NCBI GenBank assembly: GCA_028820845.1
Contig: JAPPII010000035.1
Location: 1-64,000, forward strand
Reading direction: 5' to 3'
From: Candidatus Poribacteria bacterium
GTDB taxonomy: Bacteria > Poribacteria > WGA-4E > WGA-3G
Length of the DNA: 64,000 bases
Numbering within the stretch: position 1 is the first letter of the stretch; every line of letters begins with the position of its first letter. Under the pieces are notes generated by a model. It did not search any database and had not been told where the DNA came from. It saw nothing but the letters and a program-made list of their open reading frames with translations. Of the stretch, positions 1 through 64,000 are shown piece after piece. A program made the translations under genes and the position numbers.

Positions 1-69
1 TTGCCGCTAACAAGGATTTAACCAATCCCAAAACTACTTATTGCGAAAATAAATACACATCTTGTAGGA

Positions 70-86
70 GCAGCCCTTGTGGCTGC
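70..86. repeat. Small GTAG-footed hairpin
   Basis: GCAGCC and GGCTGC flank a 5-nt loop, preceded by TGTAG at the foot. It belongs to the same general class of GTAG-footed palindromes seen elsewhere in the window (for example 3237-3283 and 5235-5429). The nominal first codon of the downstream restriction enzyme frame falls inside this hairpin, which argues against that codon being the true start. Confidence 0.6.
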
Positions 87-3000
87 CCACTCACCGCGTG
101 CCTCTCCAGTGTCCACTTAATTATGGGTTTTACCATAGTTTTAGGTTTTCTGTTGACTCACCCTTCAAAACCTGCTATCATACCCCCATACCCAAACTCA
201 ACCTCAAACCCAGTCACAAATCAATTCGCGACTACTATGCCACACTGCAGCAGTACCAACAACACGACATCAGACACGAAGGCGCAGTCAGCTCACCCTT
301 TGAAACACTCCTACACACCTGTGCAAAGCAGATAAACGCCACACTCGTTCCCCAATACCCGATGCGCGCCCCAAAAGGAAATCGTATCGTCATTGATGGC
401 GCAATCATTGACGAATACGGACTCCCACTCGCCTACTGGGAAGCAAAAGATATAGACGACGACCTCACTAAAGCTGTACAGCAAAAACAGAACGCAGGCT
501 ATCCGCTCGACAACATCCTCTTCCAAACGCCACAGCGCGCCATCCTCTACCAAAATGGGCAAATAGCGCTGGACGTAGACATCACTGACCCCGCAAGCCT
601 AATTGCCGCACTCCAATACTTGTTCGCTTACGTCCCGCCCGCATTGGACAACTGGCACACCGCCGTCTCCGATTTCAGAGAACATGTCCCAGACCTCGCA
701 AGCAAACTGAAAGAACTCATCAAGCAACGCCACGAAACCGATCCAGCCTTTAAGAAAGCGTTCTCCGATTTTTACGAGACCTGTCGCACCTCCATCAACC
801 CAGAACTTTCACAGGATGCCGTTGAGGAGATGTTAATCCAACACATCCTCACCGAACGCATTTTCAGGACCGTCTTTAACAACTCCGCTTTTACCCGCAG
901 AAGCATTATCGCCCGCGAGATTGAAAACGTCGTTGACGAACTCATCCGGCAAGCGTTCAGTGGCGAGGAATTCCTCAAACCGTTAGATCGATTCTATATC
1001 GCCATTGAGCAAGCTGCAATGCTCTGCAGAGACTTCACCCAAAAACAGCACTTCCTCAACACGTTCTACGAGAAATTCTTTCAAGGGTTCTCCGAAGATG
1101 TAGCAGACACACACGGCATCGTCTATACGCCACAACCGATTGTTGATTTCATGGTGAACAGCGTTGCACATATCCTTGAAACCGAGTTCGGTCGGTCATT
1201 GTCGGATACCGGCGTGCATATCATCGACCCGTTCGTCGGCACCGGCAACTTCATCGTCCGGCTCATGCAGGACATCCAAGGCACGGCGTTAGAGGAAAAA
1301 TACCGCCACGAGTTGCACTGTAACGAGGTGATGCTCCTACCCTACTACATCGCCAGCCTGAACATTGAACAGGAGTTCTTTCAACGCACGGGAACGTATC
1401 TGCCATTTGAAGGCATCGCACTTGCAGATACATTTGAGTTGCTTGAGCAGCAGCAAGGTGAACTTTTTACGCGTGAGAACACGGAACGCGTGAAAAAACA
1501 AAAAGCAGCGGATATGTTTGTCGTCATTGGGAATCCACCTTATAACATGGGACAGGTAAATGAGAACGACAATAACAAAAATCGGAAGTATGAAATAATG
1601 GACAAACGGGTTGCGGAGACGTATGTCCAAGACTCCACAGCGACGCTCCGAAATAAACTCTACGATCCGTATGTCAAGGCGATTCGATGGGCATCAGATC
1701 GAATTGGAGATGAAGGGATTGTGGCATTTGTAACAAACAACGGTTTTCTCGACGGTGTTGCCTTTGATGGGATGCGGAAACATCTATCAGAGGATTTTGA
1801 CGCGATTTATATTCTGGATTTAGGTGGGAATGCTCGGAAAGGGTTGAAGGTCTCGGATGCCAATGTATTCGGAATTCGGGTCGGTGTGAGTATCAATTTG
1901 TTTGTTAAGACAAACCAGAAGTCATCAGAAAAGCCTTGTATTTTTTACCATCGCACCGATGAGTTGTGGAACAGGCAACAGAAATTTGATTTTCTGAATG
2001 CATGCCGACATATAGGGGGTATTGAGTGGAAATCCACTCAACCGGATAGCCGACATACGTGGCTGACTGAAGGCCTTGATCCTGAGTTTGAAACCTTCAT
2101 TCCGATAGGAAATAAGGAATCGAAAAACACAAAGGATGGAAGTGGAAAAACGATCTTTAATCTCTATTCTTATGGGGTCGTCACCAGCAGAGATAATTTG
2201 GCATATTCCTTTGATCTCGCGCTACTACAAGAACGAGTTCAAACATTTATTGAAATATACAATACCACAGTTGACCGAAAGCGCAGACACAACCTAAAAA
2301 CCCCAATTGAAAATTTCATTGATACAAACGACCCGCGGATCAAGTGGAGTCGTCAGGTTAAGGCATCACTGAAAAAATTGGAGTTAAGTACCTACAACGA
2401 TACCCACTTCCGCACGGCGTTATATCGTCCCTTCTGTCAAAAGTATCTCTACTTCGATAATTTTTGGAATGAGGAGCGTTATCAACAACATCGAATTTTT
2501 CCCATACCAGAGGCTGAAGCAGAGAATCGGATCATACAGATAAAGGTTGGACAAGAATGGCCAATGTTTGCGTTGATGGCAAACAAAATTCCTGATGCTC
2601 TGCCACAAGGTGGTTCTCAATGCTTTCCTTTCTATACCTACAACGAAGACGGCACAAACCGACAAGAAAACATCACCGATTGGGCGTTGACAGAATTCCG
2701 AACTCACTACAATGACGATACCATCACCAAGTGGGACATCTTCCATTATAATTATGCCCTCTTGCATCACCCAATCTATCGCGAAAAATACCAGATGAAC
2801 CTCAAGCGCGACCTCCCGCATATCCCGTTCACCCATAACTTCTGGGGATTCGCCAATGCCGGTGCAGCGTTAGCAGACCTCCACATCAACTACGAATCCG
2901 TTCCGAAATATGATGGATTAAAATATATTGAAACGCCGGGGATGAGGGTAGATTGGCGTGTTGAGAAGATGAGACTCTCCAAAGACAAGACACAGTTGAA

Positions 3001-3241
3001 ATACAACAACTTCCTGACGTTGGACAGCATCCCAGCAGAGATCTATGATTACAGACTCGGCACGCGTTCAGCATTAGAGTGGGTGGTAGATCAGTACCGC
3101 GTCAAGGTAGACAAACGAAGCGGTATCGTCAACGATCCAAACCGTGAGACAGAACCGCAGTATATCATAGACCTCATCACTCGCGTTATCACCGTCAGCC
3201 TAAAGACAGTAGAGATAGTCAAAAACTTGCCTGTCTTGTAG
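77..3241 (+). CDS. Single-chain restriction-modification enzyme (type ISP/IIG-like)
   Basis: This is a large fused nuclease-methyltransferase that should both modify and cut DNA. Near the N-terminus a PD-(D/E)XK-like nuclease signature is visible (D107, then E122-A-K124). The methyltransferase core has SAM motif I D-P-F-V-G-T-G at about residues 384-390 and the catalytic N-P-P-Y at 486-489. The rest is a long target-recognition region typical of the type ISP C-terminal family. LlaGI-type ISP enzymes carry an SF2 helicase between nuclease and methylase; none is seen here, so the protein looks more like a IIG enzyme. The start is unclear: homologous sequence seems to begin near residue 45, and the only in-frame candidates upstream are TTG (77) and GTG (98), with no ribosome binding site. 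The stop codon lies inside the next hairpin. Confidence 0.85.
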   Translation: MWLPTHRVPLQCPLNYGFYHSFRFSVDSPFKTCYHTPIPKLNLKPSHKSIRDYYATLQQYQQHDIRHEGAVSSPFETLLHTCAKQINATLVPQYPMRAPKGNRIVIDGAIIDEYGLPLAYWEAKDIDDDLTKAVQQKQNAGYPLDNILFQTPQRAILYQNGQIALDVDITDPASLIAALQYLFAYVPPALDNWHTAVSDFREHVPDLASKLKELIKQRHETDPAFKKAFSDFYETCRTSINPELSQDAVEEMLIQHILTERIFRTVFNNSAFTRRSIIAREIENVVDELIRQAFSGEEFLKPLDRFYIAIEQAAMLCRDFTQKQHFLNTFYEKFFQGFSEDVADTHGIVYTPQPIVDFMVNSVAHILETEFGRSLSDTGVHIIDPFVGTGNFIVRLMQDIQGTALEEKYRHELHCNEVMLLPYYIASLNIEQEFFQRTGTYLPFEGIALADTFELLEQQQGELFTRENTERVKKQKAADMFVVIGNPPYNMGQVNENDNNKNRKYEIMDKRVAETYVQDSTATLRNKLYDPYVKAIRWASDRIGDEGIVAFVTNNGFLDGVAFDGMRKHLSEDFDAIYILDLGGNARKGLKVSDANVFGIRVGVSINLFVKTNQKSSEKPCIFYHRTDELWNRQQKFDFLNACRHIGGIEWKSTQPDSRHTWLTEGLDPEFETFIPIGNKESKNTKDGSGKTIFNLYSYGVVTSRDNLAYSFDLALLQERVQTFIEIYNTTVDRKRRHNLKTPIENFIDTNDPRIKWSRQVKASLKKLELSTYNDTHFRTALYRPFCQKYLYFDNFWNEERYQQHRIFPIPEAEAENRIIQIKVGQEWPMFALMANKIPDALPQGGSQCFPFYTYNEDGTNRQENITDWALTEFRTHYNDDTITKWDIFHYNYALLHHPIYREKYQMNLKRDLPHIPFTHNFWGFANAGAALADLHINYESVPKYDGLKYIETPGMRVDWRVEKMRLSKDKTQLKYNNFLTLDSIPAEIYDYRLGTRSALEWVVDQYRVKVDKRSGIVNDPNRETEPQYIIDLITRVITVSLKTVEIVKNLPVL

Positions 3242-3283
3242 GAGCGAGTGTTTTTGCTTGGGTGTTTCTCGCTCGCTCCTACA
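3237..3283. repeat. 12-bp inverted repeat, GTAG-footed, at the gene end
   Basis: TGTAGGAGCGAG at 3237-3248 is perfectly matched by its reverse complement at 3272-3283, with a 23-nt T-rich loop. It overlaps the TAG stop of the restriction enzyme gene. It could act as a transcription terminator, but the GTAG foot places it with the REP-like elements of this genome. Confidence 0.75.
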
Positions 3284-3328
3284 GAGGAGGCTACGGTTTC
3301 CAACGACCGACGAGTGATAACTACTGCA

Positions 3329-3399
3329 GCCCCAGCAGGGCGGTATGTTTATAGAACGCGTCTCAATCAATAGAAACAAGCCCCAGCGGGGCGGCATGT
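3329..3399. repeat. Two copies of a short C/G palindromic repeat
   Basis: Two 20-nt units, at 3329-3348 and 3380-3399, share GCCCCAGC(A/G)GGGCGG(T/C)ATGT and lie 51 bp apart. The second copy forms a perfect GCCCC/GGGGC hairpin with loop AGC; the first has one mismatch. They sit in the 453-bp spacer between the restriction enzyme and the toxin gene. No protein-coding potential is seen in that spacer. Confidence 0.6.
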
Positions 3400-3570
3400 G
3401 TATTTCCCATCGTCTTGATTTTCGGTATCTGCTATATGATTTTTTGTTTATTCCTTAACCTCAAAATAAATTTCAAAGTGTTCAAGGACATTGCTGGCTC
3501 TACTTCTTAAAATTGTAGCACATTTGATGCGAATATTCAAGGAAAACGAGTCCCAAGCGAATTATCTTAC

Positions 3571-3599
3571 TTGATTTCCAGACGTAAATCTGCTATAAT
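3571..3599 (+). promoter_or_regulatory. Sigma-70-type promoter for the toxin-antitoxin pair
   Basis: TTGATT (3571-3576) and TATAAT (3594-3599) are separated by 17 nt. The predicted transcript would start near 3606, about 90 nt before the toxin start codon. BrnTA-type operons are usually autoregulated by the complex, but no clear operator palindrome was identified here. Confidence 0.6.
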
Positions 3600-3694
3600 A
3601 CATCGTTAACGACATTGAGTGCTCCTATAAAACCAAAACGGGCAATATCCAAATTGAAAACTGGACTTTCAGCAGTTATGTAGGGTGGAAAAAC

Positions 3695-3979
3695 GTGGGA
3701 TTGGAATTTCAATGGGATAACCGTAAAGCCAAAGAAAACCTGAAAAGACACAAGGTCTCTTTTGAAGAGGCAAAAACCGTTTTTTCGGATTTCCTCTCTC
3801 TAACTATTCCCGATCCACTGCACTCAAAAAAGGAAGAAAGGTTAATAATTATCGGATATTCTGAAAAACAGAGACTTTTAGTCGTTGTTCACACAGAGAA
3901 AGGCGATGTCATTCGCATCATTTCTGCTCGACAAGCAACACCTTATGAAAGAAAAACCTATGAGTCAGACCACACCTAA
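3695..3979 (+). CDS. brnT: BrnT-family ribonuclease toxin
   Basis: This 94-residue protein is the toxin of a type II toxin-antitoxin module; BrnT toxins are small RelE-fold ribonucleases that inhibit translation. The family pattern is clear: an N-terminal F-x-W-D-x-x-K-A-x-x-N-x-x-x-H segment, a central F-x-E-A-x-x-V-F-x-D block, E-E-R at the middle strand, and a C-terminal V-I-R-I-I-S-A-R-x-A-T-x-x-E-R-x-x-Y-E signature. The start is GTG at 3695 behind AGGGTGG; TTG at 3701 is an alternative that would shorten the protein by two residues. The antitoxin gene overlaps its last 20 nt, so the pair is translationally coupled. Confidence 0.88.
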   Translation: MGLEFQWDNRKAKENLKRHKVSFEEAKTVFSDFLSLTIPDPLHSKKEERLIIIGYSEKQRLLVVVHTEKGDVIRIISARQATPYERKTYESDHT

Positions 3980-4181
3980 TCAACATGCCCCAGATATGCT
4001 CGATGAATACGATTTCAGTGCGGGAGTTCGGGGAAAATATGCAGAGCGATACCACACAGGCACAAACTTGATTCGACTCGATGACGATGTCGCCGAAATG
4101 TTTCCCGATGCGAAATCTGTCAACGACGCCTTAAGAGCGTTAGGAAAAATCATCGCCGAGCATCAGGAAAAAACGCCATAA
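3960..4181 (+). CDS. Antitoxin partner of BrnT
   Basis: A 73-residue protein that begins inside the end of the toxin gene (20-nt overlap), the usual toxin-first arrangement of BrnTA. The C-terminal half (I-R-L-D-D-D-V-A-E-M-F, then a helix ending N-D-A-L-R-A-L) looks like a ribbon-helix-helix type DNA-binding segment. The N-terminal half (D-E-Y-D-F-S-x-G-V-R-G-K-Y) resembles antitoxins commonly paired with such toxins. It would neutralise the toxin and repress the operon. Assignment rests mainly on position and length; it does not show the classic BrnA sequence, so no symbol is given. Confidence 0.75.
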   Translation: MSQTTPNQHAPDMLDEYDFSAGVRGKYAERYHTGTNLIRLDDDVAEMFPDAKSVNDALRALGKIIAEHQEKTP

Positions 4182-4487
4182 ACCAGAACCATTCCAATTC
4201 TCGGATGCCCTTTTTGGCTTTGCTGCGGTAGGTTTATATCCACCAACTCCGCCTGCTGGCTGCTGACCGCCATCTCCATTTTCCGCTTGACCTATGTCGC
4301 GCGTCTCCCACACTTCCGATCTCATCCTGCAAATCCTATAATCCTGCCCATCCTGATCCTGACAATAGAAACTCTATTGAATCCCTTCAAAAAATTGTTT
4401 TGACGCTTGATAACAAAATATGGTAATCTGTGTACAATAGCAGTCGGCAATTAGCCATTAGCCATCAGCCATTAGCCAACAGCCAAT
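4182..4487. other. Intergenic spacer with degenerate AGCC repeats before truA
   Basis: No coding potential is seen. Just before truA (about 4441-4485) is a short imperfect tandem of ATTAGCCAT/CAGCCATTAGCC units, a simple repeat of a kind that recurs in other spacers here. A weak promoter-like TTGACG lies near 4400 with AT-rich sequence downstream. No canonical ribosome binding site precedes truA. Confidence 0.4.
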
Positions 4488-5288
4488 ATGCGAAACATTA
4501 AACTCGTGCTTGAATACGACGGAACGAACTACCATGGATGGCAGACCCAACCGAACTTGCCAACAATCCAAGACACAATTGAGGATGCTTTGGCACGGTT
4601 AACCAAAACCTCGATACAAATCATCGGAGCAGGGAGAACAGATACCGGGGTCCATGCCGAGGGTCAGGTTGCCAATTTCCAGACGGACGCACAGATGCCC
4701 GTTATCGCATTTCAGAAAGGTCTCAACGCTATGTTACCACGGGATATCGTCGTCTGTTCCGCAACAGAGGTGTCTCCAGAGTTCCATGCCCGTTTCAGCG
4801 CAACAAGCCGTCGATACCGGTACACAATTCTGAATCGGGAATACCCGACCGCACTTTCGCGACAGACGAGTTACTTCTTTCCGACCACAATTGACGTGCC
4901 AAGAGCAAACATCCTCTGCCAAGTGCTGGTCGGCAAACACGATTTCTCGTCCTTCCAAAAGACAGGAAGTGATCGGATAAATCCCGTCTGTGAAATTTAC
5001 GAGGTATCCTGTTGGAAGAAAGAGCCTTATGTCTATTTTGAAATCGAAGCCGATGCGTTTCTGCGAGGAATGGTCCGCGCCATCGTCGGCACTCTCCTGA
5101 AATGTATGAAGGAAGACGATGCTGAAACGGAGCTACGCCGCATTTTAGAAGCCAAAGATAGAGCCGCGGCAGGAACATCAGTCCCTGCCCATGGGTTGTC
5201 ACTCATTGAAGTTAAATATAACACTAAAACTATTCTTGTAGCATGGTTTCCTGTTAGGCTGTGCATCTTCTGTAGCACAAACTTTTAG
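4488..5288 (+). CDS. truA: tRNA pseudouridine synthase A
   Basis: TruA converts uridines 38-40 of tRNA anticodon stems to pseudouridine. The catalytic Asp is D52 in the strongly conserved G-R-T-D-T-G-V-H-A-x-G-Q motif (residues 49-60). The N-terminal Y-D-G-x-x-Y-x-G-W-Q and the C-terminal F-L-R-x-M-V-R-x-I-V-G-T are also present, so the enzyme is complete. Typical TruA ends around residue 248 (here ...L-I-E-V-K-Y). The remaining roughly 18 residues are encoded by a tandem intergenic repeat that starts at 5235, so the natural stop seems to have been lost and replaced by a TAG within the repeat. Confidence 0.95.
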   Translation: MRNIKLVLEYDGTNYHGWQTQPNLPTIQDTIEDALARLTKTSIQIIGAGRTDTGVHAEGQVANFQTDAQMPVIAFQKGLNAMLPRDIVVCSATEVSPEFHARFSATSRRYRYTILNREYPTALSRQTSYFFPTTIDVPRANILCQVLVGKHDFSSFQKTGSDRINPVCEIYEVSCWKKEPYVYFEIEADAFLRGMVRAIVGTLLKCMKEDDAETELRRILEAKDRAAAGTSVPAHGLSLIEVKYNTKTILVAWFPVRLCIFCSTNF

Positions 5289-5429
5289 TTTGTGTCTTTC
5301 TTGTAGCATGGTTTCCTGTTAGACTGTGCATCTTCTGTAGCACAAACTTTTAGTTTGTGTCTTTCTTGTAGCACGGTTTCCTGTTAGGTTGTGCATCTTC
5401 TGTAGCACAAACTTTTAGTTTGTGTCTTT
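5235..5429. repeat. Three tandem copies of a 65-bp GTAG-footed repeat
   Basis: Units at 5235-5299, 5300-5364 and 5365-5429 have an exact 65-bp period and differ at only a few positions. Each contains two GTAG-footed parts: one around GTAGCA(T/C)GGTTTCCTGTTAG, and one with a perfect CACAAACT/AGTTTGTG hairpin and TTT loop. A degenerate copy lies near 6515-6545 and an inverted relative near 36197-36220. The first unit encodes the C-terminal tail of truA. Confidence 0.9.
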
Positions 5430-5485
5430 CTTAACCGATAACCGACAACCAAAGACCGACAACCACTCAAAAGGAGCAGTCCCTT

Positions 5486-6499
5486 ATGAACTACGCCCAA
5501 GTCTTGAATGAATTGGAAACTTTGGTCAACGAAACCTTCGCACTTTGGGAACACAACCGTGTCGGTTTCCAGTGGCGACATTACACATGGAACCATACCA
5601 TGCGTGTGCGTGCGCTGAGTATGGAACTCGGGAAGCGTGAAGGCGGTGATGTGAAATTGCTTGAAGTCGCTGGCACCCTGCACGACATCACCAAAAGGTA
5701 CGATGGCGTTATTTTGACAGATGACAACGGACAACGCATCCTCGACCATAACGGGTTCTGGTTGAACGAAACCCTCACGCCTGCCGGTCAAAACATCGTT
5801 ACAGAACTCTACGATAAGCATGACCTCCACGGCACAGTCCACCATGAATCCGGGGCAGTCATCACAGAGAACATATTGGGGATGTACGACTTTGAACCCG
5901 ATTTCGTACAAGCTGCAACAGCTGTCGTCCTCGCGCACCTAAAACCGATGAGTCTCACAGCGGAGGACTTCAAACTGCTCTACAACAGGATCGAAAACCA
6001 GGTCCTCTACGATGCTGACACCATGGATCCGAACGTCGGGTACACCGCTTTCTTCCGAAACATCCATATACATTCATACTTCGCACTCCAACGCGGAAGC
6101 TTTGACTTAGAAGACTACGTGCGGAACCTACCGCGCTGGATTAATTCCAAGCAAGAATTCGTTGATAAACTCTTGACCGAAGCCTCCCGCGAAGTCGCCC
6201 AAGCGCGACAGGACAGGAATCAACACCTTTTCTTGCAAATGGTAGATGAATTAGACGATATGGAGATAAATCGGAAATACGGATTGCTGGGGGTAATTGA
6301 ATACTTTGTCAGTGTAACCGAAGATCCACACTTCCTGAATCAACTTGACTACCTACAAAACGAGTGGCTTCCACAACGCCAGCAATGGTTGGCTGAGGAA
6401 GAACAGGACGCATCCGCACGCGACCGCGCCCAAGCCGCAATTGATCGGGTTGACGATTTCCTAACCCTCTTAACCCGCGAAACCAACGGAGAAATTTAA
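5486..6499 (+). CDS. HD-domain phosphohydrolase
   Basis: A 337-residue cytoplasmic protein with an N-terminal HD superfamily fold, a metal-dependent phosphohydrolase. The metal ligands are visible as H37 (W-N-H-T-x-R), the paired H66-D67 (G-T-L-H-D-I-T-K), H119/H120 (T-V-H-H-E-S-G) and a distal D in Y-D-A-D-T-M-D. The pattern resembles the YqeK/HD group acting on nucleotides, but the substrate cannot be read from the sequence. The C-terminal 130 residues are helical and charged with no recognised domain. A good ribosome binding site (AAAGGAG) precedes the ATG. The gene stands alone between two repeat-filled spacers. Confidence 0.8.
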   Translation: MNYAQVLNELETLVNETFALWEHNRVGFQWRHYTWNHTMRVRALSMELGKREGGDVKLLEVAGTLHDITKRYDGVILTDDNGQRILDHNGFWLNETLTPAGQNIVTELYDKHDLHGTVHHESGAVITENILGMYDFEPDFVQAATAVVLAHLKPMSLTAEDFKLLYNRIENQVLYDADTMDPNVGYTAFFRNIHIHSYFALQRGSFDLEDYVRNLPRWINSKQEFVDKLLTEASREVAQARQDRNQHLFLQMVDELDDMEINRKYGLLGVIEYFVSVTEDPHFLNQLDYLQNEWLPQRQQWLAEEEQDASARDRAQAAIDRVDDFLTLLTRETNGEI

Positions 6500-6711
6500 G
6501 CCGCAGCCCTCTCTTTTGTAGCATAACCTGTTAGGTTGTGCCTTTCAAACGTTATGTTCGTCCAAGAATTTCTATCTCACAGAATGCGGGATGGTCAAAA
6601 TTGCGTAAGTCCTGTTATAAGTTAAGCTTGGTAGCAGTTGCGAAGGTTTTATCTGCCACGGATGCTCTTAACTAACAACTTATAACCAACAACTACAAAA
6701 GGAGTTTTACC

Positions 6712-7575
6712 ATGAATACCCCAACGACAAGCGCACCGACAGATGGCATCCAAATTCCGTATCCACCCGACCTCTATCGCTTTGACACCACTGCTGAGGG
6801 GATTTCTGGTGGGTTTCCAGCCGTAACCGAGGCGGACATTGAATACTTTCATCAGTACGGTTACCTCGTCATCAATGATGCTTTTAATCCCACCGAAGTC
6901 GAGGATGCATTAGCAGGCATGACGCATCTCATGGACGGAAAGTGTCCCGATTTTCGGGCAATCCAATTTGAACCAAAACTCGGCAAACAGAAAGACGAAC
7001 TGGAGGGTCAGGAACGCCGTGACGCTATCAGAAAAATTTTCAAATTCGTAGACCACGAACCGCGTCTAAACGCCATGGCAGCCCATTCAGGACTCCTCGG
7101 TGTCCTTGAACAGATTGTGGAGGACACACCCAAATTGTTCCAAGATATGGCACTCCTCAAACCCCCGCGCTATGGATCGGAAAAACCGTGGCATCAGGAT
7201 TGTGCCTATTTCAATCTTCCCGAAGGGACGACGGTCGTCGGTGTATGGATCGCTTTAGATGAAGCCACACCTGAAAACGGATGCTTACACATCATACCGG
7301 GTTCAAATATCGAGGGACCGATGATCCATTTCAAACGGCGGGATTGGCAGATTTGTGATACAGATGTACCCGTAGGGCGCGATACTATGGTACCACTCAA
7401 GCCGGGCGGCTGTCTCTTCTGGCACGGATTGACACATCACGGAAGTCCGGTCAACCAGTCTGATCAAGGGCGACGCGCACTCCAATTCCACTATATACCA
7501 GCAAGTGCTGGAGAAATTACAACGCAAGAGCGCATGGCTGTTTACGGCAGCGAAGGGAAAGATGTAGATTGTTAA
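6712..7575 (+). CDS. Phytanoyl-CoA dioxygenase (PhyH) family oxygenase
   Basis: A 287-residue Fe(II)/2-oxoglutarate-dependent oxygenase. The cupin-fold metal triad is visible as H161-x-D163 (W-H-Q-D-C-A-Y) and a distal His at 242/243 (G-L-T-H-H-G-S), followed by an Arg (R-R-A-L-Q-F-H-Y) that would bind 2-oxoglutarate. The segment A-L-D-x-A-T-x-E-N-G-C-L-x-x-I-P-G-S is a hallmark of the family. The substrate is unknown; members hydroxylate lipids, small metabolites or secondary-metabolite precursors. AAAGGAG lies 8-9 nt before the ATG. It is more distant from the tandem PhyH pair at the end of the window than those two are from each other. Confidence 0.9.
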   Translation: MNTPTTSAPTDGIQIPYPPDLYRFDTTAEGISGGFPAVTEADIEYFHQYGYLVINDAFNPTEVEDALAGMTHLMDGKCPDFRAIQFEPKLGKQKDELEGQERRDAIRKIFKFVDHEPRLNAMAAHSGLLGVLEQIVEDTPKLFQDMALLKPPRYGSEKPWHQDCAYFNLPEGTTVVGVWIALDEATPENGCLHIIPGSNIEGPMIHFKRRDWQICDTDVPVGRDTMVPLKPGGCLFWHGLTHHGSPVNQSDQGRRALQFHYIPASAGEITTQERMAVYGSEGKDVDC

Positions 7576-7702
7576 TAGCGGTCAGCAGTCAGGGCGGGTT
7601 GCTACGCAACCCTCTCAGCCATCAGTAAAGAGAAAGAGGTGTTCTGTAACGCTTGCGTCTTTGCTATCTTGCTGACTGCTGACTGCTGAAAGCGCAGCCG
7701 GG

Positions 7703-7720
7703 GAATGCCATAAGGCATTC
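7703..7720. repeat. GAATGCC/GGCATTC palindrome
   Basis: A 7-bp stem with a 4-nt loop, one of four copies of this family in the window (others at 33099-33116, 39085-39103 and 57632-57650). Each copy is flanked on one side by the same ACGGT-containing sequence. It lies in the 180-bp spacer between two convergent genes, within tracts of degenerate CAGTCAG/CTGACTG repeats. Confidence 0.8.
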
Positions 7721-7755
7721 ATACCGTTGATTTCTGACCGCTGACAACCATTAAG

Positions 7756-8808
7756 CTATTTCGTCTGTTCAGGGAACGGGGCCCGGATGTCGTAACGTCC
7801 CTCTTCAAACACCGGTAACTTCCCACCTTCAACCAATAAGTCAAGCGGGTTCGGACGCGTTGTTAAGGGGAAGGTTACCACGTTCTGAATGCGCAACGAT
7901 TCATAAATCGCCATCAAGATTTCTATTGTGCAAAGCCCGTGTCTGCCAGCATTGCGGTGTTCCTCAACACCACCTTCAATCCAGGCTAACATCTCATCAA
8001 ACTGATTCGGTTCACCTTGGCGCGGTTCGATGGTCTGCCAGCCTGCGGCTTTGCTGTTAAGCAGTTCAATTGTACCGTTGTCGCCGCGACGGAGTTGCCC
8101 ATCGTCTCCATAGACGACATCGCCTCGAAGCACGGGTTCCGGTAAATCGCTTTCGTAGATGCCGCGGATACCGCCTTCAAAGCAGATTTCCGCCATACAC
8201 AGGTCCTCAGTCCGAACTCGGCGTTCCCAGCGATCAGTCCGCCGTGCGACCTGTCCGATGAGCCATAACGGATCGGGATCACCAAGGATGTAGCGCATTT
8301 CGTCAACTTCGTGCGTGCCACGGTTCAGCAATCCGTGTCCATCGCGACGGAGCATCGCTTGCGGCTGACCGATCGCACCTTCTTGGATGAGGCGACGCGC
8401 TTCACAATTCTGAGGGCTGAAACGGCGTTGGTGTCCAACGACTAACTTCACATCGTGTTGAGCACAGGCATCCATCATGTCTTGTGCGTCACCGACAGAA
8501 GCCGCCATCGGCTTTTCAGTAATGACACCGAGCACGCCGCTCTCAGCGGCAGCGATTGTCGGTTCAGCACGAACACTCTGCCAAGTCGTGATACTAACGA
8601 TGTCTAAATCCTCTTTGTCGCACATTTCACCGAAATCGGTATAGTGGGTTGGGAGTGCGAATTCCTCGGCAAATTTCGCTGCTGAATCGGCACTAATATC
8701 TGAAGCGGTAACGACTTCCGCACGACCCGTACTCGTCCAATTGTTTGCATGGGAACGTCCCATACCGCCGCATCCAATAATTCCAATACGATATGTTTTA
8801 TCTGCCAT
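7756..8808 (-). CDS. Gfo/Idh/MocA family NAD(P)-dependent oxidoreductase
   Basis: A 350-residue dehydrogenase of the sugar/inositol dehydrogenase family. The N-terminal Rossmann fold has the G-I-I-G-C-G-G-M-G-x-x-H dinucleotide-binding loop. The catalytic Lys lies in the I-T-E-K-P-M-A motif near residue 100. A His-Asp pair (G-T-H-E-V-D-E-M) in the C-terminal domain supplies the remaining active-site residues. Expected chemistry is reversible oxidation of a sugar or polyol hydroxyl; the substrate is not identifiable. It is monocistronic and convergent with the upstream PhyH gene. Confidence 0.9.
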   Translation of the reverse strand: MADKTYRIGIIGCGGMGRSHANNWTSTGRAEVVTASDISADSAAKFAEEFALPTHYTDFGEMCDKEDLDIVSITTWQSVRAEPTIAAAESGVLGVITEKPMAASVGDAQDMMDACAQHDVKLVVGHQRRFSPQNCEARRLIQEGAIGQPQAMLRRDGHGLLNRGTHEVDEMRYILGDPDPLWLIGQVARRTDRWERRVRTEDLCMAEICFEGGIRGIYESDLPEPVLRGDVVYGDDGQLRRGDNGTIELLNSKAAGWQTIEPRQGEPNQFDEMLAWIEGGVEEHRNAGRHGLCTIEILMAIYESLRIQNVVTFPLTTRPNPLDLLVEGGKLPVFEEGRYDIRAPFPEQTK

Positions 8809-8959
8809 CTCTTTTACCTTATCCTTATAAAATAGATTACGAGGTCATATTTTACCAAAAATTGTGCATCAACGCAAGTGAATATAGCGTGTTAGTTATA
8901 AGCAAAAAGGACTCGTAGCATCCCAAATCCATATACATGCCAACGTGCTTAATTTATAA

Positions 8960-9018
8960 CCCATAACCCAGTACCCACAACCCAGTACCCATAACCCATA
9001 ACCCAGTACCCACAACCC
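8960..9018. repeat. Nine-fold CCC heptamer array with G-quadruplex potential
   Basis: Nine CCC tracts occur at exact 7-bp spacing (8960, 8967, 8974, 8981, 8988, 8995, 9002, 9009, 9016). They are built from CCCATAA, CCCAGTA and CCCACAA heptamers. The minus strand is therefore a run of GGG tracts with 4-nt loops, enough for two adjacent G-quadruplexes. The array lies in the divergent 370-bp spacer between the Gfo/Idh gene and murA. No gene is seen in that spacer. Confidence 0.85.
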
Positions 9019-9098
9019 ACAAAACATGTGTCTTTTTTGACACAACGCCTTTGATAGAAAAACCCTTGTATTTATTACACTTTGTAACAAATACGCAA

Positions 9099-9126
9099 TT
9101 GGCATCGTTTATGCTATAGAGATAAT
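9099..9126 (+). promoter_or_regulatory. Probable murA promoter
   Basis: TTGGCA (9099-9104) and GATAAT (9121-9126) with 16-nt spacing precede murA. AGGAG-type ribosome binding sites follow just before the ATG at 9179. Confidence 0.5.
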
Positions 9127-9178
9127 AAAACCTCTACATTCCGAGACGCAGATTTGTGTAAGGAGTAAGGAGAAGGTA

Positions 9179-10444
9179 ATGGAAAGATTAATTGTCAAAG
9201 GTGGAACCCGCCTTGAAGGAACGATTCCAATCAGCGGTTGTAAAAATGCTGTTCTTCCGATTGCAGTCGCCGCTGCCATCCTCGGCAACGGGGTCAGCGT
9301 CCTCCACAATGTACCGAACCTAACAGATGTCAACACCCTCCGCGCTGTATTAGAAGGACTGGGTGCAACAACAAAACTAAAAAATTCAAAACTCTATATT
9401 GAACCCATAAACCACTTGGAGTACGAGGCACCTTACGAACTTGTACGGAAAATGCGCGCCTCCATTTACGTCTTAGGTCCACTTGTAGCGAAATTGGGTA
9501 AAGCAAAAGTATCTTTTCCAGGCGGTTGTGCTATCGGACCGCGACCTATTGACTTGCACATTCGCGGCTTGGAACACTTGGGCGCCGAAGTGACAGTACA
9601 ACGAGGATACATTTACGCACAAGCCGAACGCTTAACCGGCACAGAGATGTATCTCATGGGACAATATGGACCCAGTGTCGGCGCAACGGCAAACATCATG
9701 ATGGCCGCTACTTTAGCGGAAGGGACAACTGTTATCCGTGGTGCAGCCCGTGAACCCCATATCTCCGACCTCGCTCATTTTCTGAAGGCAATGGGAGCAG
9801 ATATAGAAGGTATTGGCACCTCTGTCTTGACAATTCATGGTGTCAAGCATCTCCATGGAACTGAACACACCGTTATCTCGGACGATGTAGAAGCAGGCAC
9901 TTTCATGGTCGCTGGTGCTATTACGAAAGGCGATGTCTACGTTCAAGGCATCACCGAGCAACAACTTCCCACGGTTTCCGAGAAACTCGTGGAGGCAGGC
10001 GTTGAGTTGGATTGGGATGCCAATGGCGTGCGCGTCACAACCCCGCGCGAGATAAGAGGCATTGATGTCACAACGGCACCCTTCCCCGGCTTTCCGACAG
10101 ATATGCAGGCGCAAATCATGGGACTGCTCTGCTTGGCAACTGGAACCAGCGTTATCTCTGAAAATGTGCATACAGACCGATTCATCCATGCCGCGGAACT
10201 AAACCGAATGGGTGCTGATATCATGCTTGACGGCAGCAAGGCTGTGATTAATGGTGTCCGCAGTCTCAGTGGTGCCCCGGTGATGGCTTCCGATTTGCGG
10301 GCGGGGGCAGTCCTCGTCGCAGCGGGAATGGCAGCCGCGGGTGAAACCGTCGTATCTCGTGTTTATCACATCGACCGTGGATATGAAGCCATTGAGATGA
10401 AACTCAACAACGTTGGTGCAAACATTATAAGGGTTAATGACTAA
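9179..10444 (+). CDS. murA: UDP-N-acetylglucosamine 1-carboxyvinyltransferase
   Basis: MurA transfers enolpyruvate from PEP to UDP-GlcNAc, the first committed step of peptidoglycan synthesis, in the cytoplasm. The active-site Cys is C117 in P-G-G-C-A-I-G-P-R-P-x-D-L-H, the residue alkylated by fosfomycin. The substrate-binding K22-N23 near the N-terminus (G-C-K-N-A) is intact. At 421 residues the protein is full length. hisD follows after 20 nt, so the two genes probably share a transcript although their pathways are unrelated. Confidence 0.97.
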   Translation: MERLIVKGGTRLEGTIPISGCKNAVLPIAVAAAILGNGVSVLHNVPNLTDVNTLRAVLEGLGATTKLKNSKLYIEPINHLEYEAPYELVRKMRASIYVLGPLVAKLGKAKVSFPGGCAIGPRPIDLHIRGLEHLGAEVTVQRGYIYAQAERLTGTEMYLMGQYGPSVGATANIMMAATLAEGTTVIRGAAREPHISDLAHFLKAMGADIEGIGTSVLTIHGVKHLHGTEHTVISDDVEAGTFMVAGAITKGDVYVQGITEQQLPTVSEKLVEAGVELDWDANGVRVTTPREIRGIDVTTAPFPGFPTDMQAQIMGLLCLATGTSVISENVHTDRFIHAAELNRMGADIMLDGSKAVINGVRSLSGAPVMASDLRAGAVLVAAGMAAAGETVVSRVYHIDRGYEAIEMKLNNVGANIIRVND

Positions 10445-10464
10445 AAAGGAATAGCTATTCAGAA

Positions 10465-11763
10465 ATGTTGCGAATTGTTGAAACCCATACCACAGAAGCT
10501 GAGGCCTTCCTATCAAAGTTGAAGGCGCGGGGTAAACTCACAGATGAAAGTATCTTGAAAACAGTCCGGCGTACGCTGAGCGATGTACAAGATGAAGGCG
10601 ATAAAGCCGTTATTCGATATACCCGTAAATTCGATGCCCCGCGTATCTCAGTCAAAGAACTGAAGGTATCACAAGAAGAATTTGCGACAGCATACGCAGA
10701 GGTGCCGTCTGAATTCATAGAGGCGATTACACACGCCAGAACAAACATCGAAAAATTCCATCAGAAGCAGCTACGGACTTCATGGATGTCAACAGAACCC
10801 AATGGTGTCCTGCTCGGGCATCTGATTCGTCCGCTAAGACGCGTCGGTGTCCATGTGCCAGCAATCAGTCAACTCCTCGTCTCCTCATTGTTGATGAGCG
10901 TTATCCCTGCTATCGTTGCTGGGGTTGAAGAGATTGCCGCCTGCATCCCGCCGATGCGCAATCGCGCTGTTAATTCCTATATGTTGGTTGCTGCCTCGGA
11001 ATGTGGTATCCAAGAAATCTATAAATGTGGCGGCGCACAAGCCGTTGCAGCAATGGCGTATGGCACCGATACCATCCCACCGGTCGATAAAATTGTCGGA
11101 CCCGGGAACCTCTATGTACAATTCGCCAAGAAAGAGGTCTACGGACACGTTGATATAGACAAATTAGCAGGTCCCAGCGAAATCCTCGTCATTGCTGACA
11201 GCACAGCCGACCCGGATTACGTCGCCGCTGATCTCATCTCGCAAGCGGAGCACGGACCCGAATGTGCTACTATCCTCCTCACTCCTTCCCTCGGGTTTGC
11301 AGAACAGGTCAAAACAGCAATTGAGGTTCAAGGCGAATCCCTACCTCGCTACGACGAACTTATACAGGCATTCACAAACTGGGGAGTTGCGTTTATCACC
11401 TCAGACTTAACGGAGGCATTCGCGCTCGCCAACGAAATCGCACCCGAACACCTCGAACTTCATATTGAAAACCCTTATGAGCGGCTTGGAGACGTGCATA
11501 ATGCCAGTGCTATCTTTATAGGTCCCTATTCCCCAGAAGTGGTTGGGGATTACATTGCAGGACCAAACGCTGTCTTGCCCACAGGGACAGCCGCACGTTA
11601 CGCCTCGCCACTCAGCGTTGACGATTTCCTGAAGAAGTCAAGTCTCATCTCATACACCAAAGCGGCTTTAGCGGAAGTCACACCAGCAGTTGTCAAATTG
11701 GCTGAGGTTGAAGGACTCGAAGGACATGCCGCCGCCATGAAAATCCGTTTTGAAGAAGATTAA
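10465..11763 (+). CDS. hisD: Histidinol dehydrogenase
   Basis: HisD performs the last two oxidations of histidine biosynthesis, L-histidinol to L-histidine with two NAD+ and Zn. Conserved blocks are all present: G-x-x-P-x-D-K-I-V-G-P-G-N, L-A-G-P-S-E-I-L-V-I-A-D, the zinc and catalytic region around Q-A-E-H-G-P-E, and the downstream P-E-H-L-E-L with the catalytic Glu-His. At 432 residues it is full length. The next his gene in the window, hisC, is 20 kb away, so the pathway is scattered in this genome. Confidence 0.96.
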   Translation: MLRIVETHTTEAEAFLSKLKARGKLTDESILKTVRRTLSDVQDEGDKAVIRYTRKFDAPRISVKELKVSQEEFATAYAEVPSEFIEAITHARTNIEKFHQKQLRTSWMSTEPNGVLLGHLIRPLRRVGVHVPAISQLLVSSLLMSVIPAIVAGVEEIAACIPPMRNRAVNSYMLVAASECGIQEIYKCGGAQAVAAMAYGTDTIPPVDKIVGPGNLYVQFAKKEVYGHVDIDKLAGPSEILVIADSTADPDYVAADLISQAEHGPECATILLTPSLGFAEQVKTAIEVQGESLPRYDELIQAFTNWGVAFITSDLTEAFALANEIAPEHLELHIENPYERLGDVHNASAIFIGPYSPEVVGDYIAGPNAVLPTGTAARYASPLSVDDFLKKSSLISYTKAALAEVTPAVVKLAEVEGLEGHAAAMKIRFEED

Positions 11764-11795
11764 ATCTACGCCTACGACCCTTGGAAATATAGAAA

Positions 11796-12497
11796 ATGCT
11801 TTTCATTCCCCTTAGCCTGTTGTTCCACCTTTCCGAACCCAACGAAAAAATTCCTGTCCCCCTTGTCGCGACGTTTTCAATCGTCGGATATGATGCTGAG
11901 ACCGGTGCACTTGGGGTTGCTGTGCAATCCAAATTTTTTGCTGTTGGCGCGGTTGTCCCCTGGGCGGAAGCCGGGGTCGGTGCAATTGCGACCCAATCTT
12001 GGGCAAACACAACTTATGGACCTAACGGCTTAAAACGCCTCAAAAGCGGTCTTTCGGCGGAGCAGACCTTGGAACGCCTTGTTGCAGACGACCCGGGACG
12101 CGCGACGCGACAGGTGGGTATCGTCGATGCGAAAGGGAAGGTCGCTAACTATACAGGCGATGAATGCAACGAGTGGGCAGGTGCCGTTTCCGGCAAACAC
12201 TACACGGCACAAGGGAACATCTTAGCGGGTGAAGAAGTCGTTAAAGCAATGGGCAGCGCGTTTGAAGAAACAGAAGGTGAACTGGCAGATAAACTAATGG
12301 CAGCACTTTTCGCAGGACAGGCGGCGGGTGGGGACACGCGCGGACAACAATCAGCCGCCTTGCTCGTTGTTCAGGAGCGCAGCGGCTACGGTGGTTTCAA
12401 TGACCGGTACATCGATCTGCGTGTGGACGATGCCGAGAAACCAATTGAAGAACTCCAACGATTGTTAGAAATTCACAAGCAATTCGTGCCTCGATAA
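11796..12497 (+). CDS. DUF1028 family protein
   Basis: A 233-residue member of DUF1028, proteins with an Ntn-hydrolase-like fold and unknown substrate. The start of the domain (V-A-T-F-S-I-V-G-Y-D, then G-A-L-G-V-A-V-Q-S-K-F-F-A-V-G) and the A-x-T-T-Q-S/A-x-x-N-T-x-Y-G-x-x-G-L block are typical. The conserved G-Y-G-G-x-N-D-x-x-I-D-L-R-V-D-D is at the C-terminus. The first 24 residues are hydrophobic and could be a weak signal sequence or a start chosen too far upstream. It lies 32 nt after hisD and may be cotranscribed. Confidence 0.88.
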   Translation: MLFIPLSLLFHLSEPNEKIPVPLVATFSIVGYDAETGALGVAVQSKFFAVGAVVPWAEAGVGAIATQSWANTTYGPNGLKRLKSGLSAEQTLERLVADDPGRATRQVGIVDAKGKVANYTGDECNEWAGAVSGKHYTAQGNILAGEEVVKAMGSAFEETEGELADKLMAALFAGQAAGGDTRGQQSAALLVVQERSGYGGFNDRYIDLRVDDAEKPIEELQRLLEIHKQFVPR

Positions 12498-12562
12498 ATA
12501 ACTTGTAAAATTTACGTCTTATCAATCCTCCGCAAAACAAATCACACCATTAAGCAGAAACC

Positions 12563-12976
12563 CTATTCCATCGACTCATCTAAGACAAGCGGTGGGCGTT
12601 TAAAACGGGAGCGAATCTGGTTCGCTGTTGATAGAACAACCGGCACGCGAACAAGACGAAGTTCTAACCTCCGCTTACCGGGAAAATCGCTGATAATCAG
12701 TCCTGTTAAAATGGTCAAAACGCCTTGTCCCGGTATGCCAGGGAAAGACATAAGTACCCCAAAAATAACAAGCAGCCCCCCGAATATATTCTTCAAGGAA
12801 GATAAACAGATACGGAAAATAGGATTCTTGATACGTTGAATCCGTTTGTTCGCCCTGAAATAGTCCGCCGGCAAGGACATGAGTAACATTGTAGAACCAA
12901 CAATGCTTGCAATGAAACTTACCACAGAGAAAATAGCGAGCAAAATCCAATGTTCTACAAACCAGTTGCTAAGCAT
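12563..12976 (-). CDS. PGPGW-like small membrane protein
   Basis: About 137 residues with an N-terminal transmembrane helix after the chosen start (M-L-S-N-W-F). A second hydrophobic hairpin contains G-G-L-L-V-I-F-G-V-L-M-S-F-P-G-I-P-G-Q-G, resembling the PGPGW family of putative membrane proteins, then a basic cytoplasmic tail. The frame remains open upstream to 13057 through a TTG inside the SDR gene. I chose ATG at 12976 because it begins directly before the first membrane helix. Function is unknown. It follows the SDR gene on the same strand and may be its operon partner. Confidence 0.6.
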   Translation of the reverse strand: MLSNWFVEHWILLAIFSVVSFIASIVGSTMLLMSLPADYFRANKRIQRIKNPIFRICLSSLKNIFGGLLVIFGVLMSFPGIPGQGVLTILTGLIISDFPGKRRLELRLVRVPVVLSTANQIRSRFKRPPLVLDESME

Positions 12977-13028
12977 GTGCCAATAAACTTTAAGGTCAAT
13001 AAACGACAAGAAAGTTTCTCCTTGTATA

Positions 13029-13802
13029 TCACCGGCGCGAAACAGCACCGCCGTCAATTGTCATAATATCGCCACTAATATAGGCAGCTTCATCGGAAGC
13101 GAGGAATAACACTGCCCCAATATAATCCCATACCGTTGCACCCCGCTCAAGTAGCGGCGCGTCTGCGGAAGCAGGCGGTAAATCCGGTAGGGTGTCATCG
13201 TTCGGAAGGTTTTGTGAAGCATTCATACCTGTTGGGGCACCACCACCGGGAGCAACTGCGTTTACAGTGATACCGTGCGGACGAAGCTCTAACGCTAAAC
13301 TCCGAGTGAGTCGATTCAGGGCAGCTTTACTGACACAATAACTCAGAACGCCAACGTGCGATTCCTCGGCATAAATAGAGGAGTTGTTAATAATACGTCC
13401 GTGTATACCCTCTGCTATCATCACCTGAGCGACCGCCTGTGCACATAACAAACACCCTTTTACATTAACCGCTATCACCTTATCGAATTGTTCTGGTGTG
13501 ACCTCAAACAGAGGTTGTCTACCGAGAATCCCTGCGTTATTGAACAAAACGTCGATACGTTTGAAGGTCGCTACTGCCCTATCTACAGCGTGTTGAACCT
13601 GCTCAGGGACAGTGACATCCAAAGGCACGGCGAGAGCCTTTCCACCTTCGGCGCGCACCTCCGCTGCAACAGCATCAGCACGCCTACCACCGGCGACGAC
13701 CACAGCTGCACCTTCACGTGCAAACGCTAAACATGCAGCCCTGCCGATACCCAACGGACCGCCACCACCTGTCACGAATGCTACCCGATTTTCAAAACGC
13801 AT
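13029..13802 (-). CDS. Short-chain dehydrogenase/reductase
   Basis: A 257-residue classical SDR. The cofactor loop T-G-G-G-G-P-L-G-I-G-R begins at residue 11, N-N-A-G follows in the middle, and the catalytic Ser (N-N-S-S-I-Y) is followed by Y-C-V-S-K-A-A-L with the Tyr and Lys. The C-terminal I-S-G-D-I-M-T-I-D-G-G matches the family. The extra Gly in the cofactor loop is a small departure from T-G-x-x-x-G-I-G. The redox substrate is not evident. Confidence 0.92.
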   Translation of the reverse strand: MRFENRVAFVTGGGGPLGIGRAACLAFAREGAAVVVAGGRRADAVAAEVRAEGGKALAVPLDVTVPEQVQHAVDRAVATFKRIDVLFNNAGILGRQPLFEVTPEQFDKVIAVNVKGCLLCAQAVAQVMIAEGIHGRIINNSSIYAEESHVGVLSYCVSKAALNRLTRSLALELRPHGITVNAVAPGGGAPTGMNASQNLPNDDTLPDLPPASADAPLLERGATVWDYIGAVLFLASDEAAYISGDIMTIDGGAVSRR

Positions 13803-13984
13803 TTAAGATTTCCTATCTTATTTTTTTCTACTTTTCTTTTTACTTCCATGAGTCCTATTTTATCATAACGCCTTCTCATTTTGCAAGGTTTCATTTGATT
13901 TGTAATAGCGCATTTAATTCTTCAGTAAACGCAAAACTGAATACCCTTGTGACTTGTATCTGAGGCATATCTATAAATTTTTAG

Positions 13985-14013
13985 TTGACAAATAAAAATA
14001 AAAAAATTATTAT
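13985..14013 (+). promoter_or_regulatory. Promoter upstream of the PQQ propeller gene
   Basis: TTGACA at 13985-13990, 17 nt, then TATTAT at 14008-14013 (an overlapping TATAAT lies at 14011). The transcript would have a leader of about 65-70 nt before the TTG start at 14087. Confidence 0.6.
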
Positions 14014-14086
14014 AATTAATAACATAACATGACCCGTCAACATCACGCATAACTTCGCCTTTGAAAAATAAAAAGGAATCCTTATA

Positions 14087-15619
14087 TTGAAACAAATTCA
14101 AAAACCTATTCGTTGGTGGCCCCTTTTCACTATTCTCTCTCTCGCCGTTTTAGGCATTGTGGGAACATGGATTCTCGACGCTGGTCAGCGTCAAAACCAG
14201 ATCATGCTAACAGCCCTAATAGTCATTCTCGCTGTCTTTTTGGGGTTTTTGTGGTTGTTATGCTTTTCTCGATTGAGATGGCGGGTTAAGTTAATCTCTG
14301 CTGCCGTAGCCGTTTTCGGTCTCTTTCTCCTTATAAATCTGTTCCAGTTCAAAGGAGTCAGCGGAGACTTCGTTCCTATATTTGAGTGGCGGTGGCAAGA
14401 GAGACCCTCAATCTTCCAAGCCGACTCCAGTAGCATCTCTGACACCCAAAGACAAACAACAGACTATCCGCAATTCCTTGGACCCAATCGGAATGGCGTC
14501 GTGACGAGCATCAAACTCAATCTTGATTGGGAGACACATCCACCGAAGTTAGTATGGCGAAGACCGATGGGCGCGGGATGGTCAGGCTTTGCAGTCGTTG
14601 GGAATAACGCAATCACGCAGGAGCAGGAAGGCGACTGGGAGAAAGTCGTCGCCTACGACTTACACACCGGTGAGGTCCTCTGGAGCCATCAAGACAAGGC
14701 ACGTTATTACGCCGTACCAGCAGGACTTGGACCGCGGGCAACACCGACAATTTCTGGAAACAGGGTTTACACTGTCGGTTCAACTGGCATTCTCAACTGT
14801 TTAGATTTTGAAACCGGAGAACAACTCTGGACAACGAATATCTTTGAAGAAAACAGTGCGGAACCCCCACCTTGGGGCATCAGCATTTCTCCACTCGTCC
14901 TTGATGAACTGGTGATTGTCAGTGCCGGGGGCGCGGTGGCTTACCACAAAGACACCGGAGCACTCGCATGGACGGGACACCGGACACAGAGCGGTTATAG
15001 CTCACCAATGCTGACAACTTTAGCAGGCACCGAACAAATCGTTCTCTTTAACCAAGGACTCATCACTGCACATGAACCTCGGAGCGGCCAGCTCCTATGG
15101 CAGCAACTGTGGACAGCAGGTTATGCAGAATGTGTTTCACAACCCGTCCCGCTTCCTGATAACAAATTGCTCGCCTCGTCGGGGTACGGTGTCGGTGCCA
15201 AGTTGTTTCAAATTTCCCGTAACAACGCAGGCGAATTCAACGTTACTACTTTATGGAAAACCCTATATTTGAAAGCCAAATTTACGAACATTATTTATTA
15301 CGAAGATTACCTCTATGGACTTGACGACGGTATCTTTGCCTGCATAAATCCTGTTGACGGCAAACGTCAATGGAAACGGGGTAGATATGGTCACGGACAA
15401 ACGCTCTTAATTTCAGACGTTCTACTCGTCCTCACCGAAGCTGGTGAAGTCGTCCTTGTAGAACCTGACCCTGAAAATCATAGAGAGCACGCACGTTTCA
15501 CCGCACTTAAAGGTAAAACATGGAATACACCTGCACTCGCCGGTTCCTATCTACTCGTCAGGAATGATCAAGAGGCAGCGTGCTACGAATTGACAATCAG
15601 AGATACCAACCGAGAATGA
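14087..15619 (+). CDS. Membrane-anchored PQQ-like beta-propeller protein
   Basis: A 510-residue protein with three transmembrane helices in the first 85 residues and a large extracytoplasmic BamB/PQQ-type propeller. Propeller blades are marked by D-x-x-T-G-E-x-x-W repeats (Y-D-L-H-T-G-E-V-L-W, L-D-F-E-T-G-E-Q-L-W, Y-H-K-D-T-G-A-L-A-W, H-E-P-R-S-G-Q-L-L-W, I-N-P-V-D-G-K-R-Q-W). This architecture is common in Planctomycetes and Poribacteria. It could be a scaffold or, less likely, a quinoprotein dehydrogenase, since no clear PQQ-site residues are evident. The TTG start is preceded by AAAAGGA. It ends with TGA, showing UGA is a normal stop here. Confidence 0.82.
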   Translation: MKQIQKPIRWWPLFTILSLAVLGIVGTWILDAGQRQNQIMLTALIVILAVFLGFLWLLCFSRLRWRVKLISAAVAVFGLFLLINLFQFKGVSGDFVPIFEWRWQERPSIFQADSSSISDTQRQTTDYPQFLGPNRNGVVTSIKLNLDWETHPPKLVWRRPMGAGWSGFAVVGNNAITQEQEGDWEKVVAYDLHTGEVLWSHQDKARYYAVPAGLGPRATPTISGNRVYTVGSTGILNCLDFETGEQLWTTNIFEENSAEPPPWGISISPLVLDELVIVSAGGAVAYHKDTGALAWTGHRTQSGYSSPMLTTLAGTEQIVLFNQGLITAHEPRSGQLLWQQLWTAGYAECVSQPVPLPDNKLLASSGYGVGAKLFQISRNNAGEFNVTTLWKTLYLKAKFTNIIYYEDYLYGLDDGIFACINPVDGKRQWKRGRYGHGQTLLISDVLLVLTEAGEVVLVEPDPENHREHARFTALKGKTWNTPALAGSYLLVRNDQEAACYELTIRDTNRE

Positions 15620-15681
15620 AGCGAAGTTGATACAGCATAACTGTGGCTTCACGCTACTCTGGCATCCACTGAGAGTGGAGA

Positions 15682-16617
15682 ATGAGAAAGGAAAAGGACA
15701 ACAGCATGTTCGGATTCATACGTAAATTAAATATATTATCTATCTGTTGTAGCATTGGACTCTTGCTCCCGATATTTACGCTCTCCGCCGCGACCTATAA
15801 GAACATTCCCATGAGTCTTCAGAAGACAATCGATTCGCCGCTTGAAGCCCATTTTGAACAGCATATCAAACGCCAGCGAAGTCGTAAAATCTTGGCTACA
15901 ACGGACCGAACAAGTTTTGTTGTCTATGATATTACCAAAAATAAGAAGTTGGTGTCGATTAACGAGAATCGGCAAACGATGGCAGCATCGCTCATTAAGA
16001 ACTTCGTTATGCTCGCTTATTTCCATGAAGTCAGATACGGACGGCAAACACACACCGCCGCAAATAAGGGAAACCTCCGCGCAATGATTCAACGGAGTTC
16101 AAACCCATCAACGAACTATTTTATACGACGCTTAGGGGGACCCGCACGCGTGAATCGGATACTCCAAGTCAACTATCCTTATTTTAAGCAGACTCGGATC
16201 GTTGAATATATCCCGCGAAGCGGGCGGACTTATAGGAATATGACATCGGCACGCGACCTAAGCCTGTTTTATTTGCAGCTCTGGAAGGGAAGACTCCCTT
16301 ATTCCGATAAGATGAAGTACTACATGAAACTCAAAAATGGAGATTATATCTTTAAACATACCTACATCCCTTCATCGGTTACAGTCTATAATAAAACCGG
16401 AACTGTCTATGGATTGGTCGGAGATGGCGGGGTGTTAGTACTCCGCGATCCGAAAGGTAATCCGAAACCTTACGTCTTTATCGGAATGATTGAGGATAGA
16501 ACGAAGACGAGTCGGAGAAACCGATGGCAATCCTTTACGACATGGAAGAATCGGCGTGCCTATATCTTGCGAAGGCTCTCCGAACAGGCTTATAAGTACA
16601 TCTACGAGAGGCATTAA
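15682..16617 (+). CDS. Exported class A beta-lactamase-like serine hydrolase
   Basis: A 311-residue protein with an N-terminal signal sequence (hydrophobic helix about residues 17-36). The penicillin-binding fold motifs are all recognisable: S103-L-I-K106 (SxxK), S139-S-N141 (SDN-like), and K238-T-G240. This matches the beta-lactamase2 family (PF13354-type), which includes lactamases and D,D-peptidase-like hydrolases. The class A Glu of the omega loop is not obvious, so peptidoglycan hydrolysis or an esterase role is as likely as antibiotic resistance. ATG at 15706 is an alternative start. Confidence 0.8.
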   Translation: MRKEKDNSMFGFIRKLNILSICCSIGLLLPIFTLSAATYKNIPMSLQKTIDSPLEAHFEQHIKRQRSRKILATTDRTSFVVYDITKNKKLVSINENRQTMAASLIKNFVMLAYFHEVRYGRQTHTAANKGNLRAMIQRSSNPSTNYFIRRLGGPARVNRILQVNYPYFKQTRIVEYIPRSGRTYRNMTSARDLSLFYLQLWKGRLPYSDKMKYYMKLKNGDYIFKHTYIPSSVTVYNKTGTVYGLVGDGGVLVLRDPKGNPKPYVFIGMIEDRTKTSRRNRWQSFTTWKNRRAYILRRLSEQAYKYIYERH

Positions 16618-16664
16618 GGTGGTAACTTAGCATACCGCTAACTGCTCGCTATTTGGGTATCTCT

Positions 16665-17321
16665 ATGCGACGTATCGTTGACATCGGCAGACGTATCGAA
16701 CTCGTACCAATCGATCCGCACTTCCACGACATTACTATCGGACTCTATCAACAGCAATCGGTCAATACAACTACCGGAAAGGAGATGCCTCTCTTTTTCG
16801 TGCATACCTACAGCCATATCGCTGGTGCTGCCGACAGAATTGAAGCGGTGAGGCAAGGAATGCAGGTGCTTGGTGGAATGTTGAAAACAGAGGAGGGTCT
16901 CCTCTATTTCCCGTGTGGACGTGCGCATCAAGCTGCCTGTCGTCGCGTCTTTTTAGAAGCGTGCAAACTCGCACCGGGAACCCGCGTTGAACCGCGACCC
17001 CTACAGACGCTCGACAAGAAATCACGACTCACGATCACGGTCAATTCCGCTGGAGACGGCGTATATGCTGTCGCAGCAGATGGCGAAGGTAGAGGCGCAG
17101 CACGCCGCATCGCTGCGATCGCAGCGGGGTTAGCGAAATTAGGAGAAATGGAAGACACCGGAGCCGATAACAGGGATACTGTCGCTTTCGATTGCGCATA
17201 TAGCCACGACGCACTCGTTGGGCTCCTACTCACCCGTGCCCCAAACGTCAGGGTCGCTTTACGGGAAGAGGAGATGAGTGCCTCACGCGGTGTCCTCTCT
17301 GCACCAAGCCAACAGATGTAA
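16665..17321 (+). CDS. Uncharacterised 218-residue protein
   Basis: I do not recognise this family. It opens with M-R-R-I-V-D-I-G-R-R-I-E-L-V and contains a His-rich patch (D-P-H-F-H-D) followed by F-F-V-H-T-Y-S-H. The middle is Ala/Gly-rich, and there are three dispersed Cys (C-G-R-A-H-Q-A-A-C and F-D-C-A-Y-S-H-D). No signal peptide or membrane helix is seen. ATG at 16665 was chosen over an in-frame TTG at 16653. It precedes ruvC by 136 nt on the same strand. Confidence 0.65.
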   Translation: MRRIVDIGRRIELVPIDPHFHDITIGLYQQQSVNTTTGKEMPLFFVHTYSHIAGAADRIEAVRQGMQVLGGMLKTEEGLLYFPCGRAHQAACRRVFLEACKLAPGTRVEPRPLQTLDKKSRLTITVNSAGDGVYAVAADGEGRGAARRIAAIAAGLAKLGEMEDTGADNRDTVAFDCAYSHDALVGLLLTRAPNVRVALREEEMSASRGVLSAPSQQM

Positions 17322-17457
17322 GATGGTTGTCGGTTATAAGTTATAAGTTAAACATGAACGCGGTCTAACAGTAACAGCGATTTTGAGAGACACAACCCAA
17401 CTGCAACACCTCCTCAACCTCTAAATCGAACGCATACTCAAAAATAGGGTTACAATC

Positions 17458-17973
17458 ATGAAAGCGCAATCTGGAAAAATGAAAATCGCAATCGGTTTTG
17501 ATTCAGGATTAGCGAATTGCGGATACGGCGTTGTCGCCCGCGGTGGTAGCGGGTTCGTCTGCTTAGCACACGGTAATATCCGAACCGATTCAGATGCGCA
17601 GCGGCCCGATCGACTTTTGAAAATCTATCAGCACGCCACGGAATTGATAACCGAATGGAACCCCTCCAAAATCAGTATAGAATCTGTTTATTGGAATCGG
17701 AACCAAAAAAGTTGCCTACCGACTGCAGAGGTGATTGGGGTTTTGCAACTCGCTGCTGTCCAGAACGATGTTGAAGTTGTGATGCTCTCCCCACAATCCG
17801 TCAAATCTGCTGTTACCGGCATCTCCAATGCCTCCAAAACACAGGTCATGCGCATGACCCAAAAACTCTTGGGTATGAAGAAGCCTGTCACACCCAGTCA
17901 CGCTGCAGATGCTTTAGGATGTGCAATCGCAGCACTACTCAGTAGAAACACCCCATCTTTACAGTATAAATAA
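17458..17973 (+). CDS. ruvC: RuvC-like Holliday junction endonuclease
   Basis: RuvC resolves Holliday junctions with RuvAB during recombination. The RNase H-fold catalytic acids are visible: D15 in G-F-D-S-G-x-x-x-x-G-Y-G-V, E75 in I-S-I-E-S-V-Y-W, and H148/D151 in S-H-A-A-D-A-L-G-C-A. Between them is the typical Q-S-V-K-S-A-V-T-G segment. At 171 residues it is normal length. The loop D-S-G replaces the usual D-P-G and the protein is somewhat divergent, so a RuvC-like paralogue is possible. A second ATG at 17479 is an equally good start. ruvA and ruvB are not adjacent. Confidence 0.85.
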   Translation: MKAQSGKMKIAIGFDSGLANCGYGVVARGGSGFVCLAHGNIRTDSDAQRPDRLLKIYQHATELITEWNPSKISIESVYWNRNQKSCLPTAEVIGVLQLAAVQNDVEVVMLSPQSVKSAVTGISNASKTQVMRMTQKLLGMKKPVTPSHAADALGCAIAALLSRNTPSLQYK

Positions 17974-17987
17974 CCCACCGGAAAACC

Positions 17988-18017
17988 TTGCACAAAAACT
18001 GTTTTTCAAACTATAAT
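17988..18017 (+). promoter_or_regulatory. Promoter of the UroD/MtaA-family gene
   Basis: TTGCAC (17988-17993), 18 nt, TATAAT (18012-18017). Transcription would begin near 18024, leaving a leader of about 77 nt that contains the hairpin at 18059-18079. Confidence 0.6.
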
Positions 18018-18058
18018 AGACTTAGCGTATTTGATACACTGGTAGCGAAAAGATGATG

Positions 18059-18079
18059 GGTGTCTTTCGAGAAGGCACC
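18059..18079 (+). promoter_or_regulatory. Leader hairpin before the UroD/MtaA-family gene
   Basis: GGTGTCTT pairs with AAGGCACC (8 bp including one G-U) around a 5-nt loop, 21 nt before the GTG start. No U-run follows, so it is not a terminator by itself. It does not match a riboswitch class that I recognise. Confidence 0.4.
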
Positions 18080-18100
18080 ATAAAAGAATAGAGGCAAAAA

Positions 18101-19141
18101 GTGCAAAATCAAACTACCAAATCAATGACCGGACGTGAACGTGTACTCGCCGCCCTTCGCAATGAACCCACCGATCGCACACCGGTTTGCAACCCTACAT
18201 CTGTGGCGACCGTTGAACTCATGGACCTCGTCGATGCCCCATTCCCACAAGCGAATCGGGAGCCGGAACTTATGGCGCGTCTCGCTGCGACAAGCTACAC
18301 CGAACTTGGATTCGACTCCATCATGCCGGTCTTTTCAATCATCCAAGAATCAAGCGCACTCGGATGCAAAATCCAGTGGGAGCAGAAGGACAACTGGCCC
18401 ACTGTTAAGATGCGCGAACCGATCTGGGAGGATGTCGATGAAATCACAGTTCCCGATGATTTCTTGACGCATCCTGATACCCAATGTGTCCTTGAAGCCA
18501 TCAAAATCCTGAAAAAAGAATATGGCGACGAAGTCGCTGTCATCGGAAAGACGATGGGACCTTGGTCGCTCGGCTACCACTGCTTTGGTGTTGAGCCCTT
18601 TCTCTTACTATCTCTTGACGATCCCGGCAAGACGAAACTTGCACTTGATCGGATGAAGGAAGCGACTGTACAATTCGGGGTCGCGCAAATCGAGGCAGGC
18701 GCAGACGCACTTACCCTGCCAGACCACGCTACAGGCGATCTCGTTAGTGGAGAATACTACCATCGCTACCTCCGAGACCTCCACATTGAATTCGTTGAAC
18801 GGATCCCGATTCCCTTAATCTTACATATCTGTGGACGTACGGTTGATCGAATGGAGTACATCGCACAGACCGGGATGGCAGCGTTCCACTACGACTCTAA
18901 AAACGAGCCACAGGAATCGATGGAGATTGTCCAAGAGCGTATTGCTCTCGTTGGCAATATCAACAACCCCGAAACGTTGTTTGCCAAAGAACCAGAAGAC
19001 GTTAAAGGGGAAGTCGTGAAGAATCTTGAAGCGGGTGTTCCACTAATTGGACCGGAGTGCGCGATTCCGCTACAAACGACTATCGAAAATCTTCAAGCAA
19101 TCCCAGAAGCGGTCCAAGAATGGCACCGCCCACACGCATAA
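18101..19141 (+). CDS. UroD/MtaA-family methyltransferase-like protein
   Basis: A 346-residue protein of the uroporphyrinogen decarboxylase / methylcobalamin:CoM methyltransferase superfamily. It starts with the typical M-T-G-R-E-R-V-L-A-A-L-x-x-x-x-x-D-R-x-P. The L-H-I-C-G-R motif supplies the zinc-binding His and Cys characteristic of the MtaA/CmuA methyltransferases rather than of true heme-pathway UroD. It probably moves a methyl group between a corrinoid and an acceptor, but no corrinoid protein gene is adjacent. The start is GTG at 18101 behind GAGG. The selenoprotein-like pair begins 20 nt downstream on the same strand. Confidence 0.85.
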   Translation: MQNQTTKSMTGRERVLAALRNEPTDRTPVCNPTSVATVELMDLVDAPFPQANREPELMARLAATSYTELGFDSIMPVFSIIQESSALGCKIQWEQKDNWPTVKMREPIWEDVDEITVPDDFLTHPDTQCVLEAIKILKKEYGDEVAVIGKTMGPWSLGYHCFGVEPFLLLSLDDPGKTKLALDRMKEATVQFGVAQIEAGADALTLPDHATGDLVSGEYYHRYLRDLHIEFVERIPIPLILHICGRTVDRMEYIAQTGMAAFHYDSKNEPQESMEIVQERIALVGNINNPETLFAKEPEDVKGEVVKNLEAGVPLIGPECAIPLQTTIENLQAIPEAVQEWHRPHA

Positions 19142-19160
19142 ACCACACACGGAGAAATTA

Positions 19161-19769
19161 ATGAGACAATTCGTCTGTCTGTTGCTAATGGCAAGCCTCA
19201 TGCTGAGTGGCATGACCTTGAGCCACGCGCAAGATGTCGACTTCGACCCTTTGAGTGCTTCTGATGTCAATGCCGACGGCACTGTAAATATCCTCGACCT
19301 AACTCTCATCGCTACCTACTTCGGTGAGTCTCTTAGCGGAAATCAACCTGCTGCCGCCGATGTCAATGCCGACGGAACCGTTGATATTCTCGACTTAACA
19401 TTAGTCGCAAGCCATTTCGGTAAGAGATCTGGTATCCCTTTTGAAGTCACGGATGCAACTTTTGACGAGATCGTTTTAGGTGCTGAATTGCCTATTGTCG
19501 TAGAATTTAAAGACGATACCTGACCCTTCTGCATATTGATGCGACCGGTGGTCGCTGAAGTCGCATTGGAATATCGTGATACCTTCAGTTTCGTCAAACT
19601 GGATGTAAACACACAGCCGGAGAAAACCGCTGCATACCAAATTCGGGGAACGCCTACATACATCGTATTTGAAGATGGTGAACTTATAGGAGGCTTTGCC
19701 GGAGCAAGACCCAAGGCGGATCTGGTGCAACGCATTCTCGACCTCTTAGGCATTGAAGATACTGAATAA
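19161..19769 (+). CDS. Dockerin-thioredoxin-like protein with in-frame UGA (putative selenoprotein)
   Basis: A secreted thiol/selenol redox protein. It is read as one 202-residue chain across TGA at 19521-19523. Residues 1-23 are a signal peptide. Two dockerin-like Ca-binding repeats follow (D-V-N-A-D-G-T-V-N-I-L-D-L-T at 35-48 and 67-80). A thioredoxin-like fold starts near residue 93 (F-x-V-T-D-A-T-F). The active site is U121-P-F-C124: UGA replaces the first Cys of the usual C-x-x-C. After the UGA the frame continues through R-P-V-V-A-E-V-A-L-E-Y and the cis-Pro segment R-G-T-P-T-Y-I-V-F, diagnostic of thioredoxins. The downstream paralogue has UGA at the same codon. A hairpin 3' of the UGA fits a bacterial SECIS. 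If not recoded, the product would lack the redox fold. No sel genes are in the window. Confidence 0.82.
19541..19555 (+). promoter_or_regulatory. Candidate bacterial SECIS hairpin
   Basis: GCGACC and GGTCGC form a perfect 6-bp stem with loop GGT, located within the coding sequence. The apical loop begins 23 nt after the UGA at 19521-19523. Published bacterial SECIS rules ask for a small apical loop with a G in its first two positions at about 16-37 nt from the UGA, and this hairpin meets them. SelB binding is inferred, not shown. Confidence 0.55.
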
Positions 19770-19798
19770 ACCAATTCAATACAAGGAAACAAAAACGG

Positions 19799-21634
19799 AT
19801 GAAAAAAGTAATTTGCCCGTTCCTAATACTCGGCTTAACCTTGATCTGCCTAACAACGGGTCACGCCCAAGAGGCGAATCTTGATACTTTGAGGGCAGCC
19901 GATGTTAATGCCGATGGAACGATAAACATCTTGGATATCACGTTTATCGCCTCACATTTTGGCAAGGCGGTCGCCGCAGATCAGATGCCGAATCCAGATG
20001 TCACCGGTGACGGTATCGTCAATATCCTTGACTTGGTCCTCGTTGCCGGACAGATGGGAAAAACCGTGCGTCCACTTGTGGCGTTTGTCAGTGTGAATCC
20101 AGTGGCTGAGTCGCAGCTTGAGATCAACGATACCATCACCCTCACTTTCGATAATATGCCAGAAGACGTTGAAGTAAGCACAGGGGTCGCTACAATCGCT
20201 GACCAGATCGTAACAATCGCAGGTTCATTTGACCCAGGCGCACTCGCCTTGACGATCACTTGGTTGGATGGCACTCAAACGCTCACATACACCATCAGAC
20301 AGCCCGCGACGTTCGTTAGCGCAGTACCAGTAGCCAATGCCCAACTTGAGGTTAACGGAACCATTACGCTTACTTTTGATAGTATGCCAGAAGACGTTAG
20401 GGTAAGCACAGGGGTCGCTACAATCGCTGACCAAACCGTGACAATCGCAGGACCTTTCGATCCGGGTGATCTCGCTCTGACTATCACCTGGAAGGACGGA
20501 AGCCAAACGCTCAACTATACCGTCAGACACCCTGCAACGTTTGTCCGGTCGAGACCAGTAGACGGGGCGAACCTTGATATGGACGATACGATCACGCTTA
20601 CTTTCGACAACCCACCGGAGGGTGTTGAAGCAAGCGCAGGGGTCGCTACTGTTGATGGTAAAGCCATAAAAATTACAGGTCCTTTTGAGCCGGGCGATCT
20701 CGCCTTGACGATCACTTGGTTGGATGGCACCCAGACGCTCACCTATACCGTCAGACCGCCCGTGGCGTTTGTAAGGGCAAGACCAGCAGCCGGCGCGACG
20801 CTTGATGCGGACGATACGATTACGCTCACCTTTGACAGAAGACCAGAGGATATTACAGTCTCTTCAGGTGATGCGGAAACCACCGGCAGGTTTGTGGACA
20901 TCACGGGTCCATTTGATCCAGGGCCCCTCGCTTTGACAATCACTTGGAAGGACGGAAGCCAAACACTCACTTATACCGTCCGTACACCCGATACCGACGC
21001 ACCTCGAATTACAGGTGGTACCGTCAGTGATGGCAACAAGGACATTAAGTCTGATGTGGTTAACACGCGGGCACGGATTGAAATTGATTTCAATGAAGAG
21101 GTAACTGGAAACATCGCACTGCAAACCACAGGGGGCGTTGATGTCGGTTGGCTCGGCAAAGTTGACGGTAAAAAAGGAATTCTCGAACTGGTCAGGGGCA
21201 AAGAGCTTGACAGCGGGACCACCTACGTTATTACCGGGAAAGTTAGCGACGCTGCAGGCAACGAAACCGACCTTGACATCACCTTTACCACTGAAAGTAG
21301 AACCTCTGGTATTCCTTTCACGGTCACCGATGCGACCTTTGCGACGCTTGTACTCGGATCTGAGGTACCTGTTGTGCTTGAATTCTGGAAGGATGGGTGA
21401 CCCTTCTGCCAAAGGATGGCGCCAGTTGTCGCCCAAGTTGCTTTAGAGAACCGAGATACATTTGCTGTTGCGAAAATGAATATTGCCCAGGGTCCGCAAA
21501 CGCATCGAAAATATCTGGTCAGAGGACACCCGACTTACATTGTATTCAAAGATGGAAAGGATGTCGGACGTATCGCGGGTGTGAAAACGAAAGGTCAACT
21601 TCTGCAGGATATCCTCAATGCTATAAACAAGTGA
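19799..21634 (+). CDS. Dockerin, four beta repeats, Big-type domain and thioredoxin-like domain with in-frame UGA (putative selenoprotein)
   Basis: A 611-residue exported protein read across TGA at 21398-21400. Order: signal peptide (1-23); two dockerin-like motifs (about 34-88); four 76-residue repeats (92-395); an SbsA/Big-5-like beta domain opening D-A-P-R-I-T-G-G-T (about 399-500); then a thioredoxin-like domain. The active site is U534-P-F-C537. The frame continues after UGA with M-A-P-V-V-A-Q-V-A-L-E and the cis-Pro segment R-G-H-P-T-Y-I-V-F to a TGA stop at 21632-21634. The 12 nt from UGA through the second Cys codon are identical to those in the upstream paralogue, while the rest has diverged. 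It lies 29 nt downstream of that gene and is followed by a strong terminator. Likely role: an extracytoplasmic, surface-attached oxidoreductase. Confidence 0.82.
20072..20983 (+). repeat. Four in-frame 228-bp repeats
   Basis: Units at about 20072-20299, 20300-20527, 20528-20755 and 20756-20983 each encode 76 residues. Each follows the pattern A-(T/F)-F-V-x-(A/V)-x-P-V-x-x-x-x-L-x-x-x-x-T-I-T-L-T-F-D, ending with D-G-(T/S)-Q-T-L-x-Y-T-(V/I)-R. They look like short Ig-like beta modules forming a stalk between the dockerin and redox ends. The high nucleotide similarity suggests recent expansion. Confidence 0.9.
21418..21433 (+). promoter_or_regulatory. Weaker candidate SECIS hairpin
   Basis: GGCG (21418-21421) pairs with CGCC (21430-21433). 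The 8-nt loop begins 21 nt after the UGA at 21398-21400; an extra C-G pair inside would leave loop AGTT. Position matches the hairpin of the upstream paralogue, but the stem is shorter and the G rule for the loop is met only with the inner pair. Confidence 0.35.
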
Positions 21635-21661
21635 GGAAAATAGTAGTTTATCAAGACTGTA

Positions 21662-21688
21662 GGGCGGATGACGTATCCGCCCTTTTTT
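21662..21688 (+). terminator. Rho-independent terminator after the selenoprotein-like pair
   Basis: GGGCGGAT (21662-21669) and ATCCGCCC (21675-21682) form a perfect 8-bp stem with a 5-nt loop, followed by six T. It ends the transcript carrying the two dockerin-thioredoxin genes, 28 nt after the last stop codon, and may also serve the convergent BatA-like gene. Confidence 0.9.
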
Positions 21689-21740
21689 ATTTTCCATCAC
21701 AGACCTCTTTGTAGCGTAGGAAACCGTTAACCCACGTCCG

Positions 21741-23654
21741 TTACAGCCGCTCTCGGTGATAAAACCACCACTCCACAAACAAAACAATCAACGCGAGCAC
21801 TGCGGGAAAACGCCACACCTCCTGCGCCATCGGTTGCAAACCGGTTTCAAGGGATGTTGAGATATTTTCCGCGTCCGCTTTTATGGTTCTGGACTGTGAG
21901 AGTGTGGACGTTGCAGTGTCCAGCAGGTTGACTGTGAACCGCTCTAATTCCCTCCCATCATGGGCGAAAAGCGTATAGACACCCACGAGATCGGTCTCAG
22001 TGAATACTGTATTGTTTACCGTGACCATCGTCTCATCAGGTTTTTGGATGCGAAACGGCATATCCGTGTTTTCCAACGCGATAACTACCTGTTCTCCGGT
22101 TTTGAATGCGTGCCGAGTCCTCCTTGTCTGAGACCCAAGGGGTTGGAGTGGGGCAACCCCTGCTTCAAACCACGCTAAGCACTGATAAACAAACAGCGGT
22201 CCCGGTATAGACACCGCGAACGTAGATATTTCTGGATTGAAGGCATCAAACTCAAAAACGAGCAATTGCGTGTCGGCTCCGGGGTTTCCGAGCCAGATTA
22301 GCGAACCCTTCTCCGTCTCAACAAGAGAATATCCCCAGATGGGTAGGTCTCGATACACAGATTCCCGCACTTGCAATCCTTGTAATGAGACATCTGCCAT
22401 GAGTGGATGCGCCGCATCTGCTCTGATGACGCGGGTAGATCCGCTACTGCTCTTTACAGCCGAAGCATCGGAAACCTGAACGAACGGCAGATTGCTGCCC
22501 GGATTGATAAAGATAAGACGCGCTCGGGAAGTGACTTCAAAAGCACCGCTAAACGTCTCACGTCCAGCAGGAGTGCTACCATCAAAAACCGCTATATCGG
22601 CATCACCCGTCCCGTGATAATCTGTTGGGAGAACCACGTCTAAATCGACATGGCTTCCGTACGCACGCAGCAGCTCAGGCAGCAGGGATTTCTGATTGTC
22701 ATTGACGAGTAAGATTTTCAAAGGTGATATACCCGGTAGGATTGCGGAGACACTGTTATCGAGCGAAAAATCGTCTGCTATTCCAAGGTGGACCCTGATA
22801 ACCTTTCCCGCTAAACCCCTTGGATCCCCTGAAAACAGCACCGATTGGGTTGTCTCTGAAGGGATACTTATCGTTCTGTCATCAAGAGGCGCGTTTTCCA
22901 CTGCCAATTGAACGTTGAATTCGCTGGAGGTCTGTGTGAAATTTTGGATACCGACCAGGATTTCGTATTGATCTTGCACGATGTCAACACTGAACAGGAT
23001 GATACCCATATTTTCGGCATCTGCACCGACGGGAATTTTATGAAGTGTCAGCGGGATGTCTGGTAGGTTTTCAAAAGTATCGCTGATAAAAAAGACTTGG
23101 TCTTGTGGTGAGTCGGTGTAACGTGTTACAGCGTCAAAAACCGGACGGAGATTGCGGGGGGCGTGGATCGGTGTGATATTTTCTATGGCGCGTTGGAGTT
23201 GTGCAGTATCAGTCGTGAAGGCTTGTTGGATATAAGTGCCAGTCTCTTGCGTTACCATGAGCATGATCCCACTGCCTGCAGAGATTTGCGCAACCTGCTC
23301 CAATGCCGCCGCTTTTGCGAGCGAAAGCCGGGTCTGTCCACTTTCCTCGGACAGCATACTCGCAGAATTATCGACAATGAGAATCGCCTTTCCGGGCATG
23401 AACCCAGGTCTACGCAACGTCGGACGCGCCACGCTGCACGTAAGGAGCAGCAAAAAAAGCACTTGTAGGAGTGGGAGAAGTATATTCCGAAGCCGTTGGA
23501 ACGGGACATTGGCTCTCCGATCCTCGTCGGTGGATAGCCAATGCATGATGCTCGGAACAAGGTAGGTGTAGCGGCGCAACTTCAAGAAATGCAGGAACAC
23601 TACGATCGGAATTGCACCTAACAGATAAAACGCGGCAGGATTCAGAAATTGCAT
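21741..23654 (-). CDS. BatA-type VWA membrane protein
   Basis: A 637-residue protein opening with the BatA N-terminal signature (M-x-F-L-N-P-x-A-F-Y-L-L-G-A-I-P-I-V-V-F-L-H-F). There are two transmembrane helices within 80 residues, then a von Willebrand A domain with the MIDAS motif D-N-S-A-S-M near residue 96. The last 20 residues hold a further hydrophobic helix. Bat-type proteins usually work with a MoxR ATPase and DUF58 protein in envelope stress or complex assembly. Neither partner is adjacent here, so the gene is an orphan. It converges with the putative selenoprotein operon. Confidence 0.85.
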   Translation of the reverse strand: MQFLNPAAFYLLGAIPIVVFLHFLKLRRYTYLVPSIMHWLSTDEDRRANVPFQRLRNILLPLLQVLFLLLLTCSVARPTLRRPGFMPGKAILIVDNSASMLSEESGQTRLSLAKAAALEQVAQISAGSGIMLMVTQETGTYIQQAFTTDTAQLQRAIENITPIHAPRNLRPVFDAVTRYTDSPQDQVFFISDTFENLPDIPLTLHKIPVGADAENMGIILFSVDIVQDQYEILVGIQNFTQTSSEFNVQLAVENAPLDDRTISIPSETTQSVLFSGDPRGLAGKVIRVHLGIADDFSLDNSVSAILPGISPLKILLVNDNQKSLLPELLRAYGSHVDLDVVLPTDYHGTGDADIAVFDGSTPAGRETFSGAFEVTSRARLIFINPGSNLPFVQVSDASAVKSSSGSTRVIRADAAHPLMADVSLQGLQVRESVYRDLPIWGYSLVETEKGSLIWLGNPGADTQLLVFEFDAFNPEISTFAVSIPGPLFVYQCLAWFEAGVAPLQPLGSQTRRTRHAFKTGEQVVIALENTDMPFRIQKPDETMVTVNNTVFTETDLVGVYTLFAHDGRELERFTVNLLDTATSTLSQSRTIKADAENISTSLETGLQPMAQEVWRFPAVLALIVLFVEWWFYHRERL

Positions 23655-23742
23655 TATAGTCGTCAGTTTTCAGTTAAGAGACATTTGTGGCAGTGAAATA
23701 ATATGTGACCACCAGATACCAACAACTGATAACTGACAACCA

Positions 23743-24132
23743 CTACCCTTCTTTTTCTTTTAGGCTTTCCAATATTTCATCGGCTTCTTGTCTGCCAACT
23801 TCGCCGTAATCTTGCATACGTTCACACGCTGCCCGGACTTTGTCGTGTTCGTCAAGTTCCAAATAGAGATCCGCTAAATTCTTGTGCATCTCTCGAAATA
23901 CGCCGGGCCAATTCCGATCGCCTTCCCTTGCAATAATACGCGTCGCATTTGTAATAGCAGTATTGACAATCTCGTCTAATTCGGCTTTCTCCTCATTTGA
24001 GATGTGAAACTCCGGCTGTTGACGTTTTTCATTATAGTCTTTGAGTTCCTTAAGTGCTGCGTCGCACTGGTTATATGTTTTTTCAATGCTCAATGCGCCC
24101 TCAAAAATCTTTGATAAAAATCCTAATTTCAT
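23743..24132 (-). CDS. Small helical protein, function unknown
   Basis: A 129-residue, highly charged, all-helical protein. Its C-terminal half (L-A-D-L-Y-L-E-L-D-E-H-D-K-V-R-A-A-C-E-R-M) resembles one TPR helical hairpin. There is no signal peptide. AGGAGATTTT precedes the ATG. I do not recognise a family. It sits between the BatA-type and LamG genes on the same strand, separated by repeat-bearing spacers. Confidence 0.65.
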   Translation of the reverse strand: MKLGFLSKIFEGALSIEKTYNQCDAALKELKDYNEKRQQPEFHISNEEKAELDEIVNTAITNATRIIAREGDRNWPGVFREMHKNLADLYLELDEHDKVRAACERMQDYGEVGRQEADEILESLKEKEG

Positions 24133-24217
24133 AAAATCTCCTTTTTATTTTTGGTCAGGACGGCTACTCCGACAGCCGAAAGTGAACGAAGCGAACGCCC
24201 TGACCGCTGATAGCCAA

Positions 24218-25000
24218 TTAAAAATCGGTTTTTAGTTCTCCCCAGGTCACTGCCAATTTGTCGTGTGCCTCAACAGCAAGCACCCCCGGCACGCTCAGTT
24301 CCATTGATGCTTTCACCTCGTCCTCAGTCAACGCTTTGGCGTATATGACAACCTCATCAATAACAGCATCTTCTACTTTGTGAAGATTAGGGTTTTCACC
24401 TGCCCCGATATAGATCGCTGCCTCTTTGAACTTGGGCCACTTAAAATTTTCTTTCTGTTCACCGATAAAGTCGCCGTTGACATAGATCTTTCCGTCAACA
24501 CCATCAGCCACCAAAACGTAGTGATACCACTCATCTAACTCAAACTGATAATTGGCGAGGCTTTTGTCGGCGTGATGTCCGGCATCCCAGAACGGATTGA
24601 AACCCGGATTCACCATCGTCCGAAATTCGCAGCACCCTCCTGCAGCGGCTTCGATCGAGATAATCCCGTCATACGAGGCGTGTTGATGCAGGTAAAACCA
24701 CGCTTCCATCGTGATTTCCGTTTTCTCGCCAATTGGTACGATAAAATCGTTCTGAGCCATCTGGACGACACCGCCGTTCAGACGGATTGCTTTGTTGAAC
24801 GCTCCATCAACAAGCGAACCTTTTCCTACCAACTCCGCATCGTTGCCGTTACCGGAATCATCGGTAACTTTATTCCCACTGAGTTTATCAAAAGAGTAAT
24901 AGACGAGGATGTCCGTGTCCTCGACGGCATAAGATAGGCTCACAGCAAATATACAAATTGCCGAAAGCCCGAACAGGAATAGACTTTTACGCATTTTCAC
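24218..25000 (-). CDS. Exported LamG/concanavalin-like protein
   Basis: A 260-residue secreted protein. A signal peptide (hydrophobic about residues 6-24, cleavage near A-V/E-D) precedes a LamG-type jelly roll. The domain shows Y-Y-S-F-D, D-S-G-N-G-N-D-A, A-x-x-L-N-G-G, E-A-W-F-Y and W-H-Y-V-L-V-A-D-G, which together define the Laminin G-3 pattern for carbohydrate or matrix binding. The C-terminus ends D-K-L-A-V-T-W-G-E-L-K, closely resembling the tail of the lamin-tail protein at 33.2 kb. It may be a shared sorting or anchoring signal. Confidence 0.85.
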   Translation of the reverse strand: MKMRKSLFLFGLSAICIFAVSLSYAVEDTDILVYYSFDKLSGNKVTDDSGNGNDAELVGKGSLVDGAFNKAIRLNGGVVQMAQNDFIVPIGEKTEITMEAWFYLHQHASYDGIISIEAAAGGCCEFRTMVNPGFNPFWDAGHHADKSLANYQFELDEWYHYVLVADGVDGKIYVNGDFIGEQKENFKWPKFKEAAIYIGAGENPNLHKVEDAVIDEVVIYAKALTEDEVKASMELSVPGVLAVEAHDKLAVTWGELKTDF

Positions 25001-25283
25001 ACCCTCCTAAACATTTTACCAGAATTTTAACATATAACTGGCGCAGTGTCAATGCATTATACACCAATCTTGGAATTACATCAATGGGAAATGGCTATCA
25101 GCGGTCAGGGCGTTCCGCTACGCTCCACTCTCAGCACGCTGCGCTTTTCGCAATTCGGACCTTAGCAAAAGTGCGTTGTAGATATTACAAACGTCCGAAC
25201 TACCACAAACCACTCTTAACTTATAACTTATAACCCATTTAATTCCCCTTGCCGGTTTGCAGATTCGGTGCTACAATAGGGTT

Positions 25284-26123
25284 ATGACTTTTCTTGAAGC
25301 AATCCTCCTTGGCATCCTACAAGGTCTAACCGAATTCCTACCCGTTAGTAGCTCAGGACATCTCGTCTTAGCACAACAATTTCTCGGACTCAAGGAACCT
25401 CTTGTTTTCTTCGATGTGATGCTTCATGTCGGCACATTAGCCGCTGTACTCGTCGTATACCGCGATGCCATAAAGCAATTAGTGGTAGGTGGACTTTCTA
25501 CGCTTGGAAACTCGCTATTGTGGAAACAGCCAAGGGTGACGCTTAGCACCGCGCCTGAACTGAAATTTATCTATTTGATACTGCTCGGTTCGATTCCGAC
25601 AGGTGTGATCGCAGTGGTATTCAAGACGCAGTTAGAGTCCTTTTTCGAGGAAGTCCTGATTGTGAGTGTTATGCTAATTCTCACCGGTGCGATTCTCCAA
25701 CTCCCTCGCCTTCGCAGAAAGAACGCAGCCCCTTCTGATGATTCAGTCGGACAATTGAAAGTATGGCACGCACCCCTCATCGGGATCGCACAAGGTTGCG
25801 CTATTACACCCGGTATCTCTCGTTCTGGAACGACCATCTCGTTAGCACTGTTTTTAGGGATTCCAGCAAAGACAGCGGCGGAATACTCTTTCCTACTCTC
25901 GATTCCTGCCATCCTCGGTGCAGTTGCGCTGAAGATCCGGGACCTTGAAGACACAACGATAGCAATCCACATCGTTGGTGGCGGCATGCTCGCTGCGTTT
26001 ATCGTCGGTTATATCGCCTTGCGGTTTCTACTCGTCGTGCTGAACCGAGGCAAGTTCTCACACTTCTCGTACTACTGCATCGCCTTAGGGCTAATCTCCC
26101 TCTTAATCGCCTTAATCCAGTAA
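25284..26123 (+). CDS. uppP: Undecaprenyl-diphosphatase
   Basis: UppP (BacA) dephosphorylates undecaprenyl pyrophosphate to recycle the lipid carrier for peptidoglycan and polysaccharide synthesis; it confers bacitracin resistance. It is a 279-residue integral membrane protein with about eight helices. Both active-site motifs are present: E-F-L-P-V-S-S-S-G-H (about residues 17-26) and P-G-I-S-R-S-G-T-T. ATG at 25284, behind ATAGGG, starts right at the conserved M-x-x-x-E-A-x-x-L-G-x-x-Q-G. The end overlaps the convergent methyltransferase gene by 52 nt. Confidence 0.96.
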   Translation: MTFLEAILLGILQGLTEFLPVSSSGHLVLAQQFLGLKEPLVFFDVMLHVGTLAAVLVVYRDAIKQLVVGGLSTLGNSLLWKQPRVTLSTAPELKFIYLILLGSIPTGVIAVVFKTQLESFFEEVLIVSVMLILTGAILQLPRLRRKNAAPSDDSVGQLKVWHAPLIGIAQGCAITPGISRSGTTISLALFLGIPAKTAAEYSFLLSIPAILGAVALKIRDLEDTTIAIHIVGGGMLAAFIVGYIALRFLLVVLNRGKFSHFSYYCIALGLISLLIALIQ

Positions 26124-26767
26124 GTTGCGACACATCCAAGTACCCGCTTATTGTAGTGCCGCATCTTTGGGATTACACCGACACTGCTTAAAATGTCGCA
26201 TATTTTTTGGTCATTTTGCAGCGTGTTTCGTATCCACTTCTTCCCAGTGCCCCGATAAATGAGACTCGCCAGATACATCTGTAGCGGTTTCAGTCTGAAA
26301 CGCTTGAGGTAGCGAAGCGGGAACCCTAAACCGTGCCCAGAGATCGCCAGTGTACCACCCGGTTTTAATATACGTGCGAGTTCGGTTAAAGCAACGCTGT
26401 CATCTGGTACATGTGGCATAACGAGGAAACAGGTTACGAGATCAAAGGTCTCATCTGCAAAGGGTAAGGTAGGGAGCGCAGCACACATCAGGTGAGGTGT
26501 TTCGGCAGGCTGCTGATTTAACTGCTCGATGTAAGCACGTCCACACACCAAGAAACGCGGGTCAATATCGACACCAATAAGGAGTTCCGGGGCATCAGCA
26601 GAGAGGGCAACAAGCAGATTTCCAGGACCACAACCAACATCCAACACCCGTTTGCCAGTTCCGTCAATGCCTAACGCATCGAGTTGGCTGCGTGTTGTGC
26701 CTCGTTCCAATTCGCGATAAGCGTTCTGAATGTAGGCAGCGTGCCATTTTGTCAATTCGTTTTTCAT
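26072..26767 (-). CDS. Class I SAM-dependent methyltransferase
   Basis: A 231-residue Rossmann-fold methyltransferase. Motif I is V-L-D-V-G-C-G-P-G-N-L (about residues 41-51), followed by V-D-I-D motif II and the L-K-P-G-G-T-L-A-I-S block. The acceptor is unknown; the neighbourhood of polysaccharide genes suggests a glycan or lipid. The start ATG at 26767 overlaps the TGA of the deacetylase as ATGA, a sign of translational coupling. The 3' end runs 52 nt into the opposite-strand uppP gene. Confidence 0.88.
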   Translation of the reverse strand: MKNELTKWHAAYIQNAYRELERGTTRSQLDALGIDGTGKRVLDVGCGPGNLLVALSADAPELLIGVDIDPRFLVCGRAYIEQLNQQPAETPHLMCAALPTLPFADETFDLVTCFLVMPHVPDDSVALTELARILKPGGTLAISGHGLGFPLRYLKRFRLKPLQMYLASLIYRGTGKKWIRNTLQNDQKICDILSSVGVIPKMRHYNKRVLGCVATYWIKAIKREISPKAMQ

Positions 26768-27651
26768 CTGCGCCACAATAGGGAAGTCACCCATCTGCTA
26801 AACCGTTGCGGAATCGTTGTCAGTTCCGCACGGAAAAGAGTGAGTCCAGCAGTATCGGTAATCGGAACGGCTTTCAGCTGATACGGCGAGGTGTCTAACG
26901 TGTTCCATCCAATCTCGGTTGTCCGAGCGGAACGGAACCCACTTGTCTTCACAATCTCAACCTCGCGTTCGGTATAGTCGCCGTTTGGATAACTGAAATG
27001 CGAACATTCAATCCCCAAAATCCCTTCCAAATCCGTTTTACTTCCGAGAATCTCCTGCTTACACTCCGTTTCTGTGCAGCGCGGTAGAATTGGATGGAAC
27101 TGGGTGTGGGGTTGGAAGTCAACGTGCACTACCATCTCTTTGATTTCAGACATGTTGAGGGCTTGTCTGTCTGGATATACTTTTTCGGGTTCAAAATCGG
27201 CTGTATTTTTGAGATGTGCTAATCGTTCTGCGTTCGAGAGTCTTTTGAGTCGCTCTTTCTCCGCCTTAGATTGTCCGTCTACTTTAAACCAGAAATGCCG
27301 GTGTGTATTGATAATCTGTGTGCAGGCATAGAGTGTCGGACGCAGCTGGTATTGTTTGAAAATCGGCAAAAGTTCAAAATTTCCGGCATGTCCGTCGTCA
27401 ATTGTAATCACAACACTTTTCGGAGGAATCTCTGAGAAATCGGATCGCTGGATTGCTGCCACCAGTGTATCCAGTGAAATAAGCGTGTAGTGGCGAGAGA
27501 GGAAGGCGATATGTCTCGCGAAAACCGCGGGTTTCGGATCGTGATACAGGAGGATAGCAACCTGATTCCGACGCACCCACTCTCGAATGAAAACAGGTAT
27601 ACCCAATAGACACACGACGAAGGCGACTACATTTTTAAGGAAACCCCGCAT
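26764..27651 (-). CDS. Polysaccharide deacetylase (NodB homology)
   Basis: A 295-residue carbohydrate esterase family 4 type protein. Residues 1-25 include a membrane helix, so the domain is probably membrane-anchored. The catalytic/metal region is visible as V-V-I-T-I-D-D-G-H-A-G (D-D pair) and H-T-Q-F-H-P, with a late S-Y-P-N-G-D-Y strand. It would remove N- or O-acetyl groups from a glycan being built on the lipid carrier. It is cotranscribed with the glycosyltransferase upstream (13-nt gap) and coupled to the methyltransferase downstream. Confidence 0.9.
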   Translation of the reverse strand: MRGFLKNVVAFVVCLLGIPVFIREWVRRNQVAILLYHDPKPAVFARHIAFLSRHYTLISLDTLVAAIQRSDFSEIPPKSVVITIDDGHAGNFELLPIFKQYQLRPTLYACTQIINTHRHFWFKVDGQSKAEKERLKRLSNAERLAHLKNTADFEPEKVYPDRQALNMSEIKEMVVHVDFQPHTQFHPILPRCTETECKQEILGSKTDLEGILGIECSHFSYPNGDYTEREVEIVKTSGFRSARTTEIGWNTLDTSPYQLKAVPITDTAGLTLFRAELTTIPQRFSRWVTSLLWRR

Positions 27652-27664
27652 TTATTAACCCACC

Positions 27665-28768
27665 CTATTGTTCCGATAAAAATTGTCGATAAATATCTTC
27701 TAACTTCCGCATAGATTCCGCACTATCAAACTTTTGCTGGATCGTTGCGCGAGCGTTTCTGCCCAACTCCCTCGCAAAGTCAGGTTGCGTCAACACCCAA
27801 TCCACTGCTGCTGCCAACGCCTCTGGATTTTGTGGTGGGATCCGAATACCGTTCTCCCCGCTCTCAATCAAGTCTGTGATACCACCGACATCTGACACTA
27901 TACACGGCATCCCGACCCCCATCGCTTCAATCAATGCATTCGGTGAACTCTCATGCAGCGACGGTAGCACAAAGACATCCGCCGTCAAAAGCACAGAGAA
28001 GACATCTTCACAGAAACCTGGGAATTTGATATGCTCCGAAAGTCTGTGCTTTTCTGTAAGTGCGCGAAGTTCTGCCTCTAATTCTCCATCACCGAGAAAC
28101 GTGCATCGCCATGGCGTCTCTTTTGGATCAAGCAGACACAATGCCTCAATCAGATAGCGATGTCCCTTTTCAGGGGCAAAGCGTCCGACACTTACGATTG
28201 ACTTCTCGCGGGTATCGTCTCGGTGTTGTTGAGACCATTCTTCGGTGGGTAATTCTATTAGATTGGGAATGCTAAGAATCTGTTTGTCTGGATAGCGTTG
28301 ATGAAGATGCCGTTCAATTTGTGCGGAATTCGTTAGGAGAATATCGGCGGGATTGTAGATAAGTTTTTCTGTCAGCCAGAGCCGGAATTTGCTGTACCTC
28401 GCGTGGTAATCACCGCGCTGTGAGGCAATGAACGGCACTTTACGCCAAAGGCCGCATTTCCGCGAAAGTCCGCAGAGGAAATTGGAATACCACAACCAAC
28501 TGTGTACGATGTCCGGTTTTATTGAATTGACAATACCACCGAGGGCAAACGCCTTTTCCAGTAATCGCTTCGGTCTATTTTCACCCGTCAGCGTAGCGAC
28601 ATCCCGAACACAGGACATTTCAAGGAGTTCGGACACACGTTCCCCTTCAGCACGGCTTAGTACGACGTACGCCTCATACCGTTCAGGTGGCAACCGGTCC
28701 AAAGTTTTGAGTAATTGCGATTCGGCACCGTCTTTTGTCATAGAGTCGATGACGTAAAGAATTCGCAT
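27665..28768 (-). CDS. Family 4 glycosyltransferase
   Basis: A 367-residue GT-B fold enzyme. The start at 28768 (M-R-I-L-Y-V-I-D-S-M-T-K-D-G-A-E) is the typical N-terminal donor-fold strand. The frame stays open 99 nt further upstream, but that segment is repeat-like. The C-terminal domain has V-G-R-F-A-P-E-K-G-H and the E-x7-E retaining motif (H-E-S-S-P-N-A-L-I-E-A-M-G-V-G-M-P). It transfers a sugar from an NDP-sugar during cell-surface glycan assembly. Confidence 0.92.
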   Translation of the reverse strand: MRILYVIDSMTKDGAESQLLKTLDRLPPERYEAYVVLSRAEGERVSELLEMSCVRDVATLTGENRPKRLLEKAFALGGIVNSIKPDIVHSWLWYSNFLCGLSRKCGLWRKVPFIASQRGDYHARYSKFRLWLTEKLIYNPADILLTNSAQIERHLHQRYPDKQILSIPNLIELPTEEWSQQHRDDTREKSIVSVGRFAPEKGHRYLIEALCLLDPKETPWRCTFLGDGELEAELRALTEKHRLSEHIKFPGFCEDVFSVLLTADVFVLPSLHESSPNALIEAMGVGMPCIVSDVGGITDLIESGENGIRIPPQNPEALAAAVDWVLTQPDFARELGRNARATIQQKFDSAESMRKLEDIYRQFLSEQ

Positions 28769-28800
28769 AAAGATCGCTATTCGCGGTTCGCGGTTCGCTA

Positions 28801-30318
28801 TCACCAATATGTATAAAGCAGCACTTCTCCAACGATGAGTTGCACCGTGAGGATACCCCCAACCCAATAGAGATCGGATAGCGAGCGATCTACAAGGTGT
28901 TTGGCGACAGGAATCACGAAAAACGGCACCATGAAGATCCAGATGCGCTCAACCTCCATCGTAAACAGGGTGGAAAATGTGAAAAAGAGGAGTGTTATCA
29001 GGAAACCGATGACGAAGCCGTCTAATTTTTCATGACGGAGTATCCAAGGAGTACGCGGGTCATAACGCTCTTGTACCGATGAGAGTGCCTCCCGTCGCCA
29101 TTCCGTTATTGCGGATACGACCTGTCGGAGCCAAACAGTCGTTATCGGAAGCCCTACGCCAATGAGGAAAGCGAATAGGTTGGCGAAGCTCAGGTGAAGA
29201 TAACGTGAGAGGCTTTCGTAACCCGTCCCCATCCCCATCTCATCTTTTGCAATAGCTGCCACGAGTGCCTCAATCGGACGAAATCCCGTCAAGACAAAAA
29301 GGAGTAAGTAGAATCCGACGAACCCGGCAGCTGCGAACAGCAAAACCTTCAGATACTGTACAAACCGCTTTCGTTCCAGCAACGGGATAATACAGAGAAA
29401 AACACCGACGACAACCGTTGAATACGTCATGAACATTCCGAGTGCCAGTGAAAGTCCTGTTAGCAAACTATAAGGACGAAATTCGTGCCACGTTTGGTCG
29501 GGTAAGACCTCCCGCGCTCGCGCCTCATAAAAGAGGTAGACGCTGAGAATTGGGAAAACACTGAATGGACCGTCCATTGATGTACCGGTGAACATCACGA
29601 AGTTCGGGGTGATAAGGAAAAGGAGAAGCGCATAGCGAGCGACCTTTGTACCATAGAGCCGTTCGCCGAGGTAATAGATCGGTATCACCGCAAGCGCAGT
29701 GAAGATAATTGAAATTAGGGATGCCGATACAAGATTGTAACCGAAAATCTTGCTAAAGAACCATAAGAAAAGCACGCCCCCCGGCGGATGCGTGCGTGTG
29801 TGACCTGAGAGTGTATCAAATAATTCCGGTTTGCTATAATCTCGTAGAAATGCGCGGAGTCCGAGTTCATCAACCCGTGGCACATCGCCGTAATACTCCA
29901 ACGAAGTTCGCGTATACGGCTCCAAAAGCCCTAAGACTCGGTTGGTCTCGCCTTCTTTTTCAATCTCGCGGTAGCCATCAATCAGTGCAACGCTAACGTT
30001 AATCGCAACGAAACAGATAACCGCTATCCAGATTAAACGTCGCACAGACACACCTGAAAGCAGATACTTGTGGCAGAGATACAAAAAACCGACACACACC
30101 ACGATAGCAGGCAATACCCATAAACTCAAGTCGAAGCTCGGTTCAGCGTAAAGTGGGACAATGTGCGTTCTATACCGCACTGCACCGAGATTGACGGCTG
30201 TCTCACGCATGCAGTAAAATAGGAATAGGTGGTAGACACAGAAAAATAGCGCGAGCAACCCAATCTGAAAAGGGATTAATCGAACTGCTTTTTGGATAGA
30301 CTGCCAAAGATTGTTCAT
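28801..30318 (-). CDS. GT39/ArnT-like membrane glycosyltransferase
   Basis: A 505-residue integral membrane protein with about ten to twelve helices. A large first extracytoplasmic loop contains the L-S-G-H-T-R-T-H-P-P-G motif, which resembles the dolichyl-/polyprenyl-phosphate-sugar dependent glycosyltransferases of the GT-C fold (PMT/ArnT-like). An acidic E-x or D-x pair before the first loop (I-D-G-Y-R-E-I-E) could be catalytic. It probably attaches a sugar from a polyprenyl-phosphate donor to a lipid or protein. It lies upstream of the GT4 gene on the same strand. Confidence 0.8.
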   Translation of the reverse strand: MNNLWQSIQKAVRLIPFQIGLLALFFCVYHLFLFYCMRETAVNLGAVRYRTHIVPLYAEPSFDLSLWVLPAIVVCVGFLYLCHKYLLSGVSVRRLIWIAVICFVAINVSVALIDGYREIEKEGETNRVLGLLEPYTRTSLEYYGDVPRVDELGLRAFLRDYSKPELFDTLSGHTRTHPPGGVLFLWFFSKIFGYNLVSASLISIIFTALAVIPIYYLGERLYGTKVARYALLLFLITPNFVMFTGTSMDGPFSVFPILSVYLFYEARAREVLPDQTWHEFRPYSLLTGLSLALGMFMTYSTVVVGVFLCIIPLLERKRFVQYLKVLLFAAAGFVGFYLLLFVLTGFRPIEALVAAIAKDEMGMGTGYESLSRYLHLSFANLFAFLIGVGLPITTVWLRQVVSAITEWRREALSSVQERYDPRTPWILRHEKLDGFVIGFLITLLFFTFSTLFTMEVERIWIFMVPFFVIPVAKHLVDRSLSDLYWVGGILTVQLIVGEVLLYTYW

Positions 30319-30323
30319 TTTCT

Positions 30324-31448
30324 TTATGAGACGGTTTCGCTCTGAGTTGCCTGCAACTGCTGTGCGGCTTCTAACAATGCGTTTGCTAAAAATTCAGGAT
30401 TAACTTCATCTCTGCCGCGGAACGTGCGCACTCGCTCGCCACGGACCTTCAGGACAGCAAGTTCTCTGCCCCCTAAATGGATACCTACCTCAGCATTGCG
30501 CGTTTCACCCGGTCCGTTAACCTCACACCCCATCACGGCTACCGGAATCTTTATGCCGTGTTTCTCCAGAAGTTCCTCAGCAACCGCAACGATGTTCTCA
30601 TAATCCGCACTGGGATCGCCACGACCGCAGAACGGACAAGAGACGACATCCAGCATATCCGATGCCATGCCAAGTGCTCGCAGGAGTTCTTTCGCAGTCA
30701 GTACCTCTTCGACGGGGTCTCCTGTAATTGAGATGCGGATGGTGTCCCCGATCCCCTCTTGCAAGAGCGTCCCAATACCGAGGGTCGATTTGACGTGCGC
30801 CCGCCGCGGTGTTCCGGCTTCTGTTACACCGAGATGCAATGGGTACGGGATTTTCGCTGAAAGTTGACGGTTCGCTTCTATCATCCGAAGCGGATCGCTC
30901 GACTTAACGGAGATGGCGATGTCTCTGAAGTCGTGAGCTTCGCAGATGTTGACGTGCCGCATCGCACTCTCTACCAATGCCTCGGCTGTTGGAGACGGGT
31001 ATTTTTCTAACAGATCCTTTTCGAGCGATCCCTCATTTACGCCGATACGTATCGGGATATTCGCCGCTTTTGCTGCAGACAGCACCTCTGAAATCCGTTC
31101 TTCGCTACCGATGTTTCCCGGATTGATACGAACTTTTGCCACTCCCGCATCGACTGCAACGAGGGCATATCGGTAATTGAAATGGATATCCGAGACGATC
31201 GGGACCGGTGCCCGCCGGACAATCGTAGAGAGTGCCTTCGCGTCCGGCTCTTCAGGCACAGCGACGCGGACAATCTGCGCCCCTGCCTCGGCACACCGCT
31301 CTACTTGTGCTAATGTAGCGTCTATGTCGTGGGTCAGGGTCGTCGTCATCGTCTGGATAGAGATGGGATTACCGTCACCGATCGGGATATTGCCTACCAT
31401 AATTTTTCGGGTAGGTCGTCTGTTATTGAGTTGTATGAGTTGTTTCAT
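30324..31448 (-). CDS. ispG: (E)-4-hydroxy-3-methylbut-2-enyl-diphosphate synthase
   Basis: IspG (GcpE) reduces MEcPP to HMBPP in the MEP isoprenoid pathway using a 4Fe-4S cluster. The three cluster Cys are visible in S-C-P-F-C-G-R-G and G-C-E-V-N-G-P-G-E. The N-terminal TIM barrel starts at R-P-T-R-K-I-M-V-G-N-I-P-I-G. Start ATG at 31448 matches known IspG N-termini; the frame extends 69 nt further upstream without support. It supplies C5 units for the polyprenyl carrier used by neighbouring genes, and lies 5 nt upstream of the GT39-like gene. Confidence 0.96.
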   Translation of the reverse strand: MKQLIQLNNRRPTRKIMVGNIPIGDGNPISIQTMTTTLTHDIDATLAQVERCAEAGAQIVRVAVPEEPDAKALSTIVRRAPVPIVSDIHFNYRYALVAVDAGVAKVRINPGNIGSEERISEVLSAAKAANIPIRIGVNEGSLEKDLLEKYPSPTAEALVESAMRHVNICEAHDFRDIAISVKSSDPLRMIEANRQLSAKIPYPLHLGVTEAGTPRRAHVKSTLGIGTLLQEGIGDTIRISITGDPVEEVLTAKELLRALGMASDMLDVVSCPFCGRGDPSADYENIVAVAEELLEKHGIKIPVAVMGCEVNGPGETRNAEVGIHLGGRELAVLKVRGERVRTFRGRDEVNPEFLANALLEAAQQLQATQSETVS

Positions 31449-31513
31449 ATTTTTTGGCTGTCGGCTATCAGCCATCAGTAAATCGTCTTGACAGTTGCGA
31501 TAGTTTGTAATAC

Positions 31514-32635
31514 TCACAACGCGTTACTGACTGCTGACTGCTGACTACTATTTTGCAAACTACGCTCCAGAGATGTGATAAATCTTTTATTTTCTTCTTG
31601 TGTCCCAATCGTTACGCGTATCGCATTCGGATAGCCGTAGCCCCCGATAGGTCGGACGATGACCCCTTTTTGCAGTAACGCATCGGCAACCTCTGTTCCT
31701 AACTGCTCCAAGTGCAACATGATAAAGTTGCCTTCGGTTTGTGTATAACGGAGTCCCATGTCATCAAACGCTTCATAGAGGAAGGTTTTTCCAGCAGTGT
31801 TGCTCGCTTGGCTCTTTTTGACATGCGCGGTATCCTTAAGTGCAGCACGCGCCGCCGCCTGTCCCACCAGACTACAATTGAAGGGCTGCCGAACCCGATT
31901 CAGCGTCTCAACTAACGCAGGGGGTGCGATACCGTAACCGATACGGAGTCCAGCGAGTCCATAGATTTTGGAAAACGTCCGAGTAATGATAAAATTCCGT
32001 CCCCCTAAGACATAAGGCAGCGTCTGCGGATAGTCGGAACGCAGGACATATTCATAGTACGCCTCATCAAAGACGACAAGCACATCGTCTGGCACCTGTT
32101 CCATAAACGCCGCTGTCTCCTCGGCAGTGACCATTGTGCCGGTAGGGTTGTTCGGATTTGCCACGAAGATAACTTTCGTCTTACGGGTGATTGCGCCTAC
32201 CATAGCCGAGAGGTCGTGTGTGTCGTTCTGCATCGGCACGACAACGGCTCTCGCGCTACACAACTTCGTTACGAGACTATAGACGACGAACGCGCCCGCT
32301 GCGTAGATAACCTCATCATTGGGTGCAAGGTACGCTTCAGCAATGAGTTGCAGCACATCGTTTGAACCGTTTCCTAAAATCAGATGCTCAGCAGAAATCC
32401 CCAGATGCGCCGCCAGATCATTTTTGAGATAGAAGGCGTTGCCGTCGGGATAGAGGTGCACCTGTGCCGTGCTCTCAGCAATCGCCTGTAGTGCCAACGG
32501 CGATGGACCCAGCGAGTTTTCGTTAGATGCGAGTTTGATAATATCCGTGATGCCCAACTCGCGTTGGACCTCTTCAATCGGTTTCCCTCCCTGATACGGT
32601 TGAATTGTCTCAATACTGGGTTTCGGTCTGAGCAT
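31514..32635 (-). CDS. hisC: Histidinol-phosphate aminotransferase
   Basis: A PLP-dependent class I/II aminotransferase converting imidazole-acetol phosphate to histidinol phosphate. The V-F-V-A-N-P-N-N-P-T-G motif, D-E-A-Y-Y-E-Y and the PLP-lysine motif T-F-S-K-I-Y-G-L-A-G-L-R-I-G-Y-G are intact. The 5' end carries a 66-bp spaced in-frame duplication: M-L-R-P-K starts occur at both 32635 and 32701. I take the downstream one because it is followed by the conserved I-E-T-I-Q-P-Y-Q-G-G-K. Translation from 32701 would add 22 residues. Confidence 0.93.
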   Translation of the reverse strand: MLRPKPSIETIQPYQGGKPIEEVQRELGITDIIKLASNENSLGPSPLALQAIAESTAQVHLYPDGNAFYLKNDLAAHLGISAEHLILGNGSNDVLQLIAEAYLAPNDEVIYAAGAFVVYSLVTKLCSARAVVVPMQNDTHDLSAMVGAITRKTKVIFVANPNNPTGTMVTAEETAAFMEQVPDDVLVVFDEAYYEYVLRSDYPQTLPYVLGGRNFIITRTFSKIYGLAGLRIGYGIAPPALVETLNRVRQPFNCSLVGQAAARAALKDTAHVKKSQASNTAGKTFLYEAFDDMGLRYTQTEGNFIMLHLEQLGTEVADALLQKGVIVRPIGGYGYPNAIRVTIGTQEENKRFITSLERSLQNSSQQSAVSNAL

Positions 32636-32715
32636 AATGGTTGTAGTAGAGTAGCCATGTCGATAGCGTGTGCCAAAGCGATTCAGTTTCGGTCTGAGCA
32701 TAATGGTTGTAGTAG
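32621..32715. repeat. 29-bp direct repeat duplicating the hisC start
   Basis: Identical 29-bp sequences at 32621-32649 and 32687-32715 are spaced exactly 66 bp (22 codons). Both include the start codon context of hisC. The second copy ends at the boundary of the palindromic element at 32716. Confidence 0.85.
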
Positions 32716-32843
32716 TCTGTCCAGTCTAAAATTGGAAGTAGTTTCGTTTGTAGTAGGGCAATTTATTGCCCGTTGTTACGCGGAGGACGTGCGATAAATC
32801 GCACTACTACCAACGAATTCACCTACAATTCAAAGGTGGACAA
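32716..32843. mobile_element. MITE/REPIN-like palindromic element
   Basis: A 128-bp element. The core has a GTAGTAG foot, hairpin GGGCAAT-TT-ATTGCCC (32756-32771), then hairpin GTGCGAT-AA-ATCGCAC (32789-32804) and CTACTAC. The arms outside are also imperfect inverted repeats: TCTGTCC at the left end matches GGACA at the right, and CGTTT matches AACG nearer the core. A 119-bp relative is at 60443-60561. No transposase gene is in the window. Confidence 0.75.
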
Positions 32844-33098
32844 TCCAATAGGTTATCTTTTTTTATACGCTTGTGTCTGTTGAACGCGCTCAAATACGAT
32901 TTTATTATAACACACGGTTCGCTTTTTTCAAAAGGTTTTTTAATAGTCGTCAGCGATTAGCAGTCAGCCGTCAGGGCACTGCGCTTTCAGTCGTCAGCAT
33001 TGTCCCGCAAGTCCACACGCGACTTGCGTAGGCAAAGACGCAAGTGTTACCACACACCCCTTTTCTTTACTGACCGCTGAAAGGGTTTCGGAGACGGG

Positions 33099-33116
33099 GA
33101 ATGCCCTAAGGCATTC
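33099..33116. repeat. GAATGCC/GGCATTC palindrome, second copy
   Basis: A 7-bp stem with loop CTAA, again flanked by ATACCGTTGATTT. It sits in the 537-bp spacer between hisC and the lamin-tail gene, which otherwise holds degenerate CAGTCAG/CTGACGG repeats and no gene. Confidence 0.8.
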
Positions 33117-33153
33117 ATACCGTTGATTTCCCGCCCTGACGGCTGACGGCTAT

Positions 33154-33190
33154 AAAAAAACAGGGCAGCGAACCGAAGTCCACTGCCCTG
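33154..33190 (-). terminator. Rho-independent terminator of the lamin-tail gene
   Basis: On the minus strand, CAGGGCAG (33190-33183) pairs with CTGCCCTG (33168-33161) and is followed by seven U. It lies about 50 nt after the stop codon of the exported lamin-tail protein. Confidence 0.85.
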
Positions 33191-33238
33191 ATAGGTTAGT
33201 TCACTTATTTTCATCCCTGAACAACCTTGGTGTCTGAC

Positions 33239-33703
33239 CTATTTGCCAAACGATTTTAGCTCCGCCCAATGCGTTGTAAGTTTACCACCCGCACTGACGT
33301 TTCCACGTAAGTGTGTCGTGCGCAAGGTCGTGCGTTTGCCATCAAGAGAAACATCCTCAATCTGGTAGTAGTAAACACCGTTGGGTTTCGCAGTTGTATC
33401 TGTGTAGGTATACATACGCTTTTCAGAAGTGGTGCCGTGTCCGGGAACAATGCCTTTGACGTTGATGACCTGGAACGCACCGTCTTTGGTTTCACTTCGC
33501 AGGATGTTAAAGCCAGCATTGTTCAACTCAGATTCGGTGACCCATGTAATCACGACTGCGCTTGTTGCTTTGTCGCGCACGGGACGGAAACTGGAGAGTG
33601 CGATGGGTAAGGGGCTGCCTTCCCGATGTCCGGGTGACCCGACATCATCGCGGTGTCCGTAGTAGCTCCCGACGCTCTGTGCCGTTATCCACGAGGCTGC
33701 CAT
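33239..33703 (-). CDS. C-terminal part of the lamin-tail protein, separated by a frameshift
   Basis: This frame continues the preceding 33685-35772 gene. Read upstream of its first Met it gives G-T-Q-E-C-A-F-D-G-T-P-D-D-A-N-D-G-T, a natural extension of the last lamin-tail domain. It then encodes an FnIII-like beta module (F-R-P-V-R-D, V-V-I-T-W-V-T-E-S-E-L-N-N-A-G-F-N-I-L-R-S). The tail ends G-K-L-T-T-H-W-A-E-L-K, much like the LamG protein at 24.2 kb. It has no signal peptide or ribosome binding site of its own. Most likely it is not an independent gene. Confidence 0.7.
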   Translation of the reverse strand: MAASWITAQSVGSYYGHRDDVGSPGHREGSPLPIALSSFRPVRDKATSAVVITWVTESELNNAGFNILRSETKDGAFQVINVKGIVPGHGTTSEKRMYTYTDTTAKPNGVYYYQIEDVSLDGKRTTLRTTHLRGNVSAGGKLTTHWAELKSFGK

Positions 33704-35772
33704 CGTGCCATCATTCGCGTCATCGGGTGTGCCATCAAAAGCACACTCTTGCGTGCCGAGAGACCGAGTGCGTTGCGGTGCTTCTGATACAGGTTATAGA
33801 CGCGGTGGGACACCACATCACTCGCACTGCTACGGTCAGAGACCAACAACAGCGTCTGGTTCGGCAGAATCACAGAAGTGCCATCAAACGTGAACTTCGC
33901 ATCGACGTAAGACTCGACATCCGGGTCAATGTTGCGAATCTCCAGTTCCCAATCCCCGTTGAGATGTGCCGATTCCGTGAAGGAAGAGTTGTAGAGTTCT
34001 ATCCACTGCGTGAGATTGCCGTTGTCACCGGCATCATACATAATCTCACTGATAACGACTTTACCCATAATGTCGGCGGGGTTTGCCTTCCGGGCGTTGT
34101 TGGCATACCCCGGCGTTCCGGGTGCGATTGCCATATCTACATTCGGGTCATACCCCAAACCGTTGACGGCACCGTCCTTACGCCAGTGGTCTTTCTCTGA
34201 ACGCTGTGCACCCGTCTTCTGCTCGATACGCGCATACGTCATACCGGCGTTACGAGGTATGCTACTGTTAGCACCACCCCAGTCATTCGCATCAATCCTT
34301 TCTGTATTGATGTCAGCGTTCGCAATGGCGACACTCCATCCTTTCAAAGGCCAGGCATCCGAGACATTCGCCTGCTCAATGAACTGATTACCGGCGATGT
34401 CTACGATCCCTTCGTGGTTGGTTCTATCGTTGCGGTTTCTGAGAACAAGCAGGAAATCGTCAGCAGGCATCCACTCGTCATCACCACCATTCACAACGAT
34501 ATACAGCTGCTGTGCACCTGCTGGGAACTTGTCGCTGTTGGTATCATGGAGATCCATACCACCCACCAAGACGCTATCGGCGGGATCCCGATTCGTGATG
34601 ACCAAGAAACCACCCCCAGGAATGCTCGTGCCCTTATCAGGAATCGAAAAGACCGTCCGCTGTAACCTGTCTCCATCAGCATCCTCATAAGCAGCGTGCA
34701 TCGTCCATTTTTTGACTTCTTGTGCAGCACTACCGGTGTTATGAAGTTCAATCCACTGGAGCCTGTCTGAGTTGTAAATCTCGTTGATGATGACGGAAGT
34801 GCCGGGAAGCGAGGCGGGTGCTTTACTTTGCGTCGCAATACCACCTTCATCCTGCTGAACCGTCCCCGGTGTGCCGATGAAATTACCCGACATATTGATA
34901 CGTCCGACGGATGCGACCCACTGACTGCTATCGGTGCCGTCCCCGAATCTGTGTTCGCCGGCTTTGCTATTGGGATCATGAGCCGTGTAGGCAGTTTTAT
35001 CAGCGTTCGTGCTACGCTTGCGGTACATGGAGACGAGATTTTTCACGGGATGTTTGCCATCCGCAGACGCTGATGTCCGACCACTCTGACCGGGCGGCTC
35101 CCATCTGGAACCAAAACGGTTGATAACACTCACACGGTCAACGACGGTGAAGGTGCGAGCACCTAATGCATCAGCTGGAACCTCAGTATGAACACCGGGG
35201 CCCTTCCGATCAAGTATCACTTTATCGCGCTCAACCCGTTTGTTTGCGGTAAACAGAAGACGAAGATCATCCCTATCCGCAGAAGCCTCTGCCACTTTTA
35301 AGGCAGCACCTGGGTTGTAGACTTCAATCCATTGAGCAACCACTGGATCCGGATTGTCATCACTATTTACCCCAGCAGCATCTGTTCCCCACATGATTTC
35401 GGTGATAACGAGGCGATGCAGCAGGTCTTTCTCCGTTTGACCTTCTGCTGGTGTTCCCGCCAGACCTTCGCGTTGTTCCAGCAGGAGCTCAATCGTGCCA
35501 CCGAATTCAAAGAGGTCAGCCAGATTTGGAAAAGCGCCACTAAGTGCTGGAAACGTAGATATAGCATGAGGGCCCAGATCGCTGAGGAGCCCGTTGTTAT
35601 CAATGGATGCCCGAAGAATGGAGAACTGTTTTTCTCCAAGGTGTTGCGCTGCTGCAGTAGGATTACCATTATGGAGATCCCTACTAAGTCTCATCGTTTG
35701 CGCGAGTGCTGTGCCTGATACGAATACCAACATTAAAACTAAAACTAAAGAAAATGTCATTTTTGACGACAT
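33685..35772 (-). CDS. Exported protein with three lamin-tail domains (frameshifted at the 3' end)
   Basis: A secreted protein with signal peptide (residues 5-25, ending T-A-L-A-Q). It carries three lamin-tail (LTD) domains, each starting with an I-x-E-I-(M/Y) strand and containing Q-W-I-E-(V/L)-(Y/H)-N (about 140-165, 325-345, 570-590). Bacterial LTD proteins are extracellular or surface proteins of unknown role. The frame ends prematurely at 33685. A single-base loss in the CTCTC stretch near 33757-33765 would join it to the next frame, which holds the conserved C-terminal module. So this is either a real frameshift mutation or a sequence error. Confidence 0.8.
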   Translation of the reverse strand: MSSKMTFSLVLVLMLVFVSGTALAQTMRLSRDLHNGNPTAAAQHLGEKQFSILRASIDNNGLLSDLGPHAISTFPALSGAFPNLADLFEFGGTIELLLEQREGLAGTPAEGQTEKDLLHRLVITEIMWGTDAAGVNSDDNPDPVVAQWIEVYNPGAALKVAEASADRDDLRLLFTANKRVERDKVILDRKGPGVHTEVPADALGARTFTVVDRVSVINRFGSRWEPPGQSGRTSASADGKHPVKNLVSMYRKRSTNADKTAYTAHDPNSKAGEHRFGDGTDSSQWVASVGRINMSGNFIGTPGTVQQDEGGIATQSKAPASLPGTSVIINEIYNSDRLQWIELHNTGSAAQEVKKWTMHAAYEDADGDRLQRTVFSIPDKGTSIPGGGFLVITNRDPADSVLVGGMDLHDTNSDKFPAGAQQLYIVVNGGDDEWMPADDFLLVLRNRNDRTNHEGIVDIAGNQFIEQANVSDAWPLKGWSVAIANADINTERIDANDWGGANSSIPRNAGMTYARIEQKTGAQRSEKDHWRKDGAVNGLGYDPNVDMAIAPGTPGYANNARKANPADIMGKVVISEIMYDAGDNGNLTQWIELYNSSFTESAHLNGDWELEIRNIDPDVESYVDAKFTFDGTSVILPNQTLLLVSDRSSASDVVSHRVYNLYQKHRNALGLSARKSVLLMAHPMTRMMARWQPRG

Positions 35773-36443
35773 CTGTTATTTTCCTCCATTTATTGTAACA
35801 AAAATAGCCTGCAACGTCCGACTTGTAAGGGAATAAAGTCGCACGGGCAGGCGTGAAGAGAGCAGCACGACGGCATTCACCGCTGTGGCTGTCGTGTGAA
35901 GTAATTGATTTCGTAATCTACTTATGAGATATAAAGTGGGGGGGGGGGAGTAATCCTTCGTAGACACCCAACGTTTACATTGCCAAGACGCTTAACAGGA
36001 ACATCCTCTGAAAATCCACACAACATCCGGAGCTCCATCCAAAAGTGGAACCCACAGTCGGTTGCGGATTTGACAGTGGCTTTAAGGAGAGACAGAACGC
36101 GTCTGTTCATGAACGTTACCCCGAAAAGAAAAAGTTGCGGAAAGTGCTTCCGACGTTTGTCGCGTCTCCTATTCGGTTGTGCACATTTATACACAGCCTG
36201 ACAGGAAACCGTGCTGCCAAGATGGCGAGTTGGGTTAGGGTTATAATAGGGCGATTTCGCAATTATCACTAAAATACCAATTAAGTCTATTTGTAACCAA
36301 ATTATATGCTATTTTCAGAAAAAAAGCAAATTATTTCCATAAAAATTGCTAATTTTGTTTGAAAAGGACATACTGAGAACACAATTGACTTTCGCGCCCA
36401 GGTATGATAGAATGCTTTGCATCCGAAAGCACAGGAGAAAGAT
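35773..36443. other. Long spacer with an 11-G run and a repeat relic
   Basis: No convincing gene is seen in these 671 bp. A run of 11 G lies at about 35938-35948, a likely slippage hotspot. Around 36197-36220 is an inverted, degenerate relative of the 65-bp repeat (compare CAGGAAACCGTGCT with AGCACGGTTTCCTG). The last 60 bp hold the promoter of the AAA-nuclease gene. Confidence 0.5.
36385..36413 (+). promoter_or_regulatory. Promoter of the AAA-nuclease gene
   Basis: TTGACT (36385-36390), 17 nt, TAGAAT (36408-36413). The ATG follows 30 nt later behind AGGAGAAAG. Confidence 0.65.
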
Positions 36444-38039
36444 ATGAGACGATTTGGAACACAAGGTCCCGTCAATCCTAAAGATAATTACGTCGTCGCT
36501 CGCAGTGAAGAACTTACTGATTTCATCGCCCGCGTTAAGGAGGGACGCTATATCGTCCTCTTTGCCCCGCGACAGACAGGGAAAACCACGTTTTTCCAAG
36601 ATGCTCTCAAAATACTCATGAACGAAGGGAACGACTATTTTCCGATACAGCTCAATTTCGAGGAGTACGAATACATCACACCCGCCGAGTTTTACGACTC
36701 TCTTTGTAGAGAGATTTGTAGAGAAATTCAGAAGGTTTTTCAAGAACGCAGCGAACCCTTCTCACAGGAACTCAGCGATTTTTTGGCGAACGCGCAGATG
36801 ACCAACCACATCTCAATGCGTGAATTCTTTGAACAATTCGCCACATTAGAAGAAAATCAGCAAGTTATTCTGATTGTTGACGAATTTGATGGCATTCCAC
36901 GGGACGCTCTTAACGGTTTCCTCCGCTCGCTCCGCCGGATATATCTCACGGAACGCGAAAGTCGCTCTCCGTACAGCGTCGGTATTGTCGGCGTTAAAAA
37001 CATCACACAACTCAATTACGACCGCTCCATCTCACCATTCAACATACAGGATGAATTTACACTCCCAAACTTCAGCCTGGCGCAGGTGCATGAGCTCCTG
37101 GCACAATACACCGATGAAGTCGGGCAGCAATTCGCGCCCAAAGTCGTTGAAATGATTCACAAACAGACAGCAGGTCAACCTTTCCTCGTCAATAGGTTCG
37201 CGCAGATTCTCACTGAGGAACTTGACATTCCGAAAACCGAAACGATTCAGGAGGCTCACTTCTCAGAAGCACACGAGCAACTCTTGGTGGAGCGAAATAC
37301 CAATATTTCACATCTGATTACAAACGTACGTAGAAATCCCCGTTTTGAACAGACACTTATGCGTATAGCCTTTTACCAAGAAAGTAGACGCTTCAATTTT
37401 GACAATGAGATTATCAGTGAGTTAGCAACTTATGGTATCATCGGGGCAGATGAGGACGGAATGTGTCAGATCATTAATCCAATCTATCTACACCGAGTTT
37501 TGCAAGCATTCCAACCGCTTATAAACGGACTTGAGGACGAGTACTTCTCCCAGGACGGGCCCGCTGACTTTTCGGAATACATGACCCCGACTGGGCAGCT
37601 CCAGATGCAGGTGCTTATCGAAAACTTTAAGGACTTCATCGCACGCGCCGGTTATAGGATACTCCAAGTCCCCGATACACCAAAAGAATTCGTTGGGCAA
37701 TACCTCCTCTTCGCATATCTTGATGAGTTCGTGAAAATCGTCGGTGCGACTATGTATTTAGAAGTTCCAACGGGTAGAGGGAGAGCTGATCTTGTCATCT
37801 CACACAGCGGACAGACGTTCATCGTCGAAACGAAAGTCTGGCGAAGCGAGCGCGGTTATCAGGCAGGCAAACAACAACTATCAGCATATCTGAAATCGGA
37901 AGGGGCGGCAGAGGGGTATTATGTCGTGTTCGATTACCGCGAAAATGCGGAACCGAGAGTGGAAAGGGATACGGTGGATGATTGCACAATCCATTGTTAT
38001 GTTATCCCTGTCCTTCAAGCACCCCCTTCACAGGTGTGA
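36444..38039 (+). CDS. AAA_35-like ATPase fused to a PD-(D/E)XK nuclease-like domain
   Basis: A 531-residue two-domain protein. The N-terminal STAND/AAA_35-type NTPase has Walker A A-P-R-Q-T-G-K-T-T (41-49) and Walker B I-L-I-V-D-E-F-D-G. A helical segment follows. The C-terminal domain has the nuclease signature D449, E462-x-K464 (G-R-A-D-L-V-I ... I-V-E-T-K-V-W). Such proteins are widespread, often in many copies per genome, and are suspected to be mobile or defence-related, but the function is unproven. It is monocistronic with its own promoter. It is not linked to the defence island that begins 5 kb downstream. Confidence 0.82.
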   Translation: MRRFGTQGPVNPKDNYVVARSEELTDFIARVKEGRYIVLFAPRQTGKTTFFQDALKILMNEGNDYFPIQLNFEEYEYITPAEFYDSLCREICREIQKVFQERSEPFSQELSDFLANAQMTNHISMREFFEQFATLEENQQVILIVDEFDGIPRDALNGFLRSLRRIYLTERESRSPYSVGIVGVKNITQLNYDRSISPFNIQDEFTLPNFSLAQVHELLAQYTDEVGQQFAPKVVEMIHKQTAGQPFLVNRFAQILTEELDIPKTETIQEAHFSEAHEQLLVERNTNISHLITNVRRNPRFEQTLMRIAFYQESRRFNFDNEIISELATYGIIGADEDGMCQIINPIYLHRVLQAFQPLINGLEDEYFSQDGPADFSEYMTPTGQLQMQVLIENFKDFIARAGYRILQVPDTPKEFVGQYLLFAYLDEFVKIVGATMYLEVPTGRGRADLVISHSGQTFIVETKVWRSERGYQAGKQQLSAYLKSEGAAEGYYVVFDYRENAEPRVERDTVDDCTIHCYVIPVLQAPPSQV

Positions 38040-38240
38040 TAACGTATGAGTGGCTGTCATCGGGAAAGAATCATAAGCCTAATCCTCCTTGGATGCCCGA
38101 ACTTGTTCGGGAGATATAAAAGAAAGCTTTTGACAAAAACGCAATTTCCGTTAAAATAATGAAAAAATTCTCATTTTTACAACATTATTGATTTGCGCAT
38201 GCATACGAGGTTTGAGTATTTAATCAGGTAATTCCTGAAC

Positions 38241-38298
38241 GTGCGATAAATCGCACTACTACGAACCGGCCTGTTTGTAGTAGGGCAATTCATTGCCC
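38241..38298. repeat. REP pair in the opposite order
   Basis: GTGCGAT-AA-ATCGCAC with CTACTAC (38241-38262) is followed by GTAGTAG with GGGCAAT-TC-ATTGCCC (to 38298). The same two hairpin types as in the element at 32716-32843 are present, but in reversed order. They lie in the 312-bp spacer before the DUF1080 gene. Confidence 0.85.
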
Positions 38299-38351
38299 GT
38301 CGTTTACCTAATTTATTTTTTCATCTTCATTAGCATGCGAAAGGAAAACTC

Positions 38352-38978
38352 ATGGCACAAACACCCCCAGAATCAGCAGTCATCCTTTTTGACGGTACAG
38401 ACCTCAGCAACTGGACGAGCTTAGATGGGAGCGAACCGAGTTGGAAAGTGGAAGACGGACAAATGCTGGTCATCCCCCGCGCGGGCGATGTCATCAGCAA
38501 GGAAACCTTTACCGACCACTTCCTCCATGTCGAATTCAGATGTCCCGATATGCCCGAAGCGACAGGTCAAGCGAAAGGCAACAGTGGTGTGTTCCTCCAA
38601 GGTAGGTATGAAGTCCAGGTCTTGGACTCCTACGGCATCGAAGTCCCAGGGAAAGGCGACTGCGGCGCAATTTACAACCAATTCGCACCGCTCGTTAACG
38701 CCTGTAAACCCCCGCTTGAATGGCAAACCTACGATGTCGCTTTCCGGGCACCGCGCTTCAACGATGCGGGTGAGATGACGGAAGGTCCGCGTATAACCGT
38801 CGTCCAAAACGGCTTGGTCATCATTAACAACGCCCAACTCGCCAGTACTACGGGTGGCAGCATCGACTCAGAACTGGCACAACCAGGTCCGCTCCGTCTG
38901 CAGGATCACGGCAACGACGTTAGGTACCGGAACATCTGGGCAGTCCCGCTTCCACTTGAAGGCTCGGATAAGTATTAA
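38352..38978 (+). CDS. DUF1080 (3-keto-disaccharide hydrolase family) protein
   Basis: A 208-residue jelly-roll protein of the family now annotated 3-keto-disaccharide hydrolase. Conserved elements: F-D-G-T-D-L-S-N-W, W-K-V-E-D-G-Q-M-L-V, F-x-D-x-x-L-H-V-E-F-R, G-N-S-G-V-F-L-Q-G-R-Y-E-V-Q-V-L-D-S, and the I-Y-x-x-x-x-P-x-x-x-x-x-K-P-P-x-E-W-Q-T-Y-D block. No signal peptide is seen, unusual since many relatives are exported. It could act on oxidised sugars made by Gfo/Idh-type dehydrogenases such as the one at 7.8 kb; that link is inferred. Confidence 0.88.
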   Translation: MAQTPPESAVILFDGTDLSNWTSLDGSEPSWKVEDGQMLVIPRAGDVISKETFTDHFLHVEFRCPDMPEATGQAKGNSGVFLQGRYEVQVLDSYGIEVPGKGDCGAIYNQFAPLVNACKPPLEWQTYDVAFRAPRFNDAGEMTEGPRITVVQNGLVIINNAQLASTTGGSIDSELAQPGPLRLQDHGNDVRYRNIWAVPLPLEGSDKY

Positions 38979-39057
38979 TAGGCTGTCAGCATTGTCCCGC
39001 AAGTCCACACGCGACTTGCGTAGGGCGTTCCGCTTCGCGAATCAGAATCAACGGTAT

Positions 39058-39103
39058 GAAGCCCGTATGGGCTTCCCCGGGTATGAATGCCTTAATGGCA
39101 TTC
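39058..39103. repeat. Adjacent palindromes including the GAATGCC type
   Basis: GAAGCCC-GTAT-GGGCTTC (39058-39075) is followed by GAATGCC-TTAAT-GGCATTC (39085-39103), next to the ACGGTATGAA sequence shared with other copies. The 255-bp spacer before the aldo/keto reductase otherwise contains degenerate CTGACCGCTGA repeats. Confidence 0.8.
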
Positions 39104-39233
39104 CCCGCACTCTCAGTTGTCAGTCACTCGCGTATATGGTGGGTAAAAACGTTTCTGACTGCCACACGACTTAACTGACCGCTGATTGCTGAAAGCGTAG
39201 CGACCTGACCGCTAACGAATAGAGAGGATTTTT

Positions 39234-40184
39234 ATGACAAACCAAGCTTTACCGACAATTCCGAGACGACGGTTGGGACGCACGGAACTGAGTATCCCCG
39301 TCATCCCATTCGGCACACAGGGGTTCGGAAACAACTTCGGCTTCGTTTCTGATGAAGACGCTGTGGCACTCGTTAAACACTCGGTGTCTATCGGAGTTAA
39401 CCACTTCGATTGTGCGCGTTGCTATGGCGATTCAATGCGGAAACTTGGATTGGCACTCAAGGAGATTCCGCGCGAGGATGTCATCATTACCGGAAGGCTC
39501 TGTTGTCATTCCGCAGCAGAGTGGGGTGGCTACGGCGAAGGCAGACCCGACTATTCTGCTGAACGCGCCATCGCTGACCTCGAAAGCCAACTTGAACTCC
39601 TCGGCACAGACTACTTTGACGGTATGCTCATCCACGATCCCGGCGAAATCGATCCGACGCTCGAAAAGGGCGGCACACTCGACGGTTTGCTTCAGTGTAA
39701 GGCGCGTGGACTCGTGCGGTTCCTCGGCTACGGGATGCGTCCCCACGACTTCCACCTCAAGGCAATGGCGACTGGCGATGTCGATCTCATCTTGTGCTTC
39801 AACGATTACAACCTCGTCCGACAGACCGCAGCAGACGACATTCTACCTGCCGCCGCTGAAGCCGATATCGGTGTGATGAACGGGTGGTCTATCCTGCGTG
39901 GTATCCTCACAGGCGTTGATATTGACGCTGAAATCGCAAGGGGACGTTGGCGCAACGACGGCGATGTGCCGCGTGCCAGAGAGATTTGGAAGTGGTGTCT
40001 CGAAGAAGATATTAACTTGCTCCAGCTCGCGCTCCAGTTCTGTCTCCGAGAAGAGCGGATTCAGGGTAATAATATTGGGAATCTGAACGTCGAGCAGCTT
40101 GAGGCAAACGTCCGTGCTGCGAGTACGCCTTTACCTGATGAGGTATGGGAAAAGTACGAGGCACGGTTTGGATCAGACAATTAG
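39234..40184 (+). CDS. Aldo/keto reductase
   Basis: A 316-residue (beta/alpha)8 oxidoreductase of the AKR superfamily. R-R-x-L-G-R-T-x-L-x-I-x-x-I-x-F-G-T begins the barrel. The catalytic Asp and Tyr are in F-D-C-A-R-C-Y-G-D-S. The usual catalytic Lys strand reads I-I-T-G-R-L-C-C, so Arg may replace Lys. The His strand is M-L-I-H-D-P-G. The altered tetrad suggests a divergent subgroup with uncertain NADPH-dependent activity. AGAGAGGA precedes the ATG. Confidence 0.87.
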   Translation: MTNQALPTIPRRRLGRTELSIPVIPFGTQGFGNNFGFVSDEDAVALVKHSVSIGVNHFDCARCYGDSMRKLGLALKEIPREDVIITGRLCCHSAAEWGGYGEGRPDYSAERAIADLESQLELLGTDYFDGMLIHDPGEIDPTLEKGGTLDGLLQCKARGLVRFLGYGMRPHDFHLKAMATGDVDLILCFNDYNLVRQTAADDILPAAAEADIGVMNGWSILRGILTGVDIDAEIARGRWRNDGDVPRAREIWKWCLEEDINLLQLALQFCLREERIQGNNIGNLNVEQLEANVRAASTPLPDEVWEKYEARFGSDN

Positions 40185-40216
40185 CGGTTGGCGATTATCT
40201 ACGTGAGTCCTATTTG

Positions 40217-40531
40217 TTAGAGTTTTAGCCATTGACGCACAGCATCTTCAACCACGGATAATTGCTCAGGCTGGAGATTCCCCAATTTTCTTAAGAACTT
40301 CGCTTCTGAGACTGTGACTATACTTTGTGCGTCGAAAACACCAGTGTCCAGAAATCTCGTTCTTATAGGGATTTCAAACCTTGAGCCACGCGTGCTTGTT
40401 GTATGTGTCACAACCGTGACAAGTGCGCGGTCCTTGATGCGGGCGGCTATGCTGATAACGAGGCAAGGTCTGACTTTGGCGACCATTCCGAGATCAACTA
40501 ACCAGACTTCACCTCGATTTTGTCTTGGCAT
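40217..40531 (-). CDS. MazF/PemK-type endoribonuclease toxin
   Basis: A 104-residue toxin of the MazF/PemK/CcdB-fold family that cleaves mRNA at short motifs. The N-terminal R-G-E-V-W-L-V-D-L-G strand, K-V-R-P-C-L-V-I-S and T-V-V-T-H-T-T-S-T are typical. The C-terminal half ends S-V-V-E-D-A-V-R-Q-W-L. The start at 40531 (M-P-R-Q-N-R-G-E-V-W) overlaps the upstream antitoxin by 23 nt, the standard antitoxin-first operon. An in-frame extension upstream to 40594 is an overlap with the antitoxin and unlikely to be used. Confidence 0.88.
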   Translation of the reverse strand: MPRQNRGEVWLVDLGMVAKVRPCLVISIAARIKDRALVTVVTHTTSTRGSRFEIPIRTRFLDTGVFDAQSIVTVSEAKFLRKLGNLQPEQLSVVEDAVRQWLKL

Positions 40532-40715
40532 CCGCCGCCTCCATTTTGTCATGTTCAACAAAAAGTGCGTCAGCAATTTCCGTGAGTGCCTCATCCGTCA
40601 AAGGCGGAATATCCAATGAAGTTACCTGTTTTATGATTTCGGAGGCAATCGTGTGTTTTTCTATCTCAGGAAGTTGGTTGAATGCTTCCAATATGTTTTC
40701 TAAGCTTGCTTGCAT
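40509..40715 (-). CDS. Antitoxin of the MazF-type toxin
   Basis: A 68-residue acidic protein encoded directly before and overlapping the MazF-type toxin. The sequence (L-P-E-I-E-K-H-T-I-A-S-E-I-I-K, then P-P-L-T-D-E-A-L-T-E-I-A-D-A-L-F) resembles small helical antitoxins rather than the AbrB-fold MazE. It would bind and neutralise the toxin and may autoregulate the pair. Confidence 0.78.
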   Translation of the reverse strand: MQASLENILEAFNQLPEIEKHTIASEIIKQVTSLDIPPLTDEALTEIADALFVEHDKMEAADAKTKSR

Positions 40716-40779
40716 CGGTGACCTCTATGTAGCAAAGATATACCATTTATCTAAATTATATACGACCCTCTGACGAAAT

Positions 40780-41874
40780 TCAAGGCTTTCTTTGTATGTA
40801 TTCTTTAAACTTATGTGTCGCACGCGGGAGCGGATAATCACCTAACGTCTCAATCTGAATCCACTTCGCATCCCGTGGTCCATTCAGCACAACCTTACCC
40901 GACTGATAATCGCACACAAAGACATCCACGACTATCTTGAAATGCGTGAAAGCGTGTCTCACACGGGTGAGGTATTTTATATCGCTGACAGAAAGATTAA
41001 CGACCTCTCTGATGTTCCGAACGCACGCTGCTTCAGCGGTCTCACCTTCAGCAATCTCACCCCCCGGGAACTCCCAGAGTCCACCGAGCAGCCCGTTAAG
41101 CTGTCGCTGTGTAATGAGAACCTCGTTCCCTCTGTAGATGACCCCGACAGCAACGCGATGTTCCGGCACAGGTTTCGTCTCGCGACGTTTCGGGAACTCG
41201 TCTTGACGTGCCGTCTGGAACGCCTCACAAAACGCATTCACAGGACAGATGAGACAGGTCGGCGATTGCGGACGACACACAGTGGCTCCCAACTCCATCA
41301 TCGCCTGATTAAAAAGTCCGGGGGCCTGTTGATCCAAGAGTTTATCTGCGCGCGCCTGAAACCGTTTCGCTGACTTCGCATCGTTAACCGGTGCATCCAT
41401 CAGGAACAGACGCGCCACCACGCGTTTGATATTCCCGTCCACAGCGGCATAAGGTTCATTAAAGGCGATGCTCTGCACCGCCGCCGCGCTGTAATCGCCG
41501 ACACCGGGTAATTTCCGAAAGGTTGCATAGTCCCGCGGAATCTTGCCATCCAACTCGTTCACAATAACCTGTGCGGCTTTGTGGAGGTTCCGCGCTCTGG
41601 CGTAATACCCCAAACCTTCCCAGACCTTCAGTACATCTTGGAGCGGCGCGGCTGCCAAGTGCTGCACGTCAGGAAACCGGTCGATGAACCGTTCATAGTA
41701 GTCTACAACCTTCTTGACCTGCGTCTGTTGGAGCATCACCTCCGAAACCCAGATGTAGTATGGGTTATCTGTGTTCCGCCACGGCATCTCGCGCTGGTAG
41801 TCTCCGAACCAGTTCAGCAGTGCGTCTCGGAAGTCTTGGAGGTGTTGGGTTAACGGTTTTTTGTGCATATTCAT
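40780..41874 (-). CDS. mutY: A/G-specific adenine glycosylase
   Basis: MutY removes adenine mispaired with 8-oxoguanine. The helix-hairpin-helix GPD core is evident: V-S-E-V-M-L-Q-Q-T-Q with the catalytic Glu, and L-P-G-V-G-D-Y-S-A-A-A-V with the catalytic Asp. The 4Fe-4S Cys pattern C-x6-C-x2-C-x5-C is complete (V-C-R-P-Q-S-P-T-C-L-I-C-P-V-N-A-F-C). The C-terminal NUDIX-like 8-oxoG sensing domain carries L-L-G-G-L-W-E-F-P-G-G-E. At 364 residues it is full length. Starts at M1 or M3 are equivalent. Confidence 0.96.
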   Translation of the reverse strand: MNMHKKPLTQHLQDFRDALLNWFGDYQREMPWRNTDNPYYIWVSEVMLQQTQVKKVVDYYERFIDRFPDVQHLAAAPLQDVLKVWEGLGYYARARNLHKAAQVIVNELDGKIPRDYATFRKLPGVGDYSAAAVQSIAFNEPYAAVDGNIKRVVARLFLMDAPVNDAKSAKRFQARADKLLDQQAPGLFNQAMMELGATVCRPQSPTCLICPVNAFCEAFQTARQDEFPKRRETKPVPEHRVAVGVIYRGNEVLITQRQLNGLLGGLWEFPGGEIAEGETAEAACVRNIREVVNLSVSDIKYLTRVRHAFTHFKIVVDVFVCDYQSGKVVLNGPRDAKWIQIETLGDYPLPRATHKFKEYIQRKP

Positions 41875-41986
41875 TCATCTGAATCGCGGATTATACGGAT
41901 TACACGGATTACACGGATTTTGGGCATCCTTGTCTTTTACGTCTCTTGTAAAAACCAATGCCACCTCATTATAAGTTGTTTCGTTC

Positions 41987-42008
41987 GTAGTAGTGCGATT
42001 CATCGCAC
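41987..42008. repeat. Single REP unit
   Basis: GTAGTAG foot with hairpin TGCGAT-TC-ATCGCA, the inverted orientation of the type-B hairpin found at 32.8, 38.2, 60.5 and 62.8 kb. It lies between the SUMF1-like gene and mutY. Confidence 0.8.
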
Positions 42009-42029
42009 GTCGCGCAGCACAAACCGAGC

Positions 42030-42749
42030 TTAAAGATCCATGGCAATCCGAAAACCGACGCTGTGAATCGCCTGTATCGGTTCATACGCCGCACGGTTCG
42101 CACACCGCGCCGCAAACTCCCCACGTGCAATCCACGAACCGCCACGAATCACTCGCCGCCGACCTTCACTCGCGCCCAACGGATTCTCCGCAGGCGAGTA
42201 TTTGTAGGTCTCCATGTGAAACCAGTCGCTGCACCAGTCATAAGCGTTGCCTGCCATATCGTAGCACCCGTAGGGACTCATACCGGATGGATAACTCCCG
42301 ACAGGCATCAACCGCCGATTCCCCGATTCCGATGTGTTTGCTCTGCTTGCATCCCATACGTCTCCCCAAGGATATTCGCGGGCATCCGTGCCGCGCGCCG
42401 CCTTCTCCCACTCCGCCTCCGATGGCAAGCGATACCCTGTATCTTCATACGCATTGAGCCATTCCAAAAAACGCATCGCATCCTCCCAACTCACACCGAC
42501 GACAGGGCAATCGGGGGCGTTGAGATGTGCTTCTCTCCAGAACAGCGGGTGTGGATCTCCCGTCGCCTCTACAAACTGTGCGTATTGGGCGTTTGTGACC
42601 TGATACGTGCCGATAGCATAAGCATCGAGCAGCACGCTCCGTTGCGGTTCTTCAGGGTCGGTCTTTCGGAGTCCAGTCGGGATGGTGCCCATGATGAATT
42701 CACCATCAGGGATATGGATGAGCGGGTAATCGAGTGCTTCGATGTGCAT
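42030..42749 (-). CDS. SUMF1/formylglycine-generating-enzyme-like protein
   Basis: A 239-residue FGE-sulfatase fold protein: I-P-D-G-E-F-I-M-G, E-E-P-Q-R-S-V-x-L-D-A-Y, Y-R-L-P-S-E-A-E-W-E-K-A-A-R-G, G-N-A-Y-D-W-C-S-D-W and the C-terminal R-V-I-R-G-G-S-W ending G-F-R-I-A. True FGE uses a C-x4-C copper site. Here only one Cys (A-R-C-A-N-R-A) remains at that place, so sulfatase activation is unlikely. It may be a ligand-binding or non-oxidase member. No sulfatase gene is nearby. Confidence 0.88.
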   Translation of the reverse strand: MHIEALDYPLIHIPDGEFIMGTIPTGLRKTDPEEPQRSVLLDAYAIGTYQVTNAQYAQFVEATGDPHPLFWREAHLNAPDCPVVGVSWEDAMRFLEWLNAYEDTGYRLPSEAEWEKAARGTDAREYPWGDVWDASRANTSESGNRRLMPVGSYPSGMSPYGCYDMAGNAYDWCSDWFHMETYKYSPAENPLGASEGRRRVIRGGSWIARGEFAARCANRAAYEPIQAIHSVGFRIAMDL

Positions 42750-43387
42750 ATTGGGTGCAGTATGTTCCTTGCTATAAAAGATCAGATAGAAACTTCTGCT
42801 TTAGTATAGCACATCTTTAACCCATGTTTCAATCTGTGCTTATTGTCTGAATCAGGATGCACAGGATTCAAGGATTCACGGGATTATACAGATACGAATA
42901 TGTATTTAACATAATGATATATTTTCTTAGAATCCGCCTTAAAATGAAAATGTTACACTGGTGTAACATTTTTAAGACGGGATGGAGCGTTAGTAAACCC
43001 AGTGGTTGTAAAGGTTAGTTGACGTTTTATTTTCTGTTGGAAAAAAATAAAAAGTCCGAAAAGTGTAACATTTTTTATGTCTGTTGGTTGTTTTTGGTTA
43101 ACAGTTAGTAATAAATTTCTGTGGTTGGCTGAAAAGATTTGTGTGGATTTCCACACCAGCGCTTTATAAATTGATACAATATTCACCCTTCACCTCTTTG
43201 GAAAGTCTTATGCTATATTATACTATCTTTGCTAACGGATGTCAAGTAAAAAATAAGTTGGCGATTGGCAGATGGCGACTGGTGTCTGTCAGAATCAGGA
43301 TTTGCAGGATTTTAGGATTTACAGGAGTGCGGTCTGAATCGCGGATTTTCACGGATTATCGCGGAGGACGCGGATTTTGAATTCTGA
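42750..43387. other. Gene-free spacer bordering the defence island
   Basis: These 638 bp contain no credible gene. They hold a 12-bp inverted repeat (42947-42972), a further half-copy GTGTAACATTTTTT near 43059, and degenerate GGATTTACAGG/CGGATTATCGCGG repeats near 43290-43370. The region is AT-rich and could mark the insertion edge of the island. Confidence 0.5.
42947..42972 (-). terminator. Palindrome ending the minus-strand half of the island
   Basis: AAAATGTTACAC and GTGTAACATTTT form a perfect 12-bp inverted repeat with a 2-nt centre, U-rich on the 3' side in either direction. It lies about 415 bp downstream of the AAA gene and upstream of the SUMF1-like gene. It may be a terminator, or an operator because GTGTAACA recurs near 43063. 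Confidence 0.45.
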
Positions 43388-44563
43388 TTATCCAATTTCT
43401 TTGTCCAACTCTTCCTGACTCATCTCTTGTACAAATTTGAGCGTAATTTCCGAATCCTTTCCGTCTTGAAAAATCCTCCTCTCAAACGCTCTCATCAGCG
43501 CATTACGACACCGCTTATTCATGTCTCTCGGTGTTCCGCGTTGTAAGTTAGACATGAGTGCCCTGAGTGCCTCCTCTGTAAACGGAAAATAAGGCGTTTT
43601 GGGTTTTTCTTCGATTCTATAGTGAGAGAGAAGTTCACGGACATATTGCAGCATCTTTTCTTGGTCTTTCACTTCATGAAAGAAAATCTGTCCGGTAATC
43701 CGATCAGTGAGATAACCTCCGAGAATCAGTTCAATTTCCTCATATTCCTCCGGCGAAGTAAGCGTGAAATTCATGAAAAGTGTGAAGAAATAGGGGAGGC
43801 GATCTACCAGTTCACGCAACCCTTGTCCAAAAGGACGGTATTGTGGAGGTGTAAAATAGATGAAATTCTCCATTTCATCAATCCATAGGCAGAATCGATT
43901 GTGCTGGGTTACATCAGCGGACTCAGATAACCCAGTAAGACAACGAAAAACGCCTGCCAATACCCGAAAATAATCTTGCGTTTTCTCAATGTTTCGATTC
44001 AAGCCAAGTTTCCGCAATTCAGTAGTTGTGCATTTGCCGAGAAAGTACGCACTTAGCGGCGATCCAGCCCCTGGGGAAATTGGCGAAGCCTCATATAACT
44101 TAAGCAGCGCATTCACGAAATCACTGCTTACCATCGTTTGACGCAGGTTTCGCTCAACGACGTTCCGCCCAACAGACCCCACGTTTTTTTTCACAGCTTC
44201 CCCTATTCGCTCAAGTCCAATCTGCTCGATGACATCCAGATAAAAATCCCTTGCAGGATTCCCGGTTTCAGTAGGTGTCTGAACTCTGAGAACTTCTATA
44301 CTCTGTATACTCGGAGATGCGTCAGGAATATTTTTGTCAGAACTAAAGAAAAGTGAAGCATGGGTTTTGCCGCCGCCAATAGGCCCTCGACATAGTACCA
44401 CTTGCGTTGGTGCAGATGCTTTTGCTTCCCAGAAGACACTTTTAAATTCATCTTTGAGTTCATCCATGCCTGCCCAAATTGCTCGTTTAGGGTCAGTAGG
44501 AGGGTTAACCATAAAGGGGTTTTCCCGCAAAGTCACTAAATTCCAATCAATTGAGAACTTCAT
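43388..44563 (-). CDS. AAA/P-loop ATPase of the divergent defence module
   Basis: A 391-residue cytoplasmic ATPase. Walker A is G-P-I-G-G-G-K-T-H (60-68), with the Thr-His variant common in ORC/BrxD-like loaders. Walker B is F-C-L-W-I-D-E-M (224-231). A C-terminal helical segment contains R-G-T-P-R-D-M-N-K-R, reminiscent of a sensor-2/arginine region, and an arginine-rich tail follows. It probably drives loading or remodelling of a nuclease complex. It is the last gene of a three-gene operon, starting 3 nt after the stop of the PIN gene. I cannot assign it to a named defence family. Confidence 0.78.
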   Translation of the reverse strand: MKFSIDWNLVTLRENPFMVNPPTDPKRAIWAGMDELKDEFKSVFWEAKASAPTQVVLCRGPIGGGKTHASLFFSSDKNIPDASPSIQSIEVLRVQTPTETGNPARDFYLDVIEQIGLERIGEAVKKNVGSVGRNVVERNLRQTMVSSDFVNALLKLYEASPISPGAGSPLSAYFLGKCTTTELRKLGLNRNIEKTQDYFRVLAGVFRCLTGLSESADVTQHNRFCLWIDEMENFIYFTPPQYRPFGQGLRELVDRLPYFFTLFMNFTLTSPEEYEEIELILGGYLTDRITGQIFFHEVKDQEKMLQYVRELLSHYRIEEKPKTPYFPFTEEALRALMSNLQRGTPRDMNKRCRNALMRAFERRIFQDGKDSEITLKFVQEMSQEELDKEIG

Positions 44564-44566
44564 AAC

Positions 44567-45196
44567 TCACCTCATTTTTTTCACAGATGGCATGTTTTTA
44601 AGCATGCTATCTAACAACTTGAGACAACCACGATACTTACTCAGGCGTTTTGTTATTTCCTCTCGCGTTCCGGCGACGTTAGGATTTACATGTCTTAAAG
44701 CCGAATAAGCCTGAACGTACGACCACTTTGGAAACATAACGAGATAGATATGCATCAGTAAATCCAATGAAGTCCAAGTTTCTGCTGTTTTGAAGTGCCT
44801 TTCGTACCAATCTATAAAACCTCTACGTGCATTCATATCATCTGTTAACATGATGACCTGTCCTGCATATTGTCTCCGAACCAACCAAAGGGTGAGTGCG
44901 CAGTTATAACGTTCTCCTTGATTTTTACATGGATTGCCACTTGGGGCAAATTGGTCGAAAAGGATCTTCTCATAATCCCGTTCACGGTGAAAATAGCGCC
45001 TTGCTTGACGTACAAATTGCAACATTTGCTTGCCGTGGTTTCCTAACTGCCCTCTATGTCGTCTAATCTCGTGGGGAATCTCTCGTGAGACTTGCACATC
45101 AAACAGTTGACTTAAAACCTCAGTGATATAGGAACGTCCTACATAGACCTCATGTATGTTTATGAGTGAAGATGTATCGGGAATCAGAATGTCCAT
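44567..45196 (-). CDS. PIN-domain nuclease of the divergent defence module
   Basis: A 209-residue protein with a PIN-fold RNase/DNase core. Acidic metal ligands fit the family: D7 (I-P-D-T-S-S-L), E43 (E-I-P-H-E-I), E95 in G-E-R-Y-N-C-A-L, and D119/D120 (I-M-L-T-D-D-M-N-A). The start ATG at 45196 lies 10 nt beyond the previous stop and directly precedes the first conserved strand. No small antitoxin is adjacent, so it is not a classic VapC. The tight operon with an ATPase and a winged-helix protein suggests an effector nuclease. Confidence 0.8.
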   Translation of the reverse strand: MDILIPDTSSLINIHEVYVGRSYITEVLSQLFDVQVSREIPHEIRRHRGQLGNHGKQMLQFVRQARRYFHRERDYEKILFDQFAPSGNPCKNQGERYNCALTLWLVRRQYAGQVIMLTDDMNARRGFIDWYERHFKTAETWTSLDLLMHIYLVMFPKWSYVQAYSALRHVNPNVAGTREEITKRLSKYRGCLKLLDSMLKNMPSVKKMR

Positions 45197-45206
45197 AAAT
45201 CTTGAG

Positions 45207-46304
45207 TTAGGTTGGAAAAAAGATAAGATAAGACTCATTCTCGCGGTGGGAAAATCGAACTGCATGCGGTGTATCAAGCTCTTTAGAAAACGTATTTAGA
45301 TCTGCATGAAGTTCCTCAAGGTTCACCGCGATGCCCCTATCCACAATGAGAAGGAGTGCCATATAAATGAGTGCAGGATATAAAGAAATCTTCGGGGTCG
45401 GTGTACTCCGGAGCGTTTCAAAAGCCTGAAAAGTGAGTTTATGAAGCAGTTCTTTTCTGTCTAACTGCTGTATATTTGCCCATTGCCGGTCAGTTGTGCC
45501 ACTAAGCACCCGTCCAGCAATGCCAAAAAATTGCCTCCGCAACCACGCCGGACTTGTGTGAAAAACCTGCCCTTCTTGAATTTTCGGAAGAGATCGAGAA
45601 AACTGTATTCCCCTCTTTGTTAATCCAGACTGTCTCTTTCCATCACTTGCAATTGAGACTAAACCGAGGTCTGCCAACCAATGAATACGTGGCGGCACAA
45701 TATTTTCAATAGAACGTTTTGATTCTTCCTTCCAATGTGCCACGCGATTTCGGACTGACAAGATGTCACGTGCTACATGCTCTTCCGCTGTCAACATGCG
45801 GGCTTGCAATTGCTGAAGATAAAACGTGGGAAAAGCGTTTTGCAAATCGGCAAGAGATTGAGGAGATCTGCCTACCAACATTCTAATAACTGTCAGAAGT
45901 TGATCGCTATCCTTCAACAGAAGCCAATACAAATACGCACAGCGTTCCGCGTGAGTCAGTTCAAACGGATTGTGATCGGGTGCTTGGTGGAGAAACGGCA
46001 GCAATGTTTTCCCAAACCGTGTAACGCGGCACGCGCCAGCGATTCGCCCTATAAGCCCCAACGAAACAGCGAAATTCGTATAACGTTTTGGAGCAGCTTG
46101 CCCGCGTGTCGCTTTAATAAATCCCTGCTGATTCGCGTAACCCATCAAATCTTTTTCATGATTAAGGCTCCATTTTTCAAGTCGAGAATAAAGCGTAGAC
46201 TCGCCTAATGTTTTATGCTCAAGCAATCGTAGAATTGCGGAAACATAACCGAGGCGGCGAACAAGCGTGTTAATCTCTGTGATTCCAACTTCATACTTGG
46301 GCAT
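45207..46304 (-). CDS. Winged-helix-like protein of the divergent defence module
   Basis: A 365-residue protein I do not recognise by name. Two segments look like winged helices: residues about 60-105 (Y-T-N-F-A-V-S-L-G-L-I ... V-T-R-F-G-K-T-L-L-P-F-L) and about 205-240 (I-H-W-L-A-D-L-G-L-V ... G-L-T-K-R-G-I-Q-F). This plan recalls the DUF4007/BrxA style of DNA-binding helper proteins. It is the first gene of the minus-strand operon. Its start is 237 bp from the start of the DUF4007 gene in a divergent arrangement, so one regulatory region may control both operons. Confidence 0.65.
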   Translation of the reverse strand: MPKYEVGITEINTLVRRLGYVSAILRLLEHKTLGESTLYSRLEKWSLNHEKDLMGYANQQGFIKATRGQAAPKRYTNFAVSLGLIGRIAGACRVTRFGKTLLPFLHQAPDHNPFELTHAERCAYLYWLLLKDSDQLLTVIRMLVGRSPQSLADLQNAFPTFYLQQLQARMLTAEEHVARDILSVRNRVAHWKEESKRSIENIVPPRIHWLADLGLVSIASDGKRQSGLTKRGIQFSRSLPKIQEGQVFHTSPAWLRRQFFGIAGRVLSGTTDRQWANIQQLDRKELLHKLTFQAFETLRSTPTPKISLYPALIYMALLLIVDRGIAVNLEELHADLNTFSKELDTPHAVRFSHRENESYLIFFPT

Positions 46305-46505
46305 TTAGCAATTTACCCGCTGAAAGCAACACTACGAAACCTAAAAAGAAAAAGAGCGTGACATATCACCTAAAAGGTTTTGCCTAGTAAGTATTACAAA
46401 CATGGGAAAACCCTCTGAAGTCAAGCACTACTGCAACGAACAATAAAAGCATACCAGATTTTCCAAAAAATGTCAAAAAATATCCCGAATCTTCGCGAAA
46501 ATATG

Positions 46506-46534
46506 TTGCGTTTTTCCGCTATCTATCGTATAAT
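46506..46534 (+). promoter_or_regulatory. Leaderless promoter of the plus-strand defence operon
   Basis: TTGCGT (46506-46511), 17 nt, consensus TATAAT (46529-46534). The expected start site falls 6-8 nt downstream, essentially on the ATG at 46542, so the DUF4007 mRNA would have almost no leader. An upstream in-frame ATG at 46470 lies before this promoter and would not be transcribed from it. Confidence 0.6.
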
Positions 46535-46541
46535 AAGTTAT

Positions 46542-47498
46542 ATGGAAAATCTCCTAATCTCCGAACACACAACTTCGCCATATCTGGTGAGTCCATCCTT
46601 TTCAGGGCACCAGACATTTCCGTTTCGGTATACATGGCTAAAAAAAGGTGTTGATGCAGTGATGGATAAGACAAACGTTTTTACAGACGATAATGCACCA
46701 GTTACTTTAGGCGTTGGTAAAAACATGGTCGGTTCCATACGTCATTGGTGTTTAGCTGCCAACCTTATTGAAAAAATATCGGGTGGTTTTAAGGCATCTG
46801 AGTTTGGTGAAGCAATTTTTAAGGATAAAAAGGGATTTGACCCTTACCTCGAAAATCCATCTACTTTGTGGTGGATCCATTGGAAAATTGCGACAAATAA
46901 AAATCAAGCAGCCACGTGGTCTTGGGCTTTTAATTTCCTCAATTACCCAGAGTTCACAAGAAAATCCTTAACTAAGGACCTTATCTATTGGATAAAACAG
47001 CAAAAAAATATAAGAAAGCAGCCTTCCGAAAATACGATCCAAAAGGATGTCAACTGCTTTTTTCGAACATATTGTCTTTCACACTCATCAGAAACTGCAA
47101 TTATTGAGGACACATTTGATTGCCCATTGGTCGAATTAGACTTAATTCGCGAAGTACAGGTTGAGCAGGGCGAAAACAGGTATCAATTCAATTTGGGTCC
47201 AAAACCATCGTTGACAGATTCAATGCTTGCTCTAACTATAAGCGAATTCTGGAATGATTGTTTTCCAAACTCGAACACACTTTCTTTTTCAAAAGTCATG
47301 TATTCAAAATTAAGTCCTGGTCAAGTTTTCAAACTTGATGAGAATACATTGGTAATGTCCCTCGAAAAACTTGAAACAATAACTCATGGTAATATGATTT
47401 TTGATGATACTGCAGGATTAAAGCAGATTTCCCGACATGAAAAATTGGATATGCTAGAACTTTTGAAAGGTGTTTATTTGAAAGGTGTTTATGAGTAA
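46542..47498 (+). CDS. sspB: DUF4007 protein, SspB-like
   Basis: A 318-residue DUF4007 member. The diagnostic N-terminus F-S-G-H-Q-T-F-P-F-R-Y-T-W-L-K-K-G and V-T-L-G-V-G-K-N-M-V-x-S-I-R-x-W are present, followed by winged-helix-like segments (E-F-G-E-A-I-F). DUF4007 proteins accompany DNA phosphorothioation; SspB nicks DNA so that the SspC/SspD proteins can place sulfur on one strand. The order DUF4007, large ATPase, PAPS-reductase-like protein here matches sspBCD. Start ATG at 46542 is chosen from the promoter position and conservation. The stop codon overlaps the start of the ATPase gene by 8 nt, indicating coupling. Confidence 0.82.
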   Translation: MENLLISEHTTSPYLVSPSFSGHQTFPFRYTWLKKGVDAVMDKTNVFTDDNAPVTLGVGKNMVGSIRHWCLAANLIEKISGGFKASEFGEAIFKDKKGFDPYLENPSTLWWIHWKIATNKNQAATWSWAFNFLNYPEFTRKSLTKDLIYWIKQQKNIRKQPSENTIQKDVNCFFRTYCLSHSSETAIIEDTFDCPLVELDLIREVQVEQGENRYQFNLGPKPSLTDSMLALTISEFWNDCFPNSNTLSFSKVMYSKLSPGQVFKLDENTLVMSLEKLETITHGNMIFDDTAGLKQISRHEKLDMLELLKGVYLKGVYE

Positions 47499-50400
47499 AG
47501 TACTATCTGACATTTTTCACGTTAAAGGGCGTTTCCAACGCTCAGTTCACCTGGAGCGGGATTTCTATACCGATGAAAATCTTTTGGAGGGCTACGTTGT
47601 AACAGAAACAGCACTTGAGATGTTAGAGCGCATCGTTTCAGCTTTAGAAAACGGTAAGTCATCGAAAGCATGGTCTCTCACTGGACCTTATGGATCTGGA
47701 AAATCAACTTTTGCACTCTTTACTGCAAAGCTGCTCAGGAGTTCCGTCTCTCCGACAACGCGACAAGCATTAAAACTACTTGAACAAAAGAATACCGACT
47801 TATATAAACGATTCACCAATATAAAAGGTAACAAACAGTCTTCTCCTTTTAAGTTCTGTCCTATTCTTATTTCTGGAGAACGCGCTCCAATCTCGCTTGC
47901 TCTTTTACGTGGTTTGCAACGTGGTCTTACCTCTTTCAATGGAATATCAGAAACAAAATCCCCACTTCCGACAATTAAGAAATGTTTGGAAGCAGCAGGA
48001 AAAGGAACCCTCCCTAACTCTTCTGAAATTATAAAACTCTTTGAATCAGCAATGCACCAAGTTGAGGAACATGAAGGCACTGGGTTATTGCTCGTGATTG
48101 ATGAGTTCGGAAAGTTTCTTGAATACGCTTCTCAGTACCCGGCACAAGGAGATATGCATGTTTTACAAGAACTTGCTGAATTTGCTGAGAGAAGTGAAAA
48201 GACCCCCTTATTTTTTTTAACTATCCTTCATCAAGCGTTTGAAATGTACGGACAACGTACCGCGAAATTACAACGTGAAGAATGGGCAAAAATCCAAGGA
48301 CGATTTGAAGATGTTCCCTTTATTGAACCCACAGAGCAATTACTCCACTTAGTCGGCACAGCACTTGAGAAGTCTTTAGACATCGCCTGCAAAGATAATT
48401 TTAACAGTGTAACTGAATTAGGGCTTAAGCTTCGCCAACTTGACGACACTGAATTTATCCAACTCTTGGAAAGTTGTCTTCCGCTCCATCCTACAGTGTC
48501 ACTTCTCATTGGACCACTCTTTCGCCGATTCGCACAGAACGAACGTTCTCTTTTCGCCTTTATGAGTTCAAGTGAACCATCCGGCTTGCAAGACTTCCTT
48601 TCAACCCAACATTACTGTGGTAACCGACTACCAACGTATAGACTCGCAAACCTGTACGATTACTTTAACCTCACGCAAGGTAATAAACTCTATACCTCTG
48701 GTGAGGGCAAGAAATGGGCTGAAATTGAATCCGCCATTAATCGGTTGCCGGATCCTACCGAAATAATGGTTAAAGTGATTAAAACTATTGGACTACTCAG
48801 TATCGCCGGAGAGGTAATAAACAGTTTAAAAGCTTCAGAAAAGTTGCTTTATTATGCACTTGACGATAATTCAGAAACCTTCGCAAAAGAATTTGGTTCT
48901 GCCATCAGCGAATTAAAAAAACATTCGATTATTACTCACCGTAGTTATAATGATACTTTTTTAATATGGGAAGGGAGTGACATTGACATTGAGGCCAAAC
49001 TCCTTGAAGCTGAAACACATGTTAACACAACGGGAGCATTTGCTACAAATCTATCGCACTACATGCCGAAACGTCCCTTGGTTGCACGACGACACCTGTT
49101 TGATAAAGGCACTTTACGGTACTTTACTGTTCGTTACACCGATCTTGAGAACTTTGATGCGGATTTGAGAGAATCGTTTGAAGATGCAGATGGCCTCGTA
49201 CTTTATGCTTTGCCTATAAGTGAATCTGAATCGGAACAGTTACGTAAAAAAGCAAAAAAGGTGAACCGAGAAGAAATCTTGATTGCAATTCCTAACTCTA
49301 TTGGTTCTCTGCAAGAGGCAGCTTTTGAGGTGGCAAAATTACGATGGGTTCAACAAAATACATCCGAATTACAAAGGAATCAGGTCGCAAGACGTGAACT
49401 ATCAGCAAGACTTATAGAAGCAGAAAAAGATGTTTTGAGACAATTAAAAGCAATTTTTGACGAAAACAACGCGAACACTTGCTGCTGGTACCATAAAGGA
49501 CAACAAAGGAAAAATATTTCAACCCATAGTGTAAGAAACGCATACCTGTCAACAATCTGCGACCAAGTTTACAACCGGACACCGACCCTACGGAATGAAC
49601 TCATCAATCGGCGAAAAATCTCTGGGACAGTGACAGCAGCAAGGCGAGAATTAATCCAAGCCATGCTTGAAAATGGAGACCAAGAAAATCTTGGTATCAC
49701 CGGCTCTCCGCCTGAAATGAGCATCTACTGTTCCCTTTTATTGAATTCAGGAATACATCGAAGCCATTACCGTAAATGGGGATTTCATCCACCCAACAGA
49801 ACACACGATAAAAACAAAATGAAGGATACATGGAATGCCATTGAGGATTTTTTTATCAAGTGCGAAAATGAGCGACAACCTATTACAGAACTCTATAAAA
49901 GACTGATGGCAAAACCTTATGGAATCCGAAGGGGTCCACTTCCAATTCTGTTGTGTGCTGCGATACTCTGTTACAAAACAGAAGTCGCACTCTATGAAAA
50001 TGGATCCTTTGTACCGGATCTGTCAATGCCAGTTTTTGAACGGCTGCTTAAGGTTCCTGAACAATTTGAACTGAAAAGGTTTCGGATGACAACCCACAGA
50101 ACAGATGTTTTAGCACGGTACCTAGAGGCTCTTGATCAAACATCAGATATAGACATACCAAATCTGTTAACAGTAGCCACACCACTTATGCTTTTTGTTG
50201 CTAGCCTTCCTAAATACACTTTGATGACTCAAACTTTGAGCGAAGATGCCAAAAACCTGCGGGAAGTCGTTTTAGACGCGCGCGAACCTGACACATTGCT
50301 CTTTTATGATTTACCTGAAGTCATGGGGTACCCCGCTTTCAGTGCAGAAAGAGATACTAATCCGGCAAAGACGGACCAATTCTTCAAAGCAATGCGGAAC

Positions 50401-50982
50401 GTATTAGACGAACTAAAACAGACTTATCCTTCTCTGCTAAATTCTGTTGAACAACAGCTAGCATTTAATTTCTCTGTAGAATATAAAGATGAACAACTCC
50501 GTAGAGAATTAATTAATTTAGCTGAGCCATTAGAGGAAGTTACAAGAGGCACACAACTCACAGGATTTTTGATGCGAATTTGCGACAGTGGACTTGATTT
50601 CGATAATTGGCTTGAAGCAATTGCAACTTTCGTAGTCAACAAACCACCTGCCTCTTGGATAGACAAAGATAAAGCACAATTTGAAATCAGCCTTTCTCAA
50701 CTTGCAAAGAAATTTCTACATTTTGAAGCAGTGTCATACGAAAAACGGAAACGTTCCGAATCATCAGAAGGGCAACGAATTCGGATAGGAATCACCAGGC
50801 CAAACCAAGATGAGCAGGTGTGGGTTGTTACTTTGCCGCTTACCACTGAGAAAAGAGTTCCCGAAATAGGAAAGAGGTTAAAAGAAGTCCTTAATGATTT
50901 TAAGATAGATGCCGATCCTGATCTTCGTAGTGCTATTTTAGCATGCATTTCACAAGAGTGGAAGCAACAGCAGGAAGAATAA
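47491..50982 (+). CDS. sspC: Large P-loop ATPase, SspC-like
   Basis: A 1163-residue cytoplasmic ATPase. Walker A is G-P-Y-G-S-G-K-S-T (65-73), and Walker B L-L-L-V-I-D-E-F-G-K-F (199-209) is followed by a sensor-like F-F-L-T-I-L-H-Q-A-F. The arrangement resembles the ATPases of Ssp and, more distantly, BrxC. The central and C-terminal regions are long helical segments without a second recognised domain. Its position between DUF4007 and the PAPS-reductase-like gene supports the SspC role: ATP-driven assembly of the sulfur-incorporation complex. ATG at 47491 overlaps the sspB stop. Confidence 0.8.
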   Translation: MSKVLSDIFHVKGRFQRSVHLERDFYTDENLLEGYVVTETALEMLERIVSALENGKSSKAWSLTGPYGSGKSTFALFTAKLLRSSVSPTTRQALKLLEQKNTDLYKRFTNIKGNKQSSPFKFCPILISGERAPISLALLRGLQRGLTSFNGISETKSPLPTIKKCLEAAGKGTLPNSSEIIKLFESAMHQVEEHEGTGLLLVIDEFGKFLEYASQYPAQGDMHVLQELAEFAERSEKTPLFFLTILHQAFEMYGQRTAKLQREEWAKIQGRFEDVPFIEPTEQLLHLVGTALEKSLDIACKDNFNSVTELGLKLRQLDDTEFIQLLESCLPLHPTVSLLIGPLFRRFAQNERSLFAFMSSSEPSGLQDFLSTQHYCGNRLPTYRLANLYDYFNLTQGNKLYTSGEGKKWAEIESAINRLPDPTEIMVKVIKTIGLLSIAGEVINSLKASEKLLYYALDDNSETFAKEFGSAISELKKHSIITHRSYNDTFLIWEGSDIDIEAKLLEAETHVNTTGAFATNLSHYMPKRPLVARRHLFDKGTLRYFTVRYTDLENFDADLRESFEDADGLVLYALPISESESEQLRKKAKKVNREEILIAIPNSIGSLQEAAFEVAKLRWVQQNTSELQRNQVARRELSARLIEAEKDVLRQLKAIFDENNANTCCWYHKGQQRKNISTHSVRNAYLSTICDQVYNRTPTLRNELINRRKISGTVTAARRELIQAMLENGDQENLGITGSPPEMSIYCSLLLNSGIHRSHYRKWGFHPPNRTHDKNKMKDTWNAIEDFFIKCENERQPITELYKRLMAKPYGIRRGPLPILLCAAILCYKTEVALYENGSFVPDLSMPVFERLLKVPEQFELKRFRMTTHRTDVLARYLEALDQTSDIDIPNLLTVATPLMLFVASLPKYTLMTQTLSEDAKNLREVVLDAREPDTLLFYDLPEVMGYPAFSAERDTNPAKTDQFFKAMRNVLDELKQTYPSLLNSVEQQLAFNFSVEYKDEQLRRELINLAEPLEEVTRGTQLTGFLMRICDSGLDFDNWLEAIATFVVNKPPASWIDKDKAQFEISLSQLAKKFLHFEAVSYEKRKRSESSEGQRIRIGITRPNQDEQVWVVTLPLTTEKRVPEIGKRLKEVLNDFKIDADPDLRSAILACISQEWKQQQEE

Positions 50983-51075
50983 AAATAAAATTTAGTTTTA
51001 CTTTATGTGTGCGTTATGTTAAAATTGATTTAAGGTAATGATTCTTCTCGATTAAAGGCATTTATAGGAGGGAGC

Positions 51076-51951
51076 ATGGCACAAAAAACACGTCATCTTC
51101 TCGGACTCTCAGGTGGAAAAGACAGCTCAGCACTTGCAGTTTACATGCGAGACAAAGAACCAGAAATGGAATACTTTTTCACTGATACCGGAAAAGAACT
51201 ACCAGAAACCTATGAGTACTTGGATAAGTTGGAGGTATTCCTTGGCAAAGAAATCATCCGCCTCAACGTTGAACGCGATTTCGATCATTGGCTAACACTA
51301 CACGGAGGTTTGTTACCATCGTCTCAGGTGCGTTGGTGCACCATTAAGCTGAAAATAAGACCTTTTGAAAAACATGTTGAAGAACACTTCAGTGAAGATA
51401 AAGTGTATCACTACATTGCTATCCGTGCTGATGAGGATCGTATCGGCTACAAACCACCAAAAATCTCGTCTCTCCGCAACATCGAACCCAAATATCCTTT
51501 CAAAGAGGACGGCATCACTAAAGAGGATGTCTACCAAATTTTAGAGAAAAACGGGGTAAGACTCCCCGCCTACTACGACTGGCGTACGCGTTCCGGATGC
51601 TATTTCTGCTTCTTCCAACGTAAATCTGAGTGGGTTGGACTGTTAGAGCAGCATCCTGACCTCTTTGAACTCGCTAAAACATACGAAAAACCGAATCCAC
51701 ATTCAAAAACTGGAGAATTGTTCACATGGTGTCAGGGTGAAAGTTTAGAAGAACTATCAAAACCGGAACGGATAGCAGAAATCAAGGCAAATACCAAAAA
51801 GGCGATAGAAGATAAGAAAAAAGCAATAGCAGAAAAGAAAAAGATCAAGCCGAATCAAACCTTGATGCAAATCCTCACTCCAACTGAAATCCTCGCTGAG
51901 GTTCTTGACGATGAGGATGATGAGGAGCCGTGTTTGATTTGTCATAAGTAA
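51076..51951 (+). CDS. sspD: PAPS-reductase-family ATP pyrophosphatase, SspD/DndC-like
   Basis: A 291-residue PP-loop enzyme. The ATP-binding motif S-G-G-K-D-S-S is at residues 12-18. Cys residues C88 (R-W-C-T), C175-x-x-C178 (S-G-C-Y-F-C-F-F) and C219 (T-W-C-Q) form the spacing expected for a DndC-type 4Fe-4S cluster. A further C-x-x-C ends the protein (C286, C289). The enzyme would adenylate DNA phosphate and transfer sulfur to the backbone. A cysteine desulfurase (DndA/SspA) is not encoded nearby, so a chromosomal IscS must supply sulfur. A strong AGGAGGG ribosome binding site precedes the ATG, 93 bp after the ATPase gene. Confidence 0.85.
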   Translation: MAQKTRHLLGLSGGKDSSALAVYMRDKEPEMEYFFTDTGKELPETYEYLDKLEVFLGKEIIRLNVERDFDHWLTLHGGLLPSSQVRWCTIKLKIRPFEKHVEEHFSEDKVYHYIAIRADEDRIGYKPPKISSLRNIEPKYPFKEDGITKEDVYQILEKNGVRLPAYYDWRTRSGCYFCFFQRKSEWVGLLEQHPDLFELAKTYEKPNPHSKTGELFTWCQGESLEELSKPERIAEIKANTKKAIEDKKKAIAEKKKIKPNQTLMQILTPTEILAEVLDDEDDEEPCLICHK

Positions 51952-51994
51952 TAGGTGTATAACTTGTGGATGATGAGGCCTAAGGTCTGTCAGT

Positions 51995-52627
51995 ATGAAT
52001 ACAATTGAGTTTCAAGGTAGTGACATAGCGGGAACTCCGGAACTACCGGGTATTTATGCGTGGTATTATCGGCCACGTGTATTCGGGGACCGTGAGGCTG
52101 AAACGTTAGGAAGGTTAATCACAAGTCCTTCAAACGTAAAGACTGAAATTGCTATGCGGTATGACCTAGTTTGGGAAGTTGATTCAGATGCCAAGGTTCT
52201 ACATGGGGGAAGACAGAAACGTCAACCGGTCGATAAAGTTGTTTCAGGTGCGGTTGTTGAAGGGGGTGATTTAATCAAATCCTTTCTTCAAAATTTGATG
52301 GTTCCTTATTTTGCTACACCGCTCTATATTGGTATCGCTAGCAAGAACTTACGCCGGAGAATTAAGCAGCACTATGATTTACTTACTCAGCTATGGGAAC
52401 CCGATGAACCAATAAGTAAGTATCTGGCAAACCATTCTAATGCGCGGGTGCAAGAGGTCCTAGATCAGTTTGATTTAAATCATTCTTTTGCTATTAATGC
52501 AAGAGTAAAAGGGATAGCTCCAAAAGATTTAGTAGTCTGCGTTTATCCGGTTGATCTACAAGATAAGTTAAGAAACTTAGAGCAAATTCTTCAAATTCTA
52601 GCCGATCCAATTTGTGGAAGGGGATAA
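51995..52627 (+). CDS. GIY-YIG nuclease-like protein
   Basis: A 210-residue protein with a GIY-YIG signature: G19-I-Y21 (L-P-G-I-Y-A-W-Y-Y) and Y111-I-G113 followed by R120/R121 (A-S-K-N-L-R-R-R-I-K-Q-H). A long insertion of about 90 residues separates the two halves, as in Eco29kI-like enzymes. A later Glu (N-L-E-Q-I-L) could be the metal ligand. It is the most likely DNA-cleaving component of the plus-strand operon, possibly acting on unmodified invading DNA. Codon use is more AT-rich than in flanking housekeeping genes. The next gene starts 3 nt after its stop. Confidence 0.75.
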   Translation: MNTIEFQGSDIAGTPELPGIYAWYYRPRVFGDREAETLGRLITSPSNVKTEIAMRYDLVWEVDSDAKVLHGGRQKRQPVDKVVSGAVVEGGDLIKSFLQNLMVPYFATPLYIGIASKNLRRRIKQHYDLLTQLWEPDEPISKYLANHSNARVQEVLDQFDLNHSFAINARVKGIAPKDLVVCVYPVDLQDKLRNLEQILQILADPICGRG

Positions 52628-52630
52628 ACA

Positions 52631-54940
52631 ATGTCTAGAAGTTTTGATAATCCTAAAACTTCAGTAATTTATGGTTCATTTGGTGAATTTACTATAGGTA
52701 AAGGTGAAAATACTATTCGTGCGAAATATCTTCTTACGAAAATAAAGCCCGGGAGTGATGGTAATTGGGAATGCGAATTAGCATCCGAAATGAAACCTTG
52801 GCGTGAGGTATTTAATGTTGAAGAGTTGAGTTTTGATGAGTTATTACAGCGGGATCTTGATGATTCACGAGTAGCACACGATCTAATTCCCTACTTGCTT
52901 GGTGAATTAGGAGGTAGAGCAAAGTTCTTTCCTCCAATTTTAGCGGTAATTGTTCCTCGTAAAGATACTGGATCGGGTATTGAGGGTTTTTATCCACCTC
53001 AAGAGGTCATTAATCAGGTTGAGGAGTATGGTAATTTATTTGATTTTGAACAAATTGAATGGGATGGCCAGTTAACACCACTGGCAAGTCTGAGTTACAA
53101 CAGACAACGTTCTGCTTTCATAATTGTTGATGGTCAACACCGAGCTATGGCAGTGCTAGCTCTACACCGTCAACTGAACCAAAATTGGGGGGACAATGCT
53201 TTCGCCTCTTATTATGATCATATTGAGGTAACCTCTGAACAAGTCAAAAGTATTGAATTGCCAGTATGTATCGTCTATTTTCCAGACCTACATAAGGGTA
53301 ATCCTATACCGCGAGAGCAAGGTATTGATTTAAGTTCTATTTGTCGCGAAATATTTCTGGTCGTAAATCGTAGTGCTAAACGAGTTAGTGCAGCGCGAAC
53401 TCTTTTGCTAGATGATGATGATATCGCTGCACGCCTAATGCGTAAAACCTTGTCCACTCTCAAAAATCGTAACAGAAAAGAGGACGGATTAGCCCGAATC
53501 TATTCAATTTCTTATGGAGATTCAGACACAGAAATTGGAGAGAAAGAAGTTATCTCAGGTCGACTTGAATATAGCAGCGCGATTGCGCTGCACAAAGTTC
53601 ATGGAGCATTGTTTTTCGGTTCTGATGAAGCATTTAGACTAGACAATTATGAAGATATTTCAGATGGTCGCAAAATAAGAAACAGCAACCGTCCAGTTGA
53701 GATCTTACTTGGAACAAGAATTGAAAACTACCCAACTTTATCGCGTAATTCAGGTAAGACATTACCTCCGGATGAAGTAGATGAAATAATTGAAAAACTG
53801 GGGGATATGGCAGACAAAGCACTAGTAAGCCTTTTTGATGGATTTCGTCCCTTTACAATTCATAATTCCGAACTTCGTCGCTTGAGAATGAAACTTTTAG
53901 ATCCTAACTTTCAATCTCAGGTTGAACAGAAAAAAGCATATAGTCTGGTTTTTGAAGGAAGTGGAGTTCGGAATGTTTTTGAATCACATTTTGAAAGGTT
54001 GAAAGATGAAAGAGAAGCATGTATCTATGAAGATGGAACAGCTCCGCTCCATTTACAGCGACAGATTAAATTCTGTGAATCTGTGATGCAAGCACTCGGC
54101 TATCATGAACGCGAATTTCATCGTTTTCGAGCATGTAGTTTTTTTCATATAAACCCCGACTTGTTTGATAATGAAAACAACCAGGAAGATCACGTAGAAT
54201 TGAGCCAAAAGGCCCGCGTCCTCTTCCAAACTTTGGCAACCCAGGCTTTTCAACTTGGCTATGCTATGACTATTTTTACCGTTGTTGAAGAATTAAAACG
54301 CTTGCAACCTCTGACCTCTCCTTTTGAATATCCGAAAAGATTTGAACTTGTAGAATTTGTTACAGAAGTTTATCTCGCAGCCCTTAACAAATACTTCTCT
54401 CCGAAAGAAAAAACGGTCCATAGGAGTCTCACCGGTTACATACGCGAACCACGAGTTTCAATTTTTGATGCGAACGCGCACGGACTTCGGGGGCTCTTAG
54501 CGATGAGTATCAGTGAATTAAATGAGCGTCAGTGGCGATTTTTCCGATATGTCATCTTAGAAATTGTTCACTCTCCGTTCTGCTGGAAAGCGGCTCAATC
54601 AAAAATGAAAAAAATGAACAACGAATGGGCACTAGAATGGTATAAAAAAGCAATTCCTACACTGGTAGATGGTATTATCTCAGAACGTGAAAAATATATT
54701 AACGATGCCATTGAAGCTTCTGTAAAAGGACGAGAATTTGAATTACTTAGAATGCGCACAGAAGCTGAAGAAAGAGGGTCTGGCAAAACCCATGAGCAAA
54801 TTCAGGATAGTATTGAGAAACTCCAAAACGCGCGTAAGGAAGCTGCAAAGAAAAACACAGATAGTCATCTAAAAGCAAGTCTAGAAGATATTGAAGAAAA
54901 AGAAGATATGGTTAAACGCTTAATTGCCCGACTGCAATAA
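52631..54940 (+). CDS. DGQHR-domain (DndB-like) protein
   Basis: A 769-residue protein of the ParB-like DGQHR group. The signature F-I-I-V-D-G-Q-H-R (D167-R171) is intact. Family members include DndB, which negatively regulates dnd modification, and DNA-sensing NTPases. Here the protein is about twice DndB length, with a long helical C-terminus (residues 650-769 are strongly charged and coiled-coil-like). It may recognise modified sites and control modification or restriction. It sits between the GIY-YIG and GHKL ATPase genes, so it probably acts with them. It could replace SspE, whose DUF262 part carries a related motif. Confidence 0.75.
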   Translation: MSRSFDNPKTSVIYGSFGEFTIGKGENTIRAKYLLTKIKPGSDGNWECELASEMKPWREVFNVEELSFDELLQRDLDDSRVAHDLIPYLLGELGGRAKFFPPILAVIVPRKDTGSGIEGFYPPQEVINQVEEYGNLFDFEQIEWDGQLTPLASLSYNRQRSAFIIVDGQHRAMAVLALHRQLNQNWGDNAFASYYDHIEVTSEQVKSIELPVCIVYFPDLHKGNPIPREQGIDLSSICREIFLVVNRSAKRVSAARTLLLDDDDIAARLMRKTLSTLKNRNRKEDGLARIYSISYGDSDTEIGEKEVISGRLEYSSAIALHKVHGALFFGSDEAFRLDNYEDISDGRKIRNSNRPVEILLGTRIENYPTLSRNSGKTLPPDEVDEIIEKLGDMADKALVSLFDGFRPFTIHNSELRRLRMKLLDPNFQSQVEQKKAYSLVFEGSGVRNVFESHFERLKDEREACIYEDGTAPLHLQRQIKFCESVMQALGYHEREFHRFRACSFFHINPDLFDNENNQEDHVELSQKARVLFQTLATQAFQLGYAMTIFTVVEELKRLQPLTSPFEYPKRFELVEFVTEVYLAALNKYFSPKEKTVHRSLTGYIREPRVSIFDANAHGLRGLLAMSISELNERQWRFFRYVILEIVHSPFCWKAAQSKMKKMNNEWALEWYKKAIPTLVDGIISEREKYINDAIEASVKGREFELLRMRTEAEERGSGKTHEQIQDSIEKLQNARKEAAKKNTDSHLKASLEDIEEKEDMVKRLIARLQ

Positions 54941-54971
54941 ATTTGTAGGGAGTTTGTTCATAAAATCAACC

Positions 54972-57437
54972 ATGAAGCAACTTTTCAACAAACTATACTT
55001 CGCCCAAACTGAGGACGATGTTGATAAAGTCATCAACGCTCATCCGGACATTTTCAAACCTGAAAATTGGTCTCCACTCGGCGGTAACGAAAACAATTTC
55101 GGTGTTATCGAAAACCAACAATCTACTCCGATCGCAGCACTGATTGAGAAAATTACAAACTCAGTTGATGCCGTTCTGATGAAGAAATGCTTGGAAGCAG
55201 GTATTGATCCGAAATCCCGTCAAGCCCCCAATTCTATGGAAGAAGCCAAAATGAGTTTCTTTTCAAATTACGGAAAATGGGATCTATCAAAATTCCGGAA
55301 TCAACAAGCAGAAAGCATCCAAGTTCTTGCTGATGGACCTCGACGAAATACCTCTTTAATAATTTATGATGATGGTGAAGGCCAGCATCCTGAAGAATTC
55401 GAGAGTACCTTTCTGTCATTATTGAGTGGAAATAAAAACGAAATCCACTTCGTCCAAGGCAAATACAATATGGGGGGTAGCGGTGCCATTGTATTCTGCG
55501 GCAAAAAGCGGTATCAATTAATCGCTTCAAAACGTTTTGATAATACCGGAGAATTCGGTTTTACATTAATCAGAGAACACCCACTGAGCAAAGCAGAAGA
55601 AGTCACGAAAAAGAATACATGGTATGAATACTTGAAAATTGATGGGAAAATTCCTGCTTTTCGAGCAGACAGACAAGATTTAAGGCTGCATAACAGGCCC
55701 TTCACAACTGGAACGATTATCAAACTCTATTCTTATGATTTACCTTCGGGAATTTCAGATATTTCAAGGGATTTGCATCAGAGTATCAACGAGTACCTAT
55801 TTGAACCTGTTTTGCCAGTGTACACAATTGAAAAAGAAGAACGCTATCCTAAGAGTTCTTTGCGTAGGGGTTTATACGGATTAAAGCGCAGGTTAGAACA
55901 GGAAGATAACAAGTACGTTGAAAAATCTTTTTCCGAGGATTTTGACGATTCTCTTTTTGGCAATATGAAAGTGACGTGTTATGTCTTCAGAACAAAAATT
56001 GATGATAGATCTGTCAAAGAGACTAAGGACACAATTCAACGCGAGTTTTTCAAAAATAATATGTCTGTGCTTTTTTCAGTCAATGGGCAAACACACGGGC
56101 ACTACACATCCGAATTCATAACCCGCTCCCTCAAATTGAATTTACTCAAAGAATATCTGCTTATTCATGTTGATTGCACGAACATGAATTACGATTTCCG
56201 CAAAGAACTATTTATGGCATCTCGTGACCGGTTAAAAGATGGTGAGGAAACCAGAGCATTACGAAAATTTTTGGCAGATAAACTCGGTAGCAAAAATGGA
56301 CGTTTAGCAGAAATTCAAAAACGACGAAAGGACTCAATAGCGGTAGAGAGTGAGGATGCGAAAGAGTTGCTTAAATCTTTCGCACAAAATTTCTCCCGAA
56401 ATACAGAATTGCTAAAATTATTGGAACAAACTTTAAATTTAGATTTGCCACCTAAAGGTAAGGAAAAAAGAGACACTAACAACTCAACGAAGGAAAAACA
56501 GCGAAAAAAGGAAGAACAACCCTTTAATCCCAAACGATTTCCCGCATTCTTCAAACGACGGACGCAAGGGAAAAAGGATAAGGAAGTAGTCGCAATACCG
56601 CTTGGTGGAGAGAAAACAATTTTCTTTGATACGGATGTTGAAAACAATTATTTCGATCGTATAGAAGAACCTGGAGAGTTGAAAATTGCCATTCTTGATT
56701 TCAAAAGGAATGACACGGAAGGGGGAAATGCCCCAGGAAAAGTTGATCGGATTGAAAATGTATTTAATGCGCGGAAAAGCAGCCCACAAGATGGAACCAT
56801 CAAAATTCATCTCAATCCTAAAAAAGAAGTGAACGTTGGGGATGAAGTAAAAATCAAAGTTAGTTTGGAAGATCCAATAGGGGAATTTGAGGAAATATTC
56901 TGGGTGAAAGTGAGTGAGCCGAAGGCACCTACGCAACCCTCACCGAAACCTGACAAACAGGAAATACCGAGTTTAGGATTGCCCGACTTGATATACGCTT
57001 ACAAAGACGGTAGACCGGAAAGCAATGGTGAATTAACCTGGGAGCAAGTTGCAGAGGCAACCGGAGAAGAAATGGACTATGCTACTGTCATGTACCCTAT
57101 GGTGAATGGAGAAAAGTTAGAGAGCATTTACATTAATATGGATAGTACTGTTTTGCAGAATTTCAGAGCGAAAACCCGAAATCCAAACCAAGAACAGTTA
57201 GAGAAGTCCAACCAGAGATATATCGCCTCCGTATATTCTCATGTTCTGTTTTTGTACTCAATTACAAAGGCGCGTAAATATCAGGTTGTGCAAGAGCAAA
57301 ATGACACCAATTTTGACAATAACGGCACTTCCGATGTTGAATTAGGGATTTATCTCAAAGATTTGTTTGATAGTTATTACGCAGAATTTCTTGTCAACTT
57401 CGGTTTTGATGAAATTATGCAATTGTTAGGAGATTAA
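54972..57437 (+). CDS. GHKL-type ATPase of the defence operon
   Basis: An 821-residue protein with an N-terminal Bergerat fold ATPase: N-box E59-K-I-T-N63-S-V-D66, G1 box D-D-G-E-G (133-137), and G2 box K-Y-N-M-G-G-S-G-A (164-172). The following 250 residues probably form a transducer domain, as in MORC and gyrase/MutL ATPases. Residues about 480-545 are lysine-rich and low-complexity; a beta-rich module and a helical C-terminus follow. MORC-like ATPases in bacterial defence islands are thought to clamp DNA and activate nucleases. ATG at 54972 is 31 nt after the DGQHR gene; an earlier frame start overlaps that gene and is less likely. Confidence 0.78.
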   Translation: MKQLFNKLYFAQTEDDVDKVINAHPDIFKPENWSPLGGNENNFGVIENQQSTPIAALIEKITNSVDAVLMKKCLEAGIDPKSRQAPNSMEEAKMSFFSNYGKWDLSKFRNQQAESIQVLADGPRRNTSLIIYDDGEGQHPEEFESTFLSLLSGNKNEIHFVQGKYNMGGSGAIVFCGKKRYQLIASKRFDNTGEFGFTLIREHPLSKAEEVTKKNTWYEYLKIDGKIPAFRADRQDLRLHNRPFTTGTIIKLYSYDLPSGISDISRDLHQSINEYLFEPVLPVYTIEKEERYPKSSLRRGLYGLKRRLEQEDNKYVEKSFSEDFDDSLFGNMKVTCYVFRTKIDDRSVKETKDTIQREFFKNNMSVLFSVNGQTHGHYTSEFITRSLKLNLLKEYLLIHVDCTNMNYDFRKELFMASRDRLKDGEETRALRKFLADKLGSKNGRLAEIQKRRKDSIAVESEDAKELLKSFAQNFSRNTELLKLLEQTLNLDLPPKGKEKRDTNNSTKEKQRKKEEQPFNPKRFPAFFKRRTQGKKDKEVVAIPLGGEKTIFFDTDVENNYFDRIEEPGELKIAILDFKRNDTEGGNAPGKVDRIENVFNARKSSPQDGTIKIHLNPKKEVNVGDEVKIKVSLEDPIGEFEEIFWVKVSEPKAPTQPSPKPDKQEIPSLGLPDLIYAYKDGRPESNGELTWEQVAEATGEEMDYATVMYPMVNGEKLESIYINMDSTVLQNFRAKTRNPNQEQLEKSNQRYIASVYSHVLFLYSITKARKYQVVQEQNDTNFDNNGTSDVELGIYLKDLFDSYYAEFLVNFGFDEIMQLLGD

Positions 57438-57631
57438 ATTCTTTTGTCTCTTATAGATGTTAACCTGCCACGGATAACAACATAAGCTAAAATCACGACT
57501 ATAGAAATTCAATTATACCTCGCCAGTAAACATCTACATCTTTCCAAGTGCTACCATAAACTTTCTTATCTAAAAACCGAATACTCCCCAATCCTCATTC
57601 TATAGACATAACACGCCAAAATCAACGGTAT

Positions 57632-57650
57632 GAATGCCTTAATGGCATTC
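57632..57650. repeat. GAATGCC/GGCATTC palindrome, fourth copy
   Basis: A 7-bp stem with TTAAT loop, preceded by ATCAACGGTAT as in the other copies. It lies in the 542-bp gene-free spacer that ends the defence island. The rest of the spacer contains other short repeats and a 3' AT-rich promoter. Confidence 0.8.
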
Positions 57651-57906
57651 CCCGGGAGTGCAGCGATTAGGTAACGAAGCCAAGCGAGGTTAGGAAACCT
57701 CGCCTACCGTGGTGAGAAGGCAGCAGATTGGGAGTGTGCAGTTAGGTAGAAAGAAATGGCGAGGATCGAAAAACGCCTAAAATCCGCGTCATCCGTTCTA
57801 TCCCTGCAATCCCTAATTCCAATGCATTTCCAACACAAAGATGCCAATGTGCTATCGACTTGACTTTAAACCAAATATCTCCCTACATTTTTTCACAAAA
57901 AATTAT

Positions 57907-57947
57907 TTGACAAAAAGAAAAATATCTGATAAAATTAACATTGTTAA
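57907..57947 (+). promoter_or_regulatory. tetR promoter with overlapping palindromic operator
   Basis: TTGACA (57907-57912), 17 nt, TAAAAT (57930-57935), then the palindrome TTAACA-T-TGTTAA (57935-57947), which covers the expected transcription start. The same palindrome occurs before the downstream lipoprotein gene, so autoregulation by the TetR protein is likely. Confidence 0.75.
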
Positions 57948-57979
57948 CCTAAATAACTATGTAAATCAAGGGTGAAACG

Positions 57980-58585
57980 ATGGGTGTTAAAGAACGGAGA
58001 GCAAGGGAAAAAGAAGAATTGCAGCAGCAAATTCTTGTTGCAGCGCGAGAACTCTTTGTCAATGAAGGTTATGAGAACGTCTCTATGCGAAAGATCGCTG
58101 ACAAGATTGAATACTCACCCACAACAATCTATCTTTATTTTAAAGACAAGGCAGATCTTTTAGACTCCGTTTGCCAGGAGACACTCCTGAGCCTATTGAA
58201 TACGCTTGACGAGCTAAAAAAAGATAAAAGCGACCCTGTTGAGACCTTGAGAAAAAGTGGACAAGTCTATGTCGCGTTCGGTCTAAAATATCCCCAGGAT
58301 TACAAACTGACGTTTGTCATTCGCCCGCAGTTCCAGAAGGGCTTGGGTCTTCAAGAAGGATCAATTGGCGAAAAAGTGTTTAATTATTTGCGTGAAATGG
58401 TGGCTGAATGCATTCAACAGCAAATATTCAGGCAGGTGGATATCGAAACCACCAGTCAGGTCATGTGGTCAGCCGTTCACGGTATTACACTGCTCCTGAT
58501 TGACTTCCCCGATTTCCCTTGGACTGAGAAAGATACACTGATTAACACGGTCATTGATACCACAATTGAGGGCTTGAAAGCATAG
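57980..58585 (+). CDS. TetR-family transcriptional regulator
   Basis: A 201-residue repressor. The N-terminal DNA-binding domain is typical: A-A-R-E-L-F-V-N-E-G-Y-E-N-V-S-M-R-K-I-A, followed by Y-S-P-T-T-I-Y-L-Y-F-K-D-K-A-D-L-L (residues about 17-63). The C-terminal ligand domain matches the WHG/TetR_C group, including the A-V-H-G-I-T-L-L-L-I block. It should bind the 13-bp palindrome found in its own promoter and in the next gene's promoter. The ligand is unknown. Confidence 0.93.
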   Translation: MGVKERRAREKEELQQQILVAARELFVNEGYENVSMRKIADKIEYSPTTIYLYFKDKADLLDSVCQETLLSLLNTLDELKKDKSDPVETLRKSGQVYVAFGLKYPQDYKLTFVIRPQFQKGLGLQEGSIGEKVFNYLREMVAECIQQQIFRQVDIETTSQVMWSAVHGITLLLIDFPDFPWTEKDTLINTVIDTTIEGLKA

Positions 58586-58639
58586 ATTTGAAGCTATCCG
58601 GCAAAATTCGCTTATATCTTTTTATTTTTTGTTTAAAAA

Positions 58640-58652
58640 TTAACACTGTTAA
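58640..58652 (+). promoter_or_regulatory. Second TetR operator, before the FG-GAP lipoprotein gene
   Basis: TTAACA-C-TGTTAA differs from the tetR operator only at the centre. In both promoters ATGTAAATC follows the extended palindrome (to its final C) after the same 10-nt gap, so whole promoter modules seem related. Confidence 0.75.
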
Positions 58653-58698
58653 CTTACTTAGATATGTAAATCTATAGAACGCATAAAAGAAGAAAAAA

Positions 58699-60399
58699 AT
58701 GAAAAAGCAAAATTCGGTTCACAAACGCTTCTTTTTTGAAGTCGAGGACATAAAACATTATTGGCAGTGTCTGTTCCATATACTCATGTTTGGCGTATTT
58801 CTGTCAAGCTGCTCGGTTGAATCCGAAGTGCTCACTCCAGAAATGCCTGCTTCCATGGAATTCACCTTTGACCGGTATGAAATCGTTACTGGCATAACGG
58901 AACGTCAGTCGGTTTTGACCGGGTTTCTTTTCGGGGGCCCTATCGCCGAACTTGCCGTGGTGCACATCAACGCAAACGATGACCACCGTTTGCGCATTTA
59001 TGCGTTCAACAATGTCACTTGGGCACCGAAACTTGATACAGTGCTGCGTCGCGAAGTATTGTTCGTTGACGTTGCAAATATCAACGGACGCGACCGGTTG
59101 ATTACCTATGGACGCGACCACGTGAACTGGTTTGACCCTGCGTCGGCGACCGAGCATCCACTCATAGCAATTCCTTCTAACTTTGAACCGCCGCGCAGCC
59201 GTGAAATCCCCCATGTAGACATCACTCGGGATCTGAACGGCGACGGTCGCGACGACCTCGTATTCCCAGATGTTGATGGCTTTTGGGTATGCATCCAGAT
59301 GAGCGACGGCACATTCGCCGAGAAAGTGAAAATTGGTGCCTCCACCGAGATGGAGCGGATCCTCGGAGCTGATGGATATCGATACGACCCTTGGTCTCAG
59401 AGTCGGATTCATGAGATTGACTTCAACCGAGATGGACGCAACGATCTGGTGTTCTGGAACGAGGATCACTTTAAGGTCCATCTCCAAGATGAGCGCGGAC
59501 TGTTTTCATCGAAGCCTACGATCTTCATGGCCAATGTGGCATTTGACTCGGACCAACTTTCCCCACTCGCCACTGGCGACATGACAGGAAAGGTGCTGTA
59601 CGCGTTGGCTGATCTGAACAACGATGGTGTCGCCGACTTGGTGATTTTCAAGCTTTCGGGCAAGGACATTTCCAATAAGCACTCCAGCTACGCCGTGCAT
59701 TTCGGCGCACCAACACCTGATGGTGGCACAGTGTTCGCACAAGATGCTGACATCGCCTTCGAGTCAGACGAAAAAATCCAGATCGGGATGGACCGGCACG
59801 ACTTCAACCGCGATGGCCAGATTGACCTAATGATTACCACTATCAACATTGAGTCCCTCAAGGGCAGCCTTTGGAAACGCATCAAAGGTTTTATGGGTGA
59901 TGATATCAGGCTCGGGCTCGAGTTCTACCAAATGGAGAAAGGTGCCTACGCCAGCACACCCAACACTACCCGCGGGATAGCATTGGACGGCGTACCCAGT
60001 CACCGCGAACCGGGGTGGGTGCCACTGGACGTTGTGCTTCGAGGCGCGACGCACGAGAACCGGAACAGAGAAAAAAGCTATCCGCGCGCCTTCAACACAA
60101 CTTTGCTTATCGGAGATGTAACCGGAGACGGTCGTTCAGATCTGATCATCGGAGATCACCCCGAAATTATGGTCGTTTTTGTCGGTGTGCCAGGACCTGA
60201 AATCTTCGCCCAGCAGCCACAGGTGGTGAGGGTTGCTATGCCTAACGACGAGGAATACACCTGGCTGGTAGACCTCAACAAGGACGGGATGCAAGATATA
60301 CTCATGCACCATCCACTCACGCTACGAGATGGGCACGGTGCCCCGATAAAGCCTCTCGGAACCGAACCTCATCGCATAACGATACTCATTTCCCGATAA
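58699..60399 (+). CDS. FG-GAP/VCBS-repeat lipoprotein
   Basis: A 566-residue exported protein. A long, basic N-terminal region leads to a hydrophobic segment ending in lipobox-like L-S-S-C (about residues 35-38), so it is probably a lipoprotein. At least six calcium-binding FG-GAP loops follow (D-L-N-G-D-G-R-D-D-L, D-F-N-R-D-G-R-N-D-L, D-L-N-N-D-G-V-A-D-L, D-F-N-R-D-G-Q-I-D-L, D-V-T-G-D-G-R-S-D-L, D-L-N-K-D-G-M-Q-D-I), consistent with a beta-propeller. It is controlled by the adjacent TetR regulator through a shared operator. The ligand is unknown. Confidence 0.82.
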   Translation: MKKQNSVHKRFFFEVEDIKHYWQCLFHILMFGVFLSSCSVESEVLTPEMPASMEFTFDRYEIVTGITERQSVLTGFLFGGPIAELAVVHINANDDHRLRIYAFNNVTWAPKLDTVLRREVLFVDVANINGRDRLITYGRDHVNWFDPASATEHPLIAIPSNFEPPRSREIPHVDITRDLNGDGRDDLVFPDVDGFWVCIQMSDGTFAEKVKIGASTEMERILGADGYRYDPWSQSRIHEIDFNRDGRNDLVFWNEDHFKVHLQDERGLFSSKPTIFMANVAFDSDQLSPLATGDMTGKVLYALADLNNDGVADLVIFKLSGKDISNKHSSYAVHFGAPTPDGGTVFAQDADIAFESDEKIQIGMDRHDFNRDGQIDLMITTINIESLKGSLWKRIKGFMGDDIRLGLEFYQMEKGAYASTPNTTRGIALDGVPSHREPGWVPLDVVLRGATHENRNREKSYPRAFNTTLLIGDVTGDGRSDLIIGDHPEIMVVFVGVPGPEIFAQQPQVVRVAMPNDEEYTWLVDLNKDGMQDILMHHPLTLRDGHGAPIKPLGTEPHRITILISR

Positions 60400-60442
60400 T
60401 TGGGAAAGGTAAAACCGGGGGCAATTGCCGTCCTCCTAGTGT

Positions 60443-60561
60443 TCTGTCACATCTAAACTGAGAGACAGTTTGTAGTAGGGAAACCATTCATTGCCCGTTC
60501 CTGACGTGCGATAAATCGCACTACTACAAACGAATTCACCTACAATTCAAAGGTGGACAGA
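60443..60561. mobile_element. MITE/REPIN-like element, second copy
   Basis: A 119-bp relative of the element at 32716-32843. It has TCTGTCA/TGGACAGA-like ends, a GTAGTAG foot, a damaged type-A hairpin (GGG...ATTGCCC with an altered left arm), an intact type-B hairpin at 60506-60521, CTACTAC, and the same right flank beginning ACGAATTCACC. Confidence 0.75.
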
Positions 60562-60701
60562 CTACTATACGATGGAAAATCAATAAATGGGAATACAAAC
60601 CGTCTGGGAACAATCGAGGCGACAGATCTTCCCAATTCCCCGTTGACATCCGCTATCAGATATGCTATCATTTGCACACAAACAGAGGGAGTCTGTCAAA
60701 G

Positions 60702-61853
60702 ATGAGAGAACAGCGTACACTTTTCGATCTGACACAAGACGGCCTGGTCATCGGGCAAAAACTTCAGCGTCTCTATCCCGAATTTGACGTGGATATTTTC
60801 GTTGCGGATGTGCGGATAGAGATGGAAGGCCAGACGATTTACAACGTGACGAAAGCCATCGGTCGCGTGTTGCGGGATTATCTGCCTCAAGACTACTCGG
60901 AGGCTCTCGCTATCTTGATGAATTACGTCGAGATTGAAGCTCCATCAGAACTGAGACGGCATCCGACTGCTGAGGTTGAGACGAGTCTACGACCGGTTTC
61001 GTACTTTATCAGTCTATACGGGCTCGAGGATTTTGACGCTTCTCTAGACGCTTTCGAGACACTCGCAAAACATCGGTGTACGCGCGGTGTGGACATCCGA
61101 GCGTTTATTATCGAAGACCCGAATCGGTGTTTTGAACGCTTTGGTGAGTGGGTGCAGGACGACAACGCCAACCTCCGTCTGTTTGTCGCTGCGTCGCTGT
61201 GTACACGGGGGACGTGGCAGAAATGGCTTAGACCCTATATTCAAAACCCGCGACCTATCTTAGCACTGCTGGAGACACTCAAAGACGACCCGGATGGGCG
61301 TGTGCGGGAGCAGGTCGGGACGGATATGCGCGACATCGTTAAGGACTATCCAGAGGCGGGCTACACTACGTTGGAACGGTGGGGTCAGGATGGACGCGCA
61401 GAGACGAAAAAGATTCTCCGGCGCGCCTTAAAATATCAGGTGAAGATTGGAGATGAACGGGCGTTTAAGTTACTGGGTCTGGGTGCGGTGCCGAAATTGG
61501 GGAAGGCAGACATCACGCTTATCGAACTGATACCTGAACGTCGGACGCTACCGATCAATGAACCTTTTCGTTTTTCGTTCAGCTTGCAGAGTGAATCTGA
61601 TGCAGACCAGACGATTCTGACTTACTACGCTGTTGCTTACAAACGTCCATCGGGGCACATCACGCGCAAACGGTATCGCCTGAGTCAACGGAAGTTGAAA
61701 CCGAGACAGCGTGTGGATTACGAGAAGTCTCTGTTTCCGCTGCCTTCTCTCAAACAATATAGCGACGGAAAAGCGTGTCTGGGATGGCACCGTTTTGAAC
61801 TTGAGGTGAACGGCGATGTGCTTGAGGGTTTCGATTTTGAAGTGGTAAAATAG
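60702..61853 (+). CDS. HEAT-repeat protein similar to AlkD-type DNA glycosylases
   Basis: A 383-residue all-helical protein. Its central part (E-T-L-A-K-H-R-C-T-R-G-V-D-I-R-A-F-I, W-V-Q-D-D-N-A-N-L-R-L-F-V-A-A-S-L, L-K-D-D-P-D-G-R-V-R-E-Q-V-G) has the HEAT-repeat pattern of the AlkC/AlkD DNA alkylation repair family. The C-terminal 100 residues add a beta-rich domain found in AlkC-like members. It probably binds damaged DNA and may excise alkylated bases; key catalytic residues cannot be confirmed. ATG at 60702 is chosen over TTG at 60672. Confidence 0.75.
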   Translation: MREQRTLFDLTQDGLVIGQKLQRLYPEFDVDIFVADVRIEMEGQTIYNVTKAIGRVLRDYLPQDYSEALAILMNYVEIEAPSELRRHPTAEVETSLRPVSYFISLYGLEDFDASLDAFETLAKHRCTRGVDIRAFIIEDPNRCFERFGEWVQDDNANLRLFVAASLCTRGTWQKWLRPYIQNPRPILALLETLKDDPDGRVREQVGTDMRDIVKDYPEAGYTTLERWGQDGRAETKKILRRALKYQVKIGDERAFKLLGLGAVPKLGKADITLIELIPERRTLPINEPFRFSFSLQSESDADQTILTYYAVAYKRPSGHITRKRYRLSQRKLKPRQRVDYEKSLFPLPSLKQYSDGKACLGWHRFELEVNGDVLEGFDFEVVK

Positions 61854-62014
61854 CGGTCGGCTGTCAGGGCGGGTTTCTACGAAACCCTTTCAGCGGTCAG
61901 TAGGGAGTCGCAGAATTTTGAAAGCAAAACTACTCTTAAAAGTAACTGACTGCTGAGAGTGGAGCGGAGCGAAACGCCCTGACTGCTGATAGCCAAACAA
62001 AGGAGTTCCTACAA
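61854..62014. other. Repeat-filled spacer before the tandem PhyH pair
   Basis: A GGGTTTC-TAC-GAAACCC hairpin near 61872-61888 and degenerate CAGTCAG/CTGACTG repeats. AAAGGAGTT precedes the next ATG. No gene is seen. Confidence 0.5.
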
Positions 62015-62749
62015 ATGACAGGTGAAGAGAAATTCAAAGTAGACCTTGAGGGCTACCTCGTTATAAAGAACGTCCTGACGGACGATGAAGTCGCTGAGAT
62101 GAACGAGATTATTGATAGCGGAGACCGCCAGGGACCGCCGAGTCTTTGGGGTGAGCCGTTCAAGCGGTTGATTGACCATCCGAAAATCCTGCCGTATCTC
62201 ATTGAACTGATGGGGCATCATGTGCGTCTGGATCACGATTATGCCATCTTCATGGAAAAAGGACAGGGACGCGGCGGACTGCACGGCGGTGAGGACGGTG
62301 GACGTGCGGGTGGACACGTCGGGGACCACTGGTACAAATACCGAGACGGACATATACGGAACGGATTGTCTGTGATGACGTATAATCTGGCAGATGGACC
62401 GGCGGGTGCGGGAGGGTTCGCTTGTATTCCCGGAAGCCATAAGAGCAACTTTGCACCAGAAATCCCGAAAGAGGTGCGAAGGTTCGAGCGTCCTGCTCAC
62501 TACGTTGCGCAGCCGCCTGTCGAAGCCGGAGACGTGCTGTTTTTCACCGAGGCACTCATTCACGGGACAATGCCGTGGACAGCGGATCACGAACGCCGTT
62601 CGTTGCTCTATAAATACAGTCCGGGACACTCGGCGTGGTCAGGGAATTACTACGACATCAGTAAATATGACGGATTAACGGAGCAGCAGAAACGGATGCT
62701 GATGCCGCCATCGATTGGCAGACGACCACCAGTCGTTGATTCGGAGTGA
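62015..62749 (+). CDS. PhyH-family dioxygenase, first of a tandem pair
   Basis: A 244-residue Fe(II)/2-oxoglutarate oxygenase-like protein. V-D-L-E-G-Y-L-V-I-K-N-V-L-T-D-D-E-V starts the fold. The family block G-P-A-G-A-G-G-F-A-C-I-P-G-S-H-K-S-N is in the middle. The distal His lies in L-I-H-G-T-M-P-W and an Arg follows (R-R-S-L-L-Y-K-Y). The proximal metal site appears as L-H-G-G-E-D rather than H-x-D, so the metal-ligand set may be altered. The substrate is unknown. Its neighbour at 62996-63751 is a close paralogue. AAAGGAG precedes the ATG. Confidence 0.88.
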   Translation: MTGEEKFKVDLEGYLVIKNVLTDDEVAEMNEIIDSGDRQGPPSLWGEPFKRLIDHPKILPYLIELMGHHVRLDHDYAIFMEKGQGRGGLHGGEDGGRAGGHVGDHWYKYRDGHIRNGLSVMTYNLADGPAGAGGFACIPGSHKSNFAPEIPKEVRRFERPAHYVAQPPVEAGDVLFFTEALIHGTMPWTADHERRSLLYKYSPGHSAWSGNYYDISKYDGLTEQQKRMLMPPSIGRRPPVVDSE

Positions 62750-62804
62750 AGAAATTCGGCAAGATTGCATGAAGATTAAAAACTGAATTGGGGAACCTCT
62801 GAAC

Positions 62805-62937
62805 GTGCGATAAATCGCACTACTACGAACAGGACTGCTTTCTGAACGTGCGATAAATCGCACTACTACGAACAGGACTGCTTGTAGTAGGGCAATTCTG
62901 CGGCGTACTCGCCCAAATGCGAAGTGCATTATTGCCC
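62805..62937. repeat. REP cluster between the PhyH paralogues
   Basis: Two type-B hairpins (62805-62820 and 62848-62863) form a 43-bp direct repeat. A type-A GTAGTAG hairpin (arms 62890-62896 and 62931-62937) follows with a 34-nt insert in its loop. All three have the intact stem sequences of the family. Confidence 0.85.
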
Positions 62938-62995
62938 GTCAATTCCATATTATTTTTTTTTCATTGTTATACAAAACCAGTAAGGAGCTTTGACT

Positions 62996-63751
62996 ATGAC
63001 AGGTGAAGAAAAATTCCAAGTAGACCTTCAGGGCTACTTCGTTATAAAGAACGTCTTGACGAACGATGAAGTCGCTGAGATGAATGAGATTATCGATAGA
63101 GAATCCAGCGATAACTTGAGAGGACACGGCAATAGAGTGTCGAGTCTTTGGGGTGAACCCTTTAAGAGTCTGATTGACCATCCGAAAATTCTCCCCTATC
63201 TCCTCGAATTATTGGGTCCACACGTCCGTTTAGACCACGACTACGCTATCTTCATGGATGAGGGACAACAAGGCGGTAGACTGCACGGCGGTGAAGATGG
63301 GGGTGGACCTGGTGGGCCTGAGGCGGATCACTGGTACAAATACCGCGACGGTATCATGCGGAATGGATTGTCTGTGATGACGTACAATTTAGCAGATGCC
63401 CCAGAAGGTGCGGGTGGATTTGCCTGTATTCCGGGCAGTCATAAAAGCAATTTCTTGCGGGAATTGCCTTCAGATGTACGGAATTTTGAGCGTCCGGCGC
63501 ACTACGTCGTGCAACCGCCTGTCGAAGCGGGTGATGTGCTCTTCTTCACCGAAGCACTCGTTCACGGAACGATGCCGTGGACAGCAAAGCATCAACGCCG
63601 CTCACTGCTCTATAAGTACAGTCCGGGACACTCGGCGTGGTCGGGGGAATACCACGATCTCAGCAAATATGGTGCGTTAACCGAACAACAGAAACGGATG
63701 CTTTTGCCGCCGTCTATCGGGAGGCGACCCTACGTCGTGGAAGAGAATTGA
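62996..63751 (+). CDS. PhyH-family dioxygenase, second of a tandem pair
   Basis: A 251-residue protein highly similar to the preceding gene along its length, including M-T-G-E-E-K-F, the L-H-G-G-E-D-G-G segment, G-G-F-A-C-I-P-G-S-H-K-S-N, L-V-H-G-T-M-P-W and S-I-G-R-R-P at the end. It carries an insertion of about 11 residues after E-I-I-D-R. ATG at 62996 lies 7 nt after AAGGAG. The pair looks like a tandem duplication with later divergence. It may hydroxylate a shared or related substrate. Confidence 0.88.
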   Translation: MTGEEKFQVDLQGYFVIKNVLTNDEVAEMNEIIDRESSDNLRGHGNRVSSLWGEPFKSLIDHPKILPYLLELLGPHVRLDHDYAIFMDEGQQGGRLHGGEDGGGPGGPEADHWYKYRDGIMRNGLSVMTYNLADAPEGAGGFACIPGSHKSNFLRELPSDVRNFERPAHYVVQPPVEAGDVLFFTEALVHGTMPWTAKHQRRSLLYKYSPGHSAWSGEYHDLSKYGALTEQQKRMLLPPSIGRRPYVVEEN

Positions 63752-63764
63752 GTGAGGAAGATAA

Positions 63765-64000
63765 ATGCCAAACGTTCAACTCACCGGAAACCAGAGCGAC
63801 TTTCTTAAAATCGTAGTCGCAGCGGCAGGACGCGGTGACCTTGAGACCGTGCGCTACCTGCTTGACGATAACCCGGCTTGGATTTATACCGTCGGTTCGC
63901 ACGGTCGGACGATGCTCTGGGAGGCAGCGTATCGTGGGAAATTGGAGATGGTCGAATTTCTGCTTGAACGCGGTGCCGATATAAGTTTGCCGGGTTGTTA
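63765..64000 (+). CDS. Ankyrin-repeat protein (truncated by the window end)
   Basis: The first 78 residues are visible. After a short lead, V-A-A-A-G-R-G-D-L-E-T-V-R-Y-L-L-D-D and A-A-Y-R-G-K-L-E-M-V-E-F-L-L-E-R-G-A-D are two ankyrin repeats. The frame is open to the last base. The ATG at 63765 follows the PhyH stop by 13 nt, so the genes may be cotranscribed. Ankyrin proteins mediate protein contacts, and in symbionts often host contacts; nothing more specific can be said. Confidence 0.85.
   Translation, partial: MPNVQLTGNQSDFLKIVVAAAGRGDLETVRYLLDDNPAWIYTVGSHGRTMLWEAAYRGKLEMVEFLLERGADISLPGC

Follow-up and report, generated by a model that had tools for sequence, protein, structure and literature searches.

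A predicted SspBCD phosphorothioation locus with exchangeable effector modules and a possible two-subunit counterpart of SspE

An sspBCD core that runs on into GIY-YIG, DGQHR and GHKL genes and stands back to back with a second operon raises the question of what these additional genes do, and whether all nine form a single multi-stage restriction system, as the initial annotation proposed. The locus lies in the 64-kb stretch of DNA that was analysed (hereafter the window), in which the listing of open reading frames placed nine genes at 43388-57437 in two divergent operons, exactly as had been claimed (Table 1). The region is also AT-richer than its surroundings, with a GC content of 0.38-0.44 over 43-59 kb against 0.45-0.55 in both flanks, and it is bordered by the gene-free spacers that had been noted (42750-43387 and 57438-57979). 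The overlapping stops and starts were found for SspB and SspC (14 bp), while SspC and SspD are separated by a gap of 93 bp; SspD and the GIY-YIG gene lie 43 bp apart, and the GIY-YIG and DGQHR genes 3 bp apart. A promoter-like match occurs at 46476-46448 on the minus strand, although the overall number of such matches is that expected by chance.

Table 1. Features of the locus and its left flank, in positions of the window.
Feature	Coordinates	Strand	Evidence or remark
mutY + FGE-like gene	40780..42749	-	left flank, outside the system
AAA-type ATPase	43388..44563	-	Walker motifs; no named family
PIN-like nuclease	44567..45277	-	start probably near 45181 by homologues
Winged-helix (wH) protein, triad's first gene, possible DNA-binding subunit	45207..46304	-	HTH_45, weak AspA
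Divergent promoter region	46305..46469	.	165 bp without ORF between the two operons
SspB (DUF4007; predicted DNA-binding/target-recognition subunit)	46470..47498	+	Pfam and PADLOC
SspC (BrxC-like large ATPase)	47485..50982	+	PADLOC
SspD (PAPS-reductase/PP-loop sulfur-insertion enzyme)	51076..51951	+	PADLOC, PAPS_reduct
GIY-YIG nuclease subunit	51995..52627	+	~90-residue insert between GIY and YIG
DGQHR protein (DndB/ParB-like), 769 aa	52631..54940	+	N-terminal DGQHR domain and ~500 aa of unknown fold
GHKL ATPase (HATPase_c_3-like)	54924..57437	+	HATPase_c_3 7e-5

The gene order is not random, since it recurs in relatives. The comparison covered 54 sspBCD loci, almost all of them belonging to the same phylum of bacteria. 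The mutY/FGE-like flank has a counterpart in the 38 genomes of the genus, 18 of the 54 sspD loci adjoin mutY and/or FGE, and this flank is a conserved slot common to sspBCD islands. That the cassette was acquired is borne out only as far as an accessory nature goes, which is suggested by the lack of any trace of the locus in one same-species genome, itself only 86% complete; in the same-species genome G056 the mutY contig stops shortly past FGE. A contig scan of other genomes returned one 4.5-kb contig, 90% identical, from an Ekhidna MAG, which may be a binning error.

All three core genes are secure by their PADLOC profiles, as the initial annotation held. SspB matches Pfam DUF4007 (E 2.5e-87, residues 44-336) and the PADLOC SspB model (4e-98), with a true start that is probably downstream of 46470; SspC scores 1082 bits with the SspC model against 632 bits with that of BrxC; and SspD matches its own model (6e-115) as well as PAPS_reduct (1e-11). 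A DUF4007 SspB, a large SspC ATPase and SspD thus stand in one operon, the composition of an Ssp module. The nine genes do not include sspA. Complete class-V aminotransferase/desulfurase genes of the cysteine desulfurase family are present elsewhere in the genome as putative IscS-type substitutes, as in other Ssp systems where a desulfurase encoded elsewhere stands in for SspA (PMC8092258). SspBCD is predicted to phosphorothioate host DNA. The same genome carries a separate dndC-dndD locus (at G000:C4).

The remaining six proteins belong to no named defence family in PADLOC, Pfam or NCBIfam, and PDB sequence and profile searches gave nothing informative for them beyond weak GIY and wH matches. 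The PADLOC library includes models for SspE, SspF (600 positions) and Pbe, and loci of the same phylum served as positive controls, the SspE model matching L025 at 6e-259 and PbeA matching L152 strongly. In the window there was no match to SspE or DUF262 (Pfam, PADLOC), to PbeA helicase or PbeC (PADLOC, with L152 as the control), to a DndD ABC ATPase or DndE accompanying DndC (PADLOC), or to SspFGH (PADLOC; the SspF model was silent on all loci and hence lacks a positive control); PglZ and BrxL were not matched among the nine proteins (Pfam, PADLOC, NCBIfam). Identity with SspFGH, PbeABCD, DndFGH or BREX-4 was rejected. The effector set falls outside SspE, as had been claimed, and also outside SspFGH and PbeABCD, with either of which the initial annotation had allowed for a partial identity; neither profile searches nor neighbourhood comparison revealed a single characterised system that matches all nine genes.

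Among the nearest known systems, SspABCD-SspE (PMC9646914, PMC13251355) has the same SspB-SspC-SspD order and an effector with a ParB-superfamily NTPase motif (DGQQR there, DGQHR here) that likewise adjoins SspD. However, the HNH nuclease of SspE is fused in the same protein, whereas here the GIY-YIG domain is on a protein of its own; the present locus also lacks sspA and has in addition the GHKL gene and the wH-PIN-AAA triad. SspABCD-SspFGH (PMC8092258) resembles it in joining SspBCD to a multi-gene effector without SspE, but SspH carries an FtsK-like end that is found in none of the proteins here. IscS-DndBCDE-DndI has the ParB-superfamily NTPase motif in common, and DndI demonstrates the logic of a phosphorothioate (PT)-gated NTPase-nuclease, but as a single DUF262-HNH protein beside a DndCDE rather than SspBCD core. 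PbeABCD, another PT-linked effector set, likewise sits behind SspD in sister loci. Type 4 BREX (PMC12839542) has DUF4007, a BrxC-type ATPase and a PAPS reductase in common with this locus, but also PglZ/BrxL, and SspC here fits the SspC model far better than that of BrxC.

The two genes directly behind SspD are conserved as a pair. The GIY-YIG protein by itself falls below the Pfam cut-off (a short relative passes GIY_YIG_2), and it gave only weak UvrC and endonuclease II matches in the PDB sequence/profile search, yet Y21, Y111, G113, R122, H126 and E196 are invariant among 12 homologues, which supplies the catalytic Tyr, Tyr/Gly, Arg and Glu of the superfamily and upholds the call of a candidate nuclease. 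The DGQHR protein matches TIGR03187 (1.7e-7) and DndB (1.6e-6) below both cut-offs as a whole protein, but its domain is recognisable from invariant Q73-R74, D167GQHR171 and F242xxxN246 in the homologue alignment, the three motifs that DUF262/GmrS and DGQHR domains have in common (PMC4619093). Its AlphaFold model, built on an alignment of sequences from the window and genome loci only, was poor (pLDDT 49), and a fold search with this low-confidence model returned no SspE or ParB structure. In each of the 15 loci with a long DGQHR gene that were tested first, the GIY-YIG gene stood immediately 5' of it, at gaps of about -15 to +24 bp (discounting an overlong start in L022); when DGQHR genes of every size are counted, 28 of 39 have GIY-YIG directly upstream, and a plasmid locus found later (L173) has sspBCD-DGQHR without it. 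Several diverged subfamilies have the pair, and it is also found in Cyanobacteriota, Alphaproteobacteria and Actinomycetota, with examples in Geminocystis, Trichormus, Asticcacaulis, Rhizobium and Nonomuraea and a Roseobacter arrangement of sspABCD-GIY-DGQHR. No relatives of DGQHR were found in phage records. In genome G074, GHKL and SspD are each 82% identical to those of the window, but GIY-YIG and DGQHR only 27% and 31%, so the pair has been swapped as a unit. It need not replace SspE, since L025 holds both. The open-access papers searched gave no description of this pair with SspBCD.

Given about an even chance is the reading that this is a PT-based restriction locus with exchangeable effectors, in which GIY-DGQHR is a two-subunit counterpart of SspE; such a locus would probably label host DNA as self and cleave phage DNA that lacks the label. 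SspBCD would place sulfur in a short motif of host DNA, and a cysteine desulfurase with a housekeeping role would take the place of SspA. The DGQHR subunit, which has the superfamily and motifs of the DUF262 half of SspE and DndI, would read PT-DNA and hydrolyse NTP, and its NTPase state would, through a presumed contact between the subunits and with a presumed polarity, switch the separate GIY-YIG nuclease that nicks or cuts unmodified phage DNA. In SspE and DndI a PT-stimulated DGQQR NTPase controls the nuclease (PMC9646914, PMC11662687). Against this reading, the residue before the Q-R pair appears to be Leu or Met where SspE and DndI have the PT-sensing Tyr (Y30/Y25), a comparison read from a sequence alignment rather than a structural one.

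The best-known DGQHR protein, Salmonella DndB, is moreover a regulator of dnd transcription (PMC4507180), and short DGQHR relatives match DndB over its full length (E 1e-31). The DGQHR protein could then be a DndB-like limiter of phosphorothioation, with GIY-YIG, GHKL and PIN as separate back-up or suicide effectors, and Rakesh et al. propose, though only in general terms, that URI/GIY-YIG and PIN genes near dnd loci serve as such a back-up (PMC10853773). We consider this unlikely, as GIY-YIG is no boundary gene and swaps together with DGQHR, and the long DGQHR protein, twice the size of DndB, has ~500 additional residues. Long and short forms also occur side by side, as two pairs in L021 and as a long pair with a second, shorter DGQHR gene in Nonomuraea, which suggests different jobs. 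Two pairs (L022, L170) have no sspBCD nearby, which fits poorly with an SspE counterpart and would suit a type IV-like restriction enzyme against incoming phosphorothioated DNA of other bacteria; enzymes that cut PT-DNA are known, namely sulfur-binding HNH nucleases (PMC7461809). Most pairs share their operon with a phosphorothioation module, however, so such an enzyme would attack its own host, and we regard this as very improbable.

The other genes are linked to the core in different ways. The annotated TTG start of the GHKL gene overlaps DGQHR, but homologues favour ATG 54972, which is probably the true start; E61..N65, D135xGxG and G165-G173 are invariant. It is sspBCD-linked in 12 of 54 loci. 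In the divergent operon, the wH gene is present as claimed and adjoins AAA and/or SspB in relatives, although its fold assignment is weak (HTH_45 in 4 of 10 homologues, best E 5.8e-5; a weak AspA match in the PDB search). The PIN call stands despite a weak, sub-threshold Pfam profile, as D34, E70 and E122 are invariant in the homologue alignment and the AlphaFold model matches VapC structures (TM 0.5-0.7, E about 0.01, prob up to 1.0), giving both an acidic active site and a PIN fold. The AAA protein has invariant Walker A (G60..GxGKT67) and Walker B (D229E230) motifs in nine homologues.

Every one of these modules can be found without the others, and GHKL homologues occur without ssp in Haladaptatus and Pontibacillus, as expected if the island merely collects systems that act independently, one made up of SspBCD and a single effector, another of GHKL and a third of wH-PIN-AAA. 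Yet all GHKL loci of the phylum that are long enough to read lie within sspBCD loci, close homologues outside it (Hymenobacter, Ensifer, Devosia) also adjoin sspBCD, and the triad stands beside sspBCD or dndCDE genes, on the sspB or dndC side, in every relative with readable neighbours. We therefore assign the triad to the phosphorothioation locus, as initially claimed, reject it as an unrelated neighbour, and think uncooperative systems quite unlikely. In the comparison of loci, the GHKL ATPase forms a module of its own that is linked to sspBCD; under the reading of an SspE counterpart it would be an add-on that assists the pair or works independently. The triad would be a separate accessory module able to serve Ssp or Dnd modification, perhaps a suicide arm in which an ATPase senses DNA or damage and sets off a PIN ribonuclease.

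A single nine-gene, multi-stage system is thus unsupported as stated. By neighbourhood comparison, they fall into at least four exchangeable modules that also occur apart, namely SspBCD, GIY-DGQHR, GHKL and wH-PIN-AAA. Behind SspD, effector cassettes are exchanged, often in the mutY-adjacent slot, with SspE, PbeA and other sets holding the same position in sister loci.

While SspE and SspFGH have been the known Ssp effectors, this locus and its relatives add at least three PT-linked modules, unnamed in PADLOC (2023) and in the open-access papers searched, one of them a pair that several phyla have in common. Should this pair prove to be a split SspE, its PT-sensing and cutting steps could be assayed apart, unlike those of the fused protein. 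SspB/SspC alleles are shuffled against effectors among the 54 loci, so that these loci lend themselves to testing whether an effector has to fit the motif that is modified. More tentatively, and with somewhat less than even confidence, the pair may be the founding member of widespread split PT-gated nucleases that are exchanged with SspE behind SspBCD, the triad may be a general second-line, probably RNA-cutting arm for Ssp or Dnd, and PT loci may be platforms on which effectors of the first and the second line can each be exchanged.

ORF calling recovered all nine ORFs of the initial annotation, arranged as a forward operon (SspB to GHKL) and a reverse operon (wH, PIN, AAA) and listed in the table below, and the identities of the SspBCD core are secure. 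The proposal that the island is AT-richer than its surroundings also held: its GC content is 0.38-0.44, whereas the left flank has 0.45-0.55 and the right flank, past 59 kb, 0.50-0.53. Searches of PADLOC, Pfam and NCBIfam with the six other proteins gave no above-cut-off match to a named defence family. Membership tests on the window genes bore out that the effector set is not SspE, SspFGH or PbeABCD, and Dnd or BREX-4 identity was rejected by the same tests.

Genes of the predicted phosphorothioate (PT) island, with profile support
Gene	Position	Strand	Profile support	Likely start
SspB	46470-47498	+	PADLOC, Pfam	
SspC	47485-50982	+	PADLOC	
SspD	51076-51951	+	PADLOC, Pfam	
GIY	51995-52627	+		
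DGQHR	52631-54940	+		
GHKL	54924-57437	+		54972
wH	46304-45207	-		
PIN	45277-44567	-		near 45181
AAA	44563-43388	-		

We found no description of the gene set in the open-access journal papers searched. For the URI/GIY-YIG, HEPN and PIN genes found around dnd loci, Rakesh et al. 2024 (PMC10853773) presume a back-up role, but the text considered here describes neither a GIY-DGQHR unit nor Ssp loci in comparable detail.

The window is part of contig 35 in a 5.7-Mb draft genome, and a PADLOC search detected full-length or near-full-length SspD in approximately 50 of 85 genomes searched from its phylum. Loci were fetched, ORFs called and proteins clustered, giving 54 loci with an SspD-sized gene (window counted), which are non-independent within the phylum, often lie on draft contigs and have mechanically called ORFs in the neighbour table. 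As mutY and/or the adjacent FGE-like gene flanks 18 of the 54, a single chromosomal slot has been reused repeatedly by sspBCD islands. In the window, an ORF resembling a MazF/PemK-type toxin (40217-40594) adjoins mutY. The right flank (57980-60399) encodes TetR and a repeat-rich protein. Although conserved in the genus, this stretch is a long way from mutY in complete genomes, G080 among them, so the island is located at a rearrangement point. No trace of the island was found in the same-species genome G056; this absence is uncertain, since the assembly has a completeness of 86% and the contig bearing mutY stops at the edge of the island.

The content 3' of SspD differs between loci and includes SspE (7 of the 54; PADLOC 6e-259 at L025), a PbeA-type helicase (7 loci), GIY-DGQHR, GHKL and others. 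A short HNH protein (cluster c2, ~300 aa) occurs in 25/54, often directly after SspD (e.g., L162:9312-10211). Its N-terminus, which may be a sulfur-binding domain, weakly matches a model for type IV restriction, and the protein is possibly a PT-reading nuclease adjoining its own modification module. The window's own genome carries a second PT locus (L165, at G000:C4), in which DndC-like and DndD genes converge on HNH, short DGQHR and GIY genes; the wH-PIN-AAA triad is absent from it.

All 39 DGQHR-motif genes in the comparative set were listed with their same-strand neighbours. A GIY-like gene lies directly upstream of every long DGQHR gene (15/15; 622-799 aa, plus one frameshifted copy), and upstream of 28/39 when short proteins are included, counting L082 (384 bp away) and L149 (a 72-aa GIY fragment). 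GIY is missing from a plasmid locus found later, L173, in which sspBCD accompanies a long DGQHR gene, and two pairs have no sspBCD nearby. The pair divides into several diverged subfamilies. Outside the phylum, plasmids of Geminocystis and Trichormus carry it together with SspBCD and a cysteine desulfurase; it also occurs in Asticcacaulis, in Roseobacter litoralis (sspA-B-C-D-GIY-DGQHR), next to an FtsK-like gene on a Rhizobium pTi plasmid, and in Nonomuraea, where a cysteine desulfurase and a dnd-associated methyltransferase adjoin it. The SspD end, GIY, DGQHR (90% identical to the window) and part of GHKL also lie on a 4.5-kb contig assigned to Ekhidna (Bacteroidota), which reflects either recent transfer or mis-binning.

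Across 12 aligned homologues, GIY residues Y21, Y111, G113, R122, H126 and E196 are invariant, the predicted GIY-YIG catalytic set. In DGQHR, Q73-R74, D167-R171, F242 and N246 are invariant (11 homologues); the Q-R, DGQHR and FxxxN motifs are those linking DGQHR domains to DUF262/GmrS NTPases (PMC4619093), and NTP hydrolysis and defence by SspE and DndI require the DGQQR Arg (PMC9646914; PMC11662687). The most serious rival reading, that DGQHR is merely a DndB-like regulator (PMC4507180), is made less likely by its tight pairing with GIY, the 500 extra residues of the long form and a locus that combines two different DGQHR types. For the mechanism we favour, the sequences establish the gene content, the conservation of the pairing, the integrity of the motifs and positional exchange with SspE, while we infer all activities: SspBCD would mark host DNA, the DGQHR subunit would sense the mark via NTP hydrolysis and license or restrain the GIY-YIG nuclease, and the nuclease would attack unmarked DNA.

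GHKL, with intact Bergerat motifs in the homologue alignment, may have an accessory role. It occurs in 12/85 genomes and 12/54 sspD loci, the remaining phylum copies being on short contigs. In Hymenobacter, Ensifer and Devosia, homologues of 44-58% identity adjoin sspBCD, unlike the more distant ones (25-29%) of Pontibacillus and Haladaptatus. A second GHKL family (c25; MzaB-like by PADLOC for the L148 member tested) is paired with another GIY-YIG-like protein (c44) near SspD at L082 (3981-8001, genome G029), L138, L144 and L148. L082 additionally has a DGQHR gene: all three domains again, differently arranged.

wH and AAA homologues co-occur in the same genomes, adjacent to each other. The triad is divergent from sspBCD in L067 and L068, as in the window, and precedes an SspB homologue in L071; L069 has AAA and wH without PIN adjoining sspBCD, and its GIY is truncated where the contig ends; in L076 wH alone adjoins sspB. 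The gene divergent from the triad in L072-L075 is of DndC size, and after it come a DndD-like gene, identified through the PADLOC match of the same cluster in L165, and a short gene; L070 is too short for its neighbours to be read. Walker A and B motifs of AAA, and D34, E70 and E122 of PIN, are retained in homologue alignments, and the predicted PIN model (pLDDT 78) matches VapC PIN structures at E about 0.01. Linkage to both Ssp and Dnd suggests that the triad is an accessory arm, reading PT state or its failure.

Identity to the window across the phylum is 71-86% for SspD and 51-88% for SspB, with SspB and SspC widely variable, as if these recognition subunits were exchanged. L023 (genome G074) retains 82% identity in both SspD and GHKL but only 27% in GIY and 31% in DGQHR: the pair is exchanged as one unit. 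In L079, SspB (88%) and SspC (84%) are close to those of the window although the effector is quite different, whereas L020 shares the window's effector (GIY 70%, DGQHR 78%) and its SspB is only 56% identical. Recombination therefore acts independently on SspBC (the presumed specificity module), on the pair and on GHKL.
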